A stretch of 64,000 bases of DNA from Pseudodesulfovibrio profundus. GTDB lineage: Bacteria; Desulfobacterota; Desulfovibrionia; Desulfovibrionales; Desulfovibrionaceae. The notes under the pieces are model-generated. The model did not search any database, was not told where the DNA came from, and was given only the letters and a program-made list of their open reading frames with translations. Positions within the stretch are counted from its first letter, which is position 1. Every line of letters begins with the position of its first letter. The DNA is taken from assembly GCF_900217235.1 (NCBI RefSeq), contig NZ_LT907975.1, forward strand, positions 1,283,501 to 1,347,500. Direction: 5' to 3'. A program made the translations under genes and the position numbers. Positions 1 through 64,000 of the stretch are shown here, one piece after another.

Positions 1-312
1 GACGGTCAGGCCATTGGTGGCACATGCCGCCATGGCCGCACCCCTCGCCTGCCCCAGTTTGAGGGCAGACGAAGGATTCTTGGAAACAAAAACGTTTTCA
101 ATGGCCGCCTCCACAGGACCGTGGAGCTTGATCAACTCATCGAGTTTATCAAAGATGACACCCAGCCGCGTTCCCATGTCTTTCTTGACCGGAGTACGGA
201 TAGTGCCGGTTTCGATAAGCTCGGCCTGACCGGATATTTCGCGGACTATGCCATATCCCGTCACCCGTGAACCGGGGTCGAGACCAATAACGATCAGACC
301 GTTGCCGCTCAT
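1..312 (-). CDS. ruvC: RuvC Holliday-junction endonuclease, partial (N-terminal 104 residues)
   Basis: RuvC cuts four-way DNA junctions together with the RuvAB branch-migration motor in recombinational repair. The reverse strand reads [20 protein letters not shown], with the first catalytic Asp in the GLDPGS motif, followed by an IENVFVSKNP segment carrying the conserved Glu and then LKLGQARG. These are the RuvC hallmarks of the RNase H-like fold. The gene runs off the left window edge, so only about 60 percent of a usual ~165-residue protein is visible. Its ATG overlaps the yebC stop by one base (TAATG), which indicates translational coupling; yebC-ruvC is a widespread bacterial pair. Confidence 0.95.
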   Translation of the reverse strand, partial: MSGNGLIVIGLDPGSRVTGYGIVREISGQAELIETGTIRTPVKKDMGTRLGVIFDKLDELIKLHGPVEAAIENVFVSKNPSSALKLGQARGAAMAACATNGLTV

Positions 313-1055
313 TATTCTTCGTTGAACAGTTCGTCAGGGAAGTCGGCGTTCAGGTAGATTTTCTGAACGTCATCGTTGTCTTCCAGAGTGTCATACAACT
401 TCATGACTTTCTTGCCGGTCTCGACATCCACGGGAACGAGGTTCTCGGGGACCTGGCTGACTTCTGCGTTCTGGAATTCCATTTCCGCATCGGTGAAAGC
501 CTGCTGCACGGCCATGAAATCGCCGGGCTCAGTCTGAACGGTGAAGGTGTCACCATCGTCAATGATATCGTCTGCACCAGCTTCGAGACCGACTTCCATC
601 AGTTCGTCTTCGGTGTATTTTTCTTTATCAAAAACGATGACGCCTTTTTTATTGAACATGTATGCCACAGCGCCAGCTTCAGCCATGTTGCCGCCATGCT
701 TGGAAAAGGCGTGACGAATCTCGGCAACGACACGATTCTTGTTGTCGGTTGCGACATCGACCAGAATAGCGACACCACCGGGAGCATACCCTTCATAGAG
801 AATCTCAAGAATATCGCCGCCAGCCAGTTCGCCGGTGCCCTTCTTGATGGCGTTTTCAATCTTGTCCTTGGGCAGGTTCACCTGCTTGGCTTTCTGGATG
901 GCGAGCCGGAGGGCGGAGTTGTCCTCAGGGTTGCCGCCACCGGCCTTGGCTGCAAGAATGATATCCTTGGCGGCCTTGGTGAAAAACTTTGCCTTTTTGG
1001 CGTCCTGACGCCCTTTGCGGTGCTGAATGTTAGCCCATTTACTATGTCCGGCCAT
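312..1055 (-). CDS. yebC: YebC/PmpR (TACO1) family protein
   Basis: YebC-type proteins have been described as DNA-binding regulators and as ribosome-associated factors that help translate difficult proline stretches. The 247-residue protein starts [15 protein letters not shown], the family signature, and has full family length. Later conserved blocks are GGGNPEDN near residue 40 and [17 protein letters not shown] near residue 75. The ATG is preceded by a strong AGGAGG site 5-6 bases upstream. It lies upstream of, and is coupled to, ruvC. Confidence 0.97.
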
Positions 1056-1112
1056 GTTTCCTCCTGAATATGGTCAATACAATATGATCTATTGTTATCG
1101 GGGTCGGTTATC

Positions 1113-1712
1113 TTATACGTCCGCGCCCTTAAAGCCAAGCGCCACGATAAATATCTCCTTGGACTCGGAGCGTGAGCTGTAAGGCTTGAAATTTTTGATT
1201 TTTCCGAAGTATGGACGTAAGGAATCACGGTATTCCTTTGTCTCGCCGCCTTCAAAAATCTTGACGGCGAAATTACCGCCCTTCTTCAGATACTTGAGGG
1301 CGACCTCAAAGGCGCGTTCACACAATTCCAGGGAATTGGCCTGATCCGCGAATTTGATACCAGTGGTTTTCGGAGCCATGTCACTGATGATGACATCGAA
1401 GGGCCGATGGGGTTCCATGGCTTCGAGCAGTTCTGGCGAATCGGAAAAGACGTCTGCCTGCAAAAAGGTTATGTTCGGCGGGAAGGAATGCTTGGTTTCC
1501 TGAATATCGACACCGAGCACGTGACCGGTTTTACCGACCTTTTCACCGGCGAATTGTGTCCAGGAGCCGGGGGCTGCGCCCAAATCCAGGACAGTCTGGC
1601 CTTTTTTGAAAAGACGAAACCGCTTGTCCATTTCCTTGAGTTTATACACGGACCGTGCGGCGTAGTTTTCCTTTTTGGCCCGCTTGAAATATTTGTCTTG
1701 ATACTGTTTCAT
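1113..1712 (-). CDS. rlmE: 23S rRNA 2'-O-ribose U2552 methyltransferase (FtsJ/RrmJ)
   Basis: This SAM-dependent enzyme methylates the A-loop of 23S rRNA in the assembled 50S subunit. The SAM-binding motif [11 protein letters not shown] is clear. The K-D-K-E catalytic set is visible as Lys in SVYKLKEMD, Asp in [10 protein letters not shown], Lys in AVKIFEG and Glu in SRSESKEIF. At about 199 residues it has normal length. I chose the ATG at 1712 (MKQYQDKYF) because GGGAG sits 9 bases upstream; an in-frame upstream start at 1727 would add five residues. It is transcribed divergently from the next gene with almost no spacer. Confidence 0.95.
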
Positions 1713-1727
1713 AGGTAATACTCCCAT

Positions 1728-3293
1728 GTGGCGTGGAGCGTTTACCTAGCCGAATACGCCACAAAAGCCAAGTGTGCCGTTGTGAACAGACCAAAAAGAA
1801 TTACGATCACCAACGAACTGGGTAATGCCCAGACGCTGCCTGACGACAAAGGACAATTCGAGGTCATACCGGGCGGCCCTCAAACGGTTTTTCTCGGCCT
1901 TGGTCCCGCACCGGGCAAACTGGTCGACTATTTTCCACGCAATATCGAAGCCCGATACATAGAACACCCTGAAATCGCGAGACAGATTGAGAAGTGGGAC
2001 AGCCGTATTCCGGCCACAATGTCGCCTTTGTCTCCCGAGGCGTTCACCCCTGAGATGGCAGGCAAATGCACCATCATTCGATACCGCCCCGGCCTCAAGG
2101 CTTTCCCTTCTTTCTGGGGACCGTTGACGGCACGCACCGCCACTTCGCGACTCCAGCCGGGAACGACAAGCAAATCCGTGTGGCTCCCCCTGGGCGAAGC
2201 CGACCTGTTGAGCAAGGAGCTGACCGCAGCCTTTGAAGAACAAGGCTATACGGTACGCGCACTGGATCGCGAGCAGTTGGAACGCTCCCCCGGCACCGTG
2301 CTGCCCGATCTATTGCAACAGGAAACGCCCGAGCTGTTTCTCTCCGTCAATTTCAAGGGATTGGAGCCGTTTGGACTGGGGTTCAACCTGCTGCGAGAGG
2401 CGGGCGTCCCGGTTGCCATCTGGTTGGTGGACAATCCGTTCAACATCCTGACCAGTGTCAAATCCGGTTACTGGAAAGAAGCGAATCTTTTTGTCACTGA
2501 CCACTCCTTTATCGGCCCGCTCATGAAGTACGGTGCGAGCCATGTCACTCACCTTCCGCTCGCCACCTCGCCCCGATTTTTCGATCAGGGCGGCACGCTC
2601 CCCGATCACGCGGGAGGACTTGAGGATCGGCTTGTGTTTGTCGGACGCTCCGAATTTCCGGGCAAGAACCGATTCTTCGCCGGACTGACGCCCAATCAAC
2701 TCCTGCTGCAAAACGCCGTCGCCATGCTCGACGAAGGGGAACGCCCGCATTTCCACTGGTGGGAGGAGCATATCCGCGCCCAACTCTGGCCCGGCAACAA
2801 TATCCGCCACGTGGGGATCGGGGCCGAAGTCGCGGGATACACGTGGAAGGTTCGATGCCTGTCCGCTGCCGGTGATGCGACCGTAATTTTCGGCGATGAC
2901 AAATGGTCGATCATTAATGGCATCACGGCAGATACGCGGCCGTTTGTCGACTACTACGCCCACCTGCCCGCTATTTATCGAACCGCTGCGGCGACCCTGA
3001 ATATCACGGGCCTCCAACTGCCTGCCGGACTGACACAGCGTCACTTCGACGTCTGGGCCGCCGGCGGTTTTCTGCTCACCGACAACAACCCCGGCCTGAA
3101 ACTTTTCCCCGAGGACCTCTGCGATCCAATTACATTCCGAACCGCGAGTGAAATCCCCACCCTCTTTGCTCAGTTCAAACACGAAACCCAGGAAAAGAGC
3201 GCTCTGCGCGACGCATGGCGGCAGCATATCCTCAACAACCACACATACGCCCACCGCATCACAACGATTCTGGAGACCATCCAATCCCCCTGA
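1728..3293 (+). CDS. CgeB-like glycosyltransferase family protein
   Basis: A 521-residue protein resembling the CgeB / DUF3880-plus-Glyco_trans_1_2 proteins common near flagellar and surface-glycan genes of deltaproteobacteria. The middle region ([13 protein letters not shown], then [12 protein letters not shown]) matches the N-terminal half of that family. The C-terminal part ([18 protein letters not shown] followed by LF) matches the C-terminal donor-binding segment, where the conserved Glu/Asp region gives way to a strand and helix. The extra N-terminal ~150 residues are not recognised. The start is taken at a GTG with a poor ribosome site, so the true start may lie downstream. Substrate and acceptor are unknown. 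Confidence 0.7.
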
Positions 3294-3348
3294 TCCCACA
3301 GGGGGGTTGTTTCAATGCAGAAAACGGGCTAATGGAATCTATCAATCC

Positions 3349-3424
3349 GGGGACGTAGCTCAGCTGGGAGAGCGCTGCCTTCGCAAGGCAGAAGTCGGGA
3401 GTTCAAATCTCTTCGTCTCCACCA
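3349..3424 (+). tRNA. tRNA-Ala (anticodon CGC)
   Basis: A complete cloverleaf can be folded by eye. Acceptor arms GGGGACG and CGTCTCC pair with a G3:U70 wobble, the alanine identity element. The anticodon stem CTGCC/GGCAG encloses the loop TTCGCAA (anticodon CGC). A T-loop TTCAAAT and an encoded CCA end at 3424 complete it. The accessory island begins directly downstream, so its 3' end is a plausible integration site. Confidence 0.93.
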
Positions 3425-3427
3425 GAA

Positions 3428-3475
3428 ACATAAAATCCTTTCAGCCGCTTAGCTGAGAGTATTTTTGTTTTATGT
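3428..3475 (+). terminator. Hairpin just downstream of tRNA-Ala
   Basis: Outer arms ACATAAAA (3428-3435) and TTTTATGT (3468-3475) and inner arms CAGC/GCTG form an interrupted stem with a T-rich 3' side. It begins a few bases after the tRNA CCA. It probably terminates the tRNA transcript, although it could equally be part of an attachment-site arm. Confidence 0.4.
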
Positions 3476-3480
3476 CATTT

Positions 3481-3499
3481 TGTACAACCCCTGTACAAC
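3481..3499 (+). repeat. Direct repeat TGTACAAC x2 (11-bp period)
   Basis: TGTACAAC occurs at 3481-3488 and 3492-3499, about 60 bases past the tRNA-Ala end. Short direct repeats beside a tRNA 3' end resemble arm-type integrase sites, but no integrase gene is nearby. Confidence 0.5.
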
Positions 3500-3572
3500 T
3501 TTTCTTATCGGTACTCACCCTCTGTGTATTGATAATACCAATAGTAAGAACATGCACAATCCATAAAAAATA

Positions 3573-3602
3573 AAGAGTCACCGGCACATGCCAGCGACTC
3601 TT
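3573..3602 (-). terminator. Rho-independent terminator of the minus-strand island operon
   Basis: On the minus strand AAGAGTC pairs with GACTCTT, with a second GGC/GCC step inside, and the stem is followed by TTTATTTTTT. It lies six bases after the stop of the last small gene, as expected for the end of this operon. Confidence 0.8.
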
Positions 3603-3607
3603 CGTTC

Positions 3608-3793
3608 TTACATTTCCCGAACAATCAACTTTTCGTCATTTGATTCTTCTCCACTCTCATTGTCCTCTTCCTCCAATTCGTCCTCATCGTGTTCAACGAA
3701 ACGAAACTTTTCACCCTCTTCCCTGACGAAGACTCCGGTCACAACCATAACGCCAACAGCAACTCCACCGATGGAGACCCATAAATCACACAT
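3608..3793 (-). CDS. Small membrane protein with acidic tail
   Basis: A 61-residue protein. Residues 5-24 (WVSIGGVAVGVMVVTGVF) form one membrane helix. The rest is a strongly acidic, probably cytoplasmic tail rich in E and D, with EDELEEEDN in the middle. The ATG has AAGGTGAT upstream. It is the last gene of the minus-strand series and is followed at once by a good terminator, which favours a real gene over a chance frame. The family is not recognised. A cytoplasmic-side partner in the AAA+/VWA module is conceivable but unproven. Confidence 0.6.
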   Translation of the reverse strand: MCDLWVSIGGVAVGVMVVTGVFVREEGEKFRFVEHDEDELEEEDNESGEESNDEKLIVREM

Positions 3794-3807
3794 GATATCA
3801 CCTTTGT

Positions 3808-4143
3808 CTATATTTCGAATTCAGTGCCACAGCGGTTGCAGCGGTATTTGCAGATGACATGTCGATCGATGTGCTCGCCGACTTGGTTGCCTACAGCGGA
3901 ACCTGCAAAGAAGCCCGCAAGGGCTCCGGCCAAACCTCCAGCAAGGACTCCAAGGCAGGTGCCGAAGACCGGGACCACCGAGCCGATAACTCCCCCTGTC
4001 GCTGCGCCAGAAGACGCGCCGTAGTATCCAGCACATCCTCCGGCTACGCCGCCAGCAGCGGTTCCAGCTTTTTGGGTGGTATTTACCAAAACGACGAAAG
4101 CCGAACTTTCGCAGCTCGGGCATTTGGGGATCTCTTTATCCAT
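3808..4143 (-). CDS. Zinc-ribbon protein with internal glycine-zipper membrane hairpin
   Basis: A 111-residue protein in three parts. An N-terminal CPSC pair lies near residue 8. A long Gly/Ala/Ser-rich hydrophobic stretch (about residues 25-90) has repeated GxxxG spacing such as GGVAGGCAG and AGGLAGALAGFFAG. A C-terminal CNRCG pair lies near residue 103. The two Cys pairs look like the halves of one zinc ribbon split by a glycine-zipper membrane segment. The start is the ATG at 4143, with GAGGAG six bases upstream; an upstream in-frame start would add 15 poorly supported residues. It lies 23 bases after the VWA gene and is probably co-transcribed. Confidence 0.75.
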   Translation of the reverse strand: MDKEIPKCPSCESSAFVVLVNTTQKAGTAAGGVAGGCAGYYGASSGAATGGVIGSVVPVFGTCLGVLAGGLAGALAGFFAGSAVGNQVGEHIDRHVICKYRCNRCGTEFEI

Positions 4144-4166
4144 ATTCTCCTCATGATTGTTTGCGG

Positions 4167-5732
4167 TTATTTGAGAAGTGCTCCACAAAGCATACCGAAC
4201 ATGGCAGGGGGCAGCTCAGTCAAGTCGTTGATAGTACGACTATGATCGGGAAGCAGTTTGGAGATGGCTTCGGACATGATGCCCAGTCCGTAGATTTCGA
4301 CGCCGAAACGCCTTCCACTTTCAATGGCATCGAGTGCCAAATTGAAAGAATCGGGATCTCCGTCTGTTAGAATAAGGATGATCTTCCTGGATTCGTGAAG
4401 CGGTTGCACTTGCTGAAGAACCCACCACAAGGCTTCACCGAGAGGCGTAAAGCCGGTAGCGCTCATGTCGAAGTTGGCGTGAAGCCGTTCTCCATGCCTC
4501 AGTATCGGGCAGACAGTGGGGCCAGTGCCATTATCATTTCCACCATCTGTGGGAGAACCTGCCGGGAATACCGTCACAGCCCCACTGATGCCGTCAATGG
4601 TATCCAGCGCCGTGGCCACGGCATGACAGACCTGTGTGGTCAGCGCGATACGCCGCCGCATGGAGCCGGAACAATCCAGCAAGATATGCACGGCGGTGTC
4701 GATACCCACACGCTGACCATCCCGCTTAAACACGCGAGCATCAGCCACCGACACGCGATGCAGTTGCCGTGCATCCAATCGGCCATTACGACCAACCTTG
4801 CTTCGAGTCATTACTGACGACTGAAGCAGACCTTGTAGTTGCGTCCGCAGGGCAATTGATGCCCGCCTTATTGCGGCAGTATCCTCGGCTTCAAGAGGTT
4901 TTGTCTTCTTGATGCCAACTTGTGCGACATGAAGGGATTCGTCCAATTCTTTGGGTGTTTCCCTACGCAGCCTGCCTGCCAGGAGTTCACCTAGGTCATC
5001 AGGGAGATCATTCTCATCAAAACGAATCAACCGTTTCAAAGCGTCCGAAGGTAGTGCATTAGGCGTCCCCTTTTCAGCCGAATTACCTGAGTTCGATCCC
5101 CCATTTTGCCGGGGCTGAGAAGCCAATTTCTCCTTGAGAAGCGAAACGACTTCCCGAGCATAGAGGATGCAGTCCTGAGTGGAATCGCAGTACGCATTCA
5201 CCTTTATCAAGACATGATTCAACCGCCCGATCAGGCCAGGATAATTGGCTTCAAGGAAGTCGCCGACATCGTCCCGTTGTTCGGTCAGTGACGGTACGTC
5301 CCATGCCCGAACCGACAGCAACAGCCAATTCAAAATGGCCATGGCCGGGTTGGTTGAGTTTTCCGATGCATTCCCGAAAAGATGCCGGATGAGCCAGTTG
5401 AAGTTCGACCGACAGCCGGGGAATAGCCGGGCCAGCCGGTGCTCAACGCGCCAGTCCTCGAACGTATTCCAAACGTGCATCTCCAAGGGAGTCAGATTCG
5501 CCAGCCTGAGCCAGTCAAATCGCGTCTCTCGGATATGCGCGGCCTCATGGTCGATGTAACCGCGAGCCAAGCCTATTAGCGTCTCGCTGCATTCCAATGG
5601 CAATGCGGGCAGGTGGATGGTGTTCCCATCCGTATATGCCCCTCTGCCGCCGATGACGACTTTTACGCCGTACTTGCGCCCAAGCACCGAGGCCACCATG
5701 GGCAATGATCGCATGATGAGTTGATTCTTCAT
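4167..5732 (-). CDS. CobT-like VWA-domain protein with N-terminal HExxH motif
   Basis: About 521 residues. The C-terminal third is a von Willebrand A domain with a complete metal-ion (MIDAS) site: DCSGSM near residue 357, a conserved Thr in TGFTPLGEA near 433 and LTDGDPD near 459. The N-terminal part carries YIDHEAAHIRETRFD (residues 64-78), an HExxH motif seen in CobT-like and phage-borne VWA proteins. The middle has a low-complexity N/G/S linker. CobT, NorD and ViaA proteins act as VWA partners of MoxR/CobS-type AAA+ rings, and such an ATPase is encoded two genes upstream. The ATG at 5732 was chosen; tandem GTGs at 5744 would overlap the previous gene by 7 bases. True cobaltochelatase is unlikely because no CobN or cobalamin gene is nearby. 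Confidence 0.85.
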   Translation of the reverse strand: MKNQLIMRSLPMVASVLGRKYGVKVVIGGRGAYTDGNTIHLPALPLECSETLIGLARGYIDHEAAHIRETRFDWLRLANLTPLEMHVWNTFEDWRVEHRLARLFPGCRSNFNWLIRHLFGNASENSTNPAMAILNWLLLSVRAWDVPSLTEQRDDVGDFLEANYPGLIGRLNHVLIKVNAYCDSTQDCILYAREVVSLLKEKLASQPRQNGGSNSGNSAEKGTPNALPSDALKRLIRFDENDLPDDLGELLAGRLRRETPKELDESLHVAQVGIKKTKPLEAEDTAAIRRASIALRTQLQGLLQSSVMTRSKVGRNGRLDARQLHRVSVADARVFKRDGQRVGIDTAVHILLDCSGSMRRRIALTTQVCHAVATALDTIDGISGAVTVFPAGSPTDGGNDNGTGPTVCPILRHGERLHANFDMSATGFTPLGEALWWVLQQVQPLHESRKIILILTDGDPDSFNLALDAIESGRRFGVEIYGLGIMSEAISKLLPDHSRTINDLTELPPAMFGMLCGALLK

Positions 5733-5737
5733 GTCGA

Positions 5738-6706
5738 TCACCACAACCCGTGGCTGTCTATCTGATGCTCGTGCACCGGTTCAGGAACAAAGTCAGTGGT
5801 GTCCAAAGGTATTTCACCAGTCACAACCGGGATCGTATCCGCAACCAGGCCAGACAAGATGTCGGCTGCATCCTGACCGTCCAGGATTTTCTGACCATGG
5901 GCAATTAGCGTCACAGGATCACGTAGGAGCGAGACCACGCCTTGCAACAGAACCAATACGCTGCCATGGATGTACCCGCGAGCAGGCACACGGTTGAATG
6001 TCGTATCCAGTAAGTCCACAACCGGCACAACACGAGGTTCTACGAAGCTCAGGCCAGACAACTTGGAGTGGATGGAACGCAAAGGAGACAACGCCTTATG
6101 CGTCACCTTGTCTTTCCCTTCAAAGCACCTCTTCCATGTGTCGGTAGCGGCTTTAGCCACCTCATCGAAGAGAGTCCCACCAAGGTCTTTGACTTCATCC
6201 TGCAACCCCTGGTGTACGGCATCATCGGTTGGAGGTAACAGCTTGAACAACTGCCACTTGAAGCCGATACGACTACGCACATAATCCGCACTGACGGTAG
6301 AACTACCGATCAAACTCTCCCAACCAGGATGCTGTGAGATCCAGTCCCGCACAGCCTCGTCATAACGATTGAGGAACTGTTCCTTTGCAGCCAGGAAGTC
6401 ATCTCGAATCACGGTCAGCTCAGACACAATGTCATCAGCCTTATCTTCAGGAATGGCCCATCCACCGAGGAAGCGAACACCGGTTCTATCCAGCAGGTTG
6501 ACTGCACGCGCTTTGAGCGTACCGAAGATACGTAGCTCCTGAGGGTTGCAGATCTTCTTGCTGCCAAGAGAAGCAAGCTCTTCAGGCGGCAAATCAGCAC
6601 CACCAAAATCTGCCGGTGTCAGCTTCTTCCGAGCAGTCCAGATGTTTACATCCAGATTTAAGGCCATCAAATTGTCGAGCACAGTGATGTCCGTATGGGT
6701 ATCCAT
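5738..6706 (-). CDS. DUF3150 family protein
   Basis: A 322-residue soluble protein matching the DUF3150 type found between CobS-like ATPases and CobT-like VWA genes on conjugative elements and phages. Recognisable parts are an N-terminal LNLDVNIWTARKKLTP segment, a G-x-RFLGGWAIPE motif near residue 78 and a mostly helical middle. No catalytic motif is visible. It starts two bases after the ATPase stop and overlaps or abuts the VWA start, so the three are translated as a unit. A structural or adaptor role in the ATPase complex is inferred. Confidence 0.75.
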   Translation of the reverse strand: MDTHTDITVLDNLMALNLDVNIWTARKKLTPADFGGADLPPEELASLGSKKICNPQELRIFGTLKARAVNLLDRTGVRFLGGWAIPEDKADDIVSELTVIRDDFLAAKEQFLNRYDEAVRDWISQHPGWESLIGSSTVSADYVRSRIGFKWQLFKLLPPTDDAVHQGLQDEVKDLGGTLFDEVAKAATDTWKRCFEGKDKVTHKALSPLRSIHSKLSGLSFVEPRVVPVVDLLDTTFNRVPARGYIHGSVLVLLQGVVSLLRDPVTLIAHGQKILDGQDAADILSGLVADTIPVVTGEIPLDTTDFVPEPVHEHQIDSHGLW

Positions 6707-6708
6707 AA

Positions 6709-7692
6709 TTACTCCTTGTTTTCTTGTGGGAATATGCGTTGAGCCAGTTCGTGCAGAATGGTCCGGGTTTCGGAACTTGCACGATAGCCAAGAGCGCGAT
6801 CAAGCGCGTAAGTCACAGGCTGAATGCCTTGCCTTGCGAGAGGTTGAAATCGGACAGTGAGGTCTGCCCACCGAATGAGGGTACGGGTCGAGAACGTCAC
6901 TTCAATGGTGTCACGGTAATTGCCATCAGCTTCACCCATGAAAAGTTTGCGAATCTCATTGGCAAATTCAACCATCTTGGTCCGTACTTCTTTCGGGAGT
7001 TTGGGAGCTTTTCGGTGTAGCAGTTCTCGCTCATCTTTAGGCTTGGGATAGCCAATTTTACAGAGCCAAAAGCGGTCCATGAAAGCCAGGTTCTGCCGAA
7101 GTGTGCCTTGATAGAGACCGGTTTCATCCGTCCCTCCATTAGTGTTGGCTGTGGCTGCAAATCGGAACAATGGATGGGGTTTTATCACTTCACCTCCATT
7201 CTCAGCGATGCACAGCGGATCGCTGTCCAGAATTCCGTTGAGGCCAGCAGCAGTCGCCGGGTCGAGCAGGTCGATCTCGTTGAGGAGGAAGAGCCCTCCG
7301 AATTTCATAGCCAGGGCCAATGGCCCGTACTGAAAACTCATGTTCGAGTCTTCCACGGTCAGATGGCCGACCATATCCGGGAACTCCAGTCGCCCATGTC
7401 CGGTGATGTCGAAGACGGGGTAATTGAGCTTGGCGGCAAGCTGTTTGATAAGGCTGGTCTTTCCACTGCCAGCAGGGCCGAACACATAGAGCGGGTCGGA
7501 CGAATCCATGAACCACACGACCGCGTCTCGGCTGGAATCATGGAACAGGTACTCAGAGTTAAGGTCAGGGGTGAACGAAGATGCGGACGCAAATCCACGG
7601 ACCTTGCGTTTGGACTTCTTGCCACTGAAAATTTCACCGGCGTCATGATCGATTGGCTGCAAAGATTGCAGTTCCTTGAGAATATCAGTCAT
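6709..7692 (-). CDS. MoxR/CobS-like AAA+ ATPase
   Basis: A 327-residue AAA+ ATPase. Walker A GPAGSGKT is at residues 72-79, Walker B LFLLNEID at about 134-141 with the NEID form usual in MoxR/CobS relatives, sensor 1 lies in AATANTNG near 179-186, and a candidate arginine finger is in MDRFW near 207. Members form hexameric rings that remodel target proteins through a VWA partner. AAAGGAG precedes the ATG by eight bases, and a terminator-like hairpin lies just upstream of that site. Full length and close packing with DUF3150 and VWA genes support a functional trio. Confidence 0.9.
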   Translation of the reverse strand: MTDILKELQSLQPIDHDAGEIFSGKKSKRKVRGFASASSFTPDLNSEYLFHDSSRDAVVWFMDSSDPLYVFGPAGSGKTSLIKQLAAKLNYPVFDITGHGRLEFPDMVGHLTVEDSNMSFQYGPLALAMKFGGLFLLNEIDLLDPATAAGLNGILDSDPLCIAENGGEVIKPHPLFRFAATANTNGGTDETGLYQGTLRQNLAFMDRFWLCKIGYPKPKDERELLHRKAPKLPKEVRTKMVEFANEIRKLFMGEADGNYRDTIEVTFSTRTLIRWADLTVRFQPLARQGIQPVTYALDRALGYRASSETRTILHELAQRIFPQENKE

Positions 7693-7718
7693 GCTTTTCT
7701 CCTTTGGAAACGAGAAAA

Positions 7719-7746
7719 CCCCGAACCTGCTTGCGCAGATCCGGGG
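7719..7746 (-). terminator. Terminator/attenuator hairpin upstream of the MoxR gene
   Basis: On the minus strand CCCCGG...CTGC pairs with GCAG...CGGGG, and the stem is followed by TTTTCTCG and then the AAAGGAG site of the ATPase gene. It may end the toxin-antitoxin transcript or act as a leader attenuator. A hairpin of the same layout precedes erf. Confidence 0.6.
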
Positions 7747-7774
7747 CTTGGTTTAATTGTATTTTTTTTAACGG

Positions 7775-8044
7775 TTATCTTGATTCTTTCGAATGCCAAA
7801 GTCGTAAAATATACACAGACTCGTCTTTCACGAGGTAGCGCACTACATAGCGACCAAATACGAATTCACGGACGTTTTCGATATCCTCAAGAGGTCGCCC
7901 GATACGGGGCATTTCAATAAATCGGTTGATGGCAGCCTTCAGGTTGAGCACAGTCGTGCTGGCTGTCTCAACGTCATGCTTGGCCAGGAAGTCGTGGAGC
8001 CGTTTCAAGTCCTGAACGGACTCGGGCGAGAACCTTATTCGCAT
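7775..8044 (-). CDS. RelE/ParE-family toxin
   Basis: An 89-residue protein with the RelE/ParE toxin fold signature: IRFSPESVQDLKRLHDFL at the start, IGRPLEDIENVREFVFG in the middle and YVVRYLVKDESVYILRLWH with a basic C-terminal end. Such toxins either cut mRNA on the ribosome (RelE) or poison gyrase (ParE). The conserved hydrophobic and Arg pattern fits the wider superfamily and does not settle which. Its start overlaps the antitoxin end by 10 bases, as usual for antitoxin-first pairs. Confidence 0.88.
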   Translation of the reverse strand: MRIRFSPESVQDLKRLHDFLAKHDVETASTTVLNLKAAINRFIEMPRIGRPLEDIENVREFVFGRYVVRYLVKDESVYILRLWHSKESR

Positions 8045-8307
8045 TCCGGAGCATCCGTTTCTGCTTCAGTTCCCCAGCTGTCCATCCAAGCAAAGACCTC
8101 GTCGCCTTCGACGAACCTCCCAGCCTCTATGCTTTCGATGGCCAACAGAGTTTCTTCGCGACGTTTCGCCTGCTCCTCATGCTCGGCCACAAAGTCAGCC
8201 ATGAACTCCCGCAGGAGATGACTTGAATTTTTGCCTTCGCGTTTGGCTATGGCTTCAAACTTGTTCTTGAGGGCGGTATCGACCCTCGCCCGAATTGTTT
8301 CTTGCAT
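8035..8307 (-). CDS. Ribbon-helix-helix type antitoxin
   Basis: A 90-residue acidic protein with an N-terminal RHH/CopG-like DNA-binding segment (TIRARVDTALKNKFEAIAKRE and SSHLLREFMADF) and an acidic C-terminal part that would bind the toxin. It precedes and overlaps the RelE/ParE gene. It probably autoregulates the pair and may help keep the surrounding element in the genome (inferred from addiction modules in general). Confidence 0.85.
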   Translation of the reverse strand: MQETIRARVDTALKNKFEAIAKREGKNSSHLLREFMADFVAEHEEQAKRREETLLAIESIEAGRFVEGDEVFAWMDSWGTEAETDAPECE

Positions 8308-8366
8308 TGCTCCTCCAATCTGTAGCTACATTATGCCACAGGGGGTGAAGTGTAAACCTTTTTTAC

Positions 8367-9584
8367 TCAGGCTGCTAACTTCAATGGTTTGTTGATCTTG
8401 CCGATGTACAGCCGATCATGCGGCTTTCCCTCCTTTTCACATTGCTCCAAAGCGGTTTGGACCTTGAGCTCATCGCCGATCAATGAGGCCAACTTATCCA
8501 CCACCGGCGAGCGATCCAGCGTCTTTCGACCAGCTACGGTTGTGACCCGGAAACGGTGGGCGCCGGTCGAGATCCAGTCCTGTGTTCCGATCAAACTGTA
8601 CGTCTGCCGGATACGTTCTTCAGCATCTGTGATGCGTTCTTCCAAGACGGCCTTTCTTTCCTTGAGCATTGCAAGTTCTTCCAACTCCAAGCCGCAAGCG
8701 GAATCCGAGGGGATGCTCGCGGCCTGAAACTTGGGACAGTCCCCGTTGACATCGCACCAGTCACATAAGGGATGAAAGCCCCGGCAGTAATCCAGATCAC
8801 TCAACCCCAGGTTGCCTGCTCGCACATCTTCCGCCGCCCGCCAGATTGCCACAGCCGTTTGCATACATGCCTCAAGCATATCCATATCCGGCAAGTATGG
8901 CCCGAACGGTTTCACTTCGGACATGGAGATTGAAAGAACCCAAGCCTCGACATCCACGTTATCCGATGACTCGGGAAGGTCCACGCCGAACATTTTCTTT
9001 ATGGCTTGCGGGAATGTGACTTGCCGTAAATCCGTCTGTGGAACTGAAAAGCACGGCTGTGCCCAGCAGGACTTAAGCAGTCCAACCTGGCCATAGAGCT
9101 GCGCTTCGTACGACGCATAAAGTGACTCCGGAATGCGCCCATTGCTCTTGAGTTCCAAAATCCGGACAGCAGGTCGTTTCCCACCCCAAACCAGGGTGAA
9201 GTCAAGGTGAGCCTTGATAGTCACGCCATTGTGCTCGATAGAGATCTCAAGCTGCGGCACCAGCTTCACGCCGGTAGCTGTGAGAGCCTTCTCAATGCCA
9301 TACTCCTGCCAGTGACCACGCTGCAGGATGATCTGTCGCCCAAGAACACGGACCAGATCCTCATGGGCAAGTTCCCCCACGTCGGTTGTGGCGGGAATAG
9401 CGGATATGCCGAGCTTACTCGCAACGGCTGCCCGCATACACTCCACCCCCTTGCCGATGTCTGACATGCCGATGTACTGGCTGCGGTTTCCAAGTTCACT
9501 GGCGGTCTTCTCCTCGGCGTGGGCCAGAAGGCCTTGTGTCAGCAGCCGCATCAGCTCCTGTGCTTTGATTGTATCAGGCTGCAT
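8367..9584 (-). CDS. PD-(D/E)XK nuclease with Cas4/AddB-like Fe-S cysteine cluster
   Basis: About 405 residues. The nuclease core shows HLDF (catalytic Asp) followed after a GGKRPA turn by RILELKSN (the E-x-K pair), with a preceding conserved His in a HEDLVRVLG helix. A C-terminal cysteine group, YCRGFHPLCDWC then GDCP, fits the 4Fe-4S cluster of Cas4/AddB-type exonucleases. A late helix pair looks like a coiled coil. The ATG at 9584 has GGAGGT six bases upstream; a nearer ATG at 9590 touches the ribosome site. It overlaps the end of erf by 11 bases. An annealing protein with an exonuclease mirrors phage Red-type recombination pairs. Confidence 0.82.
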   Translation of the reverse strand: MQPDTIKAQELMRLLTQGLLAHAEEKTASELGNRSQYIGMSDIGKGVECMRAAVASKLGISAIPATTDVGELAHEDLVRVLGRQIILQRGHWQEYGIEKALTATGVKLVPQLEISIEHNGVTIKAHLDFTLVWGGKRPAVRILELKSNGRIPESLYASYEAQLYGQVGLLKSCWAQPCFSVPQTDLRQVTFPQAIKKMFGVDLPESSDNVDVEAWVLSISMSEVKPFGPYLPDMDMLEACMQTAVAIWRAAEDVRAGNLGLSDLDYCRGFHPLCDWCDVNGDCPKFQAASIPSDSACGLELEELAMLKERKAVLEERITDAEERIRQTYSLIGTQDWISTGAHRFRVTTVAGRKTLDRSPVVDKLASLIGDELKVQTALEQCEKEGKPHDRLYIGKINKPLKLAA

Positions 9585-10145
9585 CGGCATACCTCCACCA
9601 GACCTTACGATTGCCATCCCAGCGGAATCCGGCTTTACGCAGGAATTCTTTCTTCGCGTGGGTATCACCGGTCGCAAGCACGCATTGCTTGCCGTCACTG
9701 GCTGTACCTTTTCGATACTGTACGCCATCAAGACGAGGCAGATTAACCATACCAGTACCACTACCCACGGCAACCGATTTCGGCTGTGAATCGTCCGAAT
9801 TCATCCCGTGGCTACGGGGTGAAAATGAGGAGTTGTACGATTCTCTTTGATGAGATGCCATTTCGCCATCATCATCACTTTCGGTCACAATCCCTATCAA
9901 AGCCGACAATCCATATCGACGAGCATAGGTCATGGCCGAGCCATATCCTTGGGGATCATTCTTCGGCAGCGGCATGGTTAACAATGATGCCTGCCATTGT
10001 CCTGTCTCAGCATGGACGATTTTGGTCACCAGCCCAAGCTGGTTCGCCTCGACCGATACCGGGTACTGGGTCAGCCAGATGCCGTGCTGAAGCAGAGCAT
10101 CACTGCAGGCATTCATGACAGAATGAAGCGTTGCATACCGACTAT
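9574..10145 (-). pseudogene. ERF-family single-strand annealing protein, 3' part (gene split by IS256)
   Basis: This fragment encodes the core of an ERF (essential recombination function) protein. YATLHSVMNACSDALL is followed by the signature DPQGYGSAMTYARRYGLSAL and a DDDGE acidic end, then a C-terminal domain with GKQCVLATGDT and WRYADAA. ERF proteins anneal complementary single strands for phage and mobile-element recombination. The first base pairs at the right (10138-10145, CCGACTAT) are the target duplication of the inserted element, and the N-terminal part lies at 12925-13041. Joining the two halves with one target copy gives an open frame of 226 residues. Confidence 0.85.
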
Positions 10146-10261
10146 GGTAGTGTCCCACGACGTGGTGTAATTGGGGGTAAAGCCTCAAGGTCTTGAAAGA
10201 GGCCGCCGTTCGTTCCATAGGGTTTTGTAGCTAAAACAAGCCCGAAGGAGGAACGAACGGC

Positions 10262-11106
10262 ATGCCTGAGAAGAGAATGACAGGTCGGGACGGGTTCGAC
10301 AAGATTTTCGTCGAGTCCCACGGCGACTGGCTGCGTGAGATGGTCACGGCGATCGTGCACGAAGTGATGGAGGCTGAGGTGAGCGCAATAGCTGGAGCCG
10401 GCTACGGCGAACGAAAGGCGGAGCGGAACACGCACCGCAATGGCTACCGGGAGCGTCAGTGGACGACCCGAGTCGGCGACATTGATCTGCACATCCCGAA
10501 GCTCCGCGAGGGGTCGTATTTTCCGACGTTCCTGGAACCCCGCAGGCGCTCCGAGAAGGCCCTGATCGGCGTTATCAAGGAAGCCTACGTCCAAGGCGTG
10601 TCCACGCGCCGTGTGGAACGATTGTGCCAGCAGATGGGCATCGAGCGGATGGACAAGAATTTCGTTTCGCGCATGGTCCAGGACATCGAGGCTGAGGTTT
10701 TGGCGTTCAAGTCCCGCCCCCTGGAGGGCGAGTTCCCGTATGTGTTTGTGGATGCACGCTACGAGAAGGTCCGCCGGGAAGGCCGCGTGACAAGCATGGC
10801 GGTGCTGGTGGCCGTTGGCGTACGCATGGACGGCCACCGTGAGGTGCTTGGAGTGGAGCCCACGATGGGAGAACGCTATCTCCTGTGGCGGGATTTCCTG
10901 CAGGATCTGACCAGCCGTGGGTTGCAGGGCGTCCGACTGATAGTCAGTGATGCCCATGAAGGTTTGAAGCGGGCCATCACCGAAGTTTTTTCCGGAACAA
11001 GCTGGCAGCGTTGCCGCGTTCACTTCATGCGCTCCATGCTGGCTCATGTTTCCAAGCGCTATCAGCCAATGGTGTCCGCGTTGCTCAAGACCATTTTCGC
11101 CCAGCC
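10262..11106 (+). pseudogene. IS256-family transposase, 5' part (split by IS3)
   Basis: It encodes the N-terminal and most catalytic part of a Mutator/IS256 transposase. Visible motifs are NGYRERQWTTRVGDIDL, IPKLREGSYFP, VDARYEKVR with the first catalytic Asp, and SDAHEGLKRA with the second. The reading frame is broken at FAQP by the nested IS3 element. Rejoined with 12476-12857 it gives 408 residues, the usual length. A good AAGGAGG site precedes the ATG. Confidence 0.9.
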
Positions 11107-11178
11107 TGCGCTTTCCCCCGAAATTCGGACCACCGGTTAAGGTGGAGTCAGCGTCCTTAAACCGATAAGGAAGGACGC

Positions 11179-11457
11179 ATGACAAAGAGCAGCAAAAGAC
11201 GGAAACATTCGGACAAGTTTAAGGCCAAGGTCGCACTTGAGGCGATTCGTGGCGTGAAGACGCTTGCGCAACTGGCTGCGGAGTACAAAGTGCACCCCAA
11301 TCAGATTTCCACGTGGAAGCGGCAGCTCCTTGAGAATGTCGATGACATCTTTTCCAGTGGCAAGAAAGCCAAAAGCCAGGAGGAGATAACCGCACCGTTA
11401 TTTGAGGAGATCGGTCGGCTCAAGATGGACATCAAGTGGCTTGAAAAAAAGTTGTAA
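11179..11457 (+). CDS. IS3-family transposase OrfA, copy 1
   Basis: A 92-residue helix-turn-helix protein (FKAKVALEAIRGVKTLAQLA, then YKVHPNQISTWKRQLL) with a C-terminal leucine-zipper-like end (LKMDIKWLEKKL). It recognises the IS ends. Near its stop is the run A7G (11444-11451), and the -1 frame is open from there into orfB, so an OrfAB fusion by ribosomal frameshifting is likely, as known for IS3 elements. Confidence 0.93.
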   Translation: MTKSSKRRKHSDKFKAKVALEAIRGVKTLAQLAAEYKVHPNQISTWKRQLLENVDDIFSSGKKAKSQEEITAPLFEEIGRLKMDIKWLEKKL

Positions 11458-11471
11458 GCCTGCCGCTTGAG

Positions 11472-12299
11472 GTGCGCCGCCAGTGGATCAAACCAGATCG
11501 GGAGTATTCCATCCGGCGGCAATGCAAGTTGGCAGGCATTTCCCGTTCGGGATTTTACTACAAGCCTGTAGCCGAATCCGATGAAAATTTGGCCCTGATG
11601 CGTCTGATCGACGAGCAGTACCTGCGTCAGCCTGATTACGGCTCGCCGCGCATGACAGATTGGCTGAGGACACAAGGGCATCAGGTCAACCACAAGCGGG
11701 TTGAGCGACTGATGCAGATGATGGGCTTGCAGGCCATTACTCCAGGGCCGCATACGAGTGTCCCCAACCCGGAGCATCCCGTGTTTCCTTATCTGCTGAA
11801 AGGAGTTGCCATTGAACGAAAAAATCAAGTCTGGAGCGCTGATATCACCTACATCCCCATGCAGCGCGGCTTTCTGTACCTGGTGGCAGTGATAGACTGG
11901 TGGAGCCGCTTCGTGCTGGCTTGGGAGCTATCGAACTCGATGGATAGTTCTTTCTGCGTGGATGCGCTCAACAAGGCTTTGCGCATCTCTACGCCGGAGG
12001 TGTTCAACACGGACCAGGGAGCGCAGTTCACGAGTCGTGAATTTACCGGAGTTCTGCAGAGCAAGGGAATTGCAATCAGCATGGACGGCAAAGGTCGCGC
12101 AATCGACAACGTCTTCATTGAGCGGCTGTGGTGGACGGTGAAATATGAGGATATTTACCCCAGGGCGTACTGTGATGGGATCGAGCTATACCATGGGCTT
12201 ACGCGCTATTTTCGGTACTACAACGAGGAGCGCGGTCATTCGTCGTTGGACAAAAGAACTCCCGCTGACGTATACAGGGGCAACTTGAATGTTCATTGA
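11472..12299 (+). CDS. IS3-family transposase OrfB (DDE integrase domain), copy 1
   Basis: 275 residues with an HTH_21-like start (SIRRQCKLAGISRSGFYY) and an rve-type integrase core. The three acidic residues are in WSADITYIPM, FNTDQGAQFTS and DNVFIERLWWTVK (the Glu). The GTG start lies in the -1 frame relative to orfA. It appears intact and potentially active. The stop is followed by a structured GC-rich tail and not directly by the IS end. Confidence 0.94.
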   Translation: MRRQWIKPDREYSIRRQCKLAGISRSGFYYKPVAESDENLALMRLIDEQYLRQPDYGSPRMTDWLRTQGHQVNHKRVERLMQMMGLQAITPGPHTSVPNPEHPVFPYLLKGVAIERKNQVWSADITYIPMQRGFLYLVAVIDWWSRFVLAWELSNSMDSSFCVDALNKALRISTPEVFNTDQGAQFTSREFTGVLQSKGIAISMDGKGRAIDNVFIERLWWTVKYEDIYPRAYCDGIELYHGLTRYFRYYNEERGHSSLDKRTPADVYRGNLNVH

Positions 12300-12309
12300 C
12301 TTGGCTCGT

Positions 12310-12380
12310 AGCCGTTGCTCCGCTCCGCCCTCGGCCCTTCGGGCCGCCCCTACGGGGACGGGCTACGCTCCACAACGGCT
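12310..12380 (+). repeat. Structured GC-rich tail of IS3 copy 1
   Basis: Arms AGCCGTTG (12310-12317) and CAACGGCT (12373-12380) enclose further small hairpins GGCCC/GGGCC and CCCC/GGGG. The same block is found in copy 2 (about 19906-19976) and copy 3 (about 45821-45891). It lies between the orfB stop and the IS end and probably folds in RNA. A terminator or stability role is possible. Confidence 0.6.
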
Positions 12381-12475
12381 ATGGCGACCCGCCTCCTCGG
12401 AGGCACAAACTCGGACGCCGGGCTCCACCTTAAAAAGACCGATCAGTGGTCCAAAGGATGGGGGGAGGCGCAGCC

Positions 12476-12857
12476 CACCCTGGAAGAGGCCCGTAGGGAA
12501 CTGCGCAATGTGGTCGATGCGCTTGAGCCTAAATTTCCAGACGTGGCAAAGCTCGTGGAGGAGGCTGAGGACGAGGTGCTGACCTACATGGCGTTTCCAC
12601 CAGAGCATTGGCGCAAACTGTACTCCACGAATATGCTGGAGCGCCTCATGCGGACAATCAAGGCCCGCACCCGAGTGGTCAGCATCTTCCCTGACGAGAG
12701 GTCGCTGGAGCGCCTGGTTGGCGCCGTACTGATCGAAGAGAACGAGGAGTGGATGGAGGCCCGGCGCTATATCAGCGAAGCCTCAATGGCCAAACTCAAC
12801 GCCGCCCGGCCCCAGCTCCCCCCGCGGGGGGAGCTGGGCCTGGAAGAGGCCGCGTAG
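12476..12857 (+). pseudogene. IS256-family transposase, 3' part
   Basis: It continues the broken transposase. TLEEARRELRNVVDAL leads to STNMLERLMRTIKARTRVV, which holds the catalytic Glu, and then to FPDERSLERLVGAVLIE. The last codons contain a perfect 28-bp palindrome (12811-12838, arms CCCAGCTCCCCCCG). There is no start codon of its own, so this half is not translated alone. Confidence 0.9.
12811..12838. repeat. Perfect 28-bp palindrome at the 3' end of the IS256 transposase
   Basis: Arms 12811-12824 and 12825-12838 are exact complements and very GC-rich. It lies inside the last codons of the transposase and could fold into a strong RNA hairpin there. Confidence 0.75.
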
Positions 12858-12924
12858 GGGATCGAAAGGAAGGTAGTAACCCTGGGAGCTAAGACGGAAT
12901 TACACCACTTGACGGGACACAACT

Positions 12925-13041
12925 CCGACTATTGGTGAAAGTGTTCTCTGCATCCTTGAGCGCAGGAGAAAGAGTCTGCTGCACTTGAATCATCGCCTCC
13001 GCCAATTCCGTAATTTCTGGTGAACTCATTTGGGAATTCAT
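12925..13041 (-). pseudogene. ERF-family annealing protein, 5' part
   Basis: The first 39 codons of erf, starting MNSQMSSPEITELAEAM at 13041 with a strong GAGGAGGT site nine bases upstream. The frame enters the IS at TFTNSR. With the IS and one CCGACTAT copy removed it reads on as NSRYATLHS, the conserved ERF start of the core domain. The split therefore results from a single insertion. Confidence 0.85.
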
Positions 13042-13065
13042 GATTACCTCCTCGAAAAGATAAAA

Positions 13066-13094
13066 CCCCAGTGTCGCGAGATGCGACACTGGGG
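13066..13094 (-). terminator. Perfect hairpin directly upstream of erf (leader attenuator or terminator)
   Basis: Arms CCCCAGTGTCGC (13066-13077) and GCGACACTGGGG (13083-13094) with a 5-base loop. On the minus strand the stem is followed by TTTTATCTTTT and then the erf ribosome site, so it sits between any upstream promoter and erf. Confidence 0.65.
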
Positions 13095-13184
13095 TAGTTG
13101 GTCAAACCGAAGCTAAAAAGAACTAGCTCTCATGGAGGTGATATATATCTGTATTTTTTTGAAAAGCAGGTAACGGCTGGCGCT

Positions 13185-13229
13185 CTGTCACGCCGGAGGC
13201 CGAGGGTTCGAGTCCCTTCGGCTCCGCCA
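13185..13229 (+). pseudogene. 3' half of tRNA-Asp (GTC), attachment-site scar
   Basis: The sequence from CTGTCAC (anticodon loop with GTC) through the 3' anticodon stem, variable region, T-arm (GAGGG TTCGAGT CCCTT) and acceptor strand CGGCTCC plus GCCA matches the 3' half of a tRNA-Asp. The 5' half is missing: upstream bases cannot form the D-arm or the GGAGCCG acceptor strand. Such a half is what integration at a tRNA anticodon loop leaves at the far end of an element. A 16-bp terminator follows directly. Confidence 0.8.
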
Positions 13230-13233
13230 GTAA

Positions 13234-13274
13234 AGAACAAGGATCTTAATCGTTTAGGTTAAGATCCTTGTTCT
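13234..13274 (+). terminator. Strong terminator after the tRNA-Asp fragment
   Basis: Arms AGAACAAGGATCTTAA (13234-13249) and TTAAGATCCTTGTTCT (13259-13274) are perfect 16-bp complements with a 9-base loop, followed by ATTTTC. It is probably the original terminator of the tRNA-Asp gene. Confidence 0.8.
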
Positions 13275-13293
13275 ATTTTCTGGTCCGAAAAAC

Positions 13294-13317
13294 ATCGGAC
13301 ACATCCATCGGACACAT
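13294..13317 (+). repeat. Direct repeat ATCGGACACAT x2 (13-bp period)
   Basis: ATCGGACACAT at 13294-13304 and 13307-13317, 65 bases after the tRNA-Asp fragment. The position parallels the TGTACAAC pair after tRNA-Ala. It may be an old integrase arm site. The remaining sequence to 13450 shows no gene. Confidence 0.6.
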
Positions 13318-13450
13318 TTTTATTTTTAGGTAGTAATCGCGCAGGGTTGGAATGTGCGATTTTGTCGCGGCTTCCGGCTATATGCGCTTATCCTCTTGGA
13401 TTTGCTTGAGAAGTGGGATGGGTCAGGTTTTTGAAGGATGAGGCTCAGAT

Positions 13451-14385
13451 TTAGTATAGTCCATCGCCTTCTAGGGCTTTATCAATCTTGTGGTCTAGTT
13501 CTTTCCAATAGCATTCATGGAATCTACCTTTTCCTAAAAACATAAACACCGAACCTTCTTTAGGGTCGTCGTTCAGTCGAGGAATCTCAATAATAGTATA
13601 TTGCAATACGCTCTTTGGTAGCCCCTTTTGTGGTGGAAAGCCTTCAAAGTCCTCAGAATGCAGATAAGTGTCATTGAATATGCCGCCAAGAGTGGTGAGT
13701 GGGGCAAGTTCTTGGTGGACAGTAGGCAAAATGAAATGGAAGGCGTAATTGTCAATATCCTTCTGTTTTCCAGCGTATTGGGTTTCATCTGGTTGTATGA
13801 CAATTATTGTGCAGCTTATAGGGTGCAGAAGAGGCTTCTGAAGCCTGTATTTTGCCATCTGTTTTTTTAACTTTTGTTCAATCCGTTCTTTGAAGTCTGA
13901 GGAATCACCTTGCTTCAACGGTGGAGAACCCAGTGCTACACAGCTCGGCAAACCGAGGATTTGCCTGCGGTGAATCTTGTAAAGTTCCTGTTTTAAGTTT
14001 TTCAAATAATCTTCATGAGTTTCATAGCCGGACATCAACGTTTCAAACATGCCGAAATTGAAGTCGATAACTCCCAAGAGGTCTTCTTGTCTTTGGCTGT
14101 CGCTCATGTATTGCATCGCAGCGATTGCTTTGTCTCCTAACACACCATCATAATCTGCTGGATCAAAAGAGGAATCATGCTCTTGATGATACCTATTGCC
14201 TTCATCTAGGTGGTGGGGGGACAAATTGTTTAATAGGGCTAAGTCCTGGACTAGGTGGTCAAGCTTATCAACCTTGAGTCGTAAGCAAGGTTTCATGTGC
14301 TTAACTGGGTCCACTTCTTTTAAAAAGTAGAAGTTGACACTTAGAAATTTTATTTGGGAGTCGTCTTTCATCAGCAGCCGACCCC
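13451..14385 (-). pseudogene. RusA-like protein, 3' part (gene split by an IS3-family element)
   Basis: It encodes the C-terminal ~310 residues of a 421-residue protein. Two segments recall RusA Holliday-junction resolvases: LLMKDDSQIKFLSVNFYF directly after the break, and KDIDNYAFHFILP followed by NDTYLHSED near the end. RusA uses a DxDN motif and a DDxQ motif as its metal ligands. The order and spacing differ from a classical ~120-residue RusA, so it may be a two-domain relative or only a look-alike. Base composition is A+T-richer than the housekeeping genes. The gene resumes at 15676. Confidence 0.6.
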
Positions 14386-14446
14386 AGAAGTGGCCTCGGT
14401 TCTTCGGACCACTGAGCGACGATTTTAAGGTGGACACGTTTACGAG

Positions 14447-15328
14447 CTACGCCGCTCTTTCGTTCCAGGCCAGAGGGGGTACCCCCTCTGGCCTGGAACG
14501 GTTCTGATATATCTCCATCGGCTTCTTGCCGTCAAAAGCAAAATGCGGACGTCGATTGTTGTAGAAATCGAACCACCAAGCCAAGGCTTGCCGCAGTTCG
14601 CTTCCGGTTCCCATCTCACGCAGGTAAGCACATTCATATTTCAACGAACGCCACAGACGCTCGATCATCACATTATCCATCCATCGGCCTCGACCGTCCA
14701 TGGAGATACGAATTCCAGCCTCTCTGAGCGTCCGTGTGAACTCGTAGCTGGTGAACTGTGATCCCTGGTCGGTGTTGAAGATTTCCGGCACCCCATAACG
14801 ATTCAGGGCTTCTTCCAAGGCAGACACGCAGAAATCAGCATCCATCGTGTTTGAGAGCCTCCACGACAGGACGGCCCGACTGTGCCAGTCCATGACCGCC
14901 ACAAGGTATAAGAAGCCGCGTGTCATGGGGATATACGTGATGTCGGCACACCAAACCTGATTGGGCTTCGTAATCGCCTTGTGCCGCAGCAAATACGGAT
15001 ACGTCTTATGTTGCGGATGCGGATGGCTTGTCTTTGGCTTTTGGTAAATCGCCATCAGGCCCATTTTACGCATCAGACGTCGTACCCGTTCACGACCGAC
15101 CCTTTGCCCTTCGTCTCGTAGGGTATTACGCATCTGTCTGGAACCGAAAAACGGCAGCTCCATAAACAACTCATCGATTCGGCGCATAAGGGCCAGGTTG
15201 GCCGGAGATTCGCCGATCGGTTCGTAGTAGTACGTCGATCGGTACAGCTTGAGAATTCGGCATTGCCGCCGGATACTGAGCTCGGGGTGAGTCTTGTCGA
15301 CCACCTCTCGCCTTCGCTCACAGCTCAA
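14447..15328 (-). CDS. IS3-family transposase OrfB, second type
   Basis: 293 residues with the HTH_21 region (SIRRQCRILKLYRSTYYY) and an intact DDE core: WCADITYIPM, FNTDQGSQFTS and DNVMIERLWRSLKYE. It begins at a TTG overlapping the orfA stop (TTGA), so coupling is likely. The last codons overlap a perfect 40-bp palindrome. It appears full length and potentially active. Confidence 0.93.
   Translation of the reverse strand: MSCERRREVVDKTHPELSIRRQCRILKLYRSTYYYEPIGESPANLALMRRIDELFMELPFFGSRQMRNTLRDEGQRVGRERVRRLMRKMGLMAIYQKPKTSHPHPQHKTYPYLLRHKAITKPNQVWCADITYIPMTRGFLYLVAVMDWHSRAVLSWRLSNTMDADFCVSALEEALNRYGVPEIFNTDQGSQFTSYEFTRTLREAGIRISMDGRGRWMDNVMIERLWRSLKYECAYLREMGTGSELRQALAWWFDFYNNRRPHFAFDGKKPMEIYQNRSRPEGVPPLAWNERAA
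14461..14500. repeat. Perfect 40-bp palindrome at the 3' end of the IS3 orfB
   Basis: Arms 14461-14480 and 14481-14500 are exact complements, centred on GGGTACCC. It lies in the last codons of the transposase and would form a 20-bp RNA stem. Confidence 0.8.
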
Positions 15329-15609
15329 ATTTTGGCGAAGGCTTGTTGCAAAAAATCCTTCTCCACCGTGAGCTGGCCAATCTTGGCGTGAAGCTCCTTG
15401 ATCTGGGCCCCGTTATCCTGACGGCCGACGGCCTTGCCTGAAAAGGACGCCACGATCCCTTCCTTGGCCTGCTTCTTCCACTGGGAAACCTGATTGGGGT
15501 GTACGCCGTACTTGCTGGCGAGTTCCGACAGGGTGTGTTCCCCGGACAGGGCATCCAGGGCGACTCGGGCTTTGAATTCCGCGCTGAAACGTTTTCTCGT
15601 CTTGGACAT
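15325..15609 (-). CDS. IS3-family transposase OrfA, second type
   Basis: A 94-residue HTH protein (FSAEFKARVALDALSGEHTL, YGVHPNQVSQWKKQA) ending in a helix EKDFLQQAFAKI. It overlaps orfB by four bases. It binds the IS ends in the transposition complex (family knowledge). Confidence 0.92.
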   Translation of the reverse strand: MSKTRKRFSAEFKARVALDALSGEHTLSELASKYGVHPNQVSQWKKQAKEGIVASFSGKAVGRQDNGAQIKELHAKIGQLTVEKDFLQQAFAKI

Positions 15610-15675
15610 GAATTGCCTCCTTCGGGCAGTTTATGTCCACCTTATCGAGTGGTCCAGTTTTCCGAGGCCACTTCT

Positions 15676-16009
15676 CCCTGTCACCTTGAGGCAAGAGAGA
15701 AGGATCATCCTGATGGTATTTTTGATGCAACAGGTCGATATACCCTTTAGGGATTTTTTCAATTGACGGTGGGTTTTGGGATGAAACGTCAATATTTATG
15801 CTTAATGCTAAGTTTGATCTGTATGCTTTCCTAGTTCGGTCAGTCATCTCCTGGACCAAATGATTAACGAAATCTATTTTTTGTTTTCTTTTGATTTTCC
15901 CGTGTCTTCGGGGTTCGAGGTCCCAAGTGAACATAAGACGTCTTCTGCGCCTTTTGGCGAACAGGTGACGTTGTCCTTCGGGTGATTCAAAGTACTCTTT
16001 TCTGTTCAT
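15676..16009 (-). pseudogene. RusA-like protein, 5' part
   Basis: The first 111 codons of the broken gene, starting MNRKEYFESPEGQRHLFAKR, a basic region. A segment LALSINIDVSSQNPPSIEK and PKGYIDLLHQKYHQDD follows. The frame continues into the IS for about 30 foreign codons. With the element and one CCC removed the junction reads GDRGRLLMKDDSQ in frame. It begins 33 bases after the ABC-3C ATPase stop, on the same strand, so it may be the last gene of that operon. Confidence 0.65.
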
Positions 16010-16042
16010 ATGAATGCAATAAACTGCTTGTCTTGCGAGATG

Positions 16043-17722
16043 CTATACTTTGAAGAATTTGTCAGCCTGTGAAAGAGTCAAAACAGTATTTGAGTCACAG
16101 AATTTTTCGCCTAAGGGATGTAGTTTGTAGCTTAGAACCGCCACGATTGTTTGCGCTTTGTTCTTGTTTGCAAAGTTAAAAAGCTTTTCGATCTTGTCGT
16201 CATCAACGGCTTCGATGTAGTCCTGCATTGTGAATTGCGGAAGTTTTGAGTTTGTTTCTTGTGAGTATTTCACCAACGCTAACTCAAAAGTCATTGCAGC
16301 GGCGCGAGGTGCGCCATCACCTGAAATTTCATCTTCCTTTTGAATACTGAAAGTGATTTTTCCGTCATCACTGGATTCCTTTTCAAGCTTGAGGGGGACA
16401 CCAAAAACATTTTGGGCAAGGGGTGTGTACTCCTTGTTGAAGACTGCAATCTTGTTGTTAAATGAGTTCTCAAGTTCTTCATTGATTGCTCGAAGCCTTT
16501 TCAGTTCACTATCGAGATGCTCTGATTCTGAATCAATACGTTTGACTTCTAGTACTACAAAATTAACTTGTCCCCGTTTTTCTCGCTGTTCTTGGATTGC
16601 TTTTTCGATCAAGATGAAGCCATCTAGTTGACCTGCTGCTGCGACCTCTTTTACCAGTCTCTCCTCGTTTTTTAGGTGTGCTCTTAGCTCGAGTCGCTGA
16701 GTCGTAAGTTCTTTTTCAATTTTTTCGACTTGGTCCTTTACATAGCGGGCTTTGCTTTCAAGCATCGAATTGTGAAAGGCGACAGTCTCTTCAAATGATT
16801 TTGACAGGTCTGGGATGAGAGCTTTGGCCTCTTCATAAATATTTCTTATAGTCTGTGTGTCTACTTGTTGGACTTTGTTTTCGTATTCATCAATGGTTTT
16901 TTTGTAGTAGACTAATCTGATTTCTAGGTAAGAGACACTGGATGAAAGGTTGGCAATTTTCGACCGTACCTCTTGTAATTTTTGGATTACAGATTCTTGA
17001 ACGCCAGTGATATCAATCGCTTCTTCTTTCTCTGAAAGGATTTGAATCTCTTTGTCTATGCTAGCGAGTTGCTTTTCATAATGGGCGAGGTGGCGTGCGT
17101 TGAGTATAGCTTTCCGGCGGCTTTGAATGTCTGAAAGGCGTTTATTAAGCTTGTACTCTTTTTGGAGTTTGTCCTCACCGTCAAATCCGAAAAGGTATAA
17201 GTTGACGAAACGGTATTCGTCGTCGGATGTGTATGAATGAAGGTATTTGAGTGTTTGGTTTGAGCTCTTTTTGAAAACTCTAAAAAAACGTCTTTTAATT
17301 TGTTTGAATGTTGGACGTGCCACAGTGTGGCCAAGTGTTGACGGTAGCACTTGCTGAAAAGATGTGTCAGTCGTGTATTCAGTCCCATCAATGGTGCTAA
17401 GGATTCTAATCTGCCGTCCTTTTAGAGTTGCACAGCGGGTTATCGTGCTTTGATAGCCGTTGATGGAAACCACTAAATGAAAGACTACATTTCCAGATGT
17501 CAAAAATTGCTTTACATCCTTGTTTGCCGCTTTTGTCTCAGGGTCTGTCCAAAGCTGATGGATGTCACCACCAAGGCAAAAATCAATGGCACGCAATGCT
17601 GTGCTTTTCCCAATCTGATTTCCAGCAGCATCTTGGTTGGTGATGATGTTTAGTCCTTTCTTGAAAGGAATGTCTCGGATTAGCTTGTCACCGCTAAACA
17701 ACTGGAACTTAATTAGCTGCAT
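16043..17722 (-). CDS. ABC-three-component (ABC-3C) system ATPase, DUF2326-like
   Basis: A 559-residue SMC/RecN-like ATPase. An N-terminal half-site has Walker A AGNQIGKSTALRAIDF at about residues 34-49. It is followed by long coiled coils (for example EKQLASIDKEIQILSEKEE and residues ~325-440 with heptad character), and a C-terminal lobe carries FTMQDYIEAVDDDKIEKLF where the second half of the ATP site should lie. This matches the DUF2326-type large subunit of ABC-3C systems, predicted NTP-dependent conflict systems that gate an effector. It overlaps the middle component by ten bases. The region is A+T-richer than the flanking chromosome, which suggests transfer. Confidence 0.82.
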   Translation of the reverse strand: MQLIKFQLFSGDKLIRDIPFKKGLNIITNQDAAGNQIGKSTALRAIDFCLGGDIHQLWTDPETKAANKDVKQFLTSGNVVFHLVVSINGYQSTITRCATLKGRQIRILSTIDGTEYTTDTSFQQVLPSTLGHTVARPTFKQIKRRFFRVFKKSSNQTLKYLHSYTSDDEYRFVNLYLFGFDGEDKLQKEYKLNKRLSDIQSRRKAILNARHLAHYEKQLASIDKEIQILSEKEEAIDITGVQESVIQKLQEVRSKIANLSSSVSYLEIRLVYYKKTIDEYENKVQQVDTQTIRNIYEEAKALIPDLSKSFEETVAFHNSMLESKARYVKDQVEKIEKELTTQRLELRAHLKNEERLVKEVAAAGQLDGFILIEKAIQEQREKRGQVNFVVLEVKRIDSESEHLDSELKRLRAINEELENSFNNKIAVFNKEYTPLAQNVFGVPLKLEKESSDDGKITFSIQKEDEISGDGAPRAAAMTFELALVKYSQETNSKLPQFTMQDYIEAVDDDKIEKLFNFANKNKAQTIVAVLSYKLHPLGEKFCDSNTVLTLSQADKFFKV

Positions 17723-17949
17723 ATCTGGATATGTCCGTTATTGTTCATAGAAATACTTCCCAAAAGGAAGAGCCAGTCGAGTGCATACATAAAATATGAG
17801 AACGAGATGCTATCGTATGCTTCATTATACTTCTCATGAAGCCTCTGTACGCTAGATTCGGAGATTTTGTGTTTTTGAACTGTAGCCAGTATGTTTGCAC
17901 CGACTAGATACAATGCTTTTTGTGGCGACTGAGTATTGTATATAATCAT
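17713..17949 (-). CDS. ABC-3C middle component
   Basis: A 78-residue protein (MIIYNTQSPQKALYLVGANI, then YNEAYDSISFSYFMYALDWL). It fits the small winged-helix-like middle subunits of ABC-3C systems, which link the ATPase to the C-terminal effector component. It overlaps the ATPase by ten bases and the C-terminal component by four (ATGA), a tightly coupled order typical of these operons. Confidence 0.75.
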   Translation of the reverse strand: MIIYNTQSPQKALYLVGANILATVQKHKISESSVQRLHEKYNEAYDSISFSYFMYALDWLFLLGSISMNNNGHIQICS

Positions 17950-18457
17950 ACTGGAGGCTTCTCTAGAATCTTGCAGTTAATAAAACCATAGATAACGATT
18001 AATTCCCGAGCAACTTTTTTCAATTCTACAGGGTAGTTAAGCTGAGAGGAGGTCGATTCGATTTCTTCTGATACAGCATGTAGAATTTTGTCGGCATTGC
18101 TAGAAATAAGCTCTTGCCTAGCTTCGATGTCGCTGGGGTCTGTTGAGTTTTGGAGGAAGAGTTCTTTTCTGATCTGAGAATACTTTTGGCTAATAGCCCA
18201 AAGAAAAGTGTCTTTTGCGTTTGGTGTCAGGTCATCAAGGTTGTTGATAGCTTCTTCGACGAGCACCATATAGCCAGCATTTTCACGAATTTCTTCAGCA
18301 AACACCTTTACGGTGTTATATTCAATTTTTTCTTCTGTTTCTGGAGGGAGGGTGTGTTTGGCAGAAGATGAGTAGTCGAGAGAGTGCTTGTTGACGATTT
18401 CTGCAATTAGTGGATTGAGTAGTGAATTGATTTCGCAGCCGTTTTTAATGACATTAA
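17946..18457 (-). pseudogene. ABC-3C C-terminal component, 3' part (gene split by IS1595)
   Basis: It encodes about 168 residues including the helical C-terminal domain of ABC-3C effector-side subunits (VKVFAEEIRENAGYMVLVEEA, then FLWAISQKYSQIRKELF and VARELIVIYGFINCK). The frame is open to the IS boundary at 18457. The first eight bases there (GACATTAA, 18450-18457) are the target duplication. With the IS removed the junction reads TTINVIKNGCEIN and the protein is 195 residues. A truncated start at GTG 18305 is possible but would lack the N-terminal effector-proximal part. Confidence 0.75.
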
Positions 18458-18474
18458 GGGGCTGTACCAGATAA

Positions 18475-18702
18475 CTAGCCCATATGTCTTCTAACCCACT
18501 GTTTCAGTTGTTTAAACTGGCTTCGCGGATTGCTGTTATTAAAACGCCACTCGCATTCCTTTAAAAACAGAGAAAAATGCTTGGTTGGAATGCCGTTGAA
18601 TTTCCTCATATGGCGTTTGGCCTGGTTCCAAAAATTCTCGATTCCATTGATGTGGTTGTGGCTATCTGCAAACAGCTTCGAGTGGTTGATTCGGAAGTGT
18701 TT
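18475..18702 (-). pseudogene. IS1595 (ISXO2-like) transposase, 3' part
   Basis: It encodes HFRINHSKLFADSHNHINGI, then ENFWNQAKRHMRKFNGI and FNNSNPRSQFKQL. This is the conserved last part of the DDE_Tnp_IS1595 domain with the NHINGIENFW signature. It is separated from its 5' part by the nested IS3 copy 2. Rejoined length is 218 residues. Confidence 0.88.
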
Positions 18703-18774
18703 TGCGCTTTCCCCCGAAATTCGGACCACCGGTTAAAGTGGAATCTGCGTCCTTAAACCGATAAGGAAGGACGT

Positions 18775-19053
18775 ATGACAAAGAGCAACAAAAGACGGAA
18801 GCATTCGGATAAGTTCAAGGCCAAGGTCGCGCTGGAAGCTATCCGTGGCGTGAAAACGTTGGCGCAGTTGGCTGCGGAGTACAAAGTGCATCCCAACCAG
18901 ATATCCACCTGGAAAAGGCAGCTCCTTGAAAATGCCGAAGGAATCTTTTCCGGTGGCAAGAAAGCCAAGAGCCAGGAGGAGGTCACCGCACCTTTGTTCG
19001 AGGAGATCGGTCGGCTCAAGATGGATATCAAGTGGCTTGAAAAAAAGTTGTAA
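18775..19053 (+). CDS. IS3-family transposase OrfA, copy 2
   Basis: A 92-residue HTH protein nearly identical to copy 1, with NAEGIFSGGKKAKSQEEV in place of NVDDIFSSGKKAKSQEEI. The frameshift run A7G is at 19040-19047. It appears intact. Confidence 0.92.
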   Translation: MTKSNKRRKHSDKFKAKVALEAIRGVKTLAQLAAEYKVHPNQISTWKRQLLENAEGIFSGGKKAKSQEEVTAPLFEEIGRLKMDIKWLEKKL

Positions 19054-19124
19054 GCCTGCCGCTTGAGGTACGCCGCCAGTGGATCAAACCGGATCGGGAG
19101 TATTCCATCCGGCGGCAATGCAAG

Positions 19125-19895
19125 TTGGCAGGCATTTCCCGCTCGGGGTTTTACTACAAACCTGCAGCCGAGTCCGATGAGAACTTGGCCTTGATGCGTC
19201 TCATCGACGAGCAGTATCTGCGTCAGCCGGATTACGGCTCGCCGCGCATGACGGATTGGCTGAAGACACAAGGCCATCAGATCAACCACAAGCGAGTTGA
19301 GCGACTGATGCAGCTGATGGGCTTGCAAGCGATTACTCCAGGGCCGCATACGAGTGTCCCCAACCCGGAGCATCCCGTGTTTCCTTATCTGCTGAAAGGA
19401 GTTGCCATTGAGCGAAAGAATCAAGTCTGGAGTGCTGACATCACCTACATCCCCATGCAGCGCGGCTTTCTGTATCTGGTGGCAGTGATTGACTGGTGGA
19501 GCCGATTCGTATTGGCTTGGGAACTGTCAAATTCCATGGACAGTTCGTTTTGCGTGGACGCACTGAGCAAGGCATTGCGCATCTCCACGCCAGAGATGTT
19601 CAATACGGACCAGGGAGCGCAATTCACGAGCCGTGAATTTACCGGCGTTTTGCAGAGCAAGGGCATTGCAATCAGCATGGACGGCAAAGGCCGTGCAATC
19701 GACAACGTATTTATCGAGCGGTTGTGGTGGACGGTGAAATACGAGGATGTTTACCCCAAGGCGTATTCTGATGGAATCGAGCTATACCATGGGCTTACGC
19801 GCTATTTTCGGTATTACAACGAAGAGCGCGGACATTCGTCGTTGGACAAAAGAACTCCCGCTGCCGTATACAGAGGCAACCTGAATGTTCATTGA
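19125..19895 (+). CDS. IS3-family transposase OrfB, copy 2
   Basis: The DDE core is intact (WSADITYIPM, FNTDQGAQFTS, DNVFIERLWWTVK). The GTG that starts orfB in copy 1 is GTA here, so the first own start is the ATG at 19125. The frame is nevertheless open back to the A7G slippery site, so the normal product would be the OrfAB fusion. The independent OrfB would lose about 19 residues. Confidence 0.9.
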   Translation: MAGISRSGFYYKPAAESDENLALMRLIDEQYLRQPDYGSPRMTDWLKTQGHQINHKRVERLMQLMGLQAITPGPHTSVPNPEHPVFPYLLKGVAIERKNQVWSADITYIPMQRGFLYLVAVIDWWSRFVLAWELSNSMDSSFCVDALSKALRISTPEMFNTDQGAQFTSREFTGVLQSKGIAISMDGKGRAIDNVFIERLWWTVKYEDVYPKAYSDGIELYHGLTRYFRYYNEERGHSSLDKRTPAAVYRGNLNVH

Positions 19896-20068
19896 CTTGG
19901 CTCGCAGCCGTTGCTCCGCTCCGCCCTCGGCCCTTCGGGCCGCCCCTGCGGGGACGGGCTACGCTCCACAACGGCTGCGGCGAACCGCCTCCACGGAGGC
20001 ACAAACTCGGACGCAGGACTCCACCTTAAAATGGCCGATCAGTGGTCCAAAGGATGGGGGGAGGCGCA

Positions 20069-20500
20069 TTTGAACGCTGACACATCAAGGACATTGTAGC
20101 CATACCAGCAGTCCGAGTAAACCACACTGTCTGGCTGGATTCTTTCCTGAATAATGGGAAGCAAGGTTTTACCTTTCGCATCAGGAATCACCTGTGTATA
20201 GACCTTCCCGCCCCTTTTAAGGATTCCAAAAACAGGAACCTTACCAGCCGCCCCACGTCCTCTTTTGCCCTTTCGCTTGCCACCGAAGTAGCTCTCATCG
20301 ACCTCAAATTCGCCAAAATCCATCCCTTCACAGGACTCTTCTACCGCTATGATTTCCCGGAGCCGGTGAAAGTAATAGGCGGCTGTTTTGACGTTCACAC
20401 CAACCAGATCGGCAGCGCAACGAGCTGTCGTGCCAGCCACAAAATGTTCGATTAAACGAAGCTGCTTGTCCTTGCTCAAACGACTTTTTCGCATTGCCAT
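20069..20500 (-). pseudogene. IS1595 (ISXO2-like) transposase, 5' part
   Basis: It starts MAMRKSRLSKDKQLRLIEHF and contains the HTH GTTARCAADLVGVNVKTAAYYFHRL. It also holds the first catalytic Asp in FEVDESYFGGKRKGKRGRGA and the second in VYSDCWYGYN. It breaks at DVSAFK, which rejoins the 3' part as AFKHFRINHSK. No zinc-binding N-terminal domain is present, as in the short IS1595 subgroup. Confidence 0.9.
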
Positions 20501-20535
20501 ACCGATAACCCAAAGGAGTTATCTGGTACAGCCCC

Positions 20536-20619
20536 GACATTAATTGTTGTGTGATCTCCATAGTTAGCGAAGGCTACGGAGTCATCCGACGCGGAAATAT
20601 TTTTATTGTCTAGAACCAT
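20536..20619 (-). pseudogene. ABC-3C C-terminal component, 5' part
   Basis: 28 codons starting MVLDNKNISASDDSVAFANY at ATG 20619, which overlaps the end of the upstream membrane-protein gene by 17 bases. The segment SVAFANYGDHTTIN resembles the tail SIAVSNSGDNSTIN of that neighbour. The frame runs into the IS1595 target duplication and rejoins at 18449. Confidence 0.65.
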
Positions 20620-20923
20620 CGCGCCGTCCTGCATTCCCTATGTTAATTGTGCTATTGTCACCACTATTACTGACAGCTATGGACCCATTGCTGGCATGTA
20701 CTCCTCGACTGTTCTTTTGCTTATAGTGAATATAGAAGAGGGAGATCGAGCATAGTGCTGCAAGTCCCAATGAATATAGGCAGTATTGGAATGCCTGATC
20801 TGGGGATAGCTTTGAAAATAAGTCTGACTTGATTAATTCAGTGTGCACAAAATAGAACAAGGCAGCACCTATTGTGCCTAATCCTCCACCAGCCTTAAGA
20901 GATAGTTTGAACAGTTCGAGCAA
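20603..20923 (-). CDS. Two-helix membrane protein of the ABC-3C operon
   Basis: 106 residues. Two hydrophobic helices (about residues 12-29, LGTIGAALFYFVHTE, and 49-66, LYSLGLAALCSISLFYIHY) are followed by a cytoplasmic basic stretch and a repeat-like tail GVHASNGSIAVSNSGDNSTI. It precedes the C-terminal component and overlaps it, so it is probably the first gene of the operon and a candidate membrane effector. Tails with short N/G/S beta-type repeats are known in conflict-system proteins. The specific family is not recognised. Confidence 0.65.
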   Translation of the reverse strand: MLELFKLSLKAGGGLGTIGAALFYFVHTELIKSDLFSKLSPDQAFQYCLYSLGLAALCSISLFYIHYKQKNSRGVHASNGSIAVSNSGDNSTINIGNAGRRDGSRQ

Positions 20924-21009
20924 AGCGTTACCTCTTCTTCGTTGTGCACCATGAGCGTTTTGTGCAGACCATACGCTCTTATAGATTAGTTCGTCAAAAT
21001 CTCTAATTA

Positions 21010-21612
21010 TTATGAATTTGAGATTACTTTTTTTGCTATCAGGACAACCACAAATGGAGCAGCGCAGTATACTGTTGGGAGCATGTAAATATTAATAAAG
21101 TACATCAGCCGATAATAGTTTCTAGCGCAGCGAGTTGTGGAAAAGTCATCTGGGTATTCTGAGATCATTTTTCTGTAATCTACAGGCAGGTGGTTAAGGT
21201 CATGGCAGTCTATTATCTCAGAGTATCGATCAGCAAAGTCCTGAACTTTTTCTTGGTCAATAGCCTCATTGCCTAGTTCAATAGCAATTGCCTGTTGCAG
21301 CCTGTGGAGCCTATTGGCACATCTATGGTAGCTGTCTGAATGGCTTAGTAGTTTGCTCAAGGAATCTTGGTTGGCGATCACGAGAATGATTACAGATGCC
21401 ATCAAGGTTAAGTATTCTGACTTACTTTCACCAACAAAGGGGATGTAATACCCACAAATTGTTGATATTGCGATAACTACCTGGAAAATTGATAGGAATG
21501 AAATAGCAAAGACAAGGGCTTGGTGCTTCTTTCTTGATCTTTCAGCCGCAGTGTAGCGTGATTTTTCAGTGCTCCACACTCTGTTGGACAGTGCTTCAAG
21601 TTTCTTTCGCAT
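21010..21612 (-). CDS. SLATT-domain membrane effector (family 5-like)
   Basis: A 200-residue protein. The amphipathic N-terminal helix (ALSNRVWSTEKSRYTAAER) precedes two membrane helices near residues 31-52 (LVFAISFLSIFQVVIAIST) and 67-82 (YLTLMASVIILVIANQD). A helical LSKLLSHSDSYHRCANRLHR segment follows, and a C-terminal membrane segment lies near 172-193. This is the SLATT pattern (SMODS and SLOG-associating 2TM effector), predicted to form pores that kill or arrest the infected cell. Family 5 members are reported next to reverse transcriptase genes, which fits the fragment upstream. Confidence 0.75.
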   Translation of the reverse strand: MRKKLEALSNRVWSTEKSRYTAAERSRKKHQALVFAISFLSIFQVVIAISTICGYYIPFVGESKSEYLTLMASVIILVIANQDSLSKLLSHSDSYHRCANRLHRLQQAIAIELGNEAIDQEKVQDFADRYSEIIDCHDLNHLPVDYRKMISEYPDDFSTTRCARNYYRLMYFINIYMLPTVYCAAPFVVVLIAKKVISNS

Positions 21613-21806
21613 ATTGCCTCTCGTTGTGTCGATAAAAGGATGAGGAGGGGAAAAACCTTAAAGCACTTACCATCCAAAGCAATGCTCAGGGGTTCTTGTA
21701 CTTACTAGGGTCATGCCCGTTCGGTTAGCTGTACTTAAACGTGTAGGTTAGATTAGCCGCGACCTCATTAAAGCTGTCGCAGGTTCTCTGGTGGAGATCC
21801 CCCTCC

Positions 21807-22278
21807 TCAAATTCTGTAGTCAACTCCCATATCCTTTTCGATTTGATTCAAAAACCGTCCAACATGATAGTCGTATAGTCTATCGATCTCGTCCTTACTG
21901 AATTGTCCCAAGGCCAGTCCTCGGTTTGTCAACCAAGCACGTTTATCCTTGAAGTCCGATAGCTCATAGTCATGCAGGTAGGTTGAATCCCGCCAATTGA
22001 ATTTAAGCTCATAAAAAGCTCTTGATGCTTTCTTTAGGTCATCTGGAATCGCCTGGAAAACCGAGCACCGCTTGAACTGACCACGCACGAAATTATCAAT
22101 GAGATACGGTATCTTTTTGTCATTAATTTCTGAAAAATACTGGAGCCAGCCGTATCTTTTGGTCTGAAACTTTGCGCCAGTGATCTTGACGTTGAGGTCT
22201 TCAAGGAAAGCCCTTTTTATGTTCTCTACTCCGATCTGCTTGTCCTTTCGTTTTCCATCGATGTAAATGGCCTTTTTT
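21807..22278 (-). pseudogene. C-terminal fragment of a probable reverse transcriptase, cut by IS5
   Basis: The minus-strand frame is open from the IS5 boundary to a stop at 21807, about 156 codons with no credible start. It reads KKAIYIDGKRKDKQIGVENI, then KFQTKRYGWLQYFSEIND, FVRGQFKRCSVF, DFKDKRAWLTNRGLALGQ and ends DYRI. The R-YGWLQYF region resembles the thumb and C-terminal end of bacterial retroelement and defence reverse transcriptases, and the SLATT neighbour points the same way. The polymerase core with the YADD box is not in the window, so the assignment stays tentative. Confidence 0.5.
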
Positions 22279-23546
22279 GAGACCTCTGCACGGCAAATCC
22301 CACACTTTTACTCTTTAACTATTTGATTTATTATGCTATTATTTCTCCATCCAAAGGAGGAAGGCATGGCTATTCGGCAGAAAGGACCTCGGTTGGGTGA
22401 TTACTTCCTGGGGCACCGCAGAACCAAGACCACATTTCTGGATGAGATCAACGAACTCATCGACTGGCAGCCCATCAACGCCTTTCTGTGCAAGAAGATC
22501 AGGCGCAAGGCCAACGCCGTGGGCAATCCCGCCTATCCGCCTCTGGCGATGTTCAAGATTCTGCTCTTGCAGCGTTGGTACAACCTGAGTGATCCGGGCG
22601 TGGAGCAGGCGCTGCTCGACCGGCTCTCCTTTGTCAGATTTACCGGTTTTTCCATCGAGGACGACGTGCCGGACGAGACCACCATATGCCGTTTCCGTAA
22701 CGGTTTGATCCGCCTGAAGGTGCTGGACTCCTTGCTCGACATGCTTAACCGCCAGCTTGAAGGACAAGGGCTTCTTGTCCGTGAGGGAGCCGTGGTGGAC
22801 GCCTCGGTAGTCGAGTCGCAGCGGCGGCCGCGCAAGGTTATCGACGTGATGCCTGAGGACCGTTCCGAGGACGCCGAAGAACAGGATGGGCCGGTGGACT
22901 GCCGGGTCAGCTATTCGGATGACGAGGAGGCGGCCTGGCTCCGCAAGAGAAATCGGGCCTATTACGGCTACAAGCTCCATGCCGCGACGGACAGTCGAGA
23001 CGGGTTTCTGCTCTGTGGTCACATCACTCCCGCGAACCATTCGGACACGGGCGAATTCGAGCGGCTCGTGAATGGCGTCGGCCTTGATCCCGGCGCACGG
23101 GTTTATGCGGACAAGGGCTATTGCAGCGGGAAGAACCGGGACATTCTGTTTGATCGCGATTTGGAGGACGGAACCATGGACAAGACGCCTCGTGGCGGCA
23201 GGCTGACAGACTTCGAAAAGACCCGCAACCGTGACATCAGCAGCATTCGGCAAATAGTCGAGCGGGCCTTCGGCACACTCAAACGTGGCTACGCATTCTT
23301 TCGGTCCCGATACGTGGGTCGTGAGAAGGTGGAGGGAGAGTTCCACATCCTCGCCATGGCGTTCAATTTGAAAAAAGCTGTTCGACTGGCGCGAGCCTGA
23401 AGGGAGAGGTGCGTCCAAAATCCGGCATTTCGGCCAGAAATGGCAGGAAAAGGCCGGGAATGAGCCCAAGCTGGGGTGCGGTCAGAACATCAAATTGGGT
23501 GCGGAGCGCAAGGCACGGACGCGAAAAGGGGATGCGCAGAGGTCTC
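22279..23546 (+). mobile_element. IS5-family element (about 1268 bp) at the island's right edge
   Basis: Terminal repeats are GAGACCTCTGCAC (22279) and, at 23546, the complement of GAGACCTCTGCGC. It holds one transposase gene. No matching target duplication is seen (TTT to the left, GAC to the right). Combined with the cut reverse transcriptase gene, this suggests an adjacent deletion or recombination after insertion. Confidence 0.82.
22366..23400 (+). CDS. IS5-family transposase
   Basis: 344 residues from the ATG (MAIRQKGPRLGDYF) behind an AAAGGAGG site. It has a DUF772-type N-terminal domain (FKILLLQRWYNLSDPGVEQAL, DETTICRFRNGL), the catalytic Asp in GAVVDASVVES, a second Asp in VYADKGYCSGKN and the Glu in IVERAFGTLKRGYAF. 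The acidic linker with DRSEDAEEQD is normal for this group. It appears complete and potentially active. Confidence 0.93.
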   Translation: MAIRQKGPRLGDYFLGHRRTKTTFLDEINELIDWQPINAFLCKKIRRKANAVGNPAYPPLAMFKILLLQRWYNLSDPGVEQALLDRLSFVRFTGFSIEDDVPDETTICRFRNGLIRLKVLDSLLDMLNRQLEGQGLLVREGAVVDASVVESQRRPRKVIDVMPEDRSEDAEEQDGPVDCRVSYSDDEEAAWLRKRNRAYYGYKLHAATDSRDGFLLCGHITPANHSDTGEFERLVNGVGLDPGARVYADKGYCSGKNRDILFDRDLEDGTMDKTPRGGRLTDFEKTRNRDISSIRQIVERAFGTLKRGYAFFRSRYVGREKVEGEFHILAMAFNLKKAVRLARA

Positions 23547-23828
23547 GACAAGATGAGGACTGTGCACTTTCGTGAATACTCTTTTCCAGAAAAGTGACGC
23601 CTACGAAATCCAGGTATAGTGCAAGAAAACCCTTGTCGACCGGTCCGATTTTATGTAAGTACCACTTCCCAGTCGTGTCCACCGGCGTTACGCGGGCTTA
23701 CCCCGTTACATTTAGCTCGTGTACGTTTGTTGATGGTTTACGGCAGGTTACACGTCATGCACGAGAGGCTGGCAAGCAAGTGAACTGCGTTTGCCGCCCA
23801 CTATTTTTGCTTTTTAAGGAGCACTCTT
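23547..23828 (+). other. Leader region upstream of rplM
   Basis: A 282-bp stretch without a gene. It contains a small hairpin ACGCGGG-CTTA-CCCCGT near 23689-23706 and, at its end, the AAGGAG site for rplM. A promoter must lie here unless the IS5 element supplies one. No riboswitch was recognised. Confidence 0.5.
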
Positions 23829-24257
23829 ATGAATACATATAGCCCGAAGCCGGAAGACGCGAACCACGAATGGTTCATCGTCGACGCCACGGACAAAATC
23901 CTGGGTCGCCTCGCCACCGAGATCACTACTCGTCTGCGCGGCAAGCACAAACCTGAATTCGCCCCCCACATGGACATGGGTGATTTCATTGTTGTCATCA
24001 ATGCCGAGAAAATCAAGGTCACCGGCCAGAAGCTCGACAGCAAGATGTACTACAAGCACTCCAACCATCCCGGCGGTCTCAAGGAAAAGACTCTGCGCGA
24101 GATGCTGGACAAGAAGCCTGAGAATGTCATCACAGCCGCCGTCAAGGGCATGCTGCCCAAGAACAAGCTGGCCACTCAGCAGTTGAAGAAGCTGAAGGTC
24201 TATGCTGGCAGCGAGCACCCGCACGCAGCCCAGGCTCCCAAACCTCTGGAATTTTAA
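23829..24257 (+). CDS. rplM: 50S ribosomal protein L13
   Basis: 142 residues, the usual length. Signature stretches are [54 protein letters not shown] and [11 protein letters not shown]13 is an early-assembly large-subunit protein. AAGGAG lies eight bases before the ATG. It is co-transcribed with rpsI, the universal bacterial pair. It marks the return to conserved chromosome after the island. Confidence 0.98.
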
Positions 24258-24269
24258 TCGGGGATTACT

Positions 24270-24659
24270 ATGAGCGATTTCACTTACGCCACTGGCAAAC
24301 GTAAAAATGCGATCTCCCGTACCCGCCTGTACGCCGGTACCGGCCAGATCACTGTCAACGGTCGTCCTTTCGAGGACTACTTCCCTCGTAAAACCCTGCA
24401 GATGGTTGTTCAGCAGCCTCTGAAGCTGGTCAAGATGCTCGACAAGTACGACATCAAAGCCAACTGCTGCGGCGGCGGCGTTTCCGGTCAGGCAGAAGCC
24501 CTGCGCCACGGCATCGCCCGCGCACTCTGCGAGATCGATCCTGAACTCCGCGCTGTTCTGAAGCCCGCCGGTCTCCTGACCCGCGATGCTCGTAAGAAAG
24601 AGCGTAAAAAGTACGGTCTCCGCGGCGCACGCGCCAGCTTCCAGTTCTCCAAGCGTTAA
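24270..24659 (+). CDS. rpsI: 30S ribosomal protein S9
   Basis: 129 residues with [20 protein letters not shown] at the N-terminus, [19 protein letters not shown] in the middle and the basic tail [17 protein letters not shown] that reaches the P-site tRNA. It follows rplM by 12 bases and is followed by a clear terminator. Confidence 0.98.
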
Positions 24660-24690
24660 GCCGAGAACCTGTCAAGCAAGAGATATCAAA

Positions 24691-24720
24691 GGTCGGTGCC
24701 CATATGGGTGCCGACCTTTT
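24691..24720 (+). terminator. Terminator of rplM-rpsI
   Basis: GGTCGGTGCCCAT pairs with ATGGGTGCCGACC (two wobble or mismatch steps), followed by TTTT. It starts 31 bases after the rpsI stop. Confidence 0.85.
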
Positions 24721-24868
24721 CCGTTTACAGCTCACCACTTGACTCTCGGCCCATATGTAAAGCAGGGATTGCCCAACGCCCCCGACTCACCAAATCGACA
24801 CCAAATCGTCCCATTATAACAACCATCCCGATTTGGACAAACCTCTTCACTTCCAGTATATCCCCCCT

Positions 24869-26131
24869 ATGTCATCAAAAAAGAAGCCACAACCGCGCAT
24901 GCTGTTCGCCACACCGGACGGCGAAATATACGATCACCCAGACCTCCTGCTCATGGTTCGCCGTGGAGAGGAGTTTGGCCTGCCACGTCCTGATGAAATC
25001 ACCCCGCTGCCGCCGGAGTCCGAATTTTTCATGCTCCCAGGACGACATGCCATGGGATACAATGACGAAACAGGACAGGCCGAAATAATGGAGGAACTGG
25101 CGGTTGCCGCTTTTGCCTGCCCCGGACATACCGTAACGGGCGTGTCCGCTTACGAATCCGATGAAGACGCGCCCATACTGCCGCTGCTTTCCTACGGAGC
25201 CATAGGTTACGCCAACGGCAAGTTCTGGGTCTGCGCCAAAAAAGTGGATCAGGACAAACGACAGGTTTTTACCCACATCCCGCAGGACCGCGTTGATGGT
25301 GGAGCACGACAGCTCATACGCGACATGCCCGAGAACCGACTGGTCAATCATCTGGCCGGTTGCGCTCTTACCAGCGGTTGCCCTGCTGCGAAGAATCTTG
25401 CTCTTGGTCGCTTCGAGTGCCCGCTGCCCACAGCACGCACCTGCAATGCACGATGCGTCGGATGCATATCCGAACAACCCGAAGATTCCGGGTTTCCTTC
25501 TCCGCAGTGCCGAATTTCCTTTACGCCCACCGCCGAAGAGATCGTACAGATCATGCAACGCCACGAATCCCGTGAACGACGTCCGATTTTTTCGTTCGGA
25601 CAGGGCTGCGAAGGCGAGCCGCTGACCGAAGCCGAACTGATTTGCGATGCCGTCAAAGCGTATCGTGCAGACGGCGGCACCGGCACCGTAAACGTCAATA
25701 CCAATGCATCCAAACCCGCCGCCATGCCAGCGCTCAAGATCGCCGGGGTCAACTCCATCCGCGTCAGCTTGAACTCGGCTCGCAAGGGTCCATACGAAGC
25801 CTACTATCGCCCCAAAGGGTATTCCTTTGAAGATGTCAGCGAGACCATTGCCAAAGCGCATGAGGTTGGCATGCATGTTTCGTTGAATCTGCTCTATTTC
25901 CCCGGCATTACCGACACCGAAGAGGAATTCGATGCGTTGGTGGAGCTCGGGGAAAAGGGCCACTACGACTTCATCCAGCTCCGCAATCTCAATCTCGATC
26001 CGGAACTCTACCTCGATCTCATGAGACCGTTTGGGCATTCACCCAGCATGGGTTTTATGAATTTCAAACGGCGCCTGAAAAAAGCGTTGCCCTGGATAGA
26101 ATACGGATATTTCAATCCCTATCTCGGGTAG
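24869..26131 (+). CDS. Radical SAM domain protein
   Basis: About 420 residues. The 4Fe-4S binding motif is CNARCVGC (C-x3-C-x2-C), located around residue 200, after a long N-terminal region. Downstream pieces fit the partial TIM barrel: GQGCEGEPLTEAELI (GGE-like), VNVNTNAS, INSIRVSLNSA-type strand and SLNLLYFPGITDTEEEF. Two further Cys pairs before the motif (GCALTSGC and CPLP) may bind another cluster. The substrate is unknown; this family is seen in Desulfovibrio-type genomes. No good ribosome site marks the start; a TTG at 24833 would add 12 residues. Confidence 0.8.
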   Translation: MSSKKKPQPRMLFATPDGEIYDHPDLLLMVRRGEEFGLPRPDEITPLPPESEFFMLPGRHAMGYNDETGQAEIMEELAVAAFACPGHTVTGVSAYESDEDAPILPLLSYGAIGYANGKFWVCAKKVDQDKRQVFTHIPQDRVDGGARQLIRDMPENRLVNHLAGCALTSGCPAAKNLALGRFECPLPTARTCNARCVGCISEQPEDSGFPSPQCRISFTPTAEEIVQIMQRHESRERRPIFSFGQGCEGEPLTEAELICDAVKAYRADGGTGTVNVNTNASKPAAMPALKIAGVNSIRVSLNSARKGPYEAYYRPKGYSFEDVSETIAKAHEVGMHVSLNLLYFPGITDTEEEFDALVELGEKGHYDFIQLRNLNLDPELYLDLMRPFGHSPSMGFMNFKRRLKKALPWIEYGYFNPYLG

Positions 26132-26187
26132 TCTGTATCAGGAGCGTCGCTGAGGGCGTGTTTTCTGCAAATAAGGCATACTATCAG

Positions 26188-26217
26188 TTGACACACCTTC
26201 ATCGATAATCCAAGAAT
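26188..26217 (+). promoter_or_regulatory. Candidate sigma-70 promoter for the BMP transporter operon
   Basis: TTGACA at 26188-26193 and AAGAAT at 26212-26217 with an 18-bp spacer, about 140 bases before the start codon. This was judged from consensus only. Confidence 0.45.
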
Positions 26218-26229
26218 ACTGCGGTTAAC

Positions 26230-26267
26230 GGGAACCGAAATTTTTTGGTTCTCGCCATATTTTTTTT
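26230..26267 (+). terminator. Hairpin with T-run in the BMP operon leader
   Basis: GGGAACC (26230-26236) pairs with GGTTCTC (26247-26253) around an A/T-rich loop, then ATATTTTTTTT. It lies between the candidate promoter and the gene, so it could attenuate the operon. It could also be the terminator of the upstream radical SAM gene. Confidence 0.4.
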
Positions 26268-26355
26268 GGCCCTGTAAATCAGGGTCGCGGCGAATGAACT
26301 TTTGGCTGCCAAACGCACACGCAATCGGTAACCAGCCATTTACACGGAGGAGAGG

Positions 26356-27531
26356 ATGTTGAAATTTCGTACCCTGATAGCCACAGCGCTCATGGCACTG
26401 CTCATGGTGCCCGGCCTGGCCATGGCAAAAGACTTTACCATTGGTCTGATTCTGGTTGGTCCTTACAACGATAAGGGCTACAGCCAGGCACAATACGAAG
26501 GCGGCCAATATGTGGAAAAGCACATGGATGGCGCCAAGCTCATTTTTCTGGACAAGGTCAACCCGGCCGATCGTCCTGGCCTGACCATCCCGCAGATCGT
26601 TGACGATCTGGTTGAAAAAGGCGCTGACCTGATCATCGCCGGTTCCGACGACATGAAGGACGGCATCCTCGAAGCCGCCATGATGCACCCGGACAAGACC
26701 TTCGTCCACGTCTCCGGCGACTCCACCCTGACCGGCACCGCTCCCGAGAACCTCGGTAACCTGTTCAGCCGCATGGAATACTCCAAGATGATGGCCGGTT
26801 TTACCGCTGCCATGACCTCCCAGACCGGCAAGATCGGTGTGGTTGGTCCGCTCATCAACGAGGAAACCCGCCGCCTGATGGGTGCTGCCTACCTTGGCGC
26901 CAAGTACGCCTGGACCGAAGTCCGCGGTAAAGATCCCAAGGATCTGACCTTCAACGTCAAGTGGATCGGTTTCTGGTTCAACATCCCCGGCGTTACCGCT
27001 GACCCTGCCCAGGTAGCTGGTTCCCTGTATGATTCCGGTTACGACGTCCTGATCTCCGGCATCGACACCCCCGAGGTTGTCACTGTTGCCAAGCAGCGTC
27101 GCGAAGCTGGCAAGACCATCTGGGCTCTCCCTTACGACTACGAAAAGGCTTGCGAAGGCCAGGGCGAAGTTTGCCTCGGCGTTCCTTACTTCAACTGGGG
27201 TCCGCCCATGCTGGAGCTTGCACAGCAGGTCAAAGCCGGCACTTATGAGCCTGCCTTTGTCCTGAAGTCCCCCTACTGGGCCGACATCAACTCTCACGAG
27301 AAGTCTCCCATCGGCTTCATGCCCGGCGAAGGCATGACCCCTGAGGTCAAGGCGGAACTGGACAAGTTCATTGCCAAGCTCGGCGACGGTTCCCTGAACC
27401 TCTTCACCGGTCCTCTGAACTACCAGGACGGCACCCCGTTCCTGAAGGCTGGCGAAACCGCCACCGACAAGCAGATCTGGTACATGCAGCAGTTGCTCGA
27501 AGGCATGAAGGGACTGTCCAGCCCCAAATAA
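26356..27531 (+). CDS. BMP family (PnrA-like) substrate-binding protein
   Basis: 391 residues with a signal peptide (FRTLIATALMALLMVPGLAMA, cleavage before KDFTIGL). The Bmp fold follows: GPYNDKGYSQAQYEGGQYV near residue 38, then DLIIAGSDDMKDG, GPLINEETRRLMGA and LFTGPLNYQDG at the end. Such proteins bind purine nucleosides in the periplasm and feed an ABC importer. A strong GGAGGAGAGG ribosome site precedes the ATG. The ATPase gene begins three bases after its stop. Confidence 0.93.
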   Translation: MLKFRTLIATALMALLMVPGLAMAKDFTIGLILVGPYNDKGYSQAQYEGGQYVEKHMDGAKLIFLDKVNPADRPGLTIPQIVDDLVEKGADLIIAGSDDMKDGILEAAMMHPDKTFVHVSGDSTLTGTAPENLGNLFSRMEYSKMMAGFTAAMTSQTGKIGVVGPLINEETRRLMGAAYLGAKYAWTEVRGKDPKDLTFNVKWIGFWFNIPGVTADPAQVAGSLYDSGYDVLISGIDTPEVVTVAKQRREAGKTIWALPYDYEKACEGQGEVCLGVPYFNWGPPMLELAQQVKAGTYEPAFVLKSPYWADINSHEKSPIGFMPGEGMTPEVKAELDKFIAKLGDGSLNLFTGPLNYQDGTPFLKAGETATDKQIWYMQQLLEGMKGLSSPK

Positions 27532-27534
27532 ATC

Positions 27535-29028
27535 ATGATCGTTCTCAACGACATACATAAACATTACGGCCGGGTTCGGGCCAACGACGGCATCAGCCTG
27601 ACCCTCGAACCCGGCCGAATTTACGCCCTCGTCGGAGAAAACGGCGCGGGCAAGTCCACGCTCATGCGCGTGCTGGCCGGGCATACCCGTCCCACATCCG
27701 GCACGCTCACCATGAGCGGCAAGGAAATTTCCTACCTGACACCGGCACTGGCCCGCGAATATGGCGTTGGCATGCTCTATCAGGATCCCCTCGATTTTCC
27801 TGCCATGCCCGTATGGGAAAACTTCCAGTTGGGCGCTCCCAAGCGATCCAAGAAGGAAGTCATCGACATCATCGGCGAGTTGTCCTTCCGACTGGACGCC
27901 TGTTTCCTGCCTGATGAACCGGTATCATCCCTGACCGTCGGCGAACGCCAGTTGCTCGAACTGCTCAGGCTGCTCGACCTTGGCGCAACCACGTTGATTC
28001 TCGACGAACCGACCACCGGCATCACCCCTGAGCAGAAGCAGGACCTGTTTGATCTGCTCATGAAGCTGGCTCGCGAAGATCAGCACACCGTCATTCTCGT
28101 CACCCACAAATTATCCGAAGCATACGAAATGGCCGATGCCATCTTCATCATGCGCCAGGGCAAGCTCGTTTCCACAATGGAACCGCCCTACGACGAGAAA
28201 CGGCTGGTCAACCTGATGTTCGGCGAAGCTGCCAACGGCACGATCGACGATCTGCCCGAGTTGTCCGCGCAACCGCAGACGACGCGACTGGTCATGGAAG
28301 ACACGCATTTTGCTGGCCCGAAATATTCCATGGGCCCCATGAATTTTACGGCGAAACCGGGTGAATGTATCGGTCTGGCTGGTCTTGACGGTTCTGGTCA
28401 GGAGTTGTTTCTGCGCGGCCTGTGCGGTCTTGATCGCATGCCAGGAGGCTCCATCACCCTGGACGACACCAATTACCGCAGCAACGATTTCAATACCCTG
28501 CGTAAAGCAGGTGTCCAGTTCGTCCCGGCTGACCGGCTTGAAATGGCCCTCTTCCCCGAATTGAATCTCATGGAACACATCAAACTCGCGTTTCCTGACC
28601 GCAAGGGCGACCTGACCGAGTTTTATGATTCCCAATGTGTGGAATGCTTCAATCTCCGCGCCCATCCCGATACCAATGCCAGTGAGTTGTCCGGCGGCAA
28701 CCAGCAGCGGCTGCTGCTTTCACTCATCCCTGATGACGCCAAGCTGCTGCTCATGGAACATCCCACTCGCGGCCTTGATGCAGGGTCGGCCAGGCAGGTT
28801 TGGAACCATCTCAAGGGCCGCTGTCGTGACGGTGCATCATTGATCTATTTCTCGCCCGATCTCGACGAGGTGCTTGAACACTCGCACCGCGTCATCGTCT
28901 TCTATGATCGCGCCATCGCCGGTATTGTTGATAGAGAACACGCGACCATGGAAGTGGTGGGCGCGCTCATGGCCGGTAAACCGTACGATGAAGTCATGAA
29001 AAAATATATTGGGGAGGACGTAGCATGA
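27535..29028 (+). CDS. Nucleoside-type ABC transporter ATP-binding protein (two ABC domains)
   Basis: 497 residues with two nucleotide-binding domains, like RbsA/YufO/NupO. Domain 1 has Walker A GENGAGKST (near residue 36), signature LTVGERQLLELL and Walker B TLILDEPTTG. Domain 2 is degenerate: it starts GLAGLDGSGQELFLRGLCG, has ELSGGNQQRLLLS and then LLLMEHPTRGLD. It energises the BMP-linked importer. Its stop overlaps the first permease start (ATGA). Confidence 0.93.
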   Translation: MIVLNDIHKHYGRVRANDGISLTLEPGRIYALVGENGAGKSTLMRVLAGHTRPTSGTLTMSGKEISYLTPALAREYGVGMLYQDPLDFPAMPVWENFQLGAPKRSKKEVIDIIGELSFRLDACFLPDEPVSSLTVGERQLLELLRLLDLGATTLILDEPTTGITPEQKQDLFDLLMKLAREDQHTVILVTHKLSEAYEMADAIFIMRQGKLVSTMEPPYDEKRLVNLMFGEAANGTIDDLPELSAQPQTTRLVMEDTHFAGPKYSMGPMNFTAKPGECIGLAGLDGSGQELFLRGLCGLDRMPGGSITLDDTNYRSNDFNTLRKAGVQFVPADRLEMALFPELNLMEHIKLAFPDRKGDLTEFYDSQCVECFNLRAHPDTNASELSGGNQQRLLLSLIPDDAKLLLMEHPTRGLDAGSARQVWNHLKGRCRDGASLIYFSPDLDEVLEHSHRVIVFYDRAIAGIVDREHATMEVVGALMAGKPYDEVMKKYIGEDVA

Positions 29029-30065
29029 TCCGTGAATCCTTCCTTCAGCAACTTGGATGGCTGTTAGCTGCCGTCGGTCTGGCTTTGGTACTGACCGTTC
29101 TGGTCACACTGCCATCAGGCGCTCCACCGCTGGAGACCATTTATGTGCTCTTCAAGGGTGGCGTGGGCTCCATGTCCAAGATCGGTCGCGTGCTGGCTGG
29201 TTGGGTTCCGCTCACCTTATGTGCTGTGGGCCTTCTGGTCCCCTTCACGGCTCGACTCTGGAACATCGGTGTCGAAGGTCAGGTTGTCATGGGCGCCATC
29301 TTCTGCACGGCTGCCTTGCGTCCCTTTGATAATGGCGGGGCCATGGAAATAGCCCTTGCCATGGGTGCTGCCATGCTTGGCGGTGCTCTCTGGGCATTGC
29401 TGGCCGGTATGCTCCGTGTTTTCGGGCGGGTTCATGAAATTTTTTCCGGCCTCGGCCTGAACTTTGTGGCCCTTGGCGTCACCCTCTGGCTCATTTTCGG
29501 TCCATGGAAACGCCCCGGCGTTGCTTCCATGTCGGGCACCCAGCCACTGGACTTTTCCTTATGGCTGCCCAGACTGGGGAAGCTGTCGGTAAGTTGGGTC
29601 AGCCTCGCCGTGGCAATTGCGGCTATTTTCGCCATTTACTACCTGCTGTACCGATCTGAATGGGGATTGAAACTCCGTGCCGTGGGTGAAAACCCCAAGG
29701 CCGCGACGCTCTTTTCTCTTGGCCCCCGCCGACGCCTGTTGCAGGCTTTCATGATCTGTGGCGCATTTGCCGGATTGGCTGGTGCCGTGCAGGTTCTTGG
29801 CGTCTACCACCGACTGCTGCCCGCCATTTCATCCAACTACGGCTACACTGCCCTGTTGGTCGGCATGATGGCATCATTCAGGCTGCCGCTGGTACCGTTC
29901 ATCTGTTTATTTTTTGCCATACTCAACGTCGGGTCCATCCAGTTGCCACTTCAGATGGGACTGGATTCTTCTCTCTCGGGCGTTATTCAGGGCATCATGG
30001 TCCTCTCGCTGTTCATCGTGCAAGGACTCCGACTCTGGCTCAAACAACGGAAGGAGGCTGACTAA
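29025..30065 (+). CDS. ABC transporter permease, nucleoside type (YufP/NupP-like)
   Basis: 346 residues with eight to ten membrane helices. The BPD_transp_2 motif is EWGLKLRAVGENPKAATLFS, with YTALLVGMMA later. The start overlaps the ATPase gene by four bases. It forms the inner-membrane channel with the next permease. Confidence 0.92.
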   Translation: MIRESFLQQLGWLLAAVGLALVLTVLVTLPSGAPPLETIYVLFKGGVGSMSKIGRVLAGWVPLTLCAVGLLVPFTARLWNIGVEGQVVMGAIFCTAALRPFDNGGAMEIALAMGAAMLGGALWALLAGMLRVFGRVHEIFSGLGLNFVALGVTLWLIFGPWKRPGVASMSGTQPLDFSLWLPRLGKLSVSWVSLAVAIAAIFAIYYLLYRSEWGLKLRAVGENPKAATLFSLGPRRRLLQAFMICGAFAGLAGAVQVLGVYHRLLPAISSNYGYTALLVGMMASFRLPLVPFICLFFAILNVGSIQLPLQMGLDSSLSGVIQGIMVLSLFIVQGLRLWLKQRKEAD

Positions 30066-31048
30066 TGGAAACCTTTGGTTTGACCATTGCCGCCATTCTT
30101 CTGGCTGGCGCACCGCTGGTACTCGCAACGCTGGGTGAAACACTCACAGAGAAAGCCGGTATCATCAACCTGTCCCTTGACGGCTCGATCCTGCTGGCCG
30201 CAATGACCGCGTTCGCCATATCCACCACCTTTGACAACCCGTGGCTCGGTGTTGTCGGAGGCATGGCTGTTGGCGCAGGCATTGCCGGAGTGCTCGGCCT
30301 GATCGGCATCTACCTCGGCCAATCGCAGTTGGCTATCGGCTTTATCCTGACGCTCCTTTCCCGCGATCTGGCCTACTTTCTGGGCCACTCATTTTCGCGT
30401 CAGCCCGGACCGGACCTTGGTCTGTGGAACATCCCGGGGATAGGTCCAATCCCGCTTATGGGACCCATTTTCAGCTCGCAATCCCCTGTGGTCTACATCG
30501 CCCTGGCTACCATCTTCGGATGCTGGTGGTGGATGTATCGCACTGAGGGCGGCATGCGTCTGCGCGCCGTAGGTGAATCACCACGCGCCGCCTTTGGGCG
30601 AGGCATTCGTGTTCGACTGGTCCGTCTGTACTACTGTCTCGCAGGAGGCGCGCTGGTCGGTCTGGCCGGGGCTGCCTTCTCACTGGCCGTCAAACCGGGC
30701 TGGGGACGCCCTCAGGGCTGCGAGGGAGCGGGCTGGATCGCACTGGCCATCGTTATTTTCGGCGGCTGGCATCCGGTACGTGCAGCACTTGGTGCATTCT
30801 TCTTTGCCGGTTTGCAGATTTCCGGCATCTATCTACAGGAAATCTTCCCATCCATCCCCGCGCCCGTCTTTCAGGTCGCCCCCTTCCCCATGATGATCCT
30901 CACGCTCTTGGCCGTGAACATGGGAAGAATGGGCTGGATTCAGGATATAGTCCGACGCCATCCGTTCCTCAACAAGTTCACTGGAGCATGGTCCGTGGAA
31001 GCACCTGCCGCCCTCGGTCAGGACTTTGATCCCAAAAAGGGACTTTGA
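30065..31048 (+). CDS. ABC transporter permease, nucleoside type (YufQ/NupQ-like)
   Basis: 327 residues, multi-spanning. It begins with the typical ATLGETLTEKAGIINLSLDG sequence and carries the coupling motif GGMRLRAVGESPRAAFGRGI. The ATG shares a base with the previous stop (TAATG). With the binding protein and ATPase it completes a four-gene purine nucleoside-type importer, closed by a terminator. Confidence 0.93.
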   Translation: METFGLTIAAILLAGAPLVLATLGETLTEKAGIINLSLDGSILLAAMTAFAISTTFDNPWLGVVGGMAVGAGIAGVLGLIGIYLGQSQLAIGFILTLLSRDLAYFLGHSFSRQPGPDLGLWNIPGIGPIPLMGPIFSSQSPVVYIALATIFGCWWWMYRTEGGMRLRAVGESPRAAFGRGIRVRLVRLYYCLAGGALVGLAGAAFSLAVKPGWGRPQGCEGAGWIALAIVIFGGWHPVRAALGAFFFAGLQISGIYLQEIFPSIPAPVFQVAPFPMMILTLLAVNMGRMGWIQDIVRRHPFLNKFTGAWSVEAPAALGQDFDPKKGL

Positions 31049-31073
31049 TTCCAGAACCGAACTCGAACAACTC

Positions 31074-31103
31074 AAAAGCGCTGGCCCATATGCCAGCGCT
31101 TTT
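31074..31103 (+). terminator. Terminator of the BMP transporter operon
   Basis: AAAAGCGCTGGC pairs with GCCAGCGCTTTT (perfect 12-bp arms), loop CCATAT, then a T-run. Confidence 0.9.
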
Positions 31104-31162
31104 TTTGTGTCCATTACCCACCGCATCCTCCGGCCATAAACCCAACACATCTGATACGTCAT

Positions 31163-31195
31163 AAAAAAAGGCCCCCGGAACCAACCGGGAGCCTT
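31163..31195 (-). terminator. Terminator of the dpp-like operon
   Basis: On the minus strand AAGGCTCCCGG pairs with CCGGGGGCCTT, followed by TTTTT. It lies 22 bases after the last gene's stop. Confidence 0.9.
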
Positions 31196-31217
31196 GAGTA
31201 TCATATTTATCAGGTCG

Positions 31218-32213
31218 TTATGAATCGAGGTGGCAGCAGGCGTAACGGCCGGGAGCAATCTCGCGACGCAGGGGAACTTCCTCGCGACAGACGTCCATGA
31301 CGTACGGACAGCGCGGGTGGAAGTGACAGCCTGACGGCGGATCGAGGGGGGACGGGATCTCACCCTCAAGAGCCGAGAACTCGACCGCACGCTTATCCAG
31401 TCGCGGCACTTCGGCAAGCAGCGCCTTGGTGTAGGGGTGGAACGGTGCGTCGAACAATTCATCGACCTTGGCAATTTCAACCAGTCGTCCCAGATACATG
31501 ACAGCGATCCGATCGGATATGTGTTCCACAACACCGAGATCGTGAGAAATGAACAGGCACGTCAGGTTGTGCTTCTCGCGCAGGTCCATGAACAGGTTCA
31601 GAATCTGGGCCTGAATGGATACGTCCAGAGCAGCCACGGATTCGTCACAAACCAGACATTCCGGGTCCACGGCCATGGCGCGGGCGATACCGATGCGCTG
31701 GCGCTGACCGCCGGAGAACTGGTGCGGGTACCGATTCTTGTAGGACGGATCGAGTCCACACTGTTCCATGACGCCATCAAGATAGCCGTCCAATTCCTTG
31801 GCGGTAGTCAGGCCATGGTACAGCGGCGCTTCACCGATGATCGACTTGACGCGCTTTCTTGGGTTCAGGGAGGCGAACGGGTCCTGGAATATCATCTGAA
31901 CGTTGATGGCATAGTCAAGATGCTCCTTGGGAGTCATCTCGGTCACGTTCTTGCCCTTGTAGTAAATGTTGCCGGATGACTGGGGAAGAATCCCGCAGAC
32001 CATACGGCCAAGGGTCGACTTACCACAGCCGGACTCGCCAACCAGACCCACTACTTCGCCAAGCATGATGTCCAGATTGACACCATCGACAGCCTGAACG
32101 CGTTCACGGGTGATCTGTGCCCCCATCTTGCGGGCCAACTTGGCGGCAAAGTCCAGTTTCTTCTGAAATATCCGGCTGATCTCTTCACAGCGGATGAACG
32201 GAGTTTCATTCAT
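31218..32213 (-). CDS. dppF: Dipeptide/oligopeptide ABC transporter ATP-binding protein (DppF/OppF)
   Basis: 331 residues with Walker [11 protein letters not shown], signature FSGGQRQRI and Walker [17 protein letters not shown]. The C-terminal oligo_HPY region has a Cys cluster ([15 protein letters not shown]) typical of OppD/OppF-type subunits, some of which bind an Fe-S cluster. A basic insert near residues 20-40 ([18 protein letters not shown]) precedes the core. It pairs with DppD and is last in the operon. Confidence 0.93.
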
Positions 32214-32231
32214 ATATTATTCCACCATCGT

Positions 32232-33203
32232 TTACGATTGTTTGCCGGGATGGAAGCAGCGATATTTTCGTCCGTCTTCCCTGACCGTAACCGGCGGTTC
32301 CTGAAGGCACACATCCGAAGAACGCGGACAGCGCATGCGGAACGGACACCCTTCCGGCAGGTTGATCAGCGAGGGAGTCATGCCCGGAATCTGATACAGC
32401 GGTTCACCGCGCCTGTTGCGGCTGGGAACCGACCCGATCAGCCCTTCCGTATACGGATGCTGCGGATCATCGAGCACATCCTGCACCGGACCTTCCTCAA
32501 TGATGGTTCCGGCGTACATGACGGCCACACGATGGGCCAGACCGGCAATGACGGTCAGGTCATGGGTGATCCACATGAGCGCCATATCCGTCTTCTTGCA
32601 GAGCTTCTGCATCTCGGACAGGATCTGGGCCTGAATGGTCACATCAAGGGCGGTTGTCGGTTCATCGGCGATGATCAGATCCGGGTTGTTGAGCAGTCCG
32701 GTGGCAATGGCCACACGCTGCCGCATACCGCCGGAGAACTGATGCGGATACGCCTTGATGCGCTCTTCCGGGGACGGGATACCGACCATGGCCAGCGCCT
32801 CGATTGATCGCCTGCGCGCTTCGTCGCGGGAGACCTTCTCGTGGGCGCGGATTGCTTCGATCATCTGCGTATCGATTCGCAACACCGGATTGAGGGTCAT
32901 CATGGGGTCCTGAAAGATCATGGCAACTTCGTTACCACGAAACGCACGCCACTCGGCCTCGGACTGGCCTACCAGCTCGCGCCCCTTGAACTTGATGGAA
33001 CCGCCGGCAATCCTGCCGGGCTGGTCCACCAGCCCCATGATGGAGAAGCCGGTAACGGATTTGCCCGAGCCGGACTCACCGACAATGCCGATGACTTCAC
33101 CTTTGTTGATGGTAAGGGATATATTGTTGACCGCTTTGACCACACCGGCACGGGTGTAGAAATTGGTCTGGAGATCCTTGATATCGAGAAGTGGTGCGCT
33201 CAT
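32232..33203 (-). CDS. dppD: Dipeptide/oligopeptide ABC transporter ATP-binding protein (DppD/OppD)
   Basis: 323 residues. Walker A GESGSGKSV, signature FSGGMRQRV and Walker B LIIADEPTTALDVT are all intact. The C-terminal region has GCPFRMRCPRSSDVC, the OppD-type Cys cluster. It overlaps the dppC stop by four bases and precedes dppF by 18. Confidence 0.94.
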   Translation of the reverse strand: MSAPLLDIKDLQTNFYTRAGVVKAVNNISLTINKGEVIGIVGESGSGKSVTGFSIMGLVDQPGRIAGGSIKFKGRELVGQSEAEWRAFRGNEVAMIFQDPMMTLNPVLRIDTQMIEAIRAHEKVSRDEARRRSIEALAMVGIPSPEERIKAYPHQFSGGMRQRVAIATGLLNNPDLIIADEPTTALDVTIQAQILSEMQKLCKKTDMALMWITHDLTVIAGLAHRVAVMYAGTIIEEGPVQDVLDDPQHPYTEGLIGSVPSRNRRGEPLYQIPGMTPSLINLPEGCPFRMRCPRSSDVCLQEPPVTVREDGRKYRCFHPGKQS

Positions 33204-34087
33204 CGTTTCAACCTCGGATTCAGAACGTCGCGCAACCGGTCACCCACAAGGTTGATGGTCACGATCAGAATAAGCAGGGCCAGACCGGGATAGACACTGA
33301 TCCAGTAATACCCGGACTGAAGGAACTTGAAGCCGTTGGCGATCAACAGGCCTAGTGAGGGCTGTGTGATCGGCATACCCAGACCAAGGAAGGAAAGGGT
33401 CGCTTCCAGCGCAATGGCACCGGCGACTTTCACCGTGGAGATAACGATAAGCTCCGGCGTACAGTTGGGCAGGACATGACCGAACATGATCCGCCGCTGG
33501 GGCAGGGCCAGACATTTGGCCGCTTCCACGTACTCCTTGTTTCGCTCCACCAGCACGTTGCTTCGAATGGCGCGGGCGTAATAGGCCCACTGAACGATAA
33601 CAAGGGCCAGGATGATCTTGTCGATCCCCTTTCCAAGAATCGCCAGCAGGATGAGCGCCACCAGAATGGCCGGGAAGCTCAACTGGAGGTCAACCGTTCG
33701 CATGATGAAGGCATCGGTTTTCCCACCCACATAGGCGGCCCACAGGCCGATTATCGCACCGACAACAAGGGCGATCACTGTACTCAATACGCCAACACCC
33801 AACGAAATGCGCAGTCCGTAAAGGATGGAGCTGAACATGTCGCGGCCCTGGCTGTCGGTACCCAGAATGTACGTGACCGACTCGTCAAATGACGAGCTGC
33901 CCGGTTCGAGCTTGGAATCCATGATGTCGATGGACATCAGGTCATAGGGATTCTGCGGGGATATATACGGTGCCAGCAGGGCCACAGAGATGACCGCCGC
34001 AAGGACGATCAATCCGATGGTCGCTACACGGCTCTCGAAAAACTCTTTGACGGCCTGCCAGAACAGGGATTCGGATTCTACTGCCAT
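33200..34087 (-). CDS. dppC: Dipeptide ABC transporter permease (DppC)
   Basis: 295 residues with an N-terminal helix near residue 20, a periplasmic loop carrying ILGTDSQGRDMFSSILYG (the DppC/OppC signature) and five more helices. The ATPase-coupling EAA loop is EYVEAAKCLALPQRRIMFGH. It forms the channel together with DppB. Confidence 0.94.
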   Translation of the reverse strand: MAVESESLFWQAVKEFFESRVATIGLIVLAAVISVALLAPYISPQNPYDLMSIDIMDSKLEPGSSSFDESVTYILGTDSQGRDMFSSILYGLRISLGVGVLSTVIALVVGAIIGLWAAYVGGKTDAFIMRTVDLQLSFPAILVALILLAILGKGIDKIILALVIVQWAYYARAIRSNVLVERNKEYVEAAKCLALPQRRIMFGHVLPNCTPELIVISTVKVAGAIALEATLSFLGLGMPITQPSLGLLIANGFKFLQSGYYWISVYPGLALLILIVTINLVGDRLRDVLNPRLKR

Positions 34088-34096
34088 ATTCCCCTC

Positions 34097-35071
34097 CTAG
34101 CGTTCGTCGCCGAGCCGTACTCTTGGATCAAGGATCGAGTAGAGTATGTCGACGATAAGGTTGATGAAAATGAACATGGTCACCGTAATGAGCAGGTAGG
34201 CCACGATGATGGGACGATCAAGGACACCGATGGAATCGATGACCAGCTTGCCCATGCCGGGCCAGGCGAAAATGGTCTCGGTAACAACCGCGAAAGCAAT
34301 GAGGTTACCCAACTCCATACCAAGCACGGTGACGACCGGGATCATGATGTTCTTCATGACATGCAGCCCGATGATACGGGTGTTGGACAATCCCTTGGCT
34401 TTGGCGAATTTCACGTAGTCCATCTGGAGGTTTTCCTGAACACCTGCACGACTCAGCCGGATGGCCAGCGATGTCTTGAACAAGGCGAGGTTGGTGGCAG
34501 GAAGTATCAGATACGACAGCCCTTCCCACGACAGGAAACTGACCTGCATGCCGAGGAAGCTCGTGGTCTCGCCCCGTCCTCCTGACGGCAGCCATCCCAG
34601 ATGAACCGAAAAGACGATGATCAGCATTAGGCCGACCCAGAAGGTAGGCAGCGAGAAGCCAAGAATCGAAAAGGACATGATATTGCGACCGATCCAGTTG
34701 TCATGCTGGATACCCGCGATCATGCCAAGCGGGATGCCCAGGAAGACAGCCATGAACATGGCGGTGAATGCCAGCTCAAGGGTGGCGGGCAGGCGGTCGA
34801 GAATAATCTGCAGGGCTGGTTCGTTGTAGACGAAGGAGTTGCCGAAATTCCCCTGCAGGGCCCCTTTCAGAAATACGAAATATTGTTCCCAGAGAGGCCG
34901 GTCCAGCCCCAGCTCCTTGACGGCGCGGGCATACTCGGCAGGCGAGGCGTCAGGGGCGATCAGGATGTCGATGGGGTTGCCGATGTAGAACACACCGACA
35001 AAAACCAATACCGACATGACCAAGAGTACCACTACGCTCTGGGATATGCGTCTAATTAAAAATGCTAGCAT
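34097..35071 (-). CDS. dppB: Dipeptide ABC transporter permease (DppB)
   Basis: 324 residues from MLAFLIRRISQSVVVLLVM, the standard first helix of DppB. Later GIPLGMIAGIQHDNW and the EAA-type loop DYVKFAKAKGLSNTRIIGLH are clear. The frame is open further upstream but those codons lack family similarity and the ATG at 35071 has AGGG before it. It follows the binding-protein gene after a 190-bp gap. Confidence 0.93.
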   Translation of the reverse strand: MLAFLIRRISQSVVVLLVMSVLVFVGVFYIGNPIDILIAPDASPAEYARAVKELGLDRPLWEQYFVFLKGALQGNFGNSFVYNEPALQIILDRLPATLELAFTAMFMAVFLGIPLGMIAGIQHDNWIGRNIMSFSILGFSLPTFWVGLMLIIVFSVHLGWLPSGGRGETTSFLGMQVSFLSWEGLSYLILPATNLALFKTSLAIRLSRAGVQENLQMDYVKFAKAKGLSNTRIIGLHVMKNIMIPVVTVLGMELGNLIAFAVVTETIFAWPGMGKLVIDSIGVLDRPIIVAYLLITVTMFIFINLIVDILYSILDPRVRLGDER

Positions 35072-35263
35072 TATAATCCCTATACGGTTGTTCTGAATGT
35101 TCGCCACAGTTAAGCGGCGAGTCACTGAGAGAGTGACGACGATCCTGCGAAGAATTCGGATGAGGTGCGTGGAGACGCAGGCGTGGTCTTGTGAACAACC
35201 ACTATCAGATGAAAATGAGGGGGCGCAAGACACGCCCCCTCATTGTTGATGGTCCGTAACGAT

Positions 35264-36355
35264 TTATTGGGCCTTGATTTCGTGCGGCAGTGTGTAACCG
35301 TCGGTGCGACCGTTGTAGGTCAAGCCCTTCTTGGTGCCCCAAACGGAAACCTGGAAGTGAATGGGCACGATACCCAGATCGTTCATACCTGCTTCCACAG
35401 ACTCGATCAGCAGCTCATTGTGCTTCTCGGGATCGACGGTGACCAGTGCTTCTTCGAGCTTCTGATCAACCACCGGGTTGGAGTAACGACCGCGGTTGGA
35501 AGAACCGAAGCCCTTCTCCTTGTCGTAGGTGTGCAGCAGGGAGCCGACACAGTTGGAGTGCTCACCGGTGTCAGTGGCCCAGCCAACCAGCATCAGGGAG
35601 AATTCCAGAGCGGAAGCCTTACCGAAGTACAAGGCCTTGGGCATGGTATTGACTTCGGTCTTGATGCCGACCTTGGTCAGCATCTGGGCGATGGCCTGAG
35701 CGATGTCGGCATCGTTGATGTAACGGTCATTGGGACCGTGGATGGTCAGACGGAAACCTTCGGGGTAGCCGGCTTCAGCGAGGAGAGCCTTGGCGCCCTT
35801 GGGATCGTACTGCTCGGGCTTCAGATTCGGGGAAGTGCCTTCATAGCCTTCGGGCAGCATCTGGGCTGCGGGGATAGCCAGGCCTTCCATGATGCGGGCG
35901 GCGATGGCTTCGCGGTTGATGGCCTTGGAGATGGCCTTGCGGACACGAACGTCCTTGAGCGGATTCTTGATCTTTTCGCCGTCATTGCCGAAAACCATCG
36001 GGGAATCATCACGATCGGAGTCCACGTGCAGGTAGATCAGGCGAGTGGAAGGAGACATGGAAACAGTGACGTTGTCTGCCTTCTTCAGGTGCTTGGTATC
36101 TGCCGGGGGAACAAAGTTGATCAGGTCCACGTCGCCGGACTTGAGGGCGGCAACACGGGTACCGTCGTTGGAAATGGGACGAACGGTGATCTTGGTCCAC
36201 TCGGGCTTGTCACCCCAGTAGTTGTCGTTGCGTTCGTATACGAGCTTGTCACCGCGAGCCCAGTCCACCAGCTTGTAGGGACCGGTACCGATGGCGGCTA
36301 CACCGGAGTTGAAGTCTTCAGTACCCTTTCCTTCGGTGGCTTTTTTGGAAACAAT
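35264..36355 (-). pseudogene. dppA: Dipeptide-type ABC substrate-binding protein DppA, 3' part (split by IS3)
   Basis: It encodes the C-terminal ~360 residues of an SBP_bac_5 protein: GTGPYKLVDWARGDKLVYER, RVAALKSGDVDLI, KDVRVRKAISKAINREA and GWATDTGEHSN. This lobe-and-hinge part cannot be exported alone because the signal peptide is in the other fragment. The first bases at the right (36351-36355, ACAAT on the plus strand) are the target duplication. Rejoined to 37669-38150 the gene encodes 522 residues, and the junction reads SFVIVSKKATEGK, as expected for the family. Confidence 0.92.
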
Positions 36356-36395
36356 GTCCCGTCCTGAAATAGGTTGACACCCAGAGGACCTATTT

Positions 36396-36794
36396 ATGGA
36401 AGACAAATCCAAACAGCGAGTTAGACGCACCCAACGCGATTACACGATGGCCTTTAAATTGTCGGTTGTGGCACAGGTGGAAAAGGGCGAGATGACGTAC
36501 AAGCAGGCTCAGGCTCTTTATGGTATTCAAGGGCGAAGCACTGTGCTGAAGTGGCTCAGGAAGCACGGCACCCTTGATTGGAGCAAGTCCATGGTACATT
36601 CCCGAAAAGACCCAAAAGCCAGAGAAACACCGGTCCAGAAGATCAAACGGCTGGAGAAAGAGCTTGAGGAAGAAAAGATCAAGACCGCGCTTCTCAATAA
36701 AATGATTGAGATTTCCGACCGCGAGTTTGGGACTTCTATAAGAAAAAAGCTTACCCCCGAGCTGCACGAAGTCTTCAGAGAGAAAGACAAATAA
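36396..36794 (+). CDS. IS3-family transposase OrfA, third type
   Basis: 132 residues with HTH regions (YTMAFKLSVVAQVEKGEMTY, YGIQGRSTVLKWLRKHG) and a coiled-coil end (IKRLEKELEEEKIKTALLNK). A slippery A6G run at 36743-36749 lies near the 3' end, and the -1 frame is open from there into orfB, so a fused OrfAB is expected. Confidence 0.92.
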   Translation: MEDKSKQRVRRTQRDYTMAFKLSVVAQVEKGEMTYKQAQALYGIQGRSTVLKWLRKHGTLDWSKSMVHSRKDPKARETPVQKIKRLEKELEEEKIKTALLNKMIEISDREFGTSIRKKLTPELHEVFREKDK

Positions 36795-36796
36795 GC

Positions 36797-37627
36797 TTGT
36801 CTGCTTGTTGCAGGCAGCTCGGGGTCAGTCGGCAGTCCGTGTATCAGGCTGAAAAGCGCCATGATGCACGGGAAGCCATGTATCAGGAGGCAAAGGCCAT
36901 GGTCCTGAACGTGCGGACCAGGATGCCCCGCCTTGGGACTCGAAAGCTGTACCACCTGTTGAAGGACGCATTTTCCGCAAAGGGAATCAGGCTCGGACGT
37001 GATGGGTTGTTTTCCCTGCTGCGGCGAGAGCATATGCTCATCAAGCGACGGAAAAACTATACAAAGACAACCAACTCGAAGCATTGGCTAAAAAAGCATC
37101 CCAACTTGTTGAAAGATGTTCAACCGAGATGTCCTGAGCAGGTGTTCGTAAGCGACATTACCTACGTGAATACACGTGAGCAAACATGCTATCTGTCGCT
37201 GGTGACAGATGCATTCAGCCGGAAGATAATGGGATACAACGTGAGCCGGGATCTCAGTGCGGAAAGCACAACCAAAGCGCTGGACGCGGCAGTTGAAAAC
37301 AAGCGAAGGAGGGTGAATACAATTCACCATTCAGATCGAGGACTCCAATACGCTTCTTCGGTCTACCAGAGAAAACTCCAGGAATCCGGCATGGTTCCTT
37401 CCATGACAGATGGCTATGACTGCTATCAAAATGCCTTGGCGGAACGGATGAATGGAATTCTGAAGCAAGAGTTCATGGTCACCAAATGCAACGACTTTGC
37501 AGAGCTCAATACCCTGGTGAGGGAATCCGTTGAGATATACAATTCACAACGGCCACATCTCAGCCTAGGAATGAGAACGCCAAACGATGTACACGAATCA
37601 GGCTGTGGGGCTAGCCCCACAGCCTGA
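36797..37627 (+). CDS. IS3-family transposase OrfB, third type
   Basis: 276 residues. The HTH region SACCRQLGVSRQSVYQAEK precedes a DDE core with FVSDITYVNT, IHHSDRGLQYAS and YQNALAERMNGILKQE. The nominal start is a TTG two bases after orfA, but synthesis by -1 frameshift is more likely. It appears complete. Confidence 0.93.
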   Translation: MSACCRQLGVSRQSVYQAEKRHDAREAMYQEAKAMVLNVRTRMPRLGTRKLYHLLKDAFSAKGIRLGRDGLFSLLRREHMLIKRRKNYTKTTNSKHWLKKHPNLLKDVQPRCPEQVFVSDITYVNTREQTCYLSLVTDAFSRKIMGYNVSRDLSAESTTKALDAAVENKRRRVNTIHHSDRGLQYASSVYQRKLQESGMVPSMTDGYDCYQNALAERMNGILKQEFMVTKCNDFAELNTLVRESVEIYNSQRPHLSLGMRTPNDVHESGCGASPTA

Positions 37628-37629
37628 TT
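37596..37629. repeat. Perfect 34-bp palindrome overlapping the orfB stop
   Basis: Arms AATCAGGCTGTGGGGCT (37596-37612) and AGCCCCACAGCCTGATT (37613-37629) are exact complements. It covers the stop codon of orfB and would form a 17-bp RNA stem. Confidence 0.8.
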
Positions 37630-37668
37630 GAAACCTTCAAAAACCGTCAACCTATTTCAGGACGGCTC

Positions 37669-38150
37669 ACAATAACGAAAGAAGCAAAGTTACGCGGGGT
37701 CAGCGGAGCCGGAGCTGCGGTGTGGATACGCACGGTCAGCGGGTCCACGATCTCGACTTTTTCCACTGCGGACACGGCGCCGGAGAAGGAGGACGGGGAA
37801 TTGGGCACATTGGGAATGCGCTCAATGGTGTACTTCACGTCTTCAGCGGTGAACGGTGATCCATCATGGAACGTGACGCCTTCGCGGAGCTTGAACTCCC
37901 AAACAGTGTCGCTGACAGGCTCCCAGGAGACAGCAAGTCCGGGGTACAGTTTTTGGCGTGAATCCTGAAGGATAAGCTTGTCAAAGACGTACAAAGCCAT
38001 CTGGTTGTTCTGGCTGACGTTGTGGAAGTGCGGGTCGAGCGAGGTCGGCTCACCTTTCAAACCGAGGGTCAGATCCTTGGCCATGGCCACGGAAGCCCCG
38101 AGCAGCAGACTTGCCAGAATAACGAAACTGATCAGAAGTCTTCTTTTCAT
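37669..38150 (-). pseudogene. dppA: DppA substrate-binding protein, 5' part
   Basis: Starts MKRRLLISFVILASLLLGAS at ATG 38150, with AAGGAG seven bases upstream. The signal peptide ends ASVAMA before KDLTLGL. Family motifs GEPTSLDPHFHN, YVFDKLILQDS, FKLREGVTFHDGSPF and ADDVKYTIER-like follow. Alone it could be exported but would lack most of the peptide-binding cleft. It is the first gene of the dpp-like operon, so the insertion may also be polar on dppBCDF. Confidence 0.92.
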
Positions 38151-38327
38151 AAAATTCTCCTTGTTGATTTCCAGAAAAAAGCACAAAAAAGTGTCACACA
38201 ACCGTCAAAAAGGCAACTTTTTTAACATATAATGTCTCAAATGCTGTTTTTCCTGGATTAAATTTTGCCAATGCGCCAATTTCCCGTATCATGCGCGCAC
38301 ACGTCACTTTCAAAAAAGGAAACCCTG

Positions 38328-39485
38328 ATGATCGATACCATAAAAACATACCTTACAGAACATGAATCAGAGATGTTCGCCCTTTTGGAACAAGTGGTGA
38401 ATATAAACAGCCACAGCGCCAACCCGGAAGGGGTCAACGAGGTCGTGGATGTCCTTCAGGATGTTCTCGCGGACATGGGGTTCGCCACCTCACGCCTGAC
38501 CACTGAAGATACCGGCGACAACCTGCTGGCTGAAAACGACGCCCGAATCGAAAACAACGGGGGGCCGCTGCTCGTTGGTCATATGGACACCGTTTTCCCG
38601 CCGGAAATGGGATTCGACACCTTCCGTCACGAAGGCAACACCATATACGGGCCAGGCACTTCGGACATGAAGGCCGGTCTGGTCATCGGCATATATGCGG
38701 TCAAGGCACTCCAGGCTGCCGGAGTCACCGACATGCCCATGGCATTCTTTTTCAATGCAGACGAAGAAATCGGCTCACCCCGATCCCGCAATCTCATTGT
38801 CGATGAAGCCAAGAAATCCGATTTCTGCTTTGTCATGGAAGGCTCGGGATCAGGTGGCGAAGTGGTCACCGGTCGAAAGGGACGCATTGTGTTCGATCTG
38901 ACAGTTGAAGGAAAGCCGTCGCACGCCGGACACACTCCGCACCCCAAACCATCGGCCATTGTCGAGATGGCTCAGAAGATCACGCAATTGGAAGCCCTGA
39001 ACGACATGGACGCCGGCACCTCGCTCAATATCGGCACCATTGAAGGCGGCGTCGGTCCCAATACCGTGGCGGCCAAGGCGACCATCCGCGCTGAAACACG
39101 CTTCGTCGATCCGACCGCAGGCGAAAAGGTATGGGAATCCATCAAGGCAATCGCCGAGACATGCAGCCTGGAAGGAACCAGCGGCAGCGTCGCCATTCGC
39201 ACCCACAGGCCGCCCATGGTCACCAATGACACCATCATGAATCTTTATGCGCTGGTCGAAGAGGCTGGCCGGGACATCGGCATGGAAGTCACCGCGGCAT
39301 TCCGCGGCGGCGGCTCCGATGCCAACACCGTGTCTGAAGCCGGAGTTCCGGTCCTCGACGGCATGGGACCGGCTGGTGGCAAGTACCACACCCCTGACGA
39401 GTTCATGTTGGCAGACAGCATGGTCAAACAGGGCCTGCTCACTGCCGTCAGCATTCTCAAAGCCTACGACAAATATAAAAAGTAG
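38328..39485 (+). CDS. M20 family metallopeptidase (CpgS/ArgE-like)
   Basis: 385 residues from the ATG at 38328 (MIDTIKTYLTEH), which has AAAGGAAA upstream. Zinc ligands and catalytic residues are in GHMDTVFP (first His and Asp), GPGTSDMKAG (bridging Asp), NADEEIGS (Glu-Glu) and, near the end, KYHTPDEFM (final His). The dimerisation-domain piece GKPSHAGHTPHP is present. Such enzymes cleave C-terminal amino acids or acyl groups from small peptides or folate-type substrates. It is divergent from dppA, which suggests joint use in peptide utilisation (inference). Confidence 0.92.
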   Translation: MIDTIKTYLTEHESEMFALLEQVVNINSHSANPEGVNEVVDVLQDVLADMGFATSRLTTEDTGDNLLAENDARIENNGGPLLVGHMDTVFPPEMGFDTFRHEGNTIYGPGTSDMKAGLVIGIYAVKALQAAGVTDMPMAFFFNADEEIGSPRSRNLIVDEAKKSDFCFVMEGSGSGGEVVTGRKGRIVFDLTVEGKPSHAGHTPHPKPSAIVEMAQKITQLEALNDMDAGTSLNIGTIEGGVGPNTVAAKATIRAETRFVDPTAGEKVWESIKAIAETCSLEGTSGSVAIRTHRPPMVTNDTIMNLYALVEEAGRDIGMEVTAAFRGGGSDANTVSEAGVPVLDGMGPAGGKYHTPDEFMLADSMVKQGLLTAVSILKAYDKYKK

Positions 39486-39492
39486 CTTCTAA

Positions 39493-39529
39493 GTGCCGCT
39501 TCCGAAGGTGACCCCTTCAGGAGCGGCAC
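39493..39529 (+). terminator. Terminator after the M20 peptidase
   Basis: GTGCCGCT pairs with AGCGGCAC and inner GAAGG with CCTTC. The following T-tract is weak (CTTCTTCT). Confidence 0.6.
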
Positions 39530-39632
39530 GCTTCTTCTCCGTCACATCTTTTCTGGCAGAAGTTCGCTTTCTTCTCTGGTCAGGGAACAAGAAAGTTGCC
39601 CGATCCTGCGCCACCTGCTATCAGGTTCAGAT

Positions 39633-40634
39633 ATGAACACGATTCAATCCATCAATAGTTTCCTCAGTGATCGCGGCTGGCTACATATCACTGACCCGGA
39701 AGAGGAGATTCGCTTTCTTGCTGCTGGGGAGTACAACGCCAATTACCTGATCACCATCAATGAAATATATGGGCAGGCGCAGCACGTCTTTCGCATCAAT
39801 CACGGCAGCCAGCTCGGACTGGATCGTCAGATTGAATATGAATATGCGGTGCTCCACGCGCTATCGCGCTCCGGCGTGACTCCGCGCCCGTTCTTCTGCG
39901 AGCCAGAGCCTGGATATGATGAACTGGGCCACGGGGTGTTGCTCATGGAATATCTCCCCGGCGTGCCGCTCGATTACAAAAAGGATTGGCAGGAAGCCGC
40001 ATCCATCTTTGCCAAGGTCCACGCCCAGCCGGTCAATGATGCTCTGATAGTCCAGGCCAATCCGGTCCTTGAGATCGCCCGGGAGAGCGAAGGGTTGATT
40101 CGTCGCTTTGATGATCATCCTTTGCAAGAGCAAAGGGACATGCTCCTCTCCTATCTGGATAGGATCATGGACCTCGCGGACAAGGCCGCCCCGCTTTTTG
40201 AGGATGATCCTATGGTCATCGTCAACACCGAGGTCAACTCGCACAATTTCATTATTTCGGAAGACGATGATTCCAAACAGGGATGGCTCGTGGACTGGGA
40301 AAAGGCCGTTGTATCGAGCCGTTTTCAGGACATCGGGCATTTTCTTGTTCCCACCACCACACTCTGGAAAACCGATTTCCGATTCGATGACGAAGGGCGC
40401 AAGGCATTTGTCGCCGCCTACCTTGAAGCCGCAGACACCGACATGGACCTCGACACGGCCATGCAATGCGCCGACGTCATGGAAAAAACGATTCTGCTGC
40501 GTGCCATGTCATGGTGTTTCATGGCATATTACGAATACACCCAATCCAACAGGATGCTAAAGAACAACGACACCTTTGTGAAAATTCAATACAATATGGA
40601 TAAAATGGAATGTTTCTTCGGGCAGAAAAGATAA
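39633..40634 (+). CDS. APH/choline-kinase-fold phosphotransferase-like protein with altered catalytic motif
   Basis: 333 residues. The N-lobe has a glycine-poor nucleotide-binding loop (GEYNANYLITI) and FRINHGSQLG with a basic residue. The C-lobe holds the Brenner-type catalytic loop in the form VNTEVNSHNFII, where the usual H-x-D is N-x-E although the later Asn remains. The metal-binding DFG-like site is WLVDWEKA. The family includes aminoglycoside, choline and thiamine kinases. The changed residues make catalytic activity uncertain. It overlaps the ABC ATPase gene by 25 bases, so the two act in one operon, perhaps for uptake and phosphorylation of the same small molecule. Confidence 0.78.
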   Translation: MNTIQSINSFLSDRGWLHITDPEEEIRFLAAGEYNANYLITINEIYGQAQHVFRINHGSQLGLDRQIEYEYAVLHALSRSGVTPRPFFCEPEPGYDELGHGVLLMEYLPGVPLDYKKDWQEAASIFAKVHAQPVNDALIVQANPVLEIARESEGLIRRFDDHPLQEQRDMLLSYLDRIMDLADKAAPLFEDDPMVIVNTEVNSHNFIISEDDDSKQGWLVDWEKAVVSSRFQDIGHFLVPTTTLWKTDFRFDDEGRKAFVAAYLEAADTDMDLDTAMQCADVMEKTILLRAMSWCFMAYYEYTQSNRMLKNNDTFVKIQYNMDKMECFFGQKR

Positions 40635-41557
40635 ACAAATCCTTCAACGGCTCTCCCATCCTGCATGATATCGACTTCACGGTGGATAAAGGGTCGGTCA
40701 CGTCATTCATCGGACCGTCCGGTGTCGGCAAGACCACCCTGCTCAAAATGATTGCCGGGTTGGAGTCTCCTGACAGCGGCCATTTTGCCTTTGGCGAACC
40801 TCCCAGTCGGGAACATCCGGTCATTTTGGTCTTTCAGGACTATCTGCTTTTCCCGAATCTGACGGTGTTCAACAACGTAGCCTTCGGCCTTCGGGCCAGA
40901 AAGATCAAAAAGGCTGAAATTCACTCCCGGGTCATGACCCTGCTGGAGCACTTCCAGTTGGCAGGCAAATCGGATGAATATCCCGCTAGCCTGTCAGCAG
41001 GACAACAGCAACGCGTGGCCCTTGCCCGGGCCATGGTCGTCAATCCGGCCATTCTTCTGCTCGATGAACCGTTCGCCAACCTTGACCGCAATCTCAAGAT
41101 GCGCACAGCCGAGTTCATTCGGGATACGCAACAGGAATTCGGTGTGACCACGATTTGCGTGACCCATGATCAGGATGAGGCGTTTCTGATGTCTGACGAT
41201 ATTGGAGTCATCCTGAACGGCAAGCTGGCGCAATTCGCCTCGGCCCGGGATGTATACGCACATCCGGCATCCTTTGAAGTGGCCGAATTCCTCGGTCCGG
41301 TGAACACTCTTACCGAGCCGGATGCTGCTCTGCTGGGTATTCAAATACGGGATGGCGGCTATTTCGTCCGCCCGGAAAACCTGTCCATCCGGCCCGATGA
41401 CAATGGCAGCGGCATCATCCGCCGGGCCATCTTTGCAGGGCGAACCAACAAATATGAAGTCGATTGGAAAGGAACGCGTCTGACCGTCATCAGCGGGGGG
41501 GTCGACATCCGCGAGGGACAGCGCGTGCATATACAGTATCAACCCAAGGAGAAATAG
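40610..41557 (+). CDS. ABC transporter ATP-binding protein (Fe3+/thiamine/polyamine type)
   Basis: 315 residues with Walker A GPSGVGKTTL, signature LSAGQQQRVAL, Walker B ILLLDEPFANLD and the switch His in VTHDQDEA. The C-terminal extension (VRPENLSIRPDDN, TOBE-like) is typical of PotA/FbpC/YnjD-type subunits. The start lies within the preceding kinase-like gene and its stop abuts the next start. Confidence 0.92.
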   Translation: MFLRAEKINKSFNGSPILHDIDFTVDKGSVTSFIGPSGVGKTTLLKMIAGLESPDSGHFAFGEPPSREHPVILVFQDYLLFPNLTVFNNVAFGLRARKIKKAEIHSRVMTLLEHFQLAGKSDEYPASLSAGQQQRVALARAMVVNPAILLLDEPFANLDRNLKMRTAEFIRDTQQEFGVTTICVTHDQDEAFLMSDDIGVILNGKLAQFASARDVYAHPASFEVAEFLGPVNTLTEPDAALLGIQIRDGGYFVRPENLSIRPDDNGSGIIRRAIFAGRTNKYEVDWKGTRLTVISGGVDIREGQRVHIQYQPKEK

Positions 41558-42778
41558 ATGATTCGTTTTGCCGTTATGATAGTTTTGCTTCTGACCCTGC
41601 TGCCGGGCTGCGCGTCCGAACCGCCAAAACAAAGCGACAAAGCCTTGCTTGAGTCGAGCTGGGAATCAATTACCAGTTCAGCCGAAGGCAGTACCGTACG
41701 ATTTTACATGTACGGAGGATTCACTCATGTGAACAAGTGGATCGACACGTATGTGGCAGAGGAAGTCAAAAACCGGTACGGCATCGAGCTGGTTCGTGTT
41801 CCCATGGACGCAGGCGTCTTCGTCAACAAGCTCCTTACCGAAAAGAGTGCCGAAAAAACCGTTGGTTCCATCGACCTGCTCTGGATCAACGGCGAAAATT
41901 TCAAGGCCACCAAAGAGGCCGAGACCCTATTCGGTCCCTATGCAGACAAACTGCCCAACTACCAGAAGTATGTCGACAAAGGACTGGCATCCTTCGATTT
42001 CGGCTATCCTACCGAAGGATATGAAACACCATACGGCAAAGCGCAGTTTGTCTTCGAGTACGACACAGCCCGCTCCACTACGCCCCCAAGCAGCCATGCG
42101 GATCTGTTGGAGTGGGTCAAGGCCAACCCCGGTCGATTCACGTATCCCCAGCCGCCGGACTTCACCGGTTCCGCCTTCATCCGACAGGTGTTCTATGCCG
42201 TAACCAATGGTGCGGATCAGTACCTTTCGGGCTGGAGTCAGGCTAAATTTGATGAGCAGGCACCCAAGTTGTGGGCTTTCCTCAATGAACTCAAGCCGTA
42301 CCTCTGGCAGGAAGGCAAATCATACCCCAAAAGCTCTGCCGAGATGGATACCCTGTTTGCACGAGGCGAACTGGACATAAACATGTCCTATCATCCCCTG
42401 CATGCCCAATCCAAGATACTTGACGGCTCCTACCCCGACACGGTGCGCACCTTTGTGCTGAAAGAAGGGGCCATCTTCAACCTGCACTTCACGGCCATCC
42501 CGGCCAATGCACCCAACAAGGCCGGAGCCATGGTTGTCGCCAACTTCCTGATGTCTCCCGAAGCGCAGCTTTCCAAATTCGACCCTGCTAATTGGGGCGA
42601 CTTTCCTGCCATTGAACTGATGACGCTGCCACCGGAAGAGCGCAAGAAATTCGAAGCCATTGAACTGGGTAAGGCTACCCTTACACCACAGGAACTGAAC
42701 AAAGTGGCCGTGCCGGAAATCCCGGCGGAATACGTCGAAGCCCTGGAAAAGGGCTGGGAGGAAAATGTCCTCAGATAA
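41558..42778 (+). CDS. ABC transporter substrate-binding lipoprotein (YnjB-like)
   Basis: 406 residues with a lipoprotein signal (IVLLLTLLPGC, lipobox LPGC). Mature parts VRFYMYGGFTHVNKWIDTYV, GSIDLLWINGENFKATKEA and PYGKAQFVFEYDT match the YnjB group of solute-binding proteins related to ThiB and Fe3+-binding proteins. The ligand is unknown; thiamine-like compounds are one possibility because of the kinase-like partner. It overlaps the next permease by 14 bases. Confidence 0.9.
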   Translation: MIRFAVMIVLLLTLLPGCASEPPKQSDKALLESSWESITSSAEGSTVRFYMYGGFTHVNKWIDTYVAEEVKNRYGIELVRVPMDAGVFVNKLLTEKSAEKTVGSIDLLWINGENFKATKEAETLFGPYADKLPNYQKYVDKGLASFDFGYPTEGYETPYGKAQFVFEYDTARSTTPPSSHADLLEWVKANPGRFTYPQPPDFTGSAFIRQVFYAVTNGADQYLSGWSQAKFDEQAPKLWAFLNELKPYLWQEGKSYPKSSAEMDTLFARGELDINMSYHPLHAQSKILDGSYPDTVRTFVLKEGAIFNLHFTAIPANAPNKAGAMVVANFLMSPEAQLSKFDPANWGDFPAIELMTLPPEERKKFEAIELGKATLTPQELNKVAVPEIPAEYVEALEKGWEENVLR

Positions 42779-43655
42779 ACGGACATCTGCGAGCAGTGCG
42801 GCAAAGGTCTTCATCAGACTTTTGCCGCTGCTCATTCCCTTTGTTCTGCTTTTTCTGGGAGGGTTGGGCATGGCTGTGGTGCAGTCCTTCGGATTCCTTC
42901 TGCCGGTCCAGACAACGGGCGAGCCGTTTTCCGCCTACACTGCTTTACTGCAACCACACTTCATTCAATCAGCCCTGTTTTCCCTTTGGGTCGCTCTGGC
43001 GTCGACCACACTTTCCGTGACCATCGGTGCGGTCCTGGCCTATGCAATCTGGCAAATGCCGCACAAGCTCTCAAGGCTCTCGGTCGTATATAAAATCCCA
43101 CTCATACTGCCGCACATATCCGTGGCGTTTATTGTTCTTATTTTCTGGAGTCAGTCAGGTGTCTTCGCTTCCCTGGCATACCAATTCGGATTCATTGATG
43201 CACCAGCCGACTTTCCACCCGTTATTCACAGCGGACTAGGGCTCGGCATGATTCTCGCCTACGTGCTCAAGGAAGTGCCTTTTGTCATCATCCTGACCCT
43301 CGCCGTCCTGCGTCGGCTTGACCCACGACTGATCCAGACAGCGACCATGCTGGGCAGTTCCCCGGTATCAACATTCCGAAGCGTTGCCTTGCCGCACATG
43401 AAACCGGCCCTGCACACGGCAGGAATCATTTTATTTCTCTACGGATTCGGGGCGTTCGATATTCCGTTTCTGCTCAGTGAAAGCTCGCCCGGCATGTTGA
43501 GCATGGAAGTGTACAATCTTTTTTTCCGTCGTGATCTGGTTAACCGGCCCATTGCCATGGCCATACTAGTATGCATGTTCCTTTTCTCTCTGGCCTTCAT
43601 CGTCATCTATACCAGAATCGCTTCGCGGCTGGATGAAGGGGAGCGCAAACTATGA
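42765..43655 (+). CDS. ABC transporter permease, first subunit (YnjC N-half-like)
   Basis: 296 residues with six membrane helices and the coupling loop RLIQTATMLGSSPVSTFRSV. In Escherichia coli the corresponding YnjC is a fused double permease; here the two halves are separate genes. It overlaps the following gene by four bases (ATGA). Confidence 0.9.
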   Translation: MSSDKRTSASSAAKVFIRLLPLLIPFVLLFLGGLGMAVVQSFGFLLPVQTTGEPFSAYTALLQPHFIQSALFSLWVALASTTLSVTIGAVLAYAIWQMPHKLSRLSVVYKIPLILPHISVAFIVLIFWSQSGVFASLAYQFGFIDAPADFPPVIHSGLGLGMILAYVLKEVPFVIILTLAVLRRLDPRLIQTATMLGSSPVSTFRSVALPHMKPALHTAGIILFLYGFGAFDIPFLLSESSPGMLSMEVYNLFFRRDLVNRPIAMAILVCMFLFSLAFIVIYTRIASRLDEGERKL

Positions 43656-44437
43656 GGCATCGTCTGTTTTTCGGACTCATAGCCTTCACTTCCCTGATCC
43701 CGCTGGTGGTTCTCATCCTCTATGTCATGGCGCCGAGGTGGAAATTTCCCGATGTCATCCCTTCGGAGTTCAACCTGCACGCCATCCAGTACCTGTGGAC
43801 GCAAAGAGGGCCGCTGGTCGGGCACCTGCTCTCCTCTCTGGGCTACTCGCTCCTCACGGCGATTCTCACATTTCTCCTCTGTATCGGCCCTGCACACCTG
43901 TTCGCCCGAAGACGGTTCAGGGGCAAACACCTGCTGGAAGGTATCCTGCTCGCTCCCGCCCTTGTTCCGGCCATGACATTTTCCATGGGGGTGCATTACA
44001 TTTTCATCAAGGTGGGATTGGCGGACACCTTCATCGGCATCGTGCTTGTACTGACGGTGTTCAGCTACCCGTATATGCTACGAGCGCTCACGGCAGGCTA
44101 TCAGGCATTTGGAAAAGAGTATGAACAATGCGCCCACAATCTTGGCGCGGGACCGCTGCAAAGGCTGTGGAGCGTTGAACTGCCCCTGCTGATTCCATCT
44201 GCCATTGCGGGCGGTTCGGTTGTCTTTCTGGTGGCGTTCTCGGAGTATTTCCTGGTCTTTCTCATCGGGGGCGGGGCGGTCGATTCATTCACGGGACACC
44301 TGTTTCCCTATCTGACCTCATCAGACAGGAGCACAGGATCAATGATGACCCTCATTTTTCTCTGCATCCCGATCCTGCTGTTCTTTCTGATGGAAATGAT
44401 CATCTCCGTCATCTATCGCAAACGCGGCATGTACTAA
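43652..44437 (+). CDS. ABC transporter permease, second subunit (YnjC C-half-like)
   Basis: 261 residues, six helices, with the coupling loop KEYEQCAHNLGAGPLQRLWS and PLLIPSAIAGGSVVFLVAFSE after it. It is the last gene of the five-gene operon. It converges on the histidine-kinase gene with only six bases between stops. Confidence 0.9.
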   Translation: MRHRLFFGLIAFTSLIPLVVLILYVMAPRWKFPDVIPSEFNLHAIQYLWTQRGPLVGHLLSSLGYSLLTAILTFLLCIGPAHLFARRRFRGKHLLEGILLAPALVPAMTFSMGVHYIFIKVGLADTFIGIVLVLTVFSYPYMLRALTAGYQAFGKEYEQCAHNLGAGPLQRLWSVELPLLIPSAIAGGSVVFLVAFSEYFLVFLIGGGAVDSFTGHLFPYLTSSDRSTGSMMTLIFLCIPILLFFLMEMIISVIYRKRGMY

Positions 44438-44443
44438 GGCCCG

Positions 44444-45728
44444 TCAGTACACACGCTGTAAGGAAAAGCGAAAGCAACTTCCCTTGCCGGGAGTGGATGT
44501 AACACTCAGTGAGCCGTTGTAATGCTGAACAATGTTCCGACTGATAGCCAAACCAAGTCCGGTCCCGAATATCTGGCTTGACCGCTGATTCACGTCGTCC
44601 ACCTGATAGAAGACATCGAAGATCCTGTCCTGATCCGCCTCGGGGATGCCCCGTCCCGTATCACAGACCGAAAACTGTATGGCATCGGCTGTCACTTGGC
44701 CGCGAAGGGTGACCGTTCCTTCATGCGTATACTTGAATGCATTGTTCAACAAGTTGATCAGCACCTGATGAATACGGTCGGCATCTACCCGTACAAAGGC
44801 TTCTGACGTAGGCCGTTCCAATATGAACTCAACGTCCCTGTTCTGCTCCGTATAGATGACCACCGATCGTGCGGCGCGATCGAGAATATCCCTTACATCC
44901 TCGTGACTGTCACGCCACTCCATCCGACCGGATTCGATCTTGCTGAGATCCAGCAGGTCATTGACGAGCACGCCCAGACGATCCGCTTCGTTTCTGACAA
45001 CCTCCAGATTCTCGGCAAACTGCACGGATTTTTCCCTTGTTTCGACATGCTCTTCGAGGCGAGGGCGAAAACGGACATTGAAGTTCCGATCCATGAGCTT
45101 GAGGAACCCGATGATGGATGTGAGCGGAGTCCGCAGTTCGTGCGAGGCCGATGCCAGGAACAGGGTCTTGTTTTCATCCATGGCGATGAGCTTGCGTTCC
45201 GCTTCCTTGCGAACGGCAATCTCGGTGCGCAGATCATCACTGTATTCGGTCAGCTTTTGCATGAACCAGTTGAAATAACCGGCAAGCAGGCCGATCTCGT
45301 CACGGGAGTGCTGCTTCATCCGAACGGAAAAATCGCCACTGGCTGCCTTGGCAAAGTCACTTTGCAGCTCTTCGAGCGGTTTTGTTATCTGTGAAGATAT
45401 CCAGATGGATAGAGGCAGGATCAGGATGATGAGGATTGTCAAGGCCACAACAAAGACCAGTGTTATCGAATCCAGAGGTCCCTCAAAATCTTCATACAGG
45501 CTCGACGATGCCACAATCCAACCAAGCTCGGGTATATCCTGAAAGTAGGCGATTTTTTTTCGTAACCCCGGATCACCCGGATTCTGCCACAAGTAATTGA
45601 TCTGCCCATTCTTCTTCTCAACAATCTGTTCTGCCACCTGGCTCAACCGGGGATCACCGTATTCGCTGTAATGTTTGTCCTGCAAATGAGGGTGCATGAG
45701 CATATGCCCCTCATAATCAATGATGAAG
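44444..45728 (-). pseudogene. Cache-HAMP sensor histidine kinase, 3' part (split by IS3)
   Basis: It encodes the end of the sensor domain (IIDYEGHMLMHPHLQD, LGWIVASSSLYEDFE), the second membrane helix, HAMP (TKPLEELQSDFAKAASGDFSV), and HisKA with the phospho-His in FLASASHELRTPLTSIIGF. The ATPase domain has QVLINLLNNAFKYT, DTGRGIPE and GTGLGLAISRNIV. No receiver domain follows. Joined to 47095-47756 with one AAG copy, the junction reads GYPFIIDYEGH and the protein is 647 residues. This half has no own start, so signalling is presumably lost. Confidence 0.92.
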
Positions 45729-45901
45729 TGCGCCTCCCCCCATCCTTTGGACCACTGATCGGTCTTTTTAAGGTGGAGCCCGGCGTCCGAGTTTGTGCCT
45801 CCGAGGAGGCGGGTCGCCATAGCCGTTGTGGAGCGTAGCCCGTCCCCGTAGGGGCGGCCCGAAGGGCCGAGGGCGGAGCGGAGCAACGGCTACGAGCCAA
45901 G

Positions 45902-46729
45902 TCAATGAACATTCAAGTTGCCCCTGTATACGTCAGCGGGAGTTCTTTTGTCCAACGACGAATGACCGCGCTCCTCGTTGTAGTACCGAAAATAGCGCGT
46001 AAGCCCATGGTATAGCTCGATCCCATCACAGTACGCCCTGGGGTAAATATCCTCATATTTCACCGTCCACCACAGCCGCTCAATGAAGACGTTGTCGATT
46101 GCGCGACCTTTGCCGTCCATGCTGATTGCAATTCCCTTGCTCTGCAGAACTCCGGTAAATTCACGACTCGTGAACTGCGCTCCCTGGTCCGTGTTGAACA
46201 CCTCCGGCGTAGAGATGCGCAAAGCCTTGTTGAGCGCATCCACGCAGAAAGAACTATCCATCGAGTTCGATAGCTCCCAAGCCAGCACGAAGCGGCTCCA
46301 CCAGTCTATCACTGCCACCAGGTACAGAAAGCCGCGCTGCATGGGGATGTAGGTGATATCAGCGCTCCAGACTTGATTTTTTCGTTCAATGGCAACTCCT
46401 TTCAGCAGATAAGGAAACACGGGATGCTCCGGGTTGGGGACACTCGTATGCGGCCCTGGAGTAATGGCCTGCAAGCCCATCATCTGCATCAGTCGCTCAA
46501 CCCGCTTGTGGTTGACCTGATGCCCTTGTGTCCTCAGCCAATCTGTCATGCGCGGCGAGCCGTAATCAGGCTGACGCAGGTACTGCTCGTCGATCAGACG
46601 CATCAGGGCCAAATTTTCATCGGATTCGGCTACAGGCTTGTAGTAAAATCCCGAACGGGAAATGCCTGCCAACTTGCATTGCCGCCGGATGGAATACTCC
46701 CGATCTGGTTTGATCCACTGGCGGCGCAC
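45902..46729 (-). CDS. IS3-family transposase OrfB, copy 3
   Basis: 275 residues, identical in translation to copy 1, including the full D-D-E set and the GTG start in the -1 frame of orfA. It appears intact. The structured GC-rich tail follows its stop at about 45821-45891. Confidence 0.94.
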   Translation of the reverse strand: MRRQWIKPDREYSIRRQCKLAGISRSGFYYKPVAESDENLALMRLIDEQYLRQPDYGSPRMTDWLRTQGHQVNHKRVERLMQMMGLQAITPGPHTSVPNPEHPVFPYLLKGVAIERKNQVWSADITYIPMQRGFLYLVAVIDWWSRFVLAWELSNSMDSSFCVDALNKALRISTPEVFNTDQGAQFTSREFTGVLQSKGIAISMDGKGRAIDNVFIERLWWTVKYEDIYPRAYCDGIELYHGLTRYFRYYNEERGHSSLDKRTPADVYRGNLNVH

Positions 46730-46743
46730 CTCAAGCGGCAGGC

Positions 46744-47022
46744 TTACAACTTTTTTTCAAGCCACTTGATGTCCATCTTGAGCCGACCGATCTCCTCAAA
46801 TAACGGTGCGGTTATCTCCTCCTGGCTTTTGGCTTTCTTGCCACTGGAAAAGATGTCATCGACATTCTCAAGGAGCTGCCGCTTCCACGTGGAAATCTGA
46901 TTGGGGTGCACTTTGTACTCCGCAGCCAGTTGCGCAAGCGTCTTCACGCCACGAATCGCCTCAAGTGCGACCTTGGCCTTAAACTTGTCCGAATGTTTCC
47001 GTCTTTTGCTGCTCTTTGTCAT
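46744..47022 (-). CDS. IS3-family transposase OrfA, copy 3
   Basis: 92 residues, identical in translation to copy 1. The A7G frameshift run lies at 46750-46757 on the minus strand. Confidence 0.93.
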   Translation of the reverse strand: MTKSSKRRKHSDKFKAKVALEAIRGVKTLAQLAAEYKVHPNQISTWKRQLLENVDDIFSSGKKAKSQEEITAPLFEEIGRLKMDIKWLEKKL

Positions 47023-47094
47023 GCGTCCTTCCTTATCGGTTTAAGGACGCTGACTCCACCTTAACCGGTGGTCCGAATTTCGGGGGAAAGCGCA

Positions 47095-47756
47095 AAGGGG
47101 TATCCCGATTCCCCGTAACCAAGATTGAGAATGCGCTGCTTGAAGTCTGAAATATTGACGAGATCAGTAAATTCATCGCGGTAGGTTGATACGGAAATGA
47201 TCCAGTCCCACGGCTCGAAATACGTCATGTAAATGGCTTTCGGACGACTGACTTTTTCGAGCGGCTCACGCCAATCATACGTCATGAACCCGGATTTGCT
47301 CTGTATCTGCTCCTGTACGAACGGTAACCCCGACAGATCTACATCGAGCAGGCTGCGCTTGTGGTGCACAACCATGATGCCATTGCTGTTCAAACAGTAA
47401 ACACGCCCCGCACTTCCAAGCTTCTGACTCAGGAACACATCTGTCGCCTGTTTTTTGGCCTCCGCCTCAGACAAAAAACCGCGCTGAACCTGACGATGCA
47501 GATGACGGGCGACATCAAGATTCTTTTCCGCAACCGCTCGCATGTAGTTTCTGATGGCGACATCGGCGCTGTTCAAAACCATGTTCCGAATAGTCTCGGT
47601 CGTACGAGTCAGCTCACTTTGGATATTGTCGCGTACAATGGTTCGCACCTGATAGAAGATGAACGCTCCGGTCACTGCAAAGGAGAGCATGAAGATCAGG
47701 GAGTACGTGATGAACAGACGGTTCCTGATGCGTATATTTTGCAAGCACTTCAGCAT
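47095..47756 (-). pseudogene. Sensor histidine kinase, 5' part
   Basis: It starts MLKCLQNIRIRNRLFITYSL. The first membrane helix covers residues 13-36. A periplasmic Cache-type sensor follows (RVYCLNSNGIMVVHHKRSLL, YFEPWDWIISVSTYRDEF) and breaks at GYPF. It begins 11 bases after the end of the TorT-like gene, so the two would form a sensor operon. Double-Cache kinases often respond to small ligands directly or through a periplasmic partner. Confidence 0.9.
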
Positions 47757-47767
47757 CTGCTACCCAT

Positions 47768-48925
47768 CTACCCTTTCGGCAGGGAAAAAAACGGTTTGAA
47801 TCCGCGAGGACCGAACAGTCCCTCGTAGGGATAACTGTCGATATTGTCTGGCGTAACCATAGGTATGAAAGGCCCGGAGCGAAATGGAAAATCCTTTCCC
47901 GCCTCTTCGCCCTCCAGGATGCGAATCATCATATCAACGGCCATTCTCCCCTGAAACACCGTCAGGTCCGAAGGCGCTCCCGCCACCCGACCGCTTTTGA
48001 TCATATCGTACAAGGGGGGAATAAGATAGGTGGAGATGACATGTGTCCGGCCATCCTGCGCGGTTTCCCGCAGATAGTGGGCAGCAGCTTCCGCAGCCAC
48101 GGCATTGCCAATGATGTAATCAACAGGGCCATGGTCGGTCAGCACCTCTTCAACCAATCGCCGCTGCACGTCTAATCCGGTATCGCCCCAACGAACATCA
48201 ACAATATCGACGGTACCGGGATGGTACTGCAACGCTTCCTGAAATCCCTGCAACGAGTCCGGCGCCCATCCGGAGCAGAACGGTCCCGGGAAAAAGGCGA
48301 CAGTCACTGTATCCATACCGGCCCGGTCTGCATGCTCGGAGAAATATTCACCGGCATAAAAACCCATTTCGTAAAATGAAACCATGGCTTTTGCCGCGAT
48401 GTCCGGTGCCTGAATGTCGTTGATCACTTCCACGACCGGAATGTTACGGGCCTTCATCTCATTGACCAACGCATCCAGCCCCAGATAGCTGACAGCCCCC
48501 AGAATGATCCCATCCACACCACTGTCAGCCAGTTGCCGGACCTGATCAATCTGGTTCTCAAGCTCATCGTATCCACCGGCCTGCAGTAACTTGAGGCCGA
48601 CTCCCATCCGTTGCGCTTCCCGGATGATCCCGTAGTTGACCGACACCCAATAAGGGTCTTTCAAATGAGGAAAACTCACACCAAGTACATAATCCTTGGG
48701 CGCTTGAGGGGGAGGAACCCACTCTTCGAGGCGTGGTCTGCTCAAACTTTTGGCAGCTTGTCCCGGCTGTTTGCTGTCAATGACGTATTCACCATAATAG
48801 CTTTTCACCTGAATGGGCCACCATTCATCCTCTGGATTAGAAGATGCACGACCATTCAAGTCCAGCAAGACCACTGCGAGAGCAGTGATCACTATTACTA
48901 ATGAAAGCCGCCAAAGGTGCTTCAA
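47768..48925 (-). CDS. TorT-like periplasmic sugar-binding-fold sensor protein
   Basis: About 386 residues from a TTG at 48925 (LKHLWRLSLVIVITALAVVL) placed six bases after AAGGA. The frame is open upstream but without family character. A signal/anchor helix is followed by a Peripla_BP fold: YVLGVSFPHLKDPYWVSVNY, VDGIILGAVSYLGLDALV, NDIQAPDIAAKAMVSFYEMG and YIIGNAVAAEAAAHYL. TorT senses TMAO for the TorS kinase, and here the gene likewise precedes a sensor kinase. No torR-like regulator or reductase gene is in the window, so the ligand is unknown. Confidence 0.82.
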   Translation of the reverse strand: MKHLWRLSLVIVITALAVVLLDLNGRASSNPEDEWWPIQVKSYYGEYVIDSKQPGQAAKSLSRPRLEEWVPPPQAPKDYVLGVSFPHLKDPYWVSVNYGIIREAQRMGVGLKLLQAGGYDELENQIDQVRQLADSGVDGIILGAVSYLGLDALVNEMKARNIPVVEVINDIQAPDIAAKAMVSFYEMGFYAGEYFSEHADRAGMDTVTVAFFPGPFCSGWAPDSLQGFQEALQYHPGTVDIVDVRWGDTGLDVQRRLVEEVLTDHGPVDYIIGNAVAAEAAAHYLRETAQDGRTHVISTYLIPPLYDMIKSGRVAGAPSDLTVFQGRMAVDMMIRILEGEEAGKDFPFRSGPFIPMVTPDNIDSYPYEGLFGPRGFKPFFSLPKG

Positions 48926-49114
48926 ACGTACATCCTTGAGTTCAAATAGTTGATATAAATCAGCAGTGACACCACTGACAGCGTTTACGCATAAGTAACG
49001 TAGCAATTCTAGCCAAGTAGGAAAAGTGGAACCGCCAGTATTTTACTACATACCCACCGGCTCTTTCCAAATGCAAGTTATTCGAGAAAGAAAAAAAGGA
49101 TTTCTACTGAGTGC

Positions 49115-50155
49115 TCAACGCACAATCCTGGTGATGATCTTCGCTGATATCCTGCTGAACGGGATGGTCAGAATCGATGTCGCGACAAATGCCACCACAA
49201 AACGCAGCAGGCCCTGCATCACGGTTACCCGTCCGCCTTCGACCTCGAACAGGTAGGAAAAGGCAAAGATGGGTAAGACATGCAGGATGTAGATACCGAA
49301 CACATGACGGCTGGCAAACAACACGTATCGGCGAAAGGGTTCCCACATTTCCACGCATTTCATGATGAAATCACGAGCTATCAGGGTAAGGAAGACTGCG
49401 ACGAATCCGCTGGACAGGAAATACAGGTCTGGACTGTAGGCGTGCTTGACCAGATCCGGGTCAAGTTTCAGCCCTACCAGCGTTCCGGCAGCCACAGCCA
49501 AAGAGATCAGCAGCCCGGGAACGAGCAACTTCATCCCTACATGCTGCAACCGGGTATAGTACAGGGCACCGAAGACGTAATAGATGCTCAAGGTCAGCAC
49601 CTTTTCCATGTGAAGTCGTCCCAAAGTCATCATTTCTCCAAGATCGACATAGTGTTGCATGGTAGCGACAATGACCATGAGCGCCATCAGCAGGTACAAC
49701 AGTACAACTTTTTTACGCAGCAGGACAAAAAACAAGGGGGCAATGATCGTGATCAACAGCAGCGTCTGCAGGAACCACACGTGCTGGACGGAAAAAGGCG
49801 AAGCGTTGCCAGGATTGATCTGTACCCATTTCAACAACGAGGTCATCGAAAACGGCGGCAGGCTGAGATTGACGGCCATATAATACGCCAGCACGATGAG
49901 GCACAGAAGCGCATAAGGAACAAGGAGTCCGACAAGGCGTTTTTTATAGAATGAGCCCAGCTCAGCGGACCGCTCGAAACTGTAAAAGGTGACCGCGCCC
50001 GAAACAAAAAAGAACACTGTCGGTAACAGTGTAAATACCGAAGTGTACGGTTTGTAGGCCCATAAAGCGCCACAATGGGCAAGAACCACTCCCAGAATCA
50101 TGAGGGTCTTCAAGTAATTCAGATACACGCTTTCCCGTGTCGACAACTCCTGCAC
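49115..50155 (-). CDS. Acyltransferase 3 (AT3) family membrane protein
   Basis: 346 residues with about ten membrane helices. The N-terminal helix contains the AT3 marks YLKTLMILGVVLAHCGALW (the usual His in helix 1 as AHC) and FFFVSGAVTFYS. AT3 proteins transfer acetyl or succinyl groups to sugars of surface polymers from the cytoplasmic side. It lies at the left end of the polysaccharide locus. A 189-bp spacer separates it from the TorT-like gene. Confidence 0.88.
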   Translation of the reverse strand: MQELSTRESVYLNYLKTLMILGVVLAHCGALWAYKPYTSVFTLLPTVFFFVSGAVTFYSFERSAELGSFYKKRLVGLLVPYALLCLIVLAYYMAVNLSLPPFSMTSLLKWVQINPGNASPFSVQHVWFLQTLLLITIIAPLFFVLLRKKVVLLYLLMALMVIVATMQHYVDLGEMMTLGRLHMEKVLTLSIYYVFGALYYTRLQHVGMKLLVPGLLISLAVAAGTLVGLKLDPDLVKHAYSPDLYFLSSGFVAVFLTLIARDFIMKCVEMWEPFRRYVLFASRHVFGIYILHVLPIFAFSYLFEVEGGRVTVMQGLLRFVVAFVATSILTIPFSRISAKIITRIVR

Positions 50156-50278
50156 GAAAGGCCTCCCCTCTATCGAAATTTCTTCTCTCTACAAAAAAAT
50201 ATGCGTATATGTATCGCATGGGTGTGTTTTTCGCCACTTAATTATTGTTTACATTTTTACCTTTATTGAGGGCCATGA

Positions 50279-51073
50279 ATGACAACGACTACGACCAAGC
50301 TTTTCTTCACGGGTGGATGGGATTCAACTTTCAGGCTGCTGGAATTGCTGGTCGCTGAAAAACGGCCGGTTCAGCCTATATATGTTATTGATCCCGACCG
50401 GTGGTCGCTCCGAGAAGAACAAAAGGCCATGGCCGACATCAAAACAACAGTGGTCGAACGCTTCCCTGAAGCCGCCAACCTTCTCAAGCCGACAATGATC
50501 ATCGACAAGACCGACCTCAAACCGGATCCTGCATTCAAGGCATGCGAACAGAAACTTCTGGAAACCAACATTTTCGGTTCACAATATGAATGGCTGGGGC
50601 GGGCGGCCAAGCAATTCGGACTGGAGGGTGCGGAAGTATGCGTTGAGTATTCCGAGATCAAAGTCGCCGGGTGTTATGTCACCATCAACCCGCTAGTCGA
50701 ACAGATTGAAGATGGTTCCTACTACTTTGCCGAAGAACATAAGAACACGCTCGAATACCAGTTTTTCGGGATGTACTCCTTTCCGGTCATGCGCACGAGC
50801 AAGGCCGAAATGATGGAAAAAGCCGAAAAGTATGGATTTCTGGATATCCTTGAAATGTCATGGTTTTGCCACAAGCCGAATTTTTTGGGACAGGCGTGCG
50901 GCATGTGCAATCCGTGCAAGGATGCCATGACCATGGAAATGACCCACAGAGTGCCGCCCTTCGGACGGTTCTGCTACCATCTGAAAAGGAATCTGAACCC
51001 CAGAACCCACTTGCAGCATTTTCCCAAAGTGTACGACTATCTACGCACACTCAAGCGAAAGCTGAAAGGATAA
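50279..51073 (+). CDS. QueC-like PP-loop ATPase of the polysaccharide locus
   Basis: 264 residues. The PP-loop FTGGWDSTFRLLEL sits near residue 10, in the SGGxDS-like place of N-type ATP pyrophosphatases. Near the C-terminus CHKPNFLGQACGMCNPC gives four Cys in the zinc-binding arrangement of QueC. It differs from housekeeping QueC in the middle and in having a GGWDS loop. Such enzymes adenylate a carboxylate or similar group before amidation or ligation. It is the only plus-strand gene in this locus and converges on the DUF4091 gene with a five-base gap. The substrate may be a sugar acid of the surface polymer (inference). GAGGG precedes the ATG. Confidence 0.78.
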   Translation: MTTTTTKLFFTGGWDSTFRLLELLVAEKRPVQPIYVIDPDRWSLREEQKAMADIKTTVVERFPEAANLLKPTMIIDKTDLKPDPAFKACEQKLLETNIFGSQYEWLGRAAKQFGLEGAEVCVEYSEIKVAGCYVTINPLVEQIEDGSYYFAEEHKNTLEYQFFGMYSFPVMRTSKAEMMEKAEKYGFLDILEMSWFCHKPNFLGQACGMCNPCKDAMTMEMTHRVPPFGRFCYHLKRNLNPRTHLQHFPKVYDYLRTLKRKLKG

Positions 51074-51078
51074 CTCCC

Positions 51079-54000
51079 TTAACGAGACAGTGCGGTGATG
51101 TAGCCGTAGACTTTGTCCCGGAAACGCGCGTACTCCTCGGCTCCACTCCCGGGGCCGGGGATGCTTGTATCCTTTCCACCTGCCTTGCGTGTAAGTGACA
51201 AAGTGGACTTCAGCCACCCGACACTTCGGCCGGAATCTAGCGGTTCAGCCTGAACCTTGACCAGCCACTCCGCCGCTTCAGCAGCTTTGGGGCCTCCCTG
51301 CCGCACCAGTTGCTCAAGCAACAAGAGCAGTCGGTAATCTTCCATACCCTGGGTGGCCCATTCAAATTTCAAAGCGTAATCCAAGCCGCCATCTGACCGC
51401 GGGAAGACCATCATTGCGTCGAACTCCCGGCCGTCCAAATCGTAATAGGGATAGTTCTGACTTCCGGTCAGGCTCCAGCCCAACTGATGATCCATCCCTT
51501 TTTTGGCGGCTCGATACATGCCCACACCAAAGGCGTATCGACCATTGGTAAAGAGTTTTGCCGCCTGATTGTACAATCCCCAGCGGATGCCCTTGGTCTT
51601 GAGCAGCACTGCATATTCCTCGGTCTGGCTGGAAAGGGAAATATCCGTCATCAGCAGATTGAGGTCAGCCCCTTTTTCATCGGCCTTGAGCGGTTGGCTG
51701 TACCCGCCGCGTCGCAGGAACGGGTAGTATTTCTCAACCATGCGCGCACGCTTGAGATCACGATCCACTTTCTGCGAATAACCGGTGGCTTCATCACTCA
51801 AGTCCATCACCACGGGCAGCCAGTTTTCATCTTCCATGTGCTCTTTCAGCACCTCGGCAGTCTTTGTGCGATACTTTTCCTGACTCATGCCCGCAATAGG
51901 CCCATGCTTGTCGAGGTCGATCACGCGCCAACCGGCATAGGAGAACACCTTGTGCTCGAAACCGAGTTCACGGGCTTTCTTCATGATCCAATCGGTCTCG
52001 TCCGCTTCCAGGCTCACGAATTTTTTGGATGTCTTCCACGTCCCGCCGGGCAGGCCGGTCCACGAGGTGAATCCGCGATCAGCCAGTGCTTCCAGTGCCT
52101 TGAGGCGGTATGCCTGTTCAGTTGCTGTTTTTTCCGACAATTTGAAATACCCGAAACTGACCGGGTTCAAACCGAAGAAACCAACGGCGATATCCGCTTT
52201 GGGCAACACATGATCCATGACCTGCAACGAAATGGGGTAGCGCGTTTCCTTACCGTGCATGGCAAGTGTCAGCTCGCCATCATATTGGCCTGATCTGATG
52301 GAAGGCGTAACCGGCACCTGATACCAGAGCAGGACGCTTTCTCCACGGCGAACCGTGATTCCCTTTTCGCCCACAGGCTTGAAGAATCTCGGTGCCAGCT
52401 CATAAATTTCATGGTTCATGGTGTGGCTCTGATATTGCTGCACACCGTATCTGATCCACTCCGCTTCAGGAGCCAACGCTTTACCGGTCGTATTCCTGAG
52501 GCTGGAACTGGTGACGGTCAGTAGCGCATCCTCTCCAAGATTGTGGACCATCAACGCCTGCACCGGACGCTCACCCCGGCCACCCTTCAACGAAACAGAA
52601 TCGCCAACCGACGGAAGAATCTGATTGAAACGCAGTTGCTCATCACTCCCGATAAGCGCCGAGTAATATCCTCGGTCGTGATCGCTTTGTCCGAGCAATT
52701 CTGTTCCGCTCGGTTCCTTTTGGGTGATGTCCCGCGACAAGGTCGAAAATTCATCCTTGAGCACCGCGTCGAGACTGGCCAGAAATTCGGATGCCTTTGC
52801 CCGCTCCTCAGCCGGATAGATAATCAGTGAGTTCAGACAGATGCCTGACTCTGTCCCCTCAAAATCAATGGTCAACTGACCATCAGACACAGTCACTTCA
52901 GCTGTATACGGCTTGAATATCTTCTTCAGATACAAATCGAACGGATTGTCATCCGGCGTGGGGGTGACGTTTTCAAAACGCAGGTGATCCTTGAGGTACG
53001 ACTCGACATCTTCCCGCTCTTCATCGAGCAGGACATTCCCTTCCACTGAAACGCGGCGCTCAGTCCAGAAATGTTCATTCCAGTACCCCAATCCGTTGGG
53101 AACAAGCTGAACCACGTACTTTCCATTGGGCAGATCAACGGCAAATGTCCCCTTGAGCATGAACAACCCGTCACGGTGGAGCGTATCGGCATACACCGAA
53201 TCATGCGTGCGCCATGTTTTGTGATCCTTGAAGCCGAACCCGACATCAGGACTGTAGGCAACACGGCTGTCGACGCCGATAAATCCACGCTGGACATGGG
53301 TTTTGCTCTTGACGAAATCAAAGAGCATGGCGCTGGGGAATGGTGACAACTTCGGCGCTTTCAGCAATCGGATGTTATCCACCAGAAAATCGCCGGACTC
53401 GCCTTTGTCCTTTTGCTCAATGTAGAACCACGCCTTCTGGATATGTTTCAGGTCGAGGTACCGCTTCACCTTGACGGAGCCACGCTCGCCCACATAGCGA
53501 TTGATATGAAATTTCAGACGATTCCACCCGGGAGCCAGCATCGAATAGTGATTCAGTTCATTCCAGTAGCCTGAGCCGTGAATATCTCCCAGGGCCAGCG
53601 ACAACTTGTGATTACCGGATGTCGGATTGTGGATGTCGAGGGCGATGTAATCGTATCCGTCCCAATTGGTCGCCTGCAGTTTTTTCACGTCCACGTTGAT
53701 GAACCGATTGACCGGCACCACCGCCGACTGATCTCCTTGAGTCGAATCCTTGGTAGAATATCCGGTCATGCGTAGGGTGCCACCTTCTGTGGAGGCATCT
53801 GCCGACTCGAAACCGAGCAGTATGCGCTCATCTCCAACCGAGGCAACAGCGTCCGATCGTGTGGCTGTGTTCTCATATCCGCACACCGGGCAGTACCGGG
53901 CCTCGGCGTCATGCCAGCGCATGCAATCAGGACAACGCACACCCTGCCCGGGAGGATTGACCTTGGATGCGGGCAGATTGGCGGATTTCATTTCAAAGGC

Positions 54001-54495
54001 GGCAGTCTCTCCCTGATACGCCTCGATGGTGAAATCATCTATCCAGATCATGCCAGCAGCACGAAGCCGGAACCAGAACGTGATGCCCTTCTTCTGATTA
54101 TCGATGGTGAACCGGATTGTGCTCCACGCATTGGTGCCGGATACATCCTTGCTTGCGTACTCGATTTTCGGGGAGGCCTGATAAAATATCCAAAGCGGAC
54201 CGTATCGATTTTCCTGCACATCAAGGGTTCGGATGCGAGCGGTGACAAGATACTTTCCGGGCGGCACATCAAGCTTGCGGTACACGGTGGACGATTCACC
54301 GGCGTTGCACGAAAGGTAGAGGCTGCCGGGCGCATCAGCGCCGATGCCGGGGCGGTACTCCCCCTCCCCGTTGCCGTAAAACGTCCACCCCTCTCTGTCG
54401 GAATCAAAGGAATACGTTTCAGCCCTTGCCGACGAAGCACACAGGACAACTGACAAAATGACCGCCGACAACAACGTGGTGATCCGAAAGAGCAT
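51079..54495 (-). CDS. Large exported DUF4091 (glycoside-hydrolase-like) protein with zinc ribbon
   Basis: About 1138 residues from ATG 54495 (MLFRITTLLSAVILS), with GGAGAGG upstream and a signal peptide ending SSARA before ETYSF. An N-terminal jelly-roll/CBM-like region (to about residue 160) is followed by a zinc ribbon CPDCMRW...YCPVCG. A second carbohydrate-binding-like region follows (WDGYDYIALDIHN, WNRLKFHINRYVG). The C-terminal part resembles DUF4091 TIM-barrel proteins (WLPVVMDLSDEATGYSQKV, FPRSDGGLDYALKFEWATQG). Exported, it probably binds or trims the polysaccharide made by this locus. A zinc ribbon in an exported enzyme is unusual. Confidence 0.75.
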   Translation of the reverse strand: MLFRITTLLSAVILSVVLCASSARAETYSFDSDREGWTFYGNGEGEYRPGIGADAPGSLYLSCNAGESSTVYRKLDVPPGKYLVTARIRTLDVQENRYGPLWIFYQASPKIEYASKDVSGTNAWSTIRFTIDNQKKGITFWFRLRAAGMIWIDDFTIEAYQGETAAFEMKSANLPASKVNPPGQGVRCPDCMRWHDAEARYCPVCGYENTATRSDAVASVGDERILLGFESADASTEGGTLRMTGYSTKDSTQGDQSAVVPVNRFINVDVKKLQATNWDGYDYIALDIHNPTSGNHKLSLALGDIHGSGYWNELNHYSMLAPGWNRLKFHINRYVGERGSVKVKRYLDLKHIQKAWFYIEQKDKGESGDFLVDNIRLLKAPKLSPFPSAMLFDFVKSKTHVQRGFIGVDSRVAYSPDVGFGFKDHKTWRTHDSVYADTLHRDGLFMLKGTFAVDLPNGKYVVQLVPNGLGYWNEHFWTERRVSVEGNVLLDEEREDVESYLKDHLRFENVTPTPDDNPFDLYLKKIFKPYTAEVTVSDGQLTIDFEGTESGICLNSLIIYPAEERAKASEFLASLDAVLKDEFSTLSRDITQKEPSGTELLGQSDHDRGYYSALIGSDEQLRFNQILPSVGDSVSLKGGRGERPVQALMVHNLGEDALLTVTSSSLRNTTGKALAPEAEWIRYGVQQYQSHTMNHEIYELAPRFFKPVGEKGITVRRGESVLLWYQVPVTPSIRSGQYDGELTLAMHGKETRYPISLQVMDHVLPKADIAVGFFGLNPVSFGYFKLSEKTATEQAYRLKALEALADRGFTSWTGLPGGTWKTSKKFVSLEADETDWIMKKARELGFEHKVFSYAGWRVIDLDKHGPIAGMSQEKYRTKTAEVLKEHMEDENWLPVVMDLSDEATGYSQKVDRDLKRARMVEKYYPFLRRGGYSQPLKADEKGADLNLLMTDISLSSQTEEYAVLLKTKGIRWGLYNQAAKLFTNGRYAFGVGMYRAAKKGMDHQLGWSLTGSQNYPYYDLDGREFDAMMVFPRSDGGLDYALKFEWATQGMEDYRLLLLLEQLVRQGGPKAAEAAEWLVKVQAEPLDSGRSVGWLKSTLSLTRKAGGKDTSIPGPGSGAEEYARFRDKVYGYITALSR

Positions 54496-54565
54496 TGAAA
54501 ACCTCTCCATGCTGTGAATGACATCGGGGACGCACACGGGTCCCACCTGAAAGCATTGAATGTCG

Positions 54566-55405
54566 TTACCGCGACACACGGGATTGAATCGAAACATCCA
54601 CCTTCTCTACCACAAATGATGCCGTCATGCTAACGAACACGCCCCAGAAGAAGCATGTTTCGGGGCTGAAATGCGCAGCTCTGCTGAGAAGGTAGAGGAC
54701 CGGCGGGTGAACGAGGTAGAAATAATATGTCACATCGGGAATCGGTGGGATGGCGGGATAGGAACGGTGCGCCAATCGGCTGTTCAGCCAACGGTCAACA
54801 GCCCGCAGGCCGTTCTTTGTCTGATTGGACAGCATGTATCCCATAAAAAAGGCGATGATCCAAAAAGCCAGTTTGCCGCCCAGAAGATACTCCAGCGTCC
54901 CCCATGTATTCATGACAAGATAGAGCATCAGGCAAAGCAGCGCGAGTATAGCCAACCGCCCTGTTTTCGCCAGCCCGGACAGGAAGACCGCCAGGTACAG
55001 CCCCAAAATGAGGGTCACGAACCACGTTGCCTCAAATAACGGGGTAACGAAAAACTGGAGCCCGATCAGTTCCATGACCACCGAAAAAAATCCCTTGGGC
55101 TTGGCCTGAACCACCATATTCAGCACCAGCATGGGAATGCCGATAATCCATGCCGGGACGAGGATGCGGAAGATTTTCTTGCGCAGCCAGCCAACCGTGT
55201 CATTGATGCGGGACTGCGAGAATGCTCCGGCCAGAAGACAGAATATGCCGATGGCTATGATGGGCGAAAGGCCGTAATTGGATATCTGCCCAATGCTTTT
55301 GAGGTAGTGATGGGAAAAGATCATGCTGCATGCCAGCCACCGCAACAGGGTGGCAGAAACGATGGTCCGCGCACCAGCATCGACGGCACTATGTTCTTGG
55401 GTCAT
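54566..55405 (-). CDS. Acyltransferase 3-like membrane protein
   Basis: 279 residues, short for the family, with eight or nine helices. Helix 1 has LLRWLACSMIFSHHYLKSIG with the expected His pair, and IFCLLAGAFSQSRIND follows. DVTYYFYLVHPPVLYLLSR near the end matches the AT3 C-terminal helix motif (YxxHxP). It overlaps the O-antigen ligase gene by 17 bases. It is a probable O-acetylation enzyme for the polymer. Confidence 0.82.
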   Translation of the reverse strand: MTQEHSAVDAGARTIVSATLLRWLACSMIFSHHYLKSIGQISNYGLSPIIAIGIFCLLAGAFSQSRINDTVGWLRKKIFRILVPAWIIGIPMLVLNMVVQAKPKGFFSVVMELIGLQFFVTPLFEATWFVTLILGLYLAVFLSGLAKTGRLAILALLCLMLYLVMNTWGTLEYLLGGKLAFWIIAFFMGYMLSNQTKNGLRAVDRWLNSRLAHRSYPAIPPIPDVTYYFYLVHPPVLYLLSRAAHFSPETCFFWGVFVSMTASFVVEKVDVSIQSRVSR

Positions 55406-56723
55406 ATGAACTGCCCTGCTTGAGTTTGTACCGCCGTTTTTTCTTTTTCTGCTCCGGCTCCGGTTCCATCTGCGTTGGTTCCTCCTCTGCCACAGGACGG
55501 AGGTGCTGCCCCTTGATATCCCTGTACACGGCCTCGATCATCACGAAAAAAAACAGCGACAAGGCATAGAACGCAACGGAAAGGAACGTGATGCAGACGA
55601 AATATCCCCACAACCCGGCCTCCAGACCATGGACAAGGGGTAGCCTCGGGTCTTTCTTGTCCAATGTTCGTCGCAATTCCCGAAGTCGTCGCCAACTGAC
55701 GAGCATCACGGAGAACAGGAAACAAAAGCCCGGGATACCGGTCTCAAGGGCCATTTCGATGTAGGAATTGTGCGCCTCCATCCAGACGCCCTCGTCCATT
55801 TCCTCTTCGGTCAAGGTTGTGCTCTGCCCAAGACCAACGCCCGCAATAGGATTCTTGATGATCTTTTCCAGATCTGCGGCCCAGACCACAAGACGTCCCT
55901 GCTTTCCGGAGACATTGTAGTCATTCTCGATATCCAGGGTGTTCACCAGTCTTGTCAGGTTCTCCTGCGGTACGGCCACGATAAAGACCAGCACCGACAT
56001 GATGACGATGAGCACTTTCTTGAGCATGCTGATGGAAGAAACGAACAGGACGTATGCACCAACCATGAACAGGCCCAGCATACCGCCGCGGGAACCGGAC
56101 AGGGCAATAGCCACGACGCATACGGCAACGCCCCCCGTGAACGCGGCTTTCCAAATGAACTTGGCGTTTTTGATGGCGAAAAACAGAATCGGCAGAATCA
56201 TGACGGCGATCAGGGCCATCTCGTTGGGGTCATAGGATTTCGTGATCGTATACACGCGAACCGACGCGGATTCGGTGATAGCGGAAAAGAACAGAACGAC
56301 CAGCAGGCTCACCACATGGGCAAAGACGCCAACAGCCGTCAACCGATACCGGGTGAGCAGGACTGCGGTCAGCAGTACAAAAGTATAGACCTTGAGGAAC
56401 CCGATGGCAGTCTCCACGGAACCGCCCGGCCATCGACTGAAAGGAATCATGGCAATGGCCCACAGGGTGAAATATGTGATGCGCCGCAGCACTGTGGATT
56501 CCTTGAAATACATCAGCGGATTGCTCAGAAAATCCTTTACGCAGAACAACAGCGTAGCGGCCGTGAACAAAAGATTGAAGCGGATAGGACCGCCAAGAGC
56601 TTCGTGCGCACGCCCGACAAACAGGAACACCAGGCAGAAGAGAAGGAATCCCCCCATTTTACTGGTAGGTCGAGGGTCCACATGGGACTGGGGGAGCACG
56701 GGATCAAATGCTTTTAAACTCAA
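55389..56723 (-). CDS. O-antigen ligase/polymerase (Wzy_C) family protein
   Basis: 444 residues with about twelve helices. The Wzy_C/WaaL core is visible as KQGRLVVWAADLEKIIKNPI, AGVGLGQS and WMEAHNSYIEMALETGIPG, containing the periplasmic-loop Arg, Gly and conserved His. The C-terminus is a basic tail after EQKKKKRRYKLKQ. It either polymerises repeat units or transfers the polymer to an acceptor. It lies between AT3 and glycosyltransferase genes on one strand. Confidence 0.88.
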   Translation of the reverse strand: MSLKAFDPVLPQSHVDPRPTSKMGGFLLFCLVFLFVGRAHEALGGPIRFNLLFTAATLLFCVKDFLSNPLMYFKESTVLRRITYFTLWAIAMIPFSRWPGGSVETAIGFLKVYTFVLLTAVLLTRYRLTAVGVFAHVVSLLVVLFFSAITESASVRVYTITKSYDPNEMALIAVMILPILFFAIKNAKFIWKAAFTGGVAVCVVAIALSGSRGGMLGLFMVGAYVLFVSSISMLKKVLIVIMSVLVFIVAVPQENLTRLVNTLDIENDYNVSGKQGRLVVWAADLEKIIKNPIAGVGLGQSTTLTEEEMDEGVWMEAHNSYIEMALETGIPGFCFLFSVMLVSWRRLRELRRTLDKKDPRLPLVHGLEAGLWGYFVCITFLSVAFYALSLFFFVMIEAVYRDIKGQHLRPVAEEEPTQMEPEPEQKKKKRRYKLKQGSSYDPRT

Positions 56724-56797
56724 ACGAGCCTCCGCGGCCGGTAATATATCTTCATACCCTGATCATTTTCCAATTTGTTATCTCAGGCTCTACAGTA

Positions 56798-59050
56798 TCA
56801 TTTGGTCCGAATGATGCCTTCATACGCATCGACCATGGCACTCAGCGAGTATCGCTCAAGGACGAATTCACGCGCAGTTGAACCGAGCTGCTCTCGCAGC
56901 GGGGCATCGTCAGCCAATTGCTGCATGGCCCGTGCGCACTCCTCATCGCTTCTACCTTCAAGCAGTATTCCTGTAGTCTCGGATACCACATCCTCCAGCG
57001 CCCCGACATTGACGGAGACAACCGGCAATGCAGCGCTCATGGCTTCCAGCACGGATAACGGCAGCCCTTCATTGGCCGAAGTGATGGCGTAGAGGTCCAT
57101 GGCGCATAATATCCCGGGCACATCACTCACTACACCGGTAAAGTGACAGCGGTCATTGATGCCAAGCGCAACTGCCAAGTGCTTTAACTCATCACGGAGA
57201 CTGCCGTCACCGGCAATGAGCAAATGACATTCGCTGCCATCTTTCATGCTGACCAAGGCAAAGGAATGGAGAAGAAGCGGGAGGTCTTTGACCGGTTCGA
57301 GCCGAGCACAGGTGCCTATGACAACCGCGTCTTCAGGGATACCAAGCGATTGCCGTACTGTGCGCTTACGGTCGGCATCGGGTGAAAACCGCTCAGTATC
57401 CACCCCATTGGGGATGACCATAAATTTATCTGCCGCTCCGGGCATATGACGCAGGAACCACTGATTGATTTCATCCGACACAAAGCAGAATCGCTGAACG
57501 AATGGAGCCAGTTTCGACAAGCGGTTCACCAGCCCGGGCTGTGCAGCGTATGAATGGGAATCGTGCTCCACATGGATAAGCCGCTTGCGCAGAAGCACTG
57601 CAGCCGGAAGCGAATGAAACAACTGACGGTAGTGATGGGTCATGATCACGTTGCACTGTTCCCGCATGGCGATCCGCCCCACCCGCAGCATAACATCGGG
57701 CCGAACGCCGTAGCGTTGATCCAGATTGTATGCCGTGCACTCGTTCTCGGCCAACCGTTCGCGCAAGGGACCATCTTCGCCAAGCCCGCACACAACGTTG
57801 TCGATACCGCGCTGTCTGAACGCACCGACCAGAGTGCTGACCAGCGACTCGGAGCCGCCGATGCGCAGGGAATCCACAACATGCAGAACTTTCACCTTGG
57901 CCGCAGAATCAGAATCGGGACCATCGCTCATATTCGATGACGCGACGCCCCATACGTCCTTATTGCCGGTCAGATAATTGCGCCATGCCGTGACAATGGC
58001 CAGATTGAGCAGAAAGAGCGTCGCAAGTATCCTGAACGGCTTGGCATCAATGGAGTAGTGCCACGACGCGGCCGCCGCGCCCCACCCTATAACCTGTAAC
58101 AACCCGAACCAGAAACAGATGCCACCGGCCAACAAGCTGGAGACACAGCACAGCAGGAAGAACAGCGGCAGGAAGAGCCGTAAAATCTTGTGGGACAGGA
58201 ATCGCCACCATATGGGATTGGCAAAAGGATGGAACAGTCGCGGCTCCAGATCAAACAACTGGAGGTTGCCGTAGAGCGTTCTGATCTTCCGTGCCAGCTC
58301 GCCCTTCTTGTCCGCCTTCTTGGTATCGACGGCAAGCGCTTCCGGCTCAAAGAGCACCCGGTAGCCGCTGAGCACTGCACGCATGGGAATCAGAACATCA
58401 TCAAGGATCGTTCCTTCAGGCAGAGGCTCAAAGCACGCCTTGCGCAGGGCGTAGATGGCGCCGGTCACACCGACCACCGATCCACTGGCCGATTCATCAG
58501 CCCGAAGTTTGACCTCGATATCCCAGTAGGCTCCCAGTCCTTGTCCTGCGGCTTCTCCTCCAGTGGGATCGATGATCAGACGACCGGAGACCGCGCCCAC
58601 ATTCTCATCAGCAAAATATCGTACCAGCTTGCGAGCGACATCCGGGGCAAAGGTCTGGCGAGCGTCGCACATGAGGAGCAGATTGTGTGTGGCCGCAGCC
58701 ACGCCCAGATTCAGCGCATGGGCTTTCCCTCTGGGGTCATTGTAATGGACCAGCCTCACGTTGCGATCTGCATACCCTTCCACTATTTTCGGCGTCCCAT
58801 CCTGAGAGCCATCCGACACGACCACGATTTCCAGCAGTTCAGCCGGATAATCCATGGACAGCAGGTTATCGATTCGGCCTCCGATATTGGCCTCCTCATC
58901 CTTGGCGCACAGGACAATCGTCAATGGCTGGGGATCGCCGGAGTTGTCCACTGCCCGTTTGCGAGCAGAGGCCAACCGCGACATGAGCAGCGGATAACCG
59001 ACCAAAGTATATCCAAGAAGAATAAGCGAAAGCAGCAGAACAATAACCAT
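56798..59050 (-). CDS. Two-domain glycosyltransferase: GT2 and GT4 fused
   Basis: 750 residues. An N-terminal membrane helix precedes a GT2 domain (residues ~40-260) with LTIVLCAKDEEANIGGRI, VVSDGSQDGT, the MCDARQ metal site and GTILDDVLIPMR. Two to four membrane helices lie near 290-365. A complete GT4 domain follows from about 385 (VLHVVDSLRIGGSESLVSTL, VIPNGVDTERFSPD, CARLEPVKDLPLLLHSF and the E-x7-E region ANEGLPLSVLEAM). Fusion of a membrane processive-type GT2 to a cytosolic GT4 suggests two successive transfers in polymer synthesis. Confidence 0.9.
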   Translation of the reverse strand: MVIVLLLSLILLGYTLVGYPLLMSRLASARKRAVDNSGDPQPLTIVLCAKDEEANIGGRIDNLLSMDYPAELLEIVVVSDGSQDGTPKIVEGYADRNVRLVHYNDPRGKAHALNLGVAAATHNLLLMCDARQTFAPDVARKLVRYFADENVGAVSGRLIIDPTGGEAAGQGLGAYWDIEVKLRADESASGSVVGVTGAIYALRKACFEPLPEGTILDDVLIPMRAVLSGYRVLFEPEALAVDTKKADKKGELARKIRTLYGNLQLFDLEPRLFHPFANPIWWRFLSHKILRLFLPLFFLLCCVSSLLAGGICFWFGLLQVIGWGAAAASWHYSIDAKPFRILATLFLLNLAIVTAWRNYLTGNKDVWGVASSNMSDGPDSDSAAKVKVLHVVDSLRIGGSESLVSTLVGAFRQRGIDNVVCGLGEDGPLRERLAENECTAYNLDQRYGVRPDVMLRVGRIAMREQCNVIMTHHYRQLFHSLPAAVLLRKRLIHVEHDSHSYAAQPGLVNRLSKLAPFVQRFCFVSDEINQWFLRHMPGAADKFMVIPNGVDTERFSPDADRKRTVRQSLGIPEDAVVIGTCARLEPVKDLPLLLHSFALVSMKDGSECHLLIAGDGSLRDELKHLAVALGINDRCHFTGVVSDVPGILCAMDLYAITSANEGLPLSVLEAMSAALPVVSVNVGALEDVVSETTGILLEGRSDEECARAMQQLADDAPLREQLGSTAREFVLERYSLSAMVDAYEGIIRTK

Positions 59051-59084
59051 TTGTCAGTACTCCGAAAATTGAGCAGGCCGGATA

Positions 59085-60221
59085 TCAGCGACCGGGGGCC
59101 AGCAGCTTGTTGTACAGGGCTTCCAGTTGGGAAACGCGCACTTGTGGCGTGAAATGATTCAGGGTGATTTCGCGCCCCGCCTCACCCATGCGTTTCATGG
59201 CTTCCGGGTCATCGAGCATTCGATTTATGGCCTGGGCAAAGGCTTCGGGCTGCTCGCTCGGGGTCAGGTAGCCGGTCTCCCCATCCTTGACCAGTTCGGG
59301 AATACCGCCCACATCCGTGGTCACCATGGGGAGGCCATAGGACATTCCTTCAAGAGCCACATACGGCAACCCTTCACTCAAGGAAGGCATGACCAGCAGG
59401 TCCGTGGCCGCATAAAACGGCGGCATGCTGCCCTGATACCCAGTGAAAATTACGACATCTTCCAAACCGGCTGCCGCCACCTGCTGTTCCAGTTTTTCCC
59501 GGTCCGGCCCGTCGCCAACGAGCATGGCCCGTACCTTGGGATGGCGCTCCAGTATCATGGGCAGCGCGTCGATGAAGTCCTTGTGCCCTTTTTCCGGGCT
59601 GAGTCGGCCGACCACCGTCAGCAGGGTCTCGTCTGCCTTGACGCCGAACTGCTCCCGCACATTCGACGTTTCCACTGCGTTTTCGTCCACAGGCTCGATG
59701 GCGTTGTATATGACCACTGCGCGCTCGGCAGCCTTGGGAGCCAGTCGTTCGCGCACCGACTTGGAGACCGCGACAACGGTATCGGCGTGGGGCAGCAGCA
59801 GCTTATCCAACGAGTGATAGAACCGGACCTTCGCATTCTCCGTGGTCCATCCGTGTGCATAGGCCACCCACGGCAGGCCGGTGAAGAGCTTGAGGAAAAA
59901 ACAGACCACATGGCTTTTATACTCGTTCGACTCAAGGATATTGAACCCGTTCTCCTTGACGTATCGATAGCTCTTGTAAATGAGTGTCGGATCATACACG
60001 TGCTTTTGCAGAAAGGTTTCCACATGCACGCCCGTCTGTTTGATGGAAGTGTGAAACTCTGTTTCCTCGTTGCCGTCCTGGCTGTCCACCCCGACTTCCA
60101 CATCAGCGATATCCAGCCCGCCGGATTCAAAGAACTGAACCAGCCCCTTGCCCGGACCGCCGAGGATTCTGGTTGCTATGAACATGAATATTTTGGGACG
60201 CACCATATAAATCGACCTCAC
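59085..60221 (-). CDS. GT4 family glycosyltransferase
   Basis: 378 residues. The N-domain begins KIFMFIATRILGGPGKGLVQ, and the C-domain has VIYNAIEPVDENAV, LLTVVGRLSPEKGHKDFIDA, VIFTGYQGSM and the nucleotide-sugar site PSLSEGLPYVALEGM. It is a retaining GT-B enzyme. The GTG start at 60221 overlaps the previous stop (GTGA); an internal ATG at 60206 with GAGG nine bases ahead is equally plausible. It belongs to the minus-strand operon. Confidence 0.92.
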   Translation of the reverse strand: MRSIYMVRPKIFMFIATRILGGPGKGLVQFFESGGLDIADVEVGVDSQDGNEETEFHTSIKQTGVHVETFLQKHVYDPTLIYKSYRYVKENGFNILESNEYKSHVVCFFLKLFTGLPWVAYAHGWTTENAKVRFYHSLDKLLLPHADTVVAVSKSVRERLAPKAAERAVVIYNAIEPVDENAVETSNVREQFGVKADETLLTVVGRLSPEKGHKDFIDALPMILERHPKVRAMLVGDGPDREKLEQQVAAAGLEDVVIFTGYQGSMPPFYAATDLLVMPSLSEGLPYVALEGMSYGLPMVTTDVGGIPELVKDGETGYLTPSEQPEAFAQAINRMLDDPEAMKRMGEAGREITLNHFTPQVRVSQLEALYNKLLAPGR

Positions 60222-61384
60222 TTCCGACCTGAGCTGTCAGGCAATGCGGATGAAATTATCTGGGAGAGGGTTTCCGCCTTGGCGCTCCAGGCTTCAGACT
60301 GGAGAAACCGCATGAGCGATTCTGTATCTCGCGGCTCATGCAACGCAGCTTCCACACTGGAGATAAAGGATTCAGCGGAGTCTGCCACGTGTATCCAGTC
60401 GCTAAGTCGAACAGCCTCGGGCAACGGCGTACTGACGACGGGAACACCGGTTGCCAGATACTCCTTGAGCTTGAGCGGATTAATACTCATGGACAGTTCA
60501 TTGAGGATGTAGGGGATGATCGCCACATCAAATCCCGCGGCATAGAACGGCAGCTCGTCGTAAGGGACCGGCCCGATATGATGAAAATTGGGAAACCGTT
60601 CCAACGACTCCAGCGACACACGCGCGTTGCCGATAAAGACCATGGTCCAGTCGGGTTTGGCTGCGAGCACATCGACCAGCATGGCCTGATCGGTCCGCTC
60701 ATCGATCAATCCGTAATAGCCGAGGACCGGGGACGGATAGTTGATACGGACGTCTGCACCCGTCACCTGTTGCGCCGAAGCAAAGTGTTCCACATCCACC
60801 CCGTGGGTCAGCAGATGGGTGGCCGGATTAAGCGGTTTTTTCATCTCCACCAAACGGTCGGACACGGCAACAACCACGTCTGCCTTGCGCACCAGATCAA
60901 GCTCCAGTTCCTGAAGCATTTCCTTGGCCGCACCGGGCCACTCCGCGTAGTCATCCATGCAGTAATACACGCATAAGGATTCGCCCAGGTCGCCCACATA
61001 GTCGGCCACCAGCGGCACTGCTGTCACCAGAATCGGATCACGAAAACCCAGTTCTCGCGAGGCGGCATGGACGGCGGAAATGACGTTCTGCCGATTGATT
61101 CGCCGGATCGGAGCGATGTCGTTATACGGGATCATCAGTGGAGAGATGACATTGAGATGTTTCGGTATCTCCACCGGATTGGCGGTTTTTGGTTTGACCC
61201 ATGAGAGAATTTTCCCGGCTGCCCGCTTGATGTCATACAGGCTGAGCTTGGGGCGACGCATGCCGATGGTGTTGACCCAGAGAATCCGGTTGGCCTCCAG
61301 CAACTGCGTCATGAGGTGCTGACAACTGGACGGATGCCGGCCCCATTCATTGGCGAAAACGATGATATCCTTGCCCTGCAACAT
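60218..61384 (-). CDS. Glycosyltransferase (GT4/GT1-like, WcaI-type)
   Basis: 388 residues. It starts KDIIVFANEWGRHPSSCQHL. The donor-binding half has HLLTHGVDVEHFASAQ, VLGYYGLIDERTDQAML and SINPLKLKEYLATGVPVVST, the last being the GT-B C-terminal signature with EYLATG in place of E-x7-E. It overlaps the neighbouring GT4 by four bases. Confidence 0.88.
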   Translation of the reverse strand: MLQGKDIIVFANEWGRHPSSCQHLMTQLLEANRILWVNTIGMRRPKLSLYDIKRAAGKILSWVKPKTANPVEIPKHLNVISPLMIPYNDIAPIRRINRQNVISAVHAASRELGFRDPILVTAVPLVADYVGDLGESLCVYYCMDDYAEWPGAAKEMLQELELDLVRKADVVVAVSDRLVEMKKPLNPATHLLTHGVDVEHFASAQQVTGADVRINYPSPVLGYYGLIDERTDQAMLVDVLAAKPDWTMVFIGNARVSLESLERFPNFHHIGPVPYDELPFYAAGFDVAIIPYILNELSMSINPLKLKEYLATGVPVVSTPLPEAVRLSDWIHVADSAESFISSVEAALHEPRDTESLMRFLQSEAWSAKAETLSQIISSALPDSSGRK

Positions 61385-61390
61385 ACCGAC

Positions 61391-62092
61391 CTACGCCTCA
61401 TCCAGACGTCTGACGACCTTGGCCGGGCTTCCGGCCGCAATGCACATGGGCGGCAGATCGCCAGTCACGGTACTGTTGGCCCCGACGATTGTTCCCTCAC
61501 CAATGGTAACACCGGCAAGAACAGTGACGCCGGTCGCGAGCCATACGTCATCTTCCAGAATGATGTCGCCCACCTGATCGTCCGTTTCCGGCAAACCGGC
61601 GGCGCGGTCCTTTCGATCAATCGGATGGCCCGGGTATCCGGCCAGCATCACGCGTGGTGCAAGCCGGACATTGTCGCCCAGCACGACCCTGGTTCCCACG
61701 GAAATCTGGTTCTGCCAGCCGATGTCGCAATTATTGCCTACAATGAGCTGAGGCGTCTGCGAGGCCGAGGCCCGGCCACTGAATGTCGTGACGCCTGACA
61801 CACGGCAATCATCCCCCATTTCTATGGACAGATTGCCCATGATCAAGGGCATACCGGTGTAGAGGTGCAGTCGTGCAGGGCTGTTCTGGCAGCAACTCTT
61901 GAATAGCGGCAGGAAATAGCAGCGTTGCACAAGGAGGGTAAAAAAGGAAACCACGCCTTTGTGCACCATATAGATGGGCTTCCATACCGATTTGGGCGCA
62001 GGCATCTCAAATCGCGTCAAGCTACGGTAGACTGCGTAGGCAAAACGAGCCAGCGGCGTTTCCCTATTTTTAACGTATTGGCGAAAGTTCAT
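61391..62092 (-). CDS. LbH-type acetyltransferase (hexapeptide repeats)
   Basis: About 233 residues from ATG 62092 (MNFRQYVKNRETPLARF). An in-frame start at 62170 would add 26 poorly supported residues. Left-handed beta-helix repeats run from about residue 90 (IMGNLSIEMGDDCRVSGVTT) to the end (ILEDDVWLATGVTVLAGVTI, then GANSTVTGDLPP, GSPAKVVRR). Xat/CysE-like enzymes of this type acetylate sugars or sugar-nucleotide precursors. It ends six bases before the neighbouring glycosyltransferase start and is probably the first gene of the operon that runs to the DUF4091 gene. Confidence 0.88.
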   Translation of the reverse strand: MNFRQYVKNRETPLARFAYAVYRSLTRFEMPAPKSVWKPIYMVHKGVVSFFTLLVQRCYFLPLFKSCCQNSPARLHLYTGMPLIMGNLSIEMGDDCRVSGVTTFSGRASASQTPQLIVGNNCDIGWQNQISVGTRVVLGDNVRLAPRVMLAGYPGHPIDRKDRAAGLPETDDQVGDIILEDDVWLATGVTVLAGVTIGEGTIVGANSTVTGDLPPMCIAAGSPAKVVRRLDEA

Positions 62093-62382
62093 ACATTCAA
62101 CTCTCTGAAAAAAATAACTTTTATCATTAAAAACACCCATCGACCCTTGAGGGTGATTGTTCCAGTTCAATACTATTAAGACACTTCCGCTCCAACAGCC
62201 GCCACTACTGAAACTTCATTTCTGTCTGCCACTCCCCCACGCCGTTTAAACCAATAGAGCGTATTATCCCGGCAGTATCCGTGGTTCATTAGCACGCATC
62301 CGGCGCATATGCCAGACTGCTTTGCATGAAACCCACAGGTTTTTCCCATCCTTAACCGTGTCAGCGCCTTTGCTCACGACCA

Positions 62383-63411
62383 TCAGGCACGGACAGAGCG
62401 GGGAATACCGAAGAGCATACCACCGTAGGGAACCCGGGTCACAAGCAGTGAAAGAGCAAGACTGACCACCATCACCCCAAGCACAGTGACAAGAAAAGCT
62501 GCCATCGGTTCCGCAATGACCAAAGCGACAACCATGGAAATAAATCGAAGGACGATAGGGGTGTGAAGCAGATATATGCCCATGGTGTTTTGTCCGACAA
62601 TGCGCAGCAACCTGGATTCACGACTGAATTCAGAAAAGAGCACAAAGAACAGGATGAGGTAGAAAAAGGCCGTCCACCAATGGTTCCCCGGTAATGTCAC
62701 CTTCATGACTGAACTGGCGACAAACAGTATGGCAACCGGCAGAACCCACCGACGAAAATCGGTCTGTGTCCGAAGTCTGGACATGACCATACCAAGGGCA
62801 AAGAATTGCAGTCCGAAAATGGCATGCAGTACCGGCTCCTGTCCCTCCATTGCCAGCAGGCTGTGAAATGGCAACAGCGCTTCCACATTCACCGTGTTAT
62901 AAAACACAATGAGCGCAATCGTCGCGGCGATGGAAAGAAGAAGCGAAGCGTCATGAAAGAGGAGCCTGACAAGCGGCAATGCTGCCCTGATCAAAAATAG
63001 CGACAGGAGAAAATACATCTGCGGCGCATACACGGACATGTACACACGGGCCGCGACCTGTTGCGGCTCCTGCCCAAGGACGAGATGAGCCGACAGAAAC
63101 CCGGCCACCTCCAGTACATAACGCGCCACCGTATAGAAAATCGAAAAGAGCACCCACGGAATCAGGAGACGCACCGCACTCTTGCGAATGTACGGGCCAT
63201 ACGCCACCGGCTTAACATCAAGTTGCATGGACAGCAGAAACCCATCCACGAAAAAGAAGACAGGCACCGCAATAGGCAGCACCCAGAACAACACCCAGTC
63301 CAGTTGCAGGGGGGACATGGCAGGGACATACCCCACGGCATGAATGCAGACGACCATGACAATAGCCACGGCCCGCATCTGATCAAGATATTCTATTCGT
63401 TCTCCTGCCAT
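62383..63411 (-). CDS. Acyltransferase 3 (AT3) family membrane protein
   Basis: 342 residues, ten helices. It starts ERIEYLDQMRAVAIVMVVCI with HAVGYV (the RxxA and His marks of AT3) and has FFFVDGFLLSMQ, then IVGQNTMGIYLLHTPIVLRF near the C-terminus. AAGGTGA precedes the ATG. It is the third such enzyme in the locus. A 290-bp spacer without a visible gene separates it from the LbH acetyltransferase start; its 225-bp upstream side faces a divergent glycosyltransferase and must hold both promoters. Confidence 0.9.
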   Translation of the reverse strand: MAGERIEYLDQMRAVAIVMVVCIHAVGYVPAMSPLQLDWVLFWVLPIAVPVFFFVDGFLLSMQLDVKPVAYGPYIRKSAVRLLIPWVLFSIFYTVARYVLEVAGFLSAHLVLGQEPQQVAARVYMSVYAPQMYFLLSLFLIRAALPLVRLLFHDASLLLSIAATIALIVFYNTVNVEALLPFHSLLAMEGQEPVLHAIFGLQFFALGMVMSRLRTQTDFRRWVLPVAILFVASSVMKVTLPGNHWWTAFFYLILFFVLFSEFSRESRLLRIVGQNTMGIYLLHTPIVLRFISMVVALVIAEPMAAFLVTVLGVMVVSLALSLLVTRVPYGGMLFGIPRSVRA

Positions 63412-63636
63412 TTCGTTTCACCTTGTACAACGTATTCAATTACATATACAATACCTTTGATTGATTTGAAACAGAAACCGACAGAAGGTGAACGCGTGGA
63501 AGAGAAAGGTGCTTTCCCCTTTGGACATCACGGTGAAAATGTGTTCTAAGTCCATAATTATCATTTTTAGTGTTAATAAATCGTATTCAATGGATAAAAC
63601 CAGTTGAGTGCCGACCTATCCCTAGCAGAGACCGCC

Positions 63637-64000
63637 GTGAACAAACGTATTCTTTTTTATACCCCTATATTTCCCCCTGAATACAGCGGCGCAACGTTTC
63701 AGGCCATTGCACTAGCAAAGCAACTGCAAAGGAACGGGCACGACATCACCTTCCTGTGTCTTCGTGAAAGTGAGACACACCGGCCCCCTGGTGCCTTTGA
63801 CACGCTGGGCCACGAGGGACTCAAGGTCATCGAGGTCCCCATTCAGAACTACCGGGAACCGTATACACTCAAAAAACATGGGGAACTGGTCCTTCGCCTC
63901 TTTCACATCCTATTTTCGCAGCGCAAGACATTCGACATCATCCACAGCCACAATTTCCAGTTTCCCTATGCGGCCCTCGGCGTGGCCGGACGACTCCTGC
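63637..64000 (+). CDS. GT4-like glycosyltransferase, partial (N-terminal 121 residues)
   Basis: The frame starts at a GTG (VNKRILFYTPIFPPEYSGAT) and runs to the window edge. The segment AIALAKQLQRNGHDITFLCL and IIHSHNFQFPYAALGVAGR are the usual N-terminal donor and acceptor loops of a GT-B, glycosyltransferase family 4 protein. Only the acceptor-side half is visible. The ribosome site is weak, and the start could lie elsewhere. It begins a divergent unit of the polysaccharide locus. Confidence 0.82.
   Translation, partial: MNKRILFYTPIFPPEYSGATFQAIALAKQLQRNGHDITFLCLRESETHRPPGAFDTLGHEGLKVIEVPIQNYREPYTLKKHGELVLRLFHILFSQRKTFDIIHSHNFQFPYAALGVAGRLL

Follow-up and report, generated by a model that had tools for sequence, protein, structure and literature searches.

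Fragments of tRNA genes are established marks of the ends of genomic islands (PMC4383910, PMC9897764). In the Islander set of tDNA-integrated islands, whose table holds 2083 islands, a crossover at the anticodon loop is termed subsite A, and a tRNA fragment arises from such a crossover by an island that restores its target gene (PMC4383910); the tRNA-Asp fragment described below is of this kind. The account of PYG1 describes an island flanked by a full and a partial copy of the tRNA gene (PMC9897764), whereas the present locus retains one tRNA-Asp end only. CIMEs and tandem ICE/IME accretion, as described in PMC5704250, share with the present genus the occurrence of tandem units at one tRNA gene, some with att ends and with no integrase found. 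The tripartite ICE named ICE3 is comparable in that att sites of several integrases occur in one element and that segments lie apart on the chromosome (PMC5882170). As far as these descriptions go, most of what is seen here falls within the known range of CIMEs, tandem accretion and tripartite ICEs (PMC5704250, PMC5882170). The oddest parts are the cassettes that share one end and contain no detected integrase, and the apparent overwriting of T-arm alleles by incoming elements; in open-access papers, searched with a selection of wordings, T-stem alleles flipped by successive integrations were not found described.

The stretch analysed, called the window, comprises 64,000 nucleotides of Pseudodesulfovibrio profundus (C1:1283501-1347500; genome of 4.22 Mb in three contigs). 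It contains an island with the following features and borders.

3349..3424, + strand: intact tRNA-Ala(CGC), the island's left border; core synteny ends at 3428
3426..3560, + strand: left element end behind tRNA-Ala(CGC), with TGTACAAC repeats at 3481-3502
4167..13041, − strand: operon ERF / 468-aa ORF / CobS-like / DUF3150 / CobT-like
4167-5744, − strand: CobT-like gene
5738-6706, − strand: DUF3150 gene
6709-7692, − strand: CobS/CbbQ-like AAA gene
8367-9773, − strand: 468-aa ORF between the ERF and CobS-like genes
9574-10143, − strand: ERF-family gene (PF04404); its 38-aa piece at 12926-13041 is assigned by position only
10144..12925, + strand: Mutator-type transposase gene copy inserted in the ERF gene
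11107-12473: rve/HTH_21 (IS3-type) element interrupting the Mutator-type transposase gene
13185..13229, + strand: orphan 3' half of tRNA-Asp(GUC), GAGGG T-stem allele
13230..13432, + strand: conserved element end (the module): about 100 conserved bp preceded by a terminator-like hairpin and two ATCGGACACAT repeats
13451..14383, − strand: first gene of the cargo that follows the module, without a family match, cut by an IS3-type element at 14385-15675
16043..17722, − strand: DUF2326/AAA protein with a PADLOC match to PDC-M68B and LmuB (Lamassu-like defence)
21010..21612, − strand: SLATT_5 protein, of a defence-associated 2TM effector family
22279..23546, + strand: IS5-type element (DDE_Tnp_1, DUF772), the island's right edge and a rearrangement breakpoint
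23829..24659, + strand: L13 and S9 ribosomal protein genes of the core, at which the conserved chromosome resumes

The tRNA-Asp half and its resident counterpart

The 45 bases at 13185-13229 spanned tRNA-Asp(GUC) from the anticodon loop to CCA, exactly where the sequence-only reading had placed an intact 3' part of this tRNA, and the 5' half was absent. The 45-mer was found once in the window and, by whole-genome search, once in the genome at ≤3 mismatches; a chance origin was rejected, as 0 of 100 shuffles gave a match. ARAGORN and Rfam detected no complete tRNA-Asp in the window, the sole tRNA being tRNA-Ala(CGC), in agreement with the earlier statement that the only complete tRNA nearby is a tRNA-Ala of non-matching sequence. 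The half has no complete cloverleaf and does not qualify as a functional tRNA-Asp gene. A degraded 5' half upstream, which had been said to be missing, was likewise rejected: 6 of 32 bases were identical in register, and the best local alignment score was within the shuffle range, with 346 of 2000 shuffles and 89 of 1206 window places scoring at least as high. The best-aligned upstream stretch includes the AAAAGCAG edge, which was present also in some other copies of the operon. No second half was found in the window.

A single intact tRNA-Asp (GUC) gene was detected in the genome; it lies at C1:1446008-1446084 on the minus strand, 149 kb away from the half and inverted relative to it. The two sequences were identical at 41 of 45 positions, and the four differences formed two compensated T-stem pairs (GAGGG/CCCTT in the half vs GCGAG/CTCGT in the resident gene), so that pairing was kept. 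A search of tRNA-Asp 3' ends revealed no tRNA-Asp left end in + orientation in the genome, and none of the 26 PF00589 (tyrosine integrase) matches of the genome fell inside C1:1,188,036-1,628,375, leaving none within 100 kb of the half. These results supported the claim that the tRNA-Asp left end and the integrase are missing here. The half showed the 3'-type fragment and anticodon-loop boundary of the Islander signature; the cognate intact tRNA, which that signature places 2-200 kb away in the correct orientation, was at 149 kb on the opposite strand, and no tyrosine integrase lay between gene and fragment. The window is thus unlike the Islander islands described in PMC4383910, in that its cognate gene is inverted, bears the other T-stem allele and is separated from the fragment by no integrase. 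The different T-stem alleles, the inversion and the distance of 149 kb also spoke against the half being a simple displaced end of the present resident tRNA-Asp.

The search for an integrase beside an intact tRNA-Asp gene, proposed together with the sequence-only reading, failed in the own genome (0 of 26 PF00589 matches nearby) and succeeded in relatives. At five or more loci (at least G010, G016, G031, G058 and G009; 13 genomes searched), the opposite strand had a PF00589 match downstream of a tRNA-Asp 3' end and within 300 bp of it. An integrase just downstream on the opposite strand is the usual layout of tRNA-targeting elements. When three tRNA-Asp-adjacent integrases were compared with window positions 3401-24000 by tblastn, only matches with E of 0.2 or worse were obtained. 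As a positive control in the same genome, intact tRNA-Phe at C1:2102772 and its 42/42 half at 2134530 lie on one strand and enclose a copy of the operon together with an integrase.

A second orphan half was observed at C1:1188804-1188845 (L047/L248), matching an initiator-like tRNA-Met(CAT) with 97.6% identity over 42 nt. It adjoins a tyrosine integrase gene at 1187550-1188035 on the minus strand, and the intact gene lies about 500 kb away at C1:686836.

Element DNA on both sides of the half

The left segment, composed of element end and operon, covers 3426-13167; its upstream similarity to other operon copies ended at 13167, 17 bp before the half. The left element end was also found directly behind tRNA-Ala(CGC) in G032 and G024. 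An element extending from tRNA-Ala(CGC) to its own half was rejected, since no such half was found in the window or in C1:1256000-1452000. DUF3150 relatives were present in 14 of the 36 genus genomes and, always at <60% identity, on 1146 plasmid records, 979 of which were predicted to be conjugative. The 468-aa ORF had no match in Pfam, NCBIfam or PADLOC, yet it was found in many copies of the operon.

The upstream edge of the operon was followed by a tRNA-Asp half in the window genome and, in degenerate form, in G017; G006 and G032 have a tRNA-Ala(GGC) half there instead. No half was recognised at this edge in further copies compared (two in the own genome, G034, and C71 of G017), and the G017 operon had a tRNA-Phe half (93%) beyond its other side. 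Together with the left end shared with G032 and G024, the differing halves at one operon edge suggested that ends of different tRNA specificity have been exchanged around a common operon. The sliding identity of the operon was that of a mosaic: 3426-3825 was closest to tRNA-Ala(CGC)-anchored copies, each of the five 400-bp intervals in 3826-5825 was nearest to a different copy (G025, G032, G017, G006 and G018), and from 5826 on, 10 of 12 intervals were nearest to the own tRNA-Phe copy (cp2; 8) or to G034 (2), the two that broke this pattern being nearest to cp3 and G033. The mosaic signal is patchy, which counts against a composite reading of the island. The tRNA-Ala(GGC) halves beside a DUF3150 operon lie at L209:8241-8284 and L207:10079-10121, and the T-stem of the one in G032 differs from that of the intact gene of the window's genome.

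On the right side, half and module together form an element end of ~240 bp. By BLAST, the 203-bp module stretch was found at 26 distinct places in 18 of 148 genomes (28 rows, of which two repeat a place on the opposite strand), some matching in the terminator part only, and at 24 of the 26 the sequence immediately before it was a tRNA-Asp 3' end, whether intact or degenerate. It followed intact tRNA-Asp in G020 (93% over 242 bp, half included), G012, G016, G004 and G011, and tRNA-Asp halves in G010, G014, G009 and G002. The exceptions were L126 (G001) and L139 (G087); a third, outside the 26, was G033, where the DUF3150 operon is joined to the inner part of the module. In L126 (1501-1895), the inner module is inverted and adjoins a tRNA-Ala(GGC) half, with intact tRNA-Ala(GGC) about 10 kb away, so the end sequence is not confined to tRNA-Asp. 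With a longer query, eight copies that were similar from 13185 on ended at 13415-13431 (L149, L151, L153, L154, L155, L156, L157 and L159) and others stopped earlier; the similarity of L139 reached 13624, inside the first cargo gene of the window. That the module might be an intact integrase C-terminus was rejected, because its frames shift or stop among copies and the three tRNA-Asp-adjacent integrases gave no match. Half plus module had no phage match, and 13270-13440 of the window no plasmid match.

The cargo behind the module varied. G014 and G004 had a Mrr-type restriction gene, G010, G002 and G012 had type I restriction-modification, and G010, G002, G032 and G041 had a gene of 335-355 aa without known family; the cargo of the window is interspersed with several IS copies. 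All ORFs ≥80 aa of the G012 unit (four) and of the 1.6-kb unit of G010 (two) were scanned without an integrase match, and none was present among the 25 of 39 families listed for the large module units of G010 and G002. One conserved end with many cargoes, including restriction and other defence genes, and with no integrase seen so far could matter. The 1.6-kb units, which occur in two genera, consist of a tRNA-Asp half, the module, one 335-355-aa gene and the next half (L152:131-1819, L160:70-1758, L120:4016-5715), and a fourth copy of the gene was observed in L165 (G032). The structure model of the 335-aa protein of these units had a mean pLDDT of 41 and was not useful. Tandem direct repeats of ~11-13 bp were observed just inside tRNA-linked element ends (GGATACTCACC twice, TGTACAAC twice, ATCGGACACAT twice), at 3481-3502 of the window and in L047, L022, L110 and L150. 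They resemble integrase arm sites, for which we take them to be candidates.

At the level of sequence, these comparisons demonstrated that the half is a real att-type fragment of tRNA-Asp with element DNA on both sides, and that it is a junction rather than a simple element end: a further element end, found in relatives mostly behind tRNA-Asp 3' ends, makes up the DNA on its right. Recombination at the tRNA-Asp anticodon loop, as first proposed, agrees with the standard boundary of the half and its recurrence in relatives. The proposal that it marks the far end of an integrated element was supported as regards the att relic and, as worded, not supported as regards a simple end, since another element end begins to its right; a larger original element, which had been said to be necessary, is not required. 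As a relic the orphan half is ordinary and of a common kind, and its history is unusually readable here.

The reading we prefer, with a probability of about 0.68, is that the half is an att-site relic (attR or a tandem junction) in a composite island with mismatched ends. It rests on the standard boundary, the recurrence behind intact tRNA-Asp in relatives and the mostly tRNA-Asp-linked element end that follows. Integrative elements would recombine at the anticodon loop of tRNA-Asp and bring a replacement 3' half. One tRNA-Asp element, or several in an array, from a background with the GAGGG allele may then have been joined to the tRNA-Ala(CGC) island. The probable route is homologous recombination at the ERF/DUF3150 operon that they share, and this joining would have cost the element its tRNA-Asp left end and integrase. 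Judged as a CIME, the window has no integrase gene, and attL and attR are not both kept; unlike those described in PMC5704250, the unit in the window has only one recognisable tRNA-Asp att end and is known from sequence alone.

Alternatively, the right-hand element (half, module and defence cargo) might have entered as a circle at a non-tRNA site by the DUF3150 operon, bringing its own half. Integration at such a secondary site would account for a half without a tRNA-Asp 5' part and without a left end; a secondary attachment site has been reported for SGI1 (PMC2297512), and in G014 a GAGGG half with the same module lies 1.4 Mb from the full tRNA-Asp gene, its only other tRNA-Asp 3' end. We consider this unlikely, because neither another half nor another core copy was found to the right of it in the window, and because G017, a second species, also has a half behind this operon edge, which would not be expected of independent random sites. 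A relic of a multipartite ICE, in which, as in tripartite ICEs, each segment lies between the attL of one integrase and the attR of a different one, would fit the mismatched ends in the window (Ala-CGC/Asp), G032 (Ala-CGC/Ala-GGC) and G017 (Phe half/Asp half). We regard this origin as highly improbable: the segment contains no integrase, and no partner segment with reciprocal ends was found in C1:1256000-1452000. Compared with ICE3 as described in PMC5882170, neither reciprocal segments in that interval nor the integrase set was found in the window genome.

tRNA-Asp 3' ends and T-stem alleles in the genus

The half was matched at ≤2 mismatches in 41 of 148 genomes, the own genome included, and nearly all of 30 matching loci scanned contained intact tRNA-Asp. 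The half is identical to the 3' part of intact tRNA-Asp genes in relatives. At ≤3 mismatches, 77 tRNA-Asp 3' ends were found in the 36 genus genomes, 34 of which had at least one. The 66 of these 77 that were classified comprised 40 full genes, 25 orphan halves and one end masked by Ns, giving at least 25 orphan halves in 15 of the 36 genomes. In 10 of the 15 (G001, G002, G010, G012, G016, G018, G022, G027, G029 and G035), a half lay downstream of the full gene on the same contig and strand, for example at 118948 behind the gene at 111178 in G016, and at 82752 behind the gene at 76051 in G035, both in the same orientation. The bases just 5' of the halves fell into a few shared classes, which represent right ends of elements.

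Among genus copies without mismatch to the degenerate pattern, only two T-stem states were observed, one carried by the half of the window and the other by the resident gene. Five genomes (G000, G009, G010, G014 and G022) had at least one half with an allele other than that of the full gene. In G010, the full gene at 540986 (GAGGG) was followed in the same orientation by halves at 550344 (GCGAG), 566932 (GAGGG) and 568576 (GCGAG, with one mismatch). With two compensated T-stem states and both kinds of half in one array, such arrays may record the replacement of alleles of an essential tRNA by mobile elements.

Allele changes were counted on trees built from the flank 5' of the tRNA gene. In the sequence covered, full tRNA-Asp linked to tRNA-Val was present in 31 genomes, from which G029 was omitted for its short flank. 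On the 30-genome tree the T-stem alleles required seven changes, four of them forced; on a 25-genome tree, made by removing the very long branches of G023, G013, G009, G016 and G020, they required five, three of them forced by well supported branches. A C/T difference in the 5' half required three changes on both trees. Equally few changes were obtained in 82 and 70 of 500 label shuffles for 30 genomes, and in 172 and 178 of 500 for 25 genomes. This result is compatible with frequent allele switching and is not proof of it; the alleles were hardly clustered, which does not indicate the mode of change. The numbers of changes for 25 genomes (five for the T-stem, three for the 5' half) are compatible with recombination at the anticodon loop.

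The half could also be a displaced resident end, if an ancestral GAGGG tRNA-Asp had been overwritten by a GCGAG element and the old half pushed out, later to be inverted and carried 149 kb away. At each integration the displaced half should keep the older allele, and the mixed GAGGG and GCGAG halves of the G010 array, like the five changes (three forced) on the 25-genome tree, are in line with this. On the other side, the sister genome G030 likewise has GCGAG, no other tRNA-Asp half lies beside the resident gene, the DNA adjoining the half is a mobile end not proven to be old chromosome, and the clustering of alleles was no different from that in many shuffles. We regard such a displacement as quite improbable.

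In a wider, tentative and rather doubtful picture, tRNA-Asp would serve as a docking port throughout the genus. Integrase-less cassettes with a portable end of ~240 bp (tRNA 3' half, terminator, direct repeats) would be loaded, swapped and stacked by the integrases of co-resident elements; each integration would replace the T-arm allele of the host tRNA-Asp by that of the visitor, so that the gene flips between two compensated alleles and orphan halves form a time-ordered record of visitors.

The IS5-type element and the surrounding chromosome

Conserved synteny stopped at 3428 and resumed at ~23.6 kb with the genes for L13 and S9. The core genes to the left (1728-3293) and right (24833-26131) are 22 kb apart in the own genome. 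Among the relatives searched in the genus, nine have both on one contig, at a distance of 65 kb in G003 and of 0.15-2.0 Mb in G001, G002, G004, G006, G010, G014, G018 and G022; the two genes are also oriented differently to each other in G003 and G004 than in the own genome. The block that precedes L13 in G001, G004, G006 and G018, but not in G022, is found here at C1:3400637, 2.1 Mb away, where it adjoins a second IS5-type copy (C1:3399253-3400520) that is 100% identical over 1268 bp to the element at 22279-23546. A 4-bp flank, GACA, borders the IS5-type element on both of the separated core sides, as would be the case if a single IS insertion had afterwards been divided by recombination. The outer flanks differ (TTTT and AATA), which calls for a third copy or one more event. 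Within the composite island preferred above, IS insertions and an IS5-associated rearrangement, partly shown by these copies, would have brought the L13/S9 core region alongside.

The tRNA-Ser(TGA) gene that neighbours the block labelled Q here was not near tRNA-Ala(CGC) in G001, G004, G006, G018 or G022. Two results count against the proposed joining of a tRNA-Asp element to the tRNA-Ala(CGC) island. The reciprocal product expected of a simple inversion between the two tRNA loci, a tRNA-Ala(CGC) half, was not found in C1:1256000-1452000. The order of the core right of the island relative to tRNA-Asp was as in G018 and G022, which argues against a simple inversion, as this would reverse the order.
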